A DNA stretch of 25,348 bases from a virus: the IMG/VR virus record IMGVR_UViG_3300035703_000391, positions 1 to 25,348 of that record; one strand, written 5' to 3'. Of the stretch, positions 1-25,348 are shown piece by piece. A program made the position numbers and the translations under genes. The number at the start of each line of letters is the position of its first letter. The first letter of the stretch is position 1. Under the pieces are notes generated by a model, which was not told the origin of the DNA, ran no database searches, and was given only the letters and a program-made list of their open reading frames with translations.

Positions 1-1
1 C

Positions 2-97
2 GTCACCAAGAAGGGCGGTATGCTGTACAAGGTGTCGAAGGATGTGTGGGCGGCGCTTGGCGTGGGGATAACGGCGATTGAGAAGGAGAGAGGATGA
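2..97 (+). CDS. 3' end of an unidentified phage protein (partial)
   Basis: An open frame enters from the left edge and ends at a TGA at 95-97. The visible 31 residues (VTKKGGMLYKVSKDVWAALG...) are too few to assign a family. The stop overlaps the start of the next gene as ATGA, and the next gene's ribosome site (AAGGAGAGAGG) sits in the last codons of this one. That arrangement is the main reason to believe the frame is real and is part of the same plus-strand operon. Confidence 0.55.
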   Translation, partial: VTKKGGMLYKVSKDVWAALGVGITAIEKERG

Positions 98-336
98 CGG
101 ACGAACTCAAGCTGGTTGCTGACAAGTTCAACGCAGAACGCGATCTTCTTTGCGCCCAGGACAACGAGCTCAAGGAGATCATCCGGCGCATGGTGGAACA
201 CGGGAAGACACTTGCTAGCCCGTATGATGCGAAGTGGAATCAATTGACGTGCAAGGCCGAGATCTTGGCGTCGGTTCCGATCAGCCTGCCGCTGATAGGG
301 GATGAGCAGCAAGCAATCGGGAAAGAGGGTGAGTAG
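94..336 (+). CDS. Small hypothetical phage protein, 80 aa
   Basis: I do not recognise this protein. The ATG at 94 follows a strong Shine-Dalgarno sequence (AAGGAGAGAGG) and overlaps the preceding stop as ATGA. The first half is charged and probably helical (KLVADKFNAERDLLCAQDNE), with alternating acidic and basic residues that suit a short coiled coil. No membrane segment or metal-binding cluster is visible. The stop TAG at 334-336 is followed directly by the next ATG at 337, so the two genes abut with no spacer. Position in the small-gene run before dUTPase suggests an early or nucleotide-metabolism module, but no function can be given. Confidence 0.6.
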   Translation: MTDELKLVADKFNAERDLLCAQDNELKEIIRRMVEHGKTLASPYDAKWNQLTCKAEILASVPISLPLIGDEQQAIGKEGE

Positions 337-516
337 ATGGACAAGCGAACGATGTGGTTCTTCGGTGGTCACGCTGGCCCATGGAGGCTGTGGGGAGTCT
401 GGTGGAAGCGTCGAGTTTTTCTTGGTGTTTCGGTCATTCGGCAGAATGAGGATTGGGAGCTTTCCACTGAGTTCGCCGGGGAAGGGGCGCAATGTGAGTC
501 AGCCGAAGCCAACTAA
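337..516 (+). CDS. Small Trp-rich hypothetical protein, 59 aa
   Basis: A short frame starts at an ATG directly after the TAG of the preceding gene. AGAGGG lies about 7 nt upstream of the start, and the frame ends with TAA at 514-516. The N-terminal half is unusually rich in aromatic and basic residues (MWFFGG, PWRLWGVWWKRR), with five Trp in the first 40 residues. The C-terminal half is acidic. The aromatic stretch could be a membrane-interface segment, but it is not a clean transmembrane helix. I know no family for it. The perfect abutment upstream and the GTG start of the next gene inside its 3' end support it as a real member of the operon. Confidence 0.45.
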   Translation: MDKRTMWFFGGHAGPWRLWGVWWKRRVFLGVSVIRQNEDWELSTEFAGEGAQCESAEAN

Positions 517-997
517 AAACAACTCCACGCCAATCTACAGGCTCGTTATCCAGGACATCAGGAAGCGCGCCAAGGTTGGCAAGAAGAACTACGGCGTCTA
601 CCTCCAGGCAAGCAACGGGCGCGACTGCTTGATGGACGCATACGAAGAGGCTCTGGATCTGGCAAAGTACCTGCGCCAGAAGATCGAGGAGGAGAAGGGC
701 ATGAAGACAAAGCGGAAAGCAGAGCGACTGAAGAAGGCTGAAACCCAACACCTTCCGGTCGTCGCCAAGAAGAACACGAAAGACTGGTGCAAGGGCGTAG
801 TTGGCCGAATACACCAGACGTACTGGAGAGAATCTGGCACCCACATCTTGGACAGGAAGTGCATGGTGTGTTCTAAGGTTGTCGAGAGAGTCATCAAGCC
901 GTACGGTGAGTATGGCGAAGGCTACCAGGAATGGGATGCGGCGTGGACGAAGTACCGTCAACAGGAAAAGGAGAGAAGAGAATGCAAGTTGTTTTAG
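494..997 (+). CDS. Hypothetical charged phage protein, 167 aa (GTG start)
   Basis: The frame stays open further upstream (an ATG at 302), but the best start is GTG at 494. GAAGGGG sits about 7 nt before it, and only a short overlap with the preceding gene remains. The product begins VSQPKPTKNNSTPIYRLVIQ. Its middle (roughly residues 50-80) is a highly charged Lys/Glu helix, likely coiled coil. One CxxC pair (KCMVC) occurs near residue 120, followed by an acidic, aromatic-rich tail. A single CxxC is not enough for a classical zinc finger. The family is unknown to me. It overlaps the next gene by 16 bp. Confidence 0.6.
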   Translation: MSQPKPTKNNSTPIYRLVIQDIRKRAKVGKKNYGVYLQASNGRDCLMDAYEEALDLAKYLRQKIEEEKGMKTKRKAERLKKAETQHLPVVAKKNTKDWCKGVVGRIHQTYWRESGTHILDRKCMVCSKVVERVIKPYGEYGEGYQEWDAAWTKYRQQEKERRECKLF

Positions 998-1230
998 CTG
1001 TATTGATTCTGTCGTCTATGGGAGTGATTGGAATTGCGTGGTTCAAGTTGATGCAGTTCAAGCACCCCAAAGCTGCTCTGTGGTATTACATGGGCGCTTA
1101 CTGTATCGCAAACGGAGACGCAGAGATGCGCCGGATCGAACGGCAGACTGAACACTACCGGGCCATGGAAGACCTCTGCGGAGGGAAGATTGAAAGGAGC
1201 AAGTATGATCGTCAAACTCAAAACAGCTAA
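982..1230 (+). CDS. Small membrane protein with one N-terminal TM helix, 82 aa
   Basis: The ATG at 982 follows GGAAAAGGAGAGAAGAG, a strong ribosome site. An in-frame ATG at 931 is deeper inside the previous gene and has no such site. Residues 1-19 (MQVVLAVLILSSMGVIGIA) form a clear hydrophobic helix. A basic, aromatic stretch follows, then a polar helical tail with two Cys. This looks like a single-pass inner-membrane protein with an N-out or signal-anchor topology. It lies two genes before an M15 peptidase, so a role in lysis (small holin or spanin-like) is possible, but no family signature is visible. The 3' end overlaps the dUTPase start by 26 bp, indicating coupled expression. Confidence 0.6.
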   Translation: MQVVLAVLILSSMGVIGIAWFKLMQFKHPKAALWYYMGAYCIANGDAEMRRIERQTEHYRAMEDLCGGKIERSKYDRQTQNS

Positions 1231-1657
1231 CGCATCCGTGAAGATTCCCGTGTACGCGCACGGCCCCCACGAAGACGCAGGCATGGACCTGCACGCCGAC
1301 GAGGCGGTGTTCCTGCGCCCCAATGAACCCCAGGTTGTGAAGACCGGGCTACACATCGAGCTTCCTCCCGGGTGCGAGGCGCAGATCCGCAGCCGCTCCG
1401 GACTGGCGCTGAAGAATGGCATCACCGTACTGAACAGCCCCGGCACAATCGATCCCTCCTACCGTGGGGAGATCGGCGTCATCCTATGCTGGAACGGGTA
1501 CAAGCAGGTACAGGATCAGCCCTTCGTCATTGAGAAGGGAATGAAGATCGCACAGATGGTGATCGCCAAGTACGAACCCATCCGCTTCGAGCAGGCCAAC
1601 GAATTATCCAACACCGACCGGGGTGCCGCAGGTTTTGGATCTACCGGAACACGGTAG
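1205..1657 (+). CDS. dut: dUTP diphosphatase (trimeric dUTPase), 150 aa
   Basis: The enzyme hydrolyses dUTP to dUMP and diphosphate. This keeps uracil out of phage DNA and supplies dUMP for dTMP synthesis in the cytoplasm. All five motifs of the homotrimeric family are present in order: DAGMDLHA (24-31), RSRSGLA (62-68), GTIDPSYRGEIGV (80-92, with the expected catalytic Asp83), KGMKIAQMVI (111-120) and the glycine-rich C-terminal arm RGAAGFGSTG (139-148). Length matches the usual 140-155 residues, so the gene looks intact. The ATG at 1205 is chosen because GAAAGGAGC lies just upstream; an ATG at 1190 would add five unneeded residues. It overlaps the upstream membrane-protein gene and closes this tight gene run. 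Confidence 0.97.
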   Translation: MIVKLKTANASVKIPVYAHGPHEDAGMDLHADEAVFLRPNEPQVVKTGLHIELPPGCEAQIRSRSGLALKNGITVLNSPGTIDPSYRGEIGVILCWNGYKQVQDQPFVIEKGMKIAQMVIAKYEPIRFEQANELSNTDRGAAGFGSTGTR

Positions 1658-1746
1658 TCCAATCAAACGGGCATAGCCCAAATTCAAAAAGAAAGGCATG
1701 GTGAATTGAGAACACTGAACTAGCCAAAGAGAAAACCACAGAGACT

Positions 1747-1765
1747 ACCCAGGTGACCCCTGGGT
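1747..1765. promoter_or_regulatory. Perfect 7-bp inverted repeat in the leader of the M15 gene
   Basis: ACCCAGG and CCTGGGT pair perfectly around a 5-nt loop (TGACC), within the 145-bp space between dUTPase and the M15 peptidase. That is the widest gap in the plus-strand run. No U-tract follows, so it is not a classical terminator. It could be an operator half-site pair or an RNA hairpin affecting translation of the lysin gene 38 bp downstream. A weaker GGGC-ATA-GCCC palindrome lies at 1669-1679. Function is inference only. Confidence 0.3.
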
Positions 1766-1802
1766 GTACGGAATTGACGTTCTTTACACCGAGGGGTTAC
1801 GA

Positions 1803-2249
1803 TTGAGTATGCAAGCCACACAGCGCAACCCATCGTGGATGGTGTCCAAGAATTTCAAAGCATCAGAAGTATGCTGCAAACATTGCGGCGTGATGGGCAT
1901 GAAGCTTGATTTCATTGCCTTGCTTCAGGAGTTCAGGGATTACCTTGGTGCGCCAGTGGTAATCAACAGTGGGTACAGGTGCAGCCTGCATCCCGCTGAA
2001 CTGTCTAAGCCTCCCGGCAAAGTCGGAAGGCATAGGCTTGGGTGTGCGGTTGATATCCGCAGTCCCGGCATGAGCCTTGAAGATCTCTACTCCAGAGTAG
2101 AGAAGTTCGGTAAGTTCCTTGGAGTTGGTGTTTCCATCCACGGGGGCTTCATTCATTGCGACCAGAGAGAAAGGAAAGCCAGATGGCAATACGACGTGAG
2201 TGGGAAGGACATCCCGTGGGATGGACGGTGGCAGTCGCTAAAGGGATAG
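1803..2249 (+). CDS. M15-family peptidoglycan peptidase, probable endolysin, 148 aa
   Basis: This is a zinc-dependent D,D-/L,D-carboxypeptidase-type enzyme that would cut peptidoglycan peptide stems, the usual role of phage lysins with this fold. Visible family features are NSGYRC (55-60), the first zinc motif with His77 and Asp84 (RHRLGCAVDI) and the second with His118 (FIHCD). This matches the peptidase M15A/M15_3 layout. There is no signal peptide or membrane helix, so a holin would be needed for release. The start is uncertain. TTG at 1803 has GAGGGG exactly 6 nt upstream and is preferred; ATG at 1809 removes two residues; GTG at 1764 adds 13. The next gene begins 11 bp downstream. Confidence 0.85.
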   Translation: MSMQATQRNPSWMVSKNFKASEVCCKHCGVMGMKLDFIALLQEFRDYLGAPVVINSGYRCSLHPAELSKPPGKVGRHRLGCAVDIRSPGMSLEDLYSRVEKFGKFLGVGVSIHGGFIHCDQRERKARWQYDVSGKDIPWDGRWQSLKG

Positions 2250-2259
2250 GAGATCTCGC

Positions 2260-2727
2260 ATGATTCGGCGCAGGGTCTTGCACGATCTCCCAGCTAAGGA
2301 GAGGGATCTCGAATCCCTCCCCAAGCTCAAGGATTCTATTCGGATCGTGATCAGCGATCCAGTGTTTCCTCTGTCTTTGTACTTGAGGAATCAGCTAGGT
2401 GACTTGGTGCAGAGTCGCGCTGCAAGCAAGGACATGTACCGGATCTCCCAGAACATCTCGAACAAGATGCGGTTCTTGCCTGTGTCTGGGGTCAACCTCA
2501 ACATCGAACTGCACGACAGGGCAAAACTAAAAGACTACGGCATGTTTATAGACGTAGTCCTTAGGATTCTATATCGCGCCTGCCTGATTGAGTGCATGAC
2601 ATCTAGCTCTGTAGAGAGTGTTAATGTCAAGTACGTCGAGGCAGACAGGCGCAAGGTGATCGTGAATATCAACCCGAAGAAATCGGGAGAGACTACTTCC
2701 GTAGTCGAATCGGTATCTGTTTCTTAA
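2260..2727 (+). CDS. Hypothetical phage protein, 155 aa
   Basis: The ATG at 2260 has a good ribosome site (ATAGGAGA) overlapping the stop of the M15 gene, so the two are probably co-transcribed. The product is basic at the N-terminus (MIRRRVLHDLPAKERD). The middle is mixed alpha/beta with hydrophobic stretches (FIDVVLRILYRACLIEC), and the tail is Ser/Val-rich. No family, metal site or membrane helix is clear to me. Its last 35 bp overlap, tail to tail, with the end of the 1929-residue gene on the opposite strand. Placement after the lysin could mean a lysis accessory role, but that is only guilt by association. Confidence 0.65.
   Translation: MIRRRVLHDLPAKERDLESLPKLKDSIRIVISDPVFPLSLYLRNQLGDLVQSRAASKDMYRISQNISNKMRFLPVSGVNLNIELHDRAKLKDYGMFIDVVLRILYRACLIECMTSSSVESVNVKYVEADRRKVIVNINPKKSGETTSVVESVSVS
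2673..2687 (-). terminator. Weak terminator-like hairpin after the virion operon
   Basis: On the minus strand CCCGA and TCGGG pair around TTTCT, starting 6 nt after the TAG stop of the 1929-residue gene. They are followed by a T-rich stretch (TTGATATT). The stem is only 5 bp and the T-run is broken, so the case is weak. Position at the very end of a 22.6-kb operon is the main argument. It lies inside the convergent plus-strand gene. Confidence 0.25.
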
Positions 2728-5700
2728 GGTCGTTCACCTCAGCGGCAAGGGAGACGATCTCTTTCTGGATCTCGTTGAGTTCGTCTCTCTTTTCACTGGA
2801 GGACATCTCGGTGTCGCTTTGGACGGCACGCTTCTGTCGGTTGAGTTCTCGGATCTGTTCAATGACAGGGCGGACTTCATCGCCAATCTCGGCAAGCTGA
2901 TAAAGCTCATCTTCCTTCGCTTCAGATAGCTCTCGCCCATTCTCGGAGTACGCCTTAAGAGTGGACGCTGCCATCTTCGCGGCCTCGTCGATCATGTACA
3001 GATCCTCGACCATCTTCTTGCCTTCAGCAGACTTGAAGAGGGGGCCAATGACGGGGAGGAGGTATGGCTCAGAGAAGCGCATCCGTTCTGGCACGGGAGC
3101 ATCGCTTCCTTCCTCGATAAGTCTGCCAAGGATGTCGGCAGAGTAGGCACCGATTGTACCGAAGTAGCCTCTGATCAAGTGATCGACCATAACAGGCGAT
3201 ACAGGGAACGCAGTTTCCTCCATCGCCCTTCCAGCCGCTTTAGCCACACCAGTGCTGTACTCAGTAAACTGCTCCTCTGGAAGCAGGCTGGCAAGGTATT
3301 GGTTCACAATCGGCCTCTGAGAGTAGAAGTCGAAGTTGGCAATCGCCTCGATCCCGGGAAGGAATACCTGAGGAATGGGATTAAACGAAAGGGTATCAAA
3401 CACCGCCCTCTGAAGGGAGTCGATCAATTCGCCACCGTCAGAGCGCCCCATAATCATGGTGACGATTCTTTCCGCAGGCATCTTCGCGACCAGCCCAAGC
3501 TCTTGCGGTATAGGGAACTTGAGAACCGTTCCCTCTTTGATCCCAGGAATGAAGTCTACGGGAAGGAAGATATTCCCGTCCTTCTCTTCGTCGGTGGCAT
3601 TCTCCCAAGCAGGGTGATTGGACATGTACAGCGCGTAGAGAGCAGAGAGGGCAGAGAAGTACATGAACCGGGTGACCGCTGCGCCCTTCATGTCAGCCGA
3701 CATCTGATTTGGCATCATCTTCTCGCCCTTCATCGTGCGATAGAAGACATCCATGCCCTGGATTCTGGCGTTGAAGAACGGAAGTAGCGCCATGCCAATC
3801 TGCAAGCCACGGGAACTGCCCTTCCTGGAGAAGTTGATGGTCTCCATGGCGGCAAACAGTGCCTCTGCGCGATCACCGGTTTTCGCCAGGACGTCCTGGT
3901 ATACCTTGGTTCTTGTGCTGGCTTCAGATATCTCAGACCCCCTTTCGAGTACCTCGATGCCCTTGTTGAACGTATCTCTTAGTTGAGCAAGGATGCCCTT
4001 CTGCTCCTCGCCAATCTTCCGTCGCATCTCTCTGGCCGTCTCTTGCAGGGTCTTCTTCCGGAGCCCAGAGCTAGAGATGCCAGCAGACTTCAGCGCCTTG
4101 AACTCGGGAGAATTCTGGTACGCCATCTGGATTCCCTTGGTGATCTCCTTGAATGGAGGCAGGAGCGTGCTTCCGTACTGACCAAGGATCCAAGACTGAA
4201 TGGCGTCACGCAGAGTATTGCGAACGATGAACGTGGGCGAAAGGGTAGTACCGCGCCGTAGCTTCTCTGTGAACCAACCCATGCCCCGCAGAACGTCCTG
4301 AACAGGGAAGCCAGACTTGGCTACAGCGTCATGCAGAAGAGCATCCTTGACTTCGTAGTGCTTCTTGGCCCCGCCCTCCCTGACAGTGATTACCTTATAC
4401 CCCTGCTGCGCATCCCCGGGCTTCTCGATCTCCTTCATGTAGCCAGTGACGACACCGTCTCTTGCCACCTTGCGTGCCGCAAAGTTCTTGGCAGCGGTGC
4501 CGATGACGTAATAAGTGTTGGCGATGACGTTCTCGATGGCATCGTTGACCGGGAGATCGCGCCCCGTAAGCCCCTTGGGGTTGGACAGGTTTGTGATCTG
4601 CGAACTGAGGCGCGGGATATCTACCTCACCCGTATCCACATCTCCTTCCATCACGGTCGGGATGCGGTAGAAGGGAATGTAGAAGGCAGACTTCCACGCC
4701 TTGGCCTCACCTGCGGAAATGAAGCCACTCTTGCGAAGAATGTCCACAAGGTTGTCATTGTATGCCTTGAAGTTGTCGATGGCAGTGTTGATGTCGCTGT
4801 CGTTCTCCCACCGCTTGTATTCCCTTTCGACATCGGCTTCACTAATAACGCCGCCAGGGTCTTTCCCGCCCCCCTTCAAGGCCTTGTACCGCTTTGCGTA
4901 CGCAAAGTTGAAGAAGGCGTCGAGCTTACCCTTCTCTCTCAGTGACTGGAAGATCTTCAGTGGAGCGATCTTCTCGTTGTCGGCAGCGAGGATAATGCTT
5001 CCTTCGGTCGTGAAGCCTCCATTCTCCAGGCCAGCGAGGGCCATGTCTTGCGCCTTATCAGAGAACAGGAGTGCGTGGTATGAACCTTCAGCGGCGCTGA
5101 GGTACTTCTTGTCGCCAGTCTTGGAGTACGCTTCAATCGCCATCAATCGGACAGGATCGTAGCGGTCAACCAGCTTCTGCCGGAACGAGGAGAAGTTGCC
5201 CTTGATCAGGTCACTTGCTTCTTCCAGCGGGTTCTTCGCAGACCTCTTGGTGAAGAACGGCTTGGTGGCGCTAGGGCCTTGGGGATTGGAGAGAACGTCC
5301 TGCTTGGCCCTCTTGGTGCCAGCGGGAGCGATCTCCAGCTTCCCGGCGGGGGCAGGCTTGGCTGGCTCAGGAGTCACCTTCGGGGTAACGGGGGCTTCGG
5401 TCGACATCCCCTTTCGAGCCTTGTCGGAGATATAGAGAGCGCCGCCAACTTTGACAAGATCTTTGTTCTTGATCATGCCCTTGACCATCGCATCGACATC
5501 TTCCGGCGCGACATCCATCTCCTGGATCAGGTACTGACGAGGAGATTTCACGGGGGTCTTGCGGTCGAACTTGGAAGCCAGCCCAGACAGAGCTTGCTTG
5601 TACTTGTCGTCCGCTACCCCTTCTTCATCTTCCTCTCCGTAGACCTTGGTCTCTGCGCCCGAAGACTTGTCAGCCTCAGAGGCGATAGAGATCTCCTGGC

Positions 5701-8482
5701 GTCCAACGCGCTTAGCCTTCCCGCCCACCTTCTCAAACTCGGAAGTAAACCCACGCTTGCCAATCTCGCCAGACTTGATTGCAGCCAGCACATCTTCGGC
5801 GCTGTTGTATCCAAGGGCAGCAGAGTTGCGCCCGAACTCCAGGTAGAAGCGAACCTTATTGATCAGCGACAGAGACTTCGGATCCAGTCGCTTGGGGTCC
5901 ACGTTGTTGAGTTGCGCCGCTTTCATAGCGACAGCTTCCTCGTTCAAGGCCTCTTGGATGGCTTGGTCACTCATCCCCTGTGCCTTGTAGATCCGCGTGT
6001 ACTCTTCCTTCTGCTTGTCGTCCAGCAGGTTGGCGTTGAAGTCAGTAGCCAGCAGGTTCCACTCGGCGTCCGTGAACAGACCAGCGGCACGCATGCCGTG
6101 GACGATCTCGTGATCCATCGAGGAGATCATCTCGTCGATAGAGCGGACCCTCCCTTCAGGCGCAGCGGCAATCTGGATAACGCGATTCAGGTACTTACCA
6201 AGGGCAGGGGTCTCGTCGATTTTGCCAACGATCCCAAGAGTGAAGACATCAGACAGACCGCGACGATCAAGGGCGTCCCGCATTTCAGGAGCGATTGTGG
6301 TCTTTGCTTCTTCTGCGTTGAACTCTCGCTGCTGGCTTTCGATGTTCGGGTCTTTGCTGATAGGCAATTGGTATCTAGGTCCAGCCGCACTCTCATTTAA
6401 GTACGTCTTTCCTTCTGATTCAACAATCACACCACGATCAAGCATTTGCTTGAACATGGCGCTAGATGCGTTTCTGTTAGGAATAGCGGTGCTTGTTGGA
6501 TCTTCAGAGACAGATTGAAGCGCGGTGTAGACGGAGTCTTTGTCTACGGGAATCATGCCGCTCTCATCTCTGGAGATGGATTTCATCTCCCGGGTTACGG
6601 ACCTGAAATCGTCCCGGCTGTAGAGGTTCTTGTACTTGTCGAACTCTTTTTCTTCCAAAACCTCTTCAGCGGTTACTGTCTTGCCAGACCCGCTGCTGAT
6701 GAGGGAATCAACCACACCCTTCTTGGTATTAGGAAGCTGACTGTACTGTGTGCCAAAGTTGTTGACCGCAACTCTGTTCTGCAGTTTGTATATCGGGTCT
6801 CCGGCACCCGGGGCAGCAATGTTCGTTTCCGTGCGGACAGCGGCCTCCTCGGCTGCTGCCTTTGTTTGCTTGGCCTGTTTTTCAGCCTGTCTCTGCTTAA
6901 TGAGGCTTGCGCGACTGCGCTCAGCAAGCGCCCCAATCTCATCAGGCGTCATCTGATTAAACAGGGAGGACTGATCTGGGGTCATCTCGCGAACATATTT
7001 GCCAAGAATGTTCCGCTGAAGCGGGGACCATTCCTCAATAGGTTTAACCCGTGGATCAGGAAGATAAGCCGGAAAGGTTGGCAGCGAGGCAATATCCTGT
7101 TCTCTTTGCTTTTCAGCAAATAGCTCCTCGGCCTGCTGGTTTGATAAAGCCTGCTGTTCCCTGAGCTTTTCAATCTGAGCGTAAGCCCCCTCGTCTCCAG
7201 CAGAAAGAAGCGGGACGCCCTGCGGGGATGCCATCCTGGACATCTCCTGCTGAGCTAGGAACATGTCTCTAGCTTGCTCGTTGGAGATCTTCTGTTCCGC
7301 CCTGAGCCGCTCTATCTCTGCGTAAGCCGCTTCATCCGACGGAGGCAGGGCGGGAACGCCTTGCGGAGAAGCGACTTTAGAAAGCGCCTCTTCCGTCGCT
7401 GCCATCTTCTCTCTCTTTGGGCGCATGCCCTCAACAAGAGAGACATCTCCACCGCGAATCTGAACCGCAGTCTCCTCTCCAGCGGGAAGCTCTGGAAGTG
7501 TTTCTACAGAAGCCTTCTCGCGAAGCGCCTTGATATCTCCCTCGAACTTCTTCCTGTTCAGGTAGACATCGCGGTACAGATCAGCGCCGCCCTGAAGCGC
7601 CGCGCCAGCCAAGAAGCCACCCACGGCAGACTCAGTGCTACCTTCAAGTATGCCGCGCTGTTCGTTGTACTGGCGTTCGATGATGTTCTGCAATGCATTC
7701 TGGCTTACTTCAGTGGCAGCTTCGCCAGCGCCAGTTCCAAGCGCCCGTCCAAGGATAGTACCAGCACCCGCATCCATCGCCCTCGTAAATGCACCAGCCT
7801 CAGCGGAGACGGGGATATCACCCAGCACACGCCTCAGCGGAGTATATTTGGCGAGTCCGCTGATGGGTATGTTTTCCAGCAACGCAGTCCCGGCACCAGC
7901 ACCAGCAGCATACAACTGGCGCATCAAGGGATCGATCTGCTCACCCTGAGCTTCCTGCTGCCGCATCCGCTCGACCTGTTCGCCAGCGCCTTGGATGCCA
8001 GACATCGCAGTGCTCAAGTACGGGGCGGCTTTAACCAGCTTCCCAGCGCCACCAAGCACCTTGGCAGCAACTCCAGGAGTAAAGAACGAAGCGATGCCGC
8101 CGATAGTCTGGCCCACCTGAGACGCGCCAGAAGCAGCGGCTTCTTCGCCAACTGCCTGCTTCAACTTCTCTTGGACCCACTCATTAAAGGAAGCGCCAGC
8201 TTCTTCCACTGGGCGGATACCGGTCAAGCCGCCAATGCCTTCAAGGGTAGACCCAATCAGCCCAGAGGCAAGGCCAGCAGGGAGACCAGCAGCAAATCCA
8301 GCGGCCTGCTGCATGGTGGAGGGCTCAGGTTTCTTCTCTTCTTCTCGCGGAGCCTGGACCACAGACGTAGCCATAGACTTCCTGGCTTGCTCTGTTGCGT
8401 ACTTGGAAAGCTCTTGCCCTGTGAGTTCGGCAGGCACCTCCATGTAGCCGTAGCCTCTCAGGTAGATCAGTTTGTTAGCCAT
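2693..8482 (-). CDS. Giant polyvalent virion/ejection protein with zincin motif and LPD38-type region, 1929 aa
   Basis: This is the last and largest gene of the operon. The ATG at 8482 follows AAGGAAGG. Residues 60-300 are Gly/Ala-rich with hydrophobic helices (AAGFAAGLPAGLASGLIG), as in membrane-active ejection proteins. Residues 370-463 hold two 47-residue repeats. A metallopeptidase HExxH motif (DHEIVHGM) sits at 791-795, with Glu848/Glu849 as candidate third ligand. Short winged-helix-like segments lie on either side of it. From about 1100 onward the sequence resembles large polyvalent protein-associated domain 38, with the RNTLRD signature at 1421-1426. The end is coiled coil (about 1860-1929). 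Such proteins are thought to be packaged and delivered with the DNA. Peptidase activity and its target (cell wall, phage or host protein) are inference. Confidence 0.8.
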   Translation of the reverse strand: MANKLIYLRGYGYMEVPAELTGQELSKYATEQARKSMATSVVQAPREEEKKPEPSTMQQAAGFAAGLPAGLASGLIGSTLEGIGGLTGIRPVEEAGASFNEWVQEKLKQAVGEEAAASGASQVGQTIGGIASFFTPGVAAKVLGGAGKLVKAAPYLSTAMSGIQGAGEQVERMRQQEAQGEQIDPLMRQLYAAGAGAGTALLENIPISGLAKYTPLRRVLGDIPVSAEAGAFTRAMDAGAGTILGRALGTGAGEAATEVSQNALQNIIERQYNEQRGILEGSTESAVGGFLAGAALQGGADLYRDVYLNRKKFEGDIKALREKASVETLPELPAGEETAVQIRGGDVSLVEGMRPKREKMAATEEALSKVASPQGVPALPPSDEAAYAEIERLRAEQKISNEQARDMFLAQQEMSRMASPQGVPLLSAGDEGAYAQIEKLREQQALSNQQAEELFAEKQREQDIASLPTFPAYLPDPRVKPIEEWSPLQRNILGKYVREMTPDQSSLFNQMTPDEIGALAERSRASLIKQRQAEKQAKQTKAAAEEAAVRTETNIAAPGAGDPIYKLQNRVAVNNFGTQYSQLPNTKKGVVDSLISSGSGKTVTAEEVLEEKEFDKYKNLYSRDDFRSVTREMKSISRDESGMIPVDKDSVYTALQSVSEDPTSTAIPNRNASSAMFKQMLDRGVIVESEGKTYLNESAAGPRYQLPISKDPNIESQQREFNAEEAKTTIAPEMRDALDRRGLSDVFTLGIVGKIDETPALGKYLNRVIQIAAAPEGRVRSIDEMISSMDHEIVHGMRAAGLFTDAEWNLLATDFNANLLDDKQKEEYTRIYKAQGMSDQAIQEALNEEAVAMKAAQLNNVDPKRLDPKSLSLINKVRFYLEFGRNSAALGYNSAEDVLAAIKSGEIGKRGFTSEFEKVGGKAKRVGRQEISIASEADKSSGAETKVYGEEDEEGVADDKYKQALSGLASKFDRKTPVKSPRQYLIQEMDVAPEDVDAMVKGMIKNKDLVKVGGALYISDKARKGMSTEAPVTPKVTPEPAKPAPAGKLEIAPAGTKRAKQDVLSNPQGPSATKPFFTKRSAKNPLEEASDLIKGNFSSFRQKLVDRYDPVRLMAIEAYSKTGDKKYLSAAEGSYHALLFSDKAQDMALAGLENGGFTTEGSIILAADNEKIAPLKIFQSLREKGKLDAFFNFAYAKRYKALKGGGKDPGGVISEADVEREYKRWENDSDINTAIDNFKAYNDNLVDILRKSGFISAGEAKAWKSAFYIPFYRIPTVMEGDVDTGEVDIPRLSSQITNLSNPKGLTGRDLPVNDAIENVIANTYYVIGTAAKNFAARKVARDGVVTGYMKEIEKPGDAQQGYKVITVREGGAKKHYEVKDALLHDAVAKSGFPVQDVLRGMGWFTEKLRRGTTLSPTFIVRNTLRDAIQSWILGQYGSTLLPPFKEITKGIQMAYQNSPEFKALKSAGISSSGLRKKTLQETAREMRRKIGEEQKGILAQLRDTFNKGIEVLERGSEISEASTRTKVYQDVLAKTGDRAEALFAAMETINFSRKGSSRGLQIGMALLPFFNARIQGMDVFYRTMKGEKMMPNQMSADMKGAAVTRFMYFSALSALYALYMSNHPAWENATDEEKDGNIFLPVDFIPGIKEGTVLKFPIPQELGLVAKMPAERIVTMIMGRSDGGELIDSLQRAVFDTLSFNPIPQVFLPGIEAIANFDFYSQRPIVNQYLASLLPEEQFTEYSTGVAKAAGRAMEETAFPVSPVMVDHLIRGYFGTIGAYSADILGRLIEEGSDAPVPERMRFSEPYLLPVIGPLFKSAEGKKMVEDLYMIDEAAKMAASTLKAYSENGRELSEAKEDELYQLAEIGDEVRPVIEQIRELNRQKRAVQSDTEMSSSEKRDELNEIQKEIVSLAAEVNDLKKQIPIRLRK
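2747..2791 (+). terminator. Terminator-like long inverted repeat after the plus-strand run
   Basis: Twenty nucleotides past the TAA at 2725-2727, AAGGGAGACGA (2747-2757) pairs with TCGTCTCTCTT (2781-2791). The stem is 11 bp with one G-T pair and encloses a 23-nt loop; the 3' side ends in a short T-run (TCTTTTC). It lies inside the 3' end of the convergent minus-strand gene. The long loop and the weak A-T base of the stem reduce confidence. Confidence 0.3.
7094..7375 (-). repeat. Two tandem 47-residue repeats in the giant virion protein
   Basis: Residues 370-416 and 417-463 of the 1929-residue protein are a duplicated 141-bp unit. Both begin ASPQGVP, then share DE-AYA-IE-LR--Q--SN-QA---F---Q. 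The unit resembles short helical SHOCT-like segments (a helix, a small-residue turn, a second helix), which is an inference from pattern only. The DNA copies have diverged at many sites, so the duplication is not recent. Confidence 0.7.
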
Positions 8483-8524
8483 TTGCCTTCCTTGGGTCAG
8501 TGGCGCGACGATGCGCTCTTGTTC

Positions 8525-9766
8525 TTATTGTTCCGCATCAGAGCCGCCAAACATATCAACAACTTCAATCTGACCAATCGTAGGGAAGGCGCTTTGAATG
8601 TTGTCCAGCTGGCGCATCTTCTTTTGGATCTCTTGCTGATAGAAGGACTTGTCTTTGCGGGCGGCGGCTTTCATCATGTTCGTCAGAGTGTTGATCTGAT
8701 TCTGAATGCTGGTAGCCTGGGCCTTTGCCGCATTGAGAGCAGCCGCCCGTGCGGGGTCAACCCTGCCAGCGCCGGATCCACTTCTCGCGCCAGCCATAAT
8801 CCCAGCCCTGCTCAGGTCAGCCGCTCTATTCAGAACCCCTTCTTCCTTCTTGAACTTGATCTCAGCAGCCTGTTGCGCCATCTGGAAAGCCTGCTGCGCT
8901 TCACGAGCCTTAGTCTCGTACTCCATTTGCTTCTGTCTACTTTCAGCATTCTTGGCAGCTTCAAACATGGTACGAGCATTTGCGCCGAGATTGTTGGCAA
9001 TAGTCTGAAGCTGGCCGGAATCCATCTGCATGAGGTTGAACATCATGCCAGCCTTCTTCTCTTGATCCTGCTGGCGCATTCGTTCAAGAGACATCTCTGC
9101 CATCATCGCGGCATTGATATCCTTCTCCCGCTGCTCCTTTGCCGCCTTGTACGTCTGCGACCCAACTCCAATTCCCTGAGCCATAAGGCTGGCTAGGCCA
9201 ACCCGGGGGTCACGATTGCCAGCAATGGCAGCACCAGCGGCAATCAGGGCATCCCCAATGCTTGGCTTCTTTGATTCAGCCGTCTGGCGTTGGCGACGAA
9301 GAAGCTCCTCGTACTTGGAGTAGTCGGGCTTGCCAAGCATCTGCTCAGCGATAGCGCCAAACTCCTGCGGGGTTCTTTCTCCCTGTCGAAATTGCTGCAT
9401 GTACTCGGCGCGATCTGTGATGAGGTCTCCCTCCGCATACCGCGCAACATGCCCACCCTGCGCCATCGCCACAGCCTGAGGAGGCGCTGCCTGCATAATC
9501 CCCTGCGGTGGAGGCTGCTGCGGCGCTCCCTGTTGAGGCTGGCCCTGCTGCATCTGCGGCTGGACCAGATTCTGCGCCACCTGCTGTGCTACAGAAGGCT
9601 GCTGTTGCTGCTGCTGTGCCTTGGCGTACTGCGCCCTCAACTGCTCCCGGCGCTTCATCTCGGCAAGCACCAGATACGGCGGCACCACCACAGGGTTCTG
9701 ACCAGCGGCCAGAAGCTGCTGATCAGAGAGGTTCTTAATGTCGTCTGCTGCTTTTACGAGATTCAT
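8525..9766 (-). CDS. Gln-rich coiled-coil virion protein, probable internal/ejection protein, 413 aa
   Basis: The ATG at 9766 follows CTAAGGTAAGCG. The N-terminus (NLVKAADDIKNLSDQQLL) matches a recurring start in proteins of uncultured aquatic podoviruses. A poly-Gln/Pro linker follows (residues about 50-98, including six consecutive Gln). A MAQGGHVARYAEG motif begins at residue 101. An Ala/Gly-rich helical segment follows (GDALIAAGAAIAGNRDPRVG), and then long coiled coils rich in Ala, Gln, Met, Glu and Lys to about residue 390. No enzymatic motif is seen. Its place between two larger proteins of similar character suggests a co-packaged internal virion protein. A role in the tail tube is an alternative. 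Confidence 0.7.
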   Translation of the reverse strand: MNLVKAADDIKNLSDQQLLAAGQNPVVVPPYLVLAEMKRREQLRAQYAKAQQQQQQPSVAQQVAQNLVQPQMQQGQPQQGAPQQPPPQGIMQAAPPQAVAMAQGGHVARYAEGDLITDRAEYMQQFRQGERTPQEFGAIAEQMLGKPDYSKYEELLRRQRQTAESKKPSIGDALIAAGAAIAGNRDPRVGLASLMAQGIGVGSQTYKAAKEQREKDINAAMMAEMSLERMRQQDQEKKAGMMFNLMQMDSGQLQTIANNLGANARTMFEAAKNAESRQKQMEYETKAREAQQAFQMAQQAAEIKFKKEEGVLNRAADLSRAGIMAGARSGSGAGRVDPARAAALNAAKAQATSIQNQINTLTNMMKAAARKDKSFYQQEIQKKMRQLDNIQSAFPTIGQIEVVDMFGGSDAEQ

Positions 9767-9789
9767 CGCTTACCTTAGGTGTTGATATT

Positions 9790-12700
9790 TTAGGTGTTAC
9801 CGGAAGAACCCCGGCTGGTCAGGTAGTTGGACAGCAAGCCTGCGCCAGAAGTCAGCAAGCCAGTCAGCCCACCAGCACTAGGCCGCTGGAACTGGACTCC
9901 TTCGTACTGCATCCCGACAGGCACACCAGACAGGATACCCTGCAAGAAGTTCATCTGCTGATACGGGAAGTTCTGCTGGTTGATGAAGTCCTGATACGCA
10001 AGATCCAGAGCCTGCTGCGTTCTGACATCAACAGCGCCACCACCCTGCTGAAGAGCCGCCAGACGCTGAAGTTCAAGCTGCTGCGCCAGCGCCGGGATAT
10101 TCATCATCGTCCCACCTAAGCCAGCCAGACCAGCAGCGCCAGACTGGACCTGGCCGAGAGCGGCCAACTTGTTCTGGAATTCCTGCTGACGACGAGCTTG
10201 CTGTTCAGCGGAAGCCTGCTTGATAGCGTCAAGCTGCATCTGCCACGTTGCAATGTCTCCAGCCTGAGAAGCCTTCGCTGCCTCCAGCCCAGCCTGAGTG
10301 CCGAGTTGCTGAGTGCCGAGAGCAGCTTGCAGATTCGCCTGACCAGCGGTGAGGCCAGCCTGCTGATTCGCCATCTGCGCTTCAAGAGCGGCGCGAAGGT
10401 TGGCCTGCTGAGAGGCGAGAGACGCAGCCCGATCACGCTCAAACTGAGCCTGAGCGGACTCGTAAGACTTCTGCAAACCAGTCGCTTCGATATCACCCAA
10501 CTGGCGCTGGAGAGCCTCTTCAGCCATGCCCTCTTGAATCGCCTGCCGAGAACCACCGAAAGCACCTGCGCGTACAGCGGCAGCAGATCGAGCAGCACGT
10601 TGCATATTGGACTGCCGGATAGCTTCACGCTTTTGGGCGTCCATTACTGCCTGCTGATAAGGAGACATGTACTTCTCAGCGGTAGGCGCTCCGAACTCGC
10701 CAACCTCAGTACGACCAGCCGTCACGCCGCCGGGAGCCTGGATCGTCGGCGCGGTAAGCGGGGAGACAGAGATAGGAGCCTGGAATCCCATCTTCTGAAT
10801 CTGCGGCATCAGGCCCATCAGGTAGCTCTGCTGCTCTTGCTGTTGAGCCGCCTCAGGGCCAAGGCCAACCTGCTTCAGAAGGTCGAGACCAGATCCGGCA
10901 CCAACCCCAGCAATGTCTGTCGCCCAGTTAATGTTCGATAGACCCTTGCCGAAATCAGTGTTGGGGTCAACCGCTGTATAGCTGTAAGTAGGCTCTCCTC
11001 CAGCTCCGGGTACATCAAACTTCTTGAAGACGCTAGGCAGGCTCTCAAGCCCTGAAAGCGCCCCAGATGTCATTCTGCTGGAAGTGAACCCAACCCCAGG
11101 CGTGTACTGCCCGAAGTCCTGACCGAAGCCCATAATACGCTGACCACCGTACACCGGAGGCGGGTTGAACAGGTTTTGCGAGGGGACATTCGGGTTAACA
11201 GACCCAAACAAGGAAGCAACACCGCTGGATCCACCGAAGCCGCCAGCACTGGGCGTCTGCGCCGTGCCAAACCCAAGGATGTTCGGGCCAGTAAAAGGAG
11301 TTCCAGTCTGCGCCGTGCCAGTTCCAGTTCCGGTCGGGCCAAAGCCACCACCATCCACCTTGCGGATAGCGCCACCCTTGCGGTAGTTCTTCACCTTGCC
11401 GTCTTCGCCAATCTCAAACTGAGCGAGAGAACCACCAGCGGCGTAGCCCTTCTCGTAGCGGAAGTCATCCTCTTCCCGACCGCGAGGAGCGTTAGAAACG
11501 GTCCCTTTATTGAGAGCAGAGTAGAACCCACCTAAATCAGGCTGAGAGGAGAAGTCAAAGGTAGGCGCAGCAAAGGGAGTAGACTTCGTGTCTAAGATAA
11601 ACGACTTCCCAACATCGGCGCTTCCAGATCCACCACCCCTAGCCCCAGAGGTATCGGAACCTCTTGCGGCTGGAGTTGATCCTCCCTTGTCTGCGGGAAA
11701 CCCACTTCCACCTCTAGCACCAGAGACATCAGCGCCTCTGCCAGCAGGGGTGGCCTCATCCCCCTTGACCACGACTGGCTTTGCAGGCTCCTTTGTGCGG
11801 TCGATAATCCCGTCACCCCTCTCTCTCGGAGTGGGAGTTGCGGCTGGGGGTGGCGTATTGGCCTGCCCAACCGGAGAGACATTCGCGCCAGAGGCATACG
11901 CCGCAGTGTTCTGTCGAATCAGGTTGTCAATCGTAGACGTACTCCCACCACTACGAGCGACTTCATCGCGAAGGCCAGAAAGAGCCAGCGACATCTCGCT
12001 AGGAGTTCTGGCGCGAGTGACGCCGTCAACCGTAATGGGACCAAGCGCCTGTTGAACCAACCCAGCATTCAACGCATCCTGACCACCGAAACTGATCAGG
12101 TTCTGCGGGGGAGGAGCGACAGGACCAAGGACATTCGTTCTCGCAGCAGACCCACCCAGAAGAGAGGCGAGACCTCTAGTCTGTTCGTCAGTCGCGTACT
12201 GCGCCGGGTTGTACCCGCCAGCACCGCGATTCTCCGGGGTAGTCCCGGCGAGTCCAGCTACCGTCTGCGGAAGAACCTGAGCGGATGCCCCGACTCCAGG
12301 AGTGACGCCAGTGCGCCCAGTACCAGGACTAGCGACACCAGCACCGACCCCAGCAGGGCGACTAGGAGTAATGCCAGGAACAGTCGGATTGATTCTAGGA
12401 CCACTTGTTCCTCCGGCAGTAGGACCAGGGGTGTAAAGAACGGGAGGAGGAGCGTATGTCCCAACGCCAGTCCCAATGTTCGTGCCAGCGGACCAGCTAG
12501 AAGTCGGCGCTCCAGGCAGGGTATTCCCAAATGGGCCAGTTCTCCCTGGATACGTCACGCCACCGGAGAGAGATTTGCTGATAATGTCAGCGAGATCCTC
12601 TGCCTTGATCGCGTCTTCGGAAAGAGCAATCGGCCCAGCCTGCCGGATCTTCTCATAGCGTTCAGCGATCTCTCGCGCCAAGCTACCACCGTTGTCCATC

Positions 12701-13107
12701 TTTGCCAGAGCGCCACCTTCAGCCATCGAGGTAACGATCTGCTTGTACTTCTCGGGAACCCAGGTGCGCGTCTTCTCATCCCACACCATCCCGAGCAGTC
12801 TAGGATTGCTTTGAGCCAAAGCGCCAGCAATGCCTCTCTTTTCTGTCTCAGCGGGAGCGGCAACGTCAGTTCGCGTATCCGGCCCACCAGCAGTAGTGCC
12901 GCCAGGAGTAGCAGCGGGAGGCGGCGTGGACCCAGCACCACCGCCCTGCGTAGTCGCATTCCAGAACGTGGCATTCGGAAGGTACTGGCGCATGTAGTCA
13001 GGGGTGAATACAGCGCCAAACGCAGCATTAAGGAGTGCGTTCCTGTAAGGTTTAATCCACTCAGGAACATCCTGAATTTGAACTTGTGAATTTAGAGGTT
13101 CAGCCAT
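9790..13107 (-). CDS. Large Gly/Pro-rich virion protein with helical C-terminus, 1105 aa
   Basis: The ATG at 13107 has a perfect site (AAGGAGA, 6-nt spacer). The start region (VPEWIKPYRNALLNAAFGAV) is followed by about 600 residues that are low-complexity in Gly, Pro, Thr and Ala and probably disordered. The GG motifs are MAEGGALAKM at 128 and YAAGGSLAQF at 555. From residue 814 (MSPYQQAVMDAQKREAIRQ) the protein becomes a long Ala/Gln-rich helical region containing AFGGSRQ (849-855). This pattern recurs in large structural proteins of aquatic podoviruses. The C-terminus is Gly/Leu-rich. It is probably an internal core/ejection protein; no catalytic residues are visible. The assignment rests on pattern and position, not on a named domain. 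Confidence 0.75.
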   Translation of the reverse strand: MAEPLNSQVQIQDVPEWIKPYRNALLNAAFGAVFTPDYMRQYLPNATFWNATTQGGGAGSTPPPAATPGGTTAGGPDTRTDVAAPAETEKRGIAGALAQSNPRLLGMVWDEKTRTWVPEKYKQIVTSMAEGGALAKMDNGGSLAREIAERYEKIRQAGPIALSEDAIKAEDLADIISKSLSGGVTYPGRTGPFGNTLPGAPTSSWSAGTNIGTGVGTYAPPPVLYTPGPTAGGTSGPRINPTVPGITPSRPAGVGAGVASPGTGRTGVTPGVGASAQVLPQTVAGLAGTTPENRGAGGYNPAQYATDEQTRGLASLLGGSAARTNVLGPVAPPPQNLISFGGQDALNAGLVQQALGPITVDGVTRARTPSEMSLALSGLRDEVARSGGSTSTIDNLIRQNTAAYASGANVSPVGQANTPPPAATPTPRERGDGIIDRTKEPAKPVVVKGDEATPAGRGADVSGARGGSGFPADKGGSTPAARGSDTSGARGGGSGSADVGKSFILDTKSTPFAAPTFDFSSQPDLGGFYSALNKGTVSNAPRGREEDDFRYEKGYAAGGSLAQFEIGEDGKVKNYRKGGAIRKVDGGGFGPTGTGTGTAQTGTPFTGPNILGFGTAQTPSAGGFGGSSGVASLFGSVNPNVPSQNLFNPPPVYGGQRIMGFGQDFGQYTPGVGFTSSRMTSGALSGLESLPSVFKKFDVPGAGGEPTYSYTAVDPNTDFGKGLSNINWATDIAGVGAGSGLDLLKQVGLGPEAAQQQEQQSYLMGLMPQIQKMGFQAPISVSPLTAPTIQAPGGVTAGRTEVGEFGAPTAEKYMSPYQQAVMDAQKREAIRQSNMQRAARSAAAVRAGAFGGSRQAIQEGMAEEALQRQLGDIEATGLQKSYESAQAQFERDRAASLASQQANLRAALEAQMANQQAGLTAGQANLQAALGTQQLGTQAGLEAAKASQAGDIATWQMQLDAIKQASAEQQARRQQEFQNKLAALGQVQSGAAGLAGLGGTMMNIPALAQQLELQRLAALQQGGGAVDVRTQQALDLAYQDFINQQNFPYQQMNFLQGILSGVPVGMQYEGVQFQRPSAGGLTGLLTSGAGLLSNYLTSRGSSGNT
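11602..11751 (-). repeat. Imperfect 25-residue tandem repeat (Gly/Ser/Arg-rich linker)
   Basis: Residues about 453-502 of the 1105-residue protein hold two copies of a unit of the form TPA-RG-D-SGARGG-SG--AD-G-S. The start positions at 11751 and 11676 give a 75-bp period. It is a flexible linker-type repeat with no cysteine or aromatic residues. Confidence 0.6.
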
Positions 13108-13124
13108 TACAAATCTCCTTAATA

Positions 13125-14162
13125 CTACGCAGGCAGAACCCTGCTATCCTTAATCTTTCCAGGTTGATTCTTGGTGCCAGTGCGATCCATGCGAACCCTG
13201 TCCATCATGGCGTATAATTTCCTTGCACCAGCTTCACTGCTGCCATCTCCCAAGCCGGATACGACATCGGCGGGGATAATGAACTCATCGTTCGACAGGA
13301 GAACCTTCTGACCACCATGCGCCATACGAGCGGTAGCCATATCGTCCATTCCATTGCCGGGGCCTTTTATCATTCCCTCTGGTGGAGCGTATTCCTCTTC
13401 ACCCTCGCCCTCACCTTCCTCTTCGTTTTCGCCAGACATGCGCTTGTACAGATCCTGAAGCGCCTCTTTCCCGTAGTAGGCAAGGTAGGTGTTTAGCGCA
13501 GACTCGGGGTCTTCGCCGTCTCCACGGATGGCATCCATCGCATCCCGAACAATCTGTTGCGCCTTCTCTTCTTCAGGCTCCAGCTTGCCGCCTTCTGCCA
13601 TATTCTGAGTGGCACCCGGGAGGGCGGCAGCGATACCGCCAGCGCCAATTGCAGGCTGACCCTGGGGTTGTTGGCCTTCTGGCTGATAGATGTTCAGGGG
13701 CCGAAGCAGAGGGAAGATCATCTTCTGCATCTGCTGCCTATTTCTCTCGTCGATGTATTGCTGCATCTGGTTGAGAGTGCTTTGGTCTTGCTTCTTTTGA
13801 TCGGGGGCAAAGGCACCAGCGGCTTGAGAAACGGCGCTAGTAAGCAATGTGGGAGCAACCACCTTGGTCAGCAATGGAGCCAGGAGACCCTTGCCAGAGG
13901 CAAGCATGGTTTTAAGTCCACCAGCCTGCAATCCCGGGACCATGAGCATAGCGGCACCAGCGCCCAGACCAATCGCCCCCAAGAACTTCTTCCACGACCA
14001 CGCCTCCGGCATCCCCGTCTCAGGATTGATCGTCAGATCCTGTCCCAGAAGCGCCGCGATACCCGCAAGCTCTTCCGGCTGGATGTGCATAAGGATGGAG
14101 TCGCCGCCGCGACCTTTGGATGCTACCTGCTCCGCGAGAGCGCCGATGCCTTTGTTCTTCAT
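13125..14162 (-). CDS. Conserved phage virion protein with acidic stretch and C-terminal 'FIIPADVVS' region, 345 aa
   Basis: The ATG at 14162 overlaps the preceding stop as ATGA. The N-terminus (GRGGDSILMHIQPEELAGIA) and the C-terminus (LSNDEFIIPADVVSGLG, then GARKLYAMMDRVR) are patterns I know as conserved in podovirus-like environmental phages without an assigned function. Between them are Ala/Gly-rich hydrophobic segments (residues about 59-90 and 100-117), a Gln/Met helix, and an acidic run near residue 250 (ENEEEGEGEGEEE). Two MA-x-GG motifs lie at 188 and 280. It sits between a small protein and the 1105-residue protein and probably belongs with the ejection/core proteins. A scaffold or chaperone role for the acidic part is also possible. 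Confidence 0.7.
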   Translation of the reverse strand: MKNKGIGALAEQVASKGRGGDSILMHIQPEELAGIAALLGQDLTINPETGMPEAWSWKKFLGAIGLGAGAAMLMVPGLQAGGLKTMLASGKGLLAPLLTKVVAPTLLTSAVSQAAGAFAPDQKKQDQSTLNQMQQYIDERNRQQMQKMIFPLLRPLNIYQPEGQQPQGQPAIGAGGIAAALPGATQNMAEGGKLEPEEEKAQQIVRDAMDAIRGDGEDPESALNTYLAYYGKEALQDLYKRMSGENEEEGEGEGEEEYAPPEGMIKGPGNGMDDMATARMAHGGQKVLLSNDEFIIPADVVSGLGDGSSEAGARKLYAMMDRVRMDRTGTKNQPGKIKDSRVLPA

Positions 14163-14455
14163 GTCGTGACCGTGACTGTACCTAGTTTAATCTTGATCTT
14201 GTTGGTGGGCGCGAAGACCTGACCGGGGAGTACAATCCTTAGCGCACCAGTTCCATCAGCCCACACCATGCCGTCCCTCAATCCGTATCCACTCTGAGGG
14301 CATTGCAGAAGCATGAGGGAGCTTCCGACAATCTCTCCAGGGATCCGTTGATTGTAGATGTGGATCCCTAGATTCCTAATAAGAGAGTCGAAGTACGTCT
14401 GATCGTACTCGGCGGGTGGCTTTGGAAGCGCCTGTACTGGTGTGTTTCTGTTCAT
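14159..14455 (-). CDS. Small conserved phage protein, 98 aa
   Basis: The ATG at 14455 lies 3 nt after the stop of the 639-residue nozzle gene (GGTAGGCG is the only ribosome-site-like sequence), so translation is probably coupled. The sequence has a helical first half (YDQTYFDSLIRNLGIHIYNQ). A short beta-rich second half contains GLRDGMVWADGTGALRIVL, ending in Thr/Val repeats. The GLR-G--W-D-G--LRI pattern occurs in small proteins beside tail genes in many aquatic phages, and their function is unknown. It overlaps the next gene by ATGA. A tail-completion or adaptor role is a guess from context. Confidence 0.65.
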   Translation of the reverse strand: MNRNTPVQALPKPPAEYDQTYFDSLIRNLGIHIYNQRIPGEIVGSSLMLLQCPQSGYGLRDGMVWADGTGALRIVLPGQVFAPTNKIKIKLGTVTVTT

Positions 14456-14458
14456 CGC

Positions 14459-16378
14459 CTACCGCATGCCATCCGGCTGGATCTGGATTCTGTTGGAACC
14501 CAAGCGCCACTTCTGAATAGGGTTTCCGCCTTGATAGGACTCAGCCTTGAGCTTCACCTGTCTGGCGCGGATACGGACATTGCGCTGAGTTGTCTCCGGC
14601 GCAGAACCCTGCACTGTGACAGTGTTGGTCTGGTATCCAGCGGTGGACATCGGGTAGTTCACACCGGAGATCTGCATACTGACCTTCTGGTCGTAGCCGT
14701 TGTTGTCGATCTTCGGATCGTTGACGAACTGAACGTCAGGGATAATCCTGCTGACGAACATCAGGTTGTCGCCGTCTTCAATATCGATAGGGCCAGACGT
14801 GACGTAGGCATCGATGTTCGCGCCGTTGTCAGTGTACCCGTACTCGTGACGGAAGAGAGAAGTAGTGGTGTTGACCGTATCGAGCCCGCCGCCATTCACT
14901 TCATTCGGCATTGCGCCAATCGGATAGCCGTCAGCGGCGAGGTCCAGCCACGCCGTCCGGTCCATCGTCCCAATCGTCCAGATATTCTCGACGTAGTTGT
15001 ACGCAACGTATCTGCTGTTCTCGCCAGTTGGAATCGTGGCGCAGGGATACCACCAGTAGACCTCGTTGAACTGAGCATTCACTCCAGCGGTTACCTTTGT
15101 CTTCTGGTTCCAGTCCAGGTCAGCAAAGACATAGCTCAGTACAGGACAGTTCATCTTCACGACACTTCCGCTGTACATGTAGAAGTTGTTGTTGTCCATC
15201 CAGTACACAGTGCCTCTGGCGTCGATACCAGCATTGGGACCAATGATTGAGATGGACTCGCCGATACGAGTGAAGCTGAACGTGTAGGGAGGTCCAGTGT
15301 AGGACATGGCGAACAGCGCCTTGTCGGTGAACACCAGGATCTGCTGCTGAGTAGGGATCGCAGAGACGATCTCGGACCCGCTGGATACAGTGAACCCGCC
15401 AGCCGTGTTGTCTGTGCGAGGCTCCCAATCCAGGTAGTCTTCCTGGGAAGACCACCGAACGAGAAGTAGATTCTGTTCATTGCTTCCGATATCGTTGCAC
15501 CCGAACGCAATGACATGCCGATCAATGTCGGAGACAAGAACCTGGGACGCCACAACCGGAGCATCGTTTGCGCCAGCGATTGTCGTCAGATCTACGGCGC
15601 GAGTATTCAGCGGATCCAGGCCGGAAGCCGTCCAATAGTAGATAGGACCGTAGCGCCGATTGATGACGAGATCCTGCCCGTAGTTGGACTCAGACCAAAT
15701 GCACAGATTCTCGGCAGGGCTTAACGGCGAGAACGCGCTACCCCAAGGGCCACGACCCCAAGCGCCAGATCCCCATCCAGTCGAGTACACCTGGGTATTG
15801 AGGCCCACGCTGATCTGAAACGCGGCGCTGACGCCAGACCCACCACCAGCGGTTGAGGGCGTTACCGTAGCGCCAGCAGGGAATACAACGTAGAAGCTGG
15901 TAGCGTCTATGATCTCAGTGATCTGGACCTCTACGTTCAACTGATCCGCAGTGTACCCATCAAACCCAGTCGCCCCAGAGAACGTCACCCAGTCATATTC
16001 AATTGCGCCGTGGGCTGAGGTTGTAGTGACCTTCATCAGCGATGTGCCAGCAGTCTGGGTCTCAAATGGATTGTTCCCAAGAGACACTGTGGATCTAATG
16101 GGAGTGATGTCGTTTATGTACCCACCAGATTCAATGTAGTACTTCTGGTTAGTACCAAGTCCAATGAACCTCTCTAGCGAAAGAGAGGTCCACTGGAGCA
16201 TTGATCTGCATGTGCCGTAGATGGTTTCCGCATTCGCATACGCGGTCCATCCACCAATCACTTCTGGATACCCGAGCCTAAACCGCATCTTGTCGCAGTC
16301 GTACCAGAATCCTTCGGAGGAGTATTCGGTAACGTCCTTGACGATACCCGGCTTAGGCAAGAGTTTCAGAAGAGGCAT
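14459..16378 (-). CDS. Tail nozzle-like structural protein, 639 aa
   Basis: This is a long beta-rich protein of about the size of podoviral nozzle/tail-tube proteins (P22 gp10 'DNA stabilisation', T7 gp12). The N-terminus (PKPGIVKDVTEYSSEGFWYD) is followed by recurring beta strands with aromatic-Gly turns (GWGSGAWGRGPWG near 205; ERFIGLGTN near 70; VYWMDNNNFYMYSG in the middle), consistent with a beta-propeller platform. A C-terminal beta domain follows. Such proteins form the hexameric end of the short tail that seals the DNA and contacts the cell surface. The upstream ribosome site is weak, so coupling to the coiled-coil gene ending 9 bp earlier is likely. The family assignment is by pattern, not by a search. 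Confidence 0.7.
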   Translation of the reverse strand: MPLLKLLPKPGIVKDVTEYSSEGFWYDCDKMRFRLGYPEVIGGWTAYANAETIYGTCRSMLQWTSLSLERFIGLGTNQKYYIESGGYINDITPIRSTVSLGNNPFETQTAGTSLMKVTTTSAHGAIEYDWVTFSGATGFDGYTADQLNVEVQITEIIDATSFYVVFPAGATVTPSTAGGGSGVSAAFQISVGLNTQVYSTGWGSGAWGRGPWGSAFSPLSPAENLCIWSESNYGQDLVINRRYGPIYYWTASGLDPLNTRAVDLTTIAGANDAPVVASQVLVSDIDRHVIAFGCNDIGSNEQNLLLVRWSSQEDYLDWEPRTDNTAGGFTVSSGSEIVSAIPTQQQILVFTDKALFAMSYTGPPYTFSFTRIGESISIIGPNAGIDARGTVYWMDNNNFYMYSGSVVKMNCPVLSYVFADLDWNQKTKVTAGVNAQFNEVYWWYPCATIPTGENSRYVAYNYVENIWTIGTMDRTAWLDLAADGYPIGAMPNEVNGGGLDTVNTTTSLFRHEYGYTDNGANIDAYVTSGPIDIEDGDNLMFVSRIIPDVQFVNDPKIDNNGYDQKVSMQISGVNYPMSTAGYQTNTVTVQGSAPETTQRNVRIRARQVKLKAESYQGGNPIQKWRLGSNRIQIQPDGMR

Positions 16379-16387
16379 TTCAGGTAA

Positions 16388-16600
16388 TCACTGTTTCGGC
16401 TCAGTCTCGGAAGTTTGGTTCTGACTGTTGACCAATTCCACACTAAACAACTGCTTGGCAGCGGTCAACTGATCGGCTTGGAACTGGAGATTGGCGATCT
16501 TCAGGTTGATGTCTTCGATCTGGTTGACGAGGTACTTCTCACGATCACTGAGTTCACTGTAGAGAACTTTGCGGTTCTCGATCTGGATTGCTTTATCCAT
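16388..16600 (-). CDS. Small coiled-coil protein (DUF6447-like), 70 aa
   Basis: The ATG at 16600 has AAAGGA about 11 nt upstream. The body is one long amphipathic helix (residues about 15-60; NQIEDINLKIANLQFQADQ) with heptad spacing of Ile/Leu. The tail is polar (SQNQTSETEPKQ). The core (I-NLQF-----L-AAK--F---L) resembles small tail-associated coiled coils of cyanophages and other aquatic phages (DUF6447). I give that name from memory of the pattern. A trimerisation or fibre-attachment role is plausible beside tail genes. The 78-bp gap upstream is one of the largest in the operon and shows no clear promoter. Confidence 0.6.
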   Translation of the reverse strand: MDKAIQIENRKVLYSELSDREKYLVNQIEDINLKIANLQFQADQLTAAKQLFSVELVNSQNQTSETEPKQ

Positions 16601-16678
16601 TTGTTGTTTTGTCCTTTAGGCGTTATGGTGTAGATTGAATGCGCCTAGATCAATGCTAACACCCACGCCGAGTAAGGA

Positions 16679-17008
16679 CTACTTCCCAGGTGCGACTTCT
16701 TTCGCTTTCATCTGCTGATACGCAGCCTCAACCGCACGAGCGATCACATCGACAGGTACGTTCTTGAGCTTCTTCTGCGCCGCTTTGATAGCGAGATCCT
16801 TCAGCACGGTGCCTTCAGACCCGGGCGCGGAAGCCAAGACATCCTTCACGCCAAGGAGATTGGCGCACCGGATGATCTCATCGTCGGCGCGAGTCGGAGT
16901 CATCTGCGCCACGATCTCAACAATCGGATAGACGGACCCAACAACTCCCTTAACGAACGCCATGCGAGACGGCGAGAAGATCGACTTCACTTTAGAGATG
17001 AAAGACAT
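16679..17008 (-). CDS. Small helical protein, possible membrane-associated lysis or tail accessory factor, 109 aa
   Basis: The ATG at 17008 follows TAGGAG with a 5-nt spacer. A basic N-terminus (SFISKVKSIFSPSR) leads into a moderately hydrophobic helix (residues 16-34, MAFVKGVVGSVYPIVEIVA). Next is a TPTRADDEI segment. The C-terminal half is helical, Lys/Ala-rich, and ends KAKEVAPGK. The TPT--DDE-I- sequence after a weakly hydrophobic helix recalls small phage membrane proteins near lysis genes. The helix is short and polar for a true holin. I cannot name a family. It lies between a DUF5856-like protein and a coiled-coil protein. Confidence 0.6.
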   Translation of the reverse strand: MSFISKVKSIFSPSRMAFVKGVVGSVYPIVEIVAQMTPTRADDEIIRCANLLGVKDVLASAPGSEGTVLKDLAIKAAQKKLKNVPVDVIARAVEAAYQQMKAKEVAPGK

Positions 17009-17016
17009 GCAGGCTC

Positions 17017-17391
17017 CTAGCCGAGGTTTTCAAGCTTGTACTTGGTGGTAGCCAGTAGCGAGAGAATGCTATCCACGGTGTTCTGGATGTGCGTCTCATC
17101 GCCCATCTGCTTGCGGTTCTTCGTGACGTAATCGTAGAGTTCGCTGACGAAGCTGACAGGCTCCTTCGGGCAGATGAACTTCTCCGTAGGGAACGTGGGA
17201 GGAACGCCATGAACACCGAAGCACTCTTCAGCAAGCGAGTCAGTGAGGTCGCCCAGTTCGTCGTAGAGAGAGCCAAGCGCCTTGTGCTTCGCGTAGGATC
17301 CAGGGCCTTTGGTCAGGAGGTGAAGCATGTGCGCGGCAGTGACGCCGTGCAGCAGCTTGGAGATGAAGTCAGGAGAATCGCCTTTGTACAT
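17017..17391 (-). CDS. DUF5856-like helical protein, 124 aa
   Basis: The ATG at 17391 follows ACGAGGCAAC. The sequence is all-helical, with the pattern AAHMLHLLTKGPGSYAKHKA then LYDELGDLTDSLAEECFG, and a final helix (TVDSILSLLATTKYKLENLG). This pattern matches DUF5856 proteins of T4-like cyanophages as I remember them: His and Glu/Asp spaced as in a four-helix ferritin-like fold. If the fold is right, His/Asp/Glu of the first two helices could bind metal, as in Dps/ferritin. Activity is unknown for the family. A home inside a tail module is unusual for a metal-storage-like protein. Confidence 0.7.
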   Translation of the reverse strand: MYKGDSPDFISKLLHGVTAAHMLHLLTKGPGSYAKHKALGSLYDELGDLTDSLAEECFGVHGVPPTFPTEKFICPKEPVSFVSELYDYVTKNRKQMGDETHIQNTVDSILSLLATTKYKLENLG

Positions 17392-17400
17392 GTTGCCTCG

Positions 17401-17754
17401 TTATTTAGCGGAGAGAGGTGGCGCGGGGGCGTCCCACGGGGGAGGGAGAGGGATCGAAGGGGGGTTCTTCTGGTTGGCAATCTGCTGCGCCAGGGACGCA
17501 TCGTAATTGTCAACCTGCGCCTGGGTCAAGGCACTGACAACCCACCCCTGAACCTGAGCCTTCGTCAGGCTGTCGTAGGGGGTGAAGTCAGTCGGCGCGG
17601 GAGGACCGAGAGATACTTGGCCGTAGCAATCGGCAGAGTACTGGCCGTCCGTAGCCGTGCGCCGCCAATCAACGGTGATGACGACATCCGTCAGAGAACC
17701 CTCTGCGGGTTTAACCGTCAGGGGGTTGAAGATCCAATCGTAAACGATTGCCAT
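17401..17754 (-). CDS. Conserved small protein downstream of the tail fibre, 117 aa
   Basis: The ATG at 17754 lies 2 nt after the fibre stop, with GAGGA 7 nt upstream overlapping the fibre's last codons. The sequence is compact and beta-rich at first (VYDWIFNPLTVKP, TDVVITVDWRRTATDG, YGQVSLGPP). A helical second half (LTKAQVQGWVVSALTQAQVD) and a Pro-rich tail (SIPLPPPWDAPAPP) follow. This architecture (WRR-ATDG then FTPY--LT-AQV-GWV) is common in aquatic phages next to tail or lysis genes. Its role is unknown. Immediate coupling to the fibre suggests a fibre-assembly or fibre-cap partner, which is inference. Confidence 0.65.
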   Translation of the reverse strand: MAIVYDWIFNPLTVKPAEGSLTDVVITVDWRRTATDGQYSADCYGQVSLGPPAPTDFTPYDSLTKAQVQGWVVSALTQAQVDNYDASLAQQIANQKNPPSIPLPPPWDAPAPPLSAK

Positions 17755-17756
17755 AT

Positions 17757-19952
17757 TTAGTTCCTCGACTTCAGAAGGTCGATCTCGGCCTTCAGTTCTT
17801 TGATAGCGTTGATTAGCGCAAAAGTGATTGCGTGTCCGTTGTAGTTGTAGAGTTCAGTGTCTTCAGCATCAGACTCGTTCAGCTTTGCTTTGAAGATTCC
17901 AACACACTCAGGGAATACCTCTGCCAACTCTTGCGCCAGGATTGAAACCTGCTCCTTGCCATCAGCGGCAAAACCACCCTTGCCGTTGTACTCGTAGCAA
18001 ACTGGACGCACTTGGCAAATCTCAGCAAGCCCCTTGGCGTACTCTCCCTTGACGGTCTTCAGTCGGGCGTCAGAGGCGATTGTCCAGGTGTTTGTGGTTG
18101 GCTTGGCTGCGGAATCAGTGGATAGCTGAAGCTGGTAGGCTGGACTCGACGTTCCAATACCGACGTTGCCAGTCGAGGTGATGCGCATCCTTTCGGTAGA
18201 GCCAGTGCAAAAATACTGACTTCCCGAAATCATTCCGATCTCAGTAGCATTCGCCACATTGTCCGAGAACTGCATGTAGACATCGCGGCCAGAGGCTTCG
18301 GACTGGATGCGGAATACGGAATTCGACCTAACTGTAGTCCCCGTTTGTGCAGAGGTTATAAACGCAGGATTCGGTTGCAGCGAGGTTCCAGCGACAGTCA
18401 GCAAGCCAGATGCGCTTGATGTGCCGATGCAGACGCTGCCGGAAGAGGTGATGCGCATGCGCTCGGTGCTGCTGGTGCTGAAAATCATCGGCTGGGCATT
18501 TGATGTAGACACCGTCAACTGATTCAGCGAAGAGATAAAGGCAGCGCCAGTAGAGTTGTTTAGCGTGAGAAGGATCTCGCCAGCACTCGCTGGGGCGCTA
18601 ACAGCCATAGTACTGAAGCTTCCAGCACCGCGAACCTCAAGCGTATACGAAGGGGTAACGCCGATACCGACAGCTCCAGAGAACACCGGATCCGTATTGA
18701 ACACCAGCGTCCCAGTGCCAGTCTCATCCGTCACCGCAGATCGGAGGTTGGCGCTGGAGGGAGTAGCCAAAAAGGTGGCAACGCCAGTCCCCATGCCTGA
18801 GATGTTGGATACTTGGTAACCAAGGCAGTTGGATAGATTCCCAGAGTTGGGAGTCCCAAGTATTGGAGTGACGAGAACTGGAGAGGTGGCAAACACCAAA
18901 GCGCCGCTACCAGTCTCGTCCGTTACGGCAGAAGCAAGGTTTGCGCTAGAGGGCGTAGCAAGGAACGTGGCAACGCCAGAACCCAATCCGCTGACGCCAG
19001 TCGAGATGGGAAGCCCGGTGCAATTCGTCAATGTGCCCGATGTAGGCGTGCCGAGAAGCGGAGTGACCAGCGTAGGGGTATTGGCGAATACCAGCGCCCC
19101 ACTGCCTGTCTCGTCGGTAACGGCGGAAGCAAGGTTAGCAGAAGACGGGGTAGCGAGGAAGGTCGCCACCCCACTGCCAAGCCCAGACACCCCGGTAGAG
19201 ATCGGCAGGCCAGTGCAGTTCGTAAGAGTCCCTGCGGATGGGGTGCCGATGTTCGGAGTGGTGAGCGTTGGGGATGTCGCCAATACAACAGACCCAGTGC
19301 CTGTTACGGCGCTGACCTGAGTCCCGTTGATGCGAAGCACATTGCCAGTGCCAGCCGTATCGAACGTCTTGTTCGTAAACGTATCGGTCGTCGCTTTGCC
19401 GACGAGAGTGTCGGTAGCAGCGGGAAGCGTGAGTGTACCAGACGCAGCGGCAGCAGACTGAAGGGTAGTCGTGCCAGACGAGGATCCAACGAAGACAGCG
19501 CCAGTCGCTTCCAACAGCGCCGTCAGCTTCAGGCTGGTCAGCACTTCCTTAACAGCAGCGCCAGACCCACCGCCGTTCAGGTAAACAATCGACGAGTACC
19601 CGGGCTTGATCGTGACGGTAGATCCAGACCCCTGGGAGATGACAATGTTCTGCCCACCAGTCGTGTTGTTCTGAACGTAGTAGTGCTTCTTGACGGTGTT
19701 CGGCGTGATGCTGACAGTGTTCGTAGCGGCGAGTGTCCCGGTGAATATCAAGACCTTGTTGCGCCCATCACCAGCAGACCCGTCAGGAATGTTCAGGGTG
19801 TGCGTGGTTCCTGCCAGTGTTATCGAAACCGATCCATCGATAGCAGTATCGAATAGATCGAAGTTGGTGTTCGTCGTCGCGCCCCAAGTACCAGATTGCT
19901 CACCAGTAGCAATCTTCTGGATCTTGTTGTTTGAAGTGTATGTGGAGGGCAT
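17757..19952 (-). CDS. Tail fibre/spike with repeat shaft and C-terminal S74 intramolecular chaperone, 731 aa
   Basis: This is the host-recognition fibre. The N-terminus (NNKIQKIATGEQSGTWG) resembles fibre proteins that attach through the first 120 residues. Residues 236-430 are three 65-residue repeats. Further beta-rich shaft units follow, including two MRITS-G-V-IG segments (about 490 and 600). The C-terminus from Ser627 (SDARLK, 627-632) is a peptidase S74 domain. This folds trimeric fibres and then cuts itself off just before the conserved Ser, releasing about 105 residues ending in a coiled coil (INAIKELKAEIDLLKS). The ATG at 19952 overlaps the previous stop as TAATG. The receptor cannot be told from sequence. 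Confidence 0.88.
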   Translation of the reverse strand: MPSTYTSNNKIQKIATGEQSGTWGATTNTNFDLFDTAIDGSVSITLAGTTHTLNIPDGSAGDGRNKVLIFTGTLAATNTVSITPNTVKKHYYVQNNTTGGQNIVISQGSGSTVTIKPGYSSIVYLNGGGSGAAVKEVLTSLKLTALLEATGAVFVGSSSGTTTLQSAAAASGTLTLPAATDTLVGKATTDTFTNKTFDTAGTGNVLRINGTQVSAVTGTGSVVLATSPTLTTPNIGTPSAGTLTNCTGLPISTGVSGLGSGVATFLATPSSANLASAVTDETGSGALVFANTPTLVTPLLGTPTSGTLTNCTGLPISTGVSGLGSGVATFLATPSSANLASAVTDETGSGALVFATSPVLVTPILGTPNSGNLSNCLGYQVSNISGMGTGVATFLATPSSANLRSAVTDETGTGTLVFNTDPVFSGAVGIGVTPSYTLEVRGAGSFSTMAVSAPASAGEILLTLNNSTGAAFISSLNQLTVSTSNAQPMIFSTSSTERMRITSSGSVCIGTSSASGLLTVAGTSLQPNPAFITSAQTGTTVRSNSVFRIQSEASGRDVYMQFSDNVANATEIGMISGSQYFCTGSTERMRITSTGNVGIGTSSPAYQLQLSTDSAAKPTTNTWTIASDARLKTVKGEYAKGLAEICQVRPVCYEYNGKGGFAADGKEQVSILAQELAEVFPECVGIFKAKLNESDAEDTELYNYNGHAITFALINAIKELKAEIDLLKSRN
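18663..19247 (-). repeat. Three 195-bp (65-residue) tandem repeats in the tail-fibre shaft
   Basis: Units begin at GTP-(S/T/N)-(A/S)G at 19247, 19052 and 18857, an exact 195-bp period. Copies 1 and 2 are identical over a long stretch of protein (from LTNCTGLPISTG to TDETGSGALVFA), while the DNA differs at many third positions. Copy 3 keeps GVATFLATPSSANL and AVTDETG but changes the middle (NCLGYQVSNISGMG). A partial unit end (TSPTLTTPNI) precedes copy 1. Confidence 0.9.
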
Positions 19953-20383
19953 TAGTTGGTCACCGAGCTAATCACTGCAATCGCGTTGTTCACATCCGCA
20001 GTCGGGAACTGAACCGTAAGGGTGCCGCTGGAAACAGTCTTGTCCGTACCGAAGTCCAGAACGAAGACCGACTTGTCAGACTTGGAGGAGTTGTACACCA
20101 AAGCGCCGCGACATGTGAAGGAAGCAGAAGTCCAGCTAATATCGGCGAAGTCGAGGATCGTGTAGATCCCCTGCTTCGTGACGGTAGCCGTCAGCGTCTT
20201 ACCGCCAGCAGTGTACCCGGTGCCGACCACTTCATTCGACGTGGTGTAAACCGTAGTCGTGTTGTCGATACTCGCAGAACTCGTGTAGAGGGCGATCTTG
20301 ATAACGTCCGTCGAGAAGTCGTGGACGGCAAGAAGCAACTGCTCCTTGAATGAATCTGTTACATAGCTACCAGTGAACGCCAT
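19952..20383 (-). CDS. Conserved beta-rich phage structural protein, 143 aa
   Basis: The ATG at 20383 lies 3 nt after the stop of the adaptor gene, with only a weak ribosome site, so coupling is likely. The sequence starts MAFTGSYVTDSFKEQLLLAVHDF. Strands rich in Thr/Ser/Val follow: IKIALYTSSASID, NEVVGTGYTAGGKTL, RGALVYNSSKSDKSVF, DFGTDKTVSSG. The combination SFK-ELL---H-F, ALYTSSA and EV-GTGYTAGGK-L is common among environmental phages and is always near neck or fibre genes. No enzymatic motif is seen. A tail- or head-decorating role is likely, though unproven. Confidence 0.7.
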   Translation of the reverse strand: MAFTGSYVTDSFKEQLLLAVHDFSTDVIKIALYTSSASIDNTTTVYTTSNEVVGTGYTAGGKTLTATVTKQGIYTILDFADISWTSASFTCRGALVYNSSKSDKSVFVLDFGTDKTVSSGTLTVQFPTADVNNAIAVISSVTN

Positions 20384-20386
20384 GTG

Positions 20387-21046
20387 TTAACCGATATTCC
20401 TTTTACTGTCGGGGTTCCTGAAGTTGTCCATGCGCTGCTCGTCTTCGCAGACGTTCTTCAATTCAAGCATACCGAGTTGGTAGAGCTTCTCGTACTGCTG
20501 TTGCATTTGCTGGTCACCCTTCAAGAAGGTGTACGCCTCAACAAGACATCCGTACAAAAGAACTTGAGGGAAGTAGGTGCTGACCCAGGTGGTCGCGCTG
20601 CTCCCGCCAGAAGTGATCGTATCAGGCGTGGAGTAGTAGTAGAGAGTGTAGGTGTACGGTATGTCAGCAGATGGCGCTACGAGAATCGTGGTATTGCTGT
20701 TGCTGGACTTTTGGATTGCGTAGTACGCAGGCGACCCAGTGCTTCCAGCAGAAGCCTCGGTAACGCCGTATGCCTCCGTAAGGTACGAAGGCTCTTTCAG
20801 TAGAAGACCAGTTTGCAGGCCACCCACATTGACGAACAGACTCAGGGGCATAACGAAGTCGGTAGGCGTAGTTATTGTCTGAGTCGTAACGCTGCCAGTG
20901 ATGGATGACCTGCTATCAGGTGACTTTACGTCTCTGTTGATACGCTGCTCCGCAAGCTGGATGATGGAGTCCAGATTGGACAGAAAGGTGGCTTCGTCTG
21001 ATTGGACGTAGTCCTGAATCTGTTGCGTGAGCTCAGCGTAGGTCAT
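20387..21046 (-). CDS. Head-tail adaptor protein (SU10-adaptor / T7 gp11-like), 219 aa
   Basis: This protein would sit between portal and nozzle. The N-terminus (MTYAELTQQIQDYVQSDEATF followed by IIQLAEQRINRDVKSPD) gives the adaptor signature: two helices with AEQRI. A beta region follows (TPTDFVMPLSLFVN, LLLKEPSYLTE, AYYAIQ, YTYTLYYYSTPD). A long C-terminal helical part comes last (YGCLVEAYTFLKGDQQMQQQYEKLYQLG). This layout matches the podoviral adaptor family of phage SU10 and T7 gp11. I see no convincing ribosome site before ATG 21046; a duplicated CTAGTCT lies there instead. The assignment is by pattern and gene order. Confidence 0.72.
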   Translation of the reverse strand: MTYAELTQQIQDYVQSDEATFLSNLDSIIQLAEQRINRDVKSPDSRSSITGSVTTQTITTPTDFVMPLSLFVNVGGLQTGLLLKEPSYLTEAYGVTEASAGSTGSPAYYAIQKSSNSNTTILVAPSADIPYTYTLYYYSTPDTITSGGSSATTWVSTYFPQVLLYGCLVEAYTFLKGDQQMQQQYEKLYQLGMLELKNVCEDEQRMDNFRNPDSKRNIG

Positions 21047-21069
21047 GTTTATAGACTAGCTCAGAGAGA

Positions 21070-22899
21070 CTAGTTCATCGGCCCGGTCGGGCGAATCTTC
21101 TTCGAGATGCCGTAGCCTTTGCACATCCCGCCGCCAGCGTACTTCGCAGCGCCGCCCTTCGCGAACTTCTGACCAGTGCTTTGCGGGGTGGGTTTGCCCA
21201 TCGCCATCTTCTTGTGCTGGGGCATTTCACCCATGGCCTTGCCCATCTTGGCCTTGGGCATATCGCCACCCTTCTTGTACTTCGGGGTGAGCATGCTGTC
21301 TTTCGTGTTCATCGAACCTCCTTTGAATTTGCGGATAGCGCCGCCTTCGCTTTTCTTCGGAGTGTCACCCCCGGAAGATTTTCCCTTCACGAACGAGCCA
21401 ATGCCGCTCATGAATCGCTTAAACTTGGACTTCTTGGGCTTACCGCTGGAGGCCGACATCATCGACTCAAGCTCAGAAGACTCGCCCTCAGATTCAACGC
21501 CATAGCGAGGAGCAGGGGCAGAGGGCAGAGAGGGGAGGCCGATAGCCGAGGTCTTCATGAGTTCCGGGTCGGCTTCAGCCATGGATTCCAAGAACGAAAG
21601 ATCGCGGTCGAGATACTCAGGGGTGGTCGCTCGACGCCGGGGCATCGGGGCAACGGGGGCTTCGCGTTTAGAAACTGTAGTTTTCGTAACGGAAACAGAT
21701 CGAGGCTCAGGCTTTGAGGACTTTGATTCAGAAGCCTTATAAGGAGCCTGCTTCATATCAGGAACTCTAGGGGCTAGTTTGGACAATCTAGCCGCGAGAC
21801 CAGAGCGCATTATGCCCTCCTCTGTTTCTGGCTTCCCAAAATCCTCATCGCTCAATCTACTCCCAGCAAATTTAGCTCGCTCCGAAGCAGAGTAGCTTTT
21901 TTTACTTGCTTGCTTTTTGTATTGATCAGGATACACAGAGGCCGGGTCAATACCAAGAGATCGAAGCTCCGCAGGAGAAGCGCCGCTAGGATCCTTCATG
22001 ATCATCCTGCGGCGAGCAATTTCATTGGGGCTAAGGTATTCAACTTCGCCACCGCCAGCAAACTTCTTGGTCTTCATCTTCATAGATCCACCTTCAGATT
22101 TTTTATCGGATTTCTTCTTCCGCATCATTCCAATGAGGCCAGGAAGCGCCGCCATGATCGGCGCAGCGATCTGTCCACCCTTGCCGCCAGCGCCAGCCAT
22201 AGCGCCAAGAGCAATGAACTTGCCGTAGTCCTGCATGAACTTCTTCATGCCAGCTTTGGTTTTGGGGATTTCGCCAGCGGCCTTGGCGAGTTCAGGACTT
22301 GCGCCTGGAGCCTTGGCTGCTTCCTTGAAAACCTTAGCCATGTCAGCCATAGAAGAAGCGCCGGATTTGTATGCGGTCATGGCGTTCTTTTCAGGGGCAG
22401 AGAAGGCAGGCAGATTCGACAGATCATCGCTCGGCTTCGCTGCGGCCATCAGCGCAGAGGCAATCTTCTGGTTGTCTACTGAATACTTTGGCGAACCTTT
22501 CCCGGAACCAGATGCGGGTGACTTAACCTTTTCGGCGGTAGCCGCAGGAGTAGCGTTCGCCTGCTCTGGAGGAAGGCCGAAGCTTGCAATTCCAGAAGGG
22601 ACTCCAGGGGAGGGCAACTTCGGGCGCATGGCATCCTGCCTCTGCTTCTCAGGCCCCCTCAACATTCCGCGAACCAGAGCGCCAGTCCCCTTAGCAGCCA
22701 ACTCCCCAGGCATCGTCGGGGACAAGTACGGAGCCATGGACGTAGCCATCCTGGCAGCCCCGGCTGCTTGCTTGGGAATCTGGCCAAGGGCTTCGTAAAT
22801 AGCCCCAAATGGAATCCTTTCGCCAACATCAGAGAGGGCTTGATAGATGTCGAAGCCACCGCCCCCCTGCTTCCTGATAACCTTCTTGAACTTCGGCAT
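21070..22899 (-). CDS. Basic, low-complexity virion protein with repeated GG motifs, 609 aa
   Basis: The ATG at 22899 follows TAAGGAAATCAC, where the TAA is the stop of the preceding gene. The protein is Lys-, Ser-, Pro- and Gly-rich with a high predicted pI. Hydrophobic helices occupy about residues 40-60 and 230-262 (LGAMAGAGGKGG, IMAALPGLIGMM). Sequence of the form (aromatic/Ser)-(Ala/Glu)-x-GG recurs at 268 (SEGGSMKM), 280 (FAGGGEVEYL), about 515 (SEGGAIRKF), 530-550 (KGGSMN, KKGGDMPK) and 579 (FAKGGAAKYAGGG). It ends MCKGYGISKK, a C-terminal pattern I have seen in other aquatic phages. The high basicity suggests nucleic-acid contact within the virion or during packaging. No catalytic domain is visible. 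Confidence 0.65.
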   Translation of the reverse strand: MPKFKKVIRKQGGGGFDIYQALSDVGERIPFGAIYEALGQIPKQAAGAARMATSMAPYLSPTMPGELAAKGTGALVRGMLRGPEKQRQDAMRPKLPSPGVPSGIASFGLPPEQANATPAATAEKVKSPASGSGKGSPKYSVDNQKIASALMAAAKPSDDLSNLPAFSAPEKNAMTAYKSGASSMADMAKVFKEAAKAPGASPELAKAAGEIPKTKAGMKKFMQDYGKFIALGAMAGAGGKGGQIAAPIMAALPGLIGMMRKKKSDKKSEGGSMKMKTKKFAGGGEVEYLSPNEIARRRMIMKDPSGASPAELRSLGIDPASVYPDQYKKQASKKSYSASERAKFAGSRLSDEDFGKPETEEGIMRSGLAARLSKLAPRVPDMKQAPYKASESKSSKPEPRSVSVTKTTVSKREAPVAPMPRRRATTPEYLDRDLSFLESMAEADPELMKTSAIGLPSLPSAPAPRYGVESEGESSELESMMSASSGKPKKSKFKRFMSGIGSFVKGKSSGGDTPKKSEGGAIRKFKGGSMNTKDSMLTPKYKKGGDMPKAKMGKAMGEMPQHKKMAMGKPTPQSTGQKFAKGGAAKYAGGGMCKGYGISKKIRPTGPMN

Positions 22900-22908
22900 G
22901 TGATTTCC

Positions 22909-23217
22909 TTAACTGATAGCGATTTTAACCTGACCAAGGCTAACGTAGATCTTGTTGGGCAGAACAGGGTTCCAACCAAAATACTCGCGAGTAGGAGGGT
23001 TCTGCTGCGCCGCCGTTCTCGGGTTGTAGAGAGCAATAGACTCGCCCCTGACGTACTTGCCAATCTGAAGCTGAGGGTTGTCTATATCGAAACACTCTTC
23101 GCATACAAGAAGCCCATTCCATCTCTCGTTGTATATGTACTTCTTGAGACTCGTGTACTTCACCTGCCGAGCGCAGATGTCGCACATCGCGATTGCGTGC
23201 TTGCCGGATGCGTACAT
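22909..23217 (-). CDS. Small zinc-ribbon-like phage protein, 102 aa
   Basis: The ATG at 23217 overlaps the preceding stop (TAATG). Cys12, Cys15, Cys39 and Cys42 form a CxxC-(23)-CxxC ribbon (CDIC and CEEC), with an aromatic/basic loop between (KYIYNERWNG). DNPQLQIGKYVR and a tail with YNPRTA follow. The pattern of two CxxC pairs, then a (H/N)PQ segment and a polar tail, is widespread in neck regions of environmental phages. A structural zinc site is very likely. Binding to DNA or to another neck protein is equally open. Confidence 0.75.
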   Translation of the reverse strand: MYASGKHAIAMCDICARQVKYTSLKKYIYNERWNGLLVCEECFDIDNPQLQIGKYVRGESIALYNPRTAAQQNPPTREYFGWNPVLPNKIYVSLGQVKIAIS

Positions 23218-23909
23218 TACCAGCTATATCCCCCTGGCACAAGCATGACAGCAGATCGCTGACGATCTTCATCTGCGGCGCGTTGAAAGTCTTCCTCGTA
23301 CATCGCCTTCAACTCAGGGATCCGAGCGAAAGCCTCAGGCCGCTTGCACGCCAACTGATACGCCAGACCGGAGATCATCGCCGGGACGAACCGGAAGGGA
23401 ACGTCCATATTGTTGTTCGCATTCGTGCCGACATCCTGCTGACGGCGCAAGCGGTAGTACACAAACTGGCGCGAGATCGTATCGTCAGGCACCTGCCAGA
23501 ACGTGATCTCAGGGTTCGCCCGATCCCTGGCAACGTAGTACTGAATCGGCGTTCCGCGAAGTAGCTTGTTGGGCAGGGTGTTGTAGGTGACGAACGAGAT
23601 GCGCGTGATGGCGATGTCCGTCTGCTGATTCGTCTGCCCAGCGTAGGTACGGATCACGCCCTCAAGTACGTCAATCGTGTCTTCAGCCAGCGGATAGGTA
23701 GCCGTTCCAGGCGTCAGCGATAGCGTCTCCTGATCCACGCACCACAGGTTCAACCCACGATTCGCCCACTCCATAGAGAGCAGGTTAAGACTGCGCCGCG
23801 CCGTACGGATCTCGTAGCCACCCTTGACCTCGACACCCACACGCTCATACGCTTCCTCGATAATGTCGAGGATGTTGATGTTCCAATTCGCAGTTCCTGA
23901 AGTAGACAT
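23217..23909 (-). CDS. Head-tail connector / tail accessory factor (P22 gp4-like), 230 aa
   Basis: The ATG at 23909 overlaps the previous TAA (TAATG). The N-terminus NINILDIIEEAYERVGVEVKG, then EIRTARRSLNLLSMEWANRGL and NLWCV, is the characteristic start of connector proteins in aquatic podoviruses and resembles the helical start of P22 gp4. A middle beta part (TLSLTPGTATYPLAEDTIDV) and a C-terminal helical part (AMISGLAYQLACKRPE, LKAMYEEDFQRAADED) complete the usual two-part neck fold. It would attach below the portal and receive the adaptor/nozzle. Its position two genes before the second adaptor supports this. Assignment is by pattern, without a search. Confidence 0.75.
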   Translation of the reverse strand: MSTSGTANWNINILDIIEEAYERVGVEVKGGYEIRTARRSLNLLSMEWANRGLNLWCVDQETLSLTPGTATYPLAEDTIDVLEGVIRTYAGQTNQQTDIAITRISFVTYNTLPNKLLRGTPIQYYVARDRANPEITFWQVPDDTISRQFVYYRLRRQQDVGTNANNNMDVPFRFVPAMISGLAYQLACKRPEAFARIPELKAMYEEDFQRAADEDRQRSAVMLVPGGYSW

Positions 23910-24304
23910 TACCTGAACCTCTTAGCGATTCTCTTGGCCGACTCCGGCTGGCTGGAGAACTGCTTCCCTTCTTTTGTGGCTTCCCGCTTGGCTTTCGTAG
24001 AAGCGGCATACACACCCGAAGGCATGGCTTCGATTGCCTTCTTGGGGAGGTAGCGTTCGCCTGTGGCCTTAGGTCCTTGCGTGGAAGGCTTCCCGCTCTT
24101 TGTGGTCCAATCTTCCTTGCCCCATTTGGACAGGCTCTTCTGAGCGCCAGACTTCTCGCCAGAATACCCACCGCCAGCAGCTTCGTACTTCTGCGCCACC
24201 AACTGAGCCTTACGCGCAGACCACTGCCCAGGCTTGCCGCCTTTACCAGACGCCATTACCTGAGACTTGATGCGCTCTCGAAGCTGAGGCTTGGTGTATC
24301 CCAC
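23909..24304 (-). CDS. Basic DUF5872-like protein, 131 aa (GTG start)
   Basis: The start is a GTG at 24304 sharing one base with the preceding TAG (TAGTG); AAGAAGGG lies 6 nt upstream. An internal ATG gives a shorter product but would lose YTKPQLRERIKSQV, which belongs to the family start. Further conserved sequence is GKPGQWSARKAQLVAQKYE, AQKSLSKWGKEDW, then GERYLPKKAIEAM and the basic tail KQFSSQPESAKRIAKRFR. This matches DUF5872 as I remember it, a family of basic phage and viral proteins without known function. The strong positive charge and lack of hydrophobic core suggest nucleic-acid binding, perhaps packaged in the capsid. Confidence 0.75.
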   Translation of the reverse strand: MGYTKPQLRERIKSQVMASGKGGKPGQWSARKAQLVAQKYEAAGGGYSGEKSGAQKSLSKWGKEDWTTKSGKPSTQGPKATGERYLPKKAIEAMPSGVYAASTKAKREATKEGKQFSSQPESAKRIAKRFR

Positions 24305-24468
24305 TAGAAGCCCTTCTTCGCCTTTGGAGTCTGTAACTTGGAGAATTTGCGAGCGACAGTCGCCTTAGGGTATGAACCTGCGCCGAATTGAGCCTTCACA
24401 GGTTTGCCCGTCTTCTTCGACATCGAAGGCGTGCTGACCTGTTTGCCCATGCTGAAGCGCCCGATCAT
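24304..24468 (-). CDS. Tiny basic protein, 54 aa
   Basis: The frame begins at ATG 24468, overlapping the stop of the previous gene as ATGA, and ends at a TAG (24304-24306) that overlaps the following GTG. The product (MIGRFSMGKQVSTPSMSKKT...KAKKGF) is about one quarter Lys/Arg with Ser, Gly and Pro and almost no acidic residues. It is therefore probably unstructured and nucleic-acid-binding. I know no family. The gene is supported by exact overlaps on both sides and by fitting the charge pattern of its neighbours, not by homology. Confidence 0.55.
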   Translation of the reverse strand: MIGRFSMGKQVSTPSMSKKTGKPVKAQFGAGSYPKATVARKFSKLQTPKAKKGF

Positions 24469-24629
24469 CTCTTCACCCGACGAGCTTCAGACAGCGCGAT
24501 AGCAATACCCTGCTTCGGGTTGGTCACCTTCTGACCGGACGAAGACTTGAGCTTCCCGGCCTTGAACTCGTGCATGACCTTGCCAACCTTGCCCTGCTGC
24601 TGGGCGGACATCTTCATTTGGCCCTTCAT
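24465..24629 (-). CDS. Tiny basic DUF6496-like protein, 54 aa
   Basis: The start at ATG 24629 lies 3 nt after the preceding stop, with a G-rich ribosome site (GGGGGT). The sequence has the signature KVMHEFKAGKLKS, followed by KQGIAIALSEARR near the C-terminus. This is the core of DUF6496, a family of very short proteins found in bacteria and phages with no known role. The two segments probably form two short helices. It is strongly basic (about 13 Lys/Arg against 2 acidic residues). It overlaps the next small basic gene by ATGA. Confidence 0.7.
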   Translation of the reverse strand: MKGQMKMSAQQQGKVGKVMHEFKAGKLKSSSGQKVTNPKQGIAIALSEARRVKR

Positions 24630-24632
24630 GGA

Positions 24633-24902
24633 TTACCCCCAGAAAACGGTTACGGCATCAGTGTTGGTTAGCGTGATGTGAATGTCTGTCGAAAACCGAA
24701 CGCCATTCCCAGCAAGGTTGATATAAATACCAGGATCATCCTTGTAGGCGAGTTCGATCTTCGTAGTGCCACCAGACCCACCATCCTTAAACACAAGAGA
24801 ACCTTCCTGCTTGGAGAAGATGAAGATCCCGACAACTCGGCCAGGACCAGCAAACACGGTGCCAGTCGCTGTCATCTTTTTCGATTGCAGATCACTAGTC
24901 AT
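24633..24902 (-). CDS. Small beta-rich phage protein, 89 aa
   Basis: The frame can be extended upstream through the previous gene to 25085. ATG 24902 is preferred because GAGGAAGCTCT lies just before it and only an 8-bp overlap with the preceding gene remains. The protein reads MTSDLQSKKMTATGTVFAGP, then strands around RVVGIFIFSKQ, LVFKDGGSGGTTKIEL, GIYINLAGNGVRF and DIHITLTNTDAVTVFWG. This looks like a single small beta sandwich. Similar short proteins with FKDGGSGGT occur near head/neck genes in environmental phages. It could be a capsid decoration protein, but nothing in the sequence proves that. Confidence 0.65.
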   Translation of the reverse strand: MTSDLQSKKMTATGTVFAGPGRVVGIFIFSKQEGSLVFKDGGSGGTTKIELAYKDDPGIYINLAGNGVRFSTDIHITLTNTDAVTVFWG

Positions 24903-25230
24903 AGAGCTTCCTCTTCTGGCTAGACGGGGGAGCCTTCTTGCTCCCGCCAGGCCCAGCCCACAGAACTTTCCTCGACCAATAGTTGGCCGACAACTTAGAG
25001 TCCTTCCCCTTGATGCCAGCAGACCGGGCCATATAGCTCTTCCGCGCAGAAGCGGAATAGTTGTGACCCATAGACGCATCGCCAAAGTGAACGAGCTTTA
25101 CCTTCTCGCCCTCTTTGGCAAGCACCATCTTTTTCTTCGCAGGGTTGGAAGACTTGATCGGCTTGTTGAAACCGGGGAACGTATGTCCCCGGTACTCAAT
25201 CCCGCCAGACGTTCTCTTGAAGCTGGGCAT
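24895..25230 (-). CDS. Basic DUF6321-like protein, 111 aa
   Basis: The ATG at 25230 has AAGGGG 6 nt upstream, built from the stop codon region of the preceding gene. Conserved segments are FPGFNKPIKSS, KKKMVLAKEGEKVKLVHFGD, SARKSYMARSAGIKGKDSKLSANYWSRKVLWAGPG, and a basic tail (SSQKRKLYD). They match DUF6321 as I remember it, found in T4-like and other aquatic phages without a known function. It is highly basic with one small folded core, so DNA contact is likely. It opens the small-basic-protein cluster of the operon. Confidence 0.72.
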   Translation of the reverse strand: MPSFKRTSGGIEYRGHTFPGFNKPIKSSNPAKKKMVLAKEGEKVKLVHFGDASMGHNYSASARKSYMARSAGIKGKDSKLSANYWSRKVLWAGPGGSKKAPPSSQKRKLYD

Positions 25231-25240
25231 AAAGCACCCC

Positions 25241-25348
25241 TTAGAACGTCACGCTGCCCATGCTGTAGATCGTCACAGCAGCCGTACCCACATTGGTGAA
25301 CGTGACCAGGAAGCTCTTCTGCTCGTTCTGGGCAATCGTCATCGTGCC
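25241..25348 (-). CDS. 3' end of a beta-rich phage protein (partial)
   Basis: An open frame enters from the right edge and ends at TAA (25241-25243). The 35 visible residues (TMTIAQNEQKSFLVTFTNVG...YSMGSVTF) show alternating hydrophobic and Thr/Ser residues, typical of a small beta sandwich. An in-frame ATG exists three codons from the edge, so a very short complete product cannot be excluded, but a partial gene is more likely. The ribosome site of the next gene lies between the two, and no family can be named. Confidence 0.55.
   Translation of the reverse strand, partial: GTMTIAQNEQKSFLVTFTNVGTAAVTIYSMGSVTF

Follow-up and report, generated by a model that had tools for sequence, protein, structure and literature searches.

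A short Met/aromatic-Ala-x-Gly-Gly motif in candidate ejection proteins of a phage contig and its likeness to a segment of tape measure proteins

Introduction

Little is understood of the arrangement of phage ejection proteins inside the capsid and of their ordered exit from it, and most ejection proteins of aquatic phages are unannotated. The window analysed here is a 25 kb phage contig (25,348 nt) whose late genes are read from the minus strand. An earlier note on this DNA described a short (Met/aromatic)-Ala-x-Gly-Gly motif in linkers of four unrelated virion proteins, and proposed a common short linear signal: a docking site for a shared partner, a maturation cleavage point after Gly-Gly, or a packaging tag. 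Is the recurrence of so short a motif real, and if so, what might it do in these proteins?

Results

Recurrence of the motif in the window

Every peptide quoted in the earlier note was found at the residue given for it. The strict motif, [MFYW]A.GG, occurs eight times, in proteins of 413 aa (one copy), 1105 aa (two), 345 aa (two) and 609 aa (three), and is absent from every other protein of the window. The expectation for the four carriers is 0.48 copies, and none of 5000 shuffles reached eight; shuffling was done for each protein in 40-residue blocks, which preserves the composition of linkers. BLASTP of the four proteins among themselves gave no significant similarity. The recurrence in unrelated proteins, and its excess over composition, were thus upheld.

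Shuffling rules out chance or composition as the origin of the window motifs, and it is extremely improbable that they are an artefact of Gly/Ala-rich, low-complexity linkers, since composition-keeping local shuffles fail to reproduce the count and the positions are conserved while their codons change synonymously (see below). On the side of such an artefact can be set the random IMG/VR loci, picked by an arbitrary 14-mer, in which the motif shows no excess (11 against 15); the same result rules out a general property of viral proteins and indicates that the motif belongs to a group of phages. A DNA-level repeat or recent duplication was ruled out, as codons differ between the window copies.

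All copies lie on the minus strand. The 413-aa protein has MAQGGHVARY (nt 9437–9466, residues 101–110). The 1105-aa protein has MAEGGALAKM (12697–12726, residues 128–137), YAAGGSLAQF (11416–11445, residues 555–564) and the variant GGAIRKVDGG (11347–11376, residues 578–587), read as KGGAIRKVDGGG from residue 577. The 345-aa protein has MAEGGKLEPE (13572–13601, residues 188–197) and MAHGGQKVLL (13296–13325, residues 280–289). In the 609-aa protein, SEGGSMKM at residue 268 is followed by FAGGGEVEYL (22033–22062, residues 280–289), SEGGAIRKF at 517, which overlaps GGAIRKFKGG (21316–21345, residues 519–528), and FAKGGAAKYAGGG at 579/587, within the C-terminal tail FAKGGAAKYAGGGMCKGY (21112–21165, residues 579–596). 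The sharing of GGAIRK(V/F) by the otherwise dissimilar 1105-aa and 609-aa proteins was confirmed. The placement of the motifs in linkers fails for one copy, MAHGGQKVLL, which sits in the beta-hairpin loop of a folded domain.

Gene context of the carriers

Three of the carriers (345, 1105 and 413 aa, in that order) are encoded between a nozzle-like gene and the gene of a giant protein. The upstream edge of this cassette is a 639-aa virion structural protein (14459–16378, minus strand, as are all cassette genes; phrog_3287). The 345-aa protein (13125–14162) has two hydrophobic segments (residues 60–78 and 93–111), called by hydropathy only, and a tape-measure-type C-terminal domain; its position is gp14-like, and gp14-like proteins carry four to five transmembrane helices (PMC8954989). 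The 1105-aa protein (9790–13107) weakly matches the PHROG DNA ejection family phrog_4287 (E = 0.0047), and the 413-aa protein (8525–9766) is a member of a widespread family with the motif YAxGGIVAF. The giant protein, of 1929 aa (2693–8482), lacks the motif and has an LPD38 polyvalent protein domain. Reports of this domain are confined to polyvalent proteins of the phage type, for which injection along with the DNA has been predicted (PMC5512222). It also matches two large PHROGs of unknown function.

A cluster beside the tail nozzle gene, running from a small through a middle to a giant protein, is the layout of podophage ejection proteins seen in the T7 gp14-15-16 operon (PMC8954989). A similar order is found in Synechococcus phage MinM2, Caulobacter phage GB2A and phage DSL-LC04, and in the last of these the final gene of the cassette is annotated ‘DNA transfer protein’. 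As the order matches that of ejection-protein operons, presence in the virion is likely, a status to which the family matches also point, and by gene order the 345-, 1105- and 413-aa proteins are probably ejected into the host.

The 609-aa protein (21070–22899, minus strand) has no family match and is encoded between two SU10-adaptor-like genes (20387–21046 and 23217–23909, both minus), each with its own SU10 adaptor Pfam match. BLAST of the protein and of its tail against cultured phages gave no match. Among the Pfam matches of the window, one to Pex19 fell under the curated cut-off and was disregarded.

Among the other genes of the window, three on the minus strand (24510–24630, 23909–24304 and 24895–25230) encode small basic proteins. 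One of these reads KVGKVMHEFKAGKLKSSSGQKVTNPKQGIAIALSEAR and presumably resembles DUF6496; another matches DUF5872 and the third shows a weak match to DUF5754, in each case under the curated cut-off. A 102-aa protein (22909–23217, minus) with a CxxC...CxxC pattern, 83–94% identical in relatives, is perhaps zinc-binding. Genes on the plus strand, including those at 1190–1657 and 1764–2249, encode a protein that by eye resembles a dUTPase and a Peptidase_M15_3 protein that is likely an endolysin.

Conservation in close relatives

Homologues were drawn from viral contigs retrieved with two further window genes as queries, which kept their selection independent of the motif. The earlier note had looked to conservation at these positions in homologues, and in most copies the core letters are indeed near-invariant while x varies. 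All 16 homologues of the 413-aa protein keep M, A, G and G, whereas x is identical in 25% and the surroundings average 55%. Both 1105-aa copies and the GGAIRK variants are kept although the flanks fall to 30–46%. In the 1105-aa protein, GG is found in 100% of homologues for MAEGGALAKM (M in 83%), in 82% for YAAGGSLAQF, with flanks 30% conserved, and in 100% for GGAIRKVDGG. The first copy of the 345-aa protein keeps A and GG in 100% but M in only 12%. In the 609-aa protein, GGAIRKFKGG shows 98% identity over eight residues, and the C-terminal tail is nearly intact, its copies being 86–95% identical. There are two exceptions to this pattern: FAGGGEVEYL is not conserved, being found in about a quarter of relatives (about 24%), and MAHGGQKVLL, while retaining GG in 100% of homologues, has flanks that are also conserved (86%).

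The codons at invariant motif residues vary synonymously among the relatives. Together with the codon differences between copies, this places the constraint on the protein. The motif also has the features of a short linear motif, being enriched over composition, with a fixed core and free positions, and lying in disordered regions (disorder being judged solely by low AlphaFold confidence).

Distribution in distant phages

Eighty distant loci were fetched with an alignment of the 345-aa protein, and their proteins were clustered at 40% identity. The strict motif was found 66 times in the domain-bearing proteins (5.8 expected) and 77 times in the other proteins (21.8 expected). When dipeptides preceding xGG were ranked, YA, MA and FA came directly behind GG, so the motif definition was not imposed on the data. 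The distant consensus is [YMF]AxGG[IV]Vx[FY], often followed by a second GG. Proteins of the 345-type hold as many as six copies, and the counterparts of MAQGGHVARY in the 413-type are motifs such as MAGGGIVAFADGG. After removal of the domain proteins and the 413-type, the remaining ORFs showed no excess (58 against 53.6), and only 15 of the 132 genes between 345-type and 413-type genes carry the strict motif. The lack of excess outside these two families marks the copies in the 1105-aa and 609-aa proteins as lineage-specific.

The picture of four virion proteins sharing a signal is thereby narrowed to two conserved carrier families. The motif belongs mainly to the 345-type and 413-type, with extra copies in the 1105-aa and 609-aa proteins of the window lineage, and those of the 609-aa protein may be something other than the signal of the remaining three. 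Three scans, each begun independently of the window copies, support the idea of a short linear signal common to dissimilar proteins.

When viral contigs were scanned for YAxGGIVAF-encoding DNA, 120 loci emerged; their 119 carrier ORFs form one family by single linkage, low complexity possibly helping the chaining. The 413-aa protein of the window matches this family (HMM E about 1e-14, with strong composition bias), and the gene order is the same. Of the loci offering 2 kb or more of upstream sequence, 74 of 75 had a gene for the 345-type domain, as did 59/59 of those offering 3 kb or more; the random control loci had it in 1/120. In 120 of 121 gene pairs, the 413-type gene follows the domain gene at a distance of one to three genes. 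Among paired loci, the strict motif is lacking in 23/129 domain proteins and 6/129 413-type proteins.

A genome-specific lock and key between the motifs of the two families was not seen: there was no covariation of motif flavour within genomes at the first residue (p = 0.999), with position +7 alone giving p = 0.001. A general excess of the motif in C-terminal tails was likewise set aside as weak (19 against 6.3 in the distant loci, none in random loci). At one random viral locus (L172:4582–5259, minus strand), a single protein joins FAEGGDV, GPGSGVSDSIPARLSDGEFV and a further VAEGGV; the module may therefore also occur outside podovirus-like and siphovirus-like phages.

A C-terminal domain shared with tape measure proteins

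The C-terminal domain of the 345-aa protein (13128–13367, minus strand; residues 266–345) reads KGPGNGMDD..LLSNDEFIIPADVV..GLGDGSS..GA and belongs to a tape-measure domain family with the signature GPGxGxSDxIxAxLSxGEFV. The 345-aa protein itself has no PHROG match at 0.01, yet it aligns with this family; of the 56 members aligned, 17 match phrog_3547, at E values down to 7.8e-5. The PHROG tape-measure families that share the domain are phrog_3547, 6090, 7025, 991 and 24. With the domain HMM, the tape measure proteins of Mycobacterium phage Lumos and a freshwater phage were picked up as well (FASGGMFRGPGSGT, YANGGLLRGPGNGTSDSI, YATGGMVYGAGNGTDD).

A scan for DNA encoding PGTGTSDSI returned 72 nonredundant proteins; many exceed 1000 aa and carry the peptide in their last tenth. 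In 28 of the 72, the strict motif falls no more than 40 residues upstream of the peptide (1.4 expected; maximum of 6 in 500 shuffles), and in most of these proteins xGG starts nine residues before PGTG, giving the tape-measure segment FAxGGxVxG-PGTGTSDSIxAxLSxGEFV. The nine-residue spacing is also seen in some podovirus-type proteins (YAKGGYLDGPGDGMSD), among which spacing varies. The 345-aa protein of the window lacks a leading copy, the position reading PPEGMIKGPGNG.

The first AlphaFold model of the 345-aa protein was too low in quality for use. In the AlphaFold prediction of the domain, a hairpin is joined to two helices, and the motif is low-confidence coil just ahead of them. Searches of the PDB by sequence and by fold gave no credible match, no Pfam family covers the domain, and its BFVD matches are uncharacterised phage proteins. 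A match of the domain to the lysin gp62 of Pseudomonas phage YuA was set aside, being antisense to the annotated gene. A literature search for the peptide strings, covering a minority of subscription journals and preprints, gave no match; within that scope, no description of motif or domain was found in Pfam, the PDB or the literature.

The coil placement, and the constant distance that separates motif and domain in tape measure proteins, are what might be expected if the motif were structural and had no partner in trans, serving as the N-terminal edge of the domain and elsewhere as a Gly-Gly hinge for unfolding and threading through the tail. The lack of covariation between motifs of one phage's proteins also fits. 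However, glycines would suffice for a hinge, with no need for Met/Tyr/Phe-Ala before them, a hydrophobic residue at +6 or an aromatic one at +8, and the best conserved copy, that of the 413-type, has no adjoining domain. Such a hinge or cap appears rather unlikely.

In long tape measure proteins the domain often falls within the last 5–12%, and assembly of T5 and lambda involves a cut close to the C-terminus of these proteins (PMC10038345), which would suit a maturation cut made after Gly-Gly by a protease of phage or host, freeing pieces of ejection and tape measure proteins. The mapped cut in the T5 protein is, however, after Arg1127 and not after GG (PMC10038345). Conservation runs well past GG, to +6 and +8, up to six copies would fragment a single protein, and the sole peptidase family among window proteins scanned against Pfam is that of the M15-type, endolysin-like gene. 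The cleavage suggested in the earlier note found no positive evidence and is improbable.

Recorded hosts extend from Synechococcus and Pelagibacter to Mycobacterium. The domain was also seen on contigs that had been placed within metagenome assemblies of bacteria and archaea, most likely phage contigs; with only 13 cases in 84,980 species genomes, prophages that carry it stably seem rare. With such unlike hosts, all of whose envelopes must be crossed, an aromatic-Ala-x-Gly-Gly-hydrophobic segment common to ejection and tape measure proteins could enter the membrane or bind peptidoglycan after ejection, and segments of the T5 tape measure protein have been proposed to enter the outer membrane (PMC10038345). 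The segments here are short and weakly hydrophobic, and gram-negative and mycobacterial envelopes differ greatly, which makes an envelope role decidedly improbable.

Discussion

Three observations favour docking: the motif recurs in linkers of proteins acting together, its core is constant while x is free, and it resembles the leading segment of the tape-measure domain, which the same cassette encodes. The conserved motif [YMF]-A-x-G-G-[IV]-[V]-x-[FY] would be a docking segment in flexible linkers of the 345-, 1105- and 413-aa proteins, perhaps borrowed from the leading edge of the domain. By gene order, these carriers would be packed in the virion and expelled together with the giant polyvalent protein. 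Free copies would bind one common site in the particle, most likely the 345-type domain, or else any structure that holds the leading segment of that domain itself, and would tether the ejection proteins in order until release. This is a tentative reading, with a probability that we place somewhat under one half; its virion location, ejection, binding and partner are the parts that we infer. Of the functions proposed in the earlier note, docking fits the pattern best. The near-perfect co-occurrence of motif and domain (74/75 loci) leads us to infer binding, and with it the partner, against which stand the lack of covariation in motif flavour and the proteins of paired loci that have no strict motif. 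A packaging tag would be indistinguishable from docking here.

A more specific proposal, that aquatic podophage ejection proteins are joined by detached leading segments docking in trans on the 345-type domain, is doubtful and rather unlikely. If it were true, podophage ejection cassettes and siphophage tape measure proteins would be variants of one delivery system. The sharing of the motif with tape measure proteins suggests an undescribed common part of the DNA-delivery machinery. Motif and candidate partner domain also provide a sequence handle that marks ejection cassettes in metagenomic phages and ties them to tape measure proteins, and, if docking is correct, point mutations could put the order of ejection to the test.

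Comparison with known systems

Double-glycine leaders and ubiquitin-like GG sites resemble the window motifs in the Gly-Gly pair alone; the window motifs are internal, repeated and conserved on both sides, and no matching protease was found. With phage polyvalent proteins (PMC5512222), the likeness lies in the LPD38 domain of the 1929-aa neighbour, and the difference in the absence of the motif from that protein.

The ejection (internal core) proteins of the podophages T7 (gp14-gp15-gp16) and P22 (gp7-gp20-gp16) show the same order after the nozzle, from a small protein with hydrophobic segments through coiled or Q/A-rich middle proteins to a giant one, and the 1105-aa protein has its weak match to a DNA ejection PHROG. 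The window proteins differ in having no overall sequence match to these proteins, and in that the small one carries a tape-measure-type C-terminal domain and MAxGG, a combination that, to our knowledge, is undescribed for T7 or P22.

Siphophage tape measure proteins are long helical rulers, whereas the window has separate genes in a podovirus-like cassette, its domain carrier being of only 345 aa and the ruler absent. The two are alike in the GPGxGxSDxIxAxLSxGEFV domain and in the FAxGGxVxG segment ahead of it.
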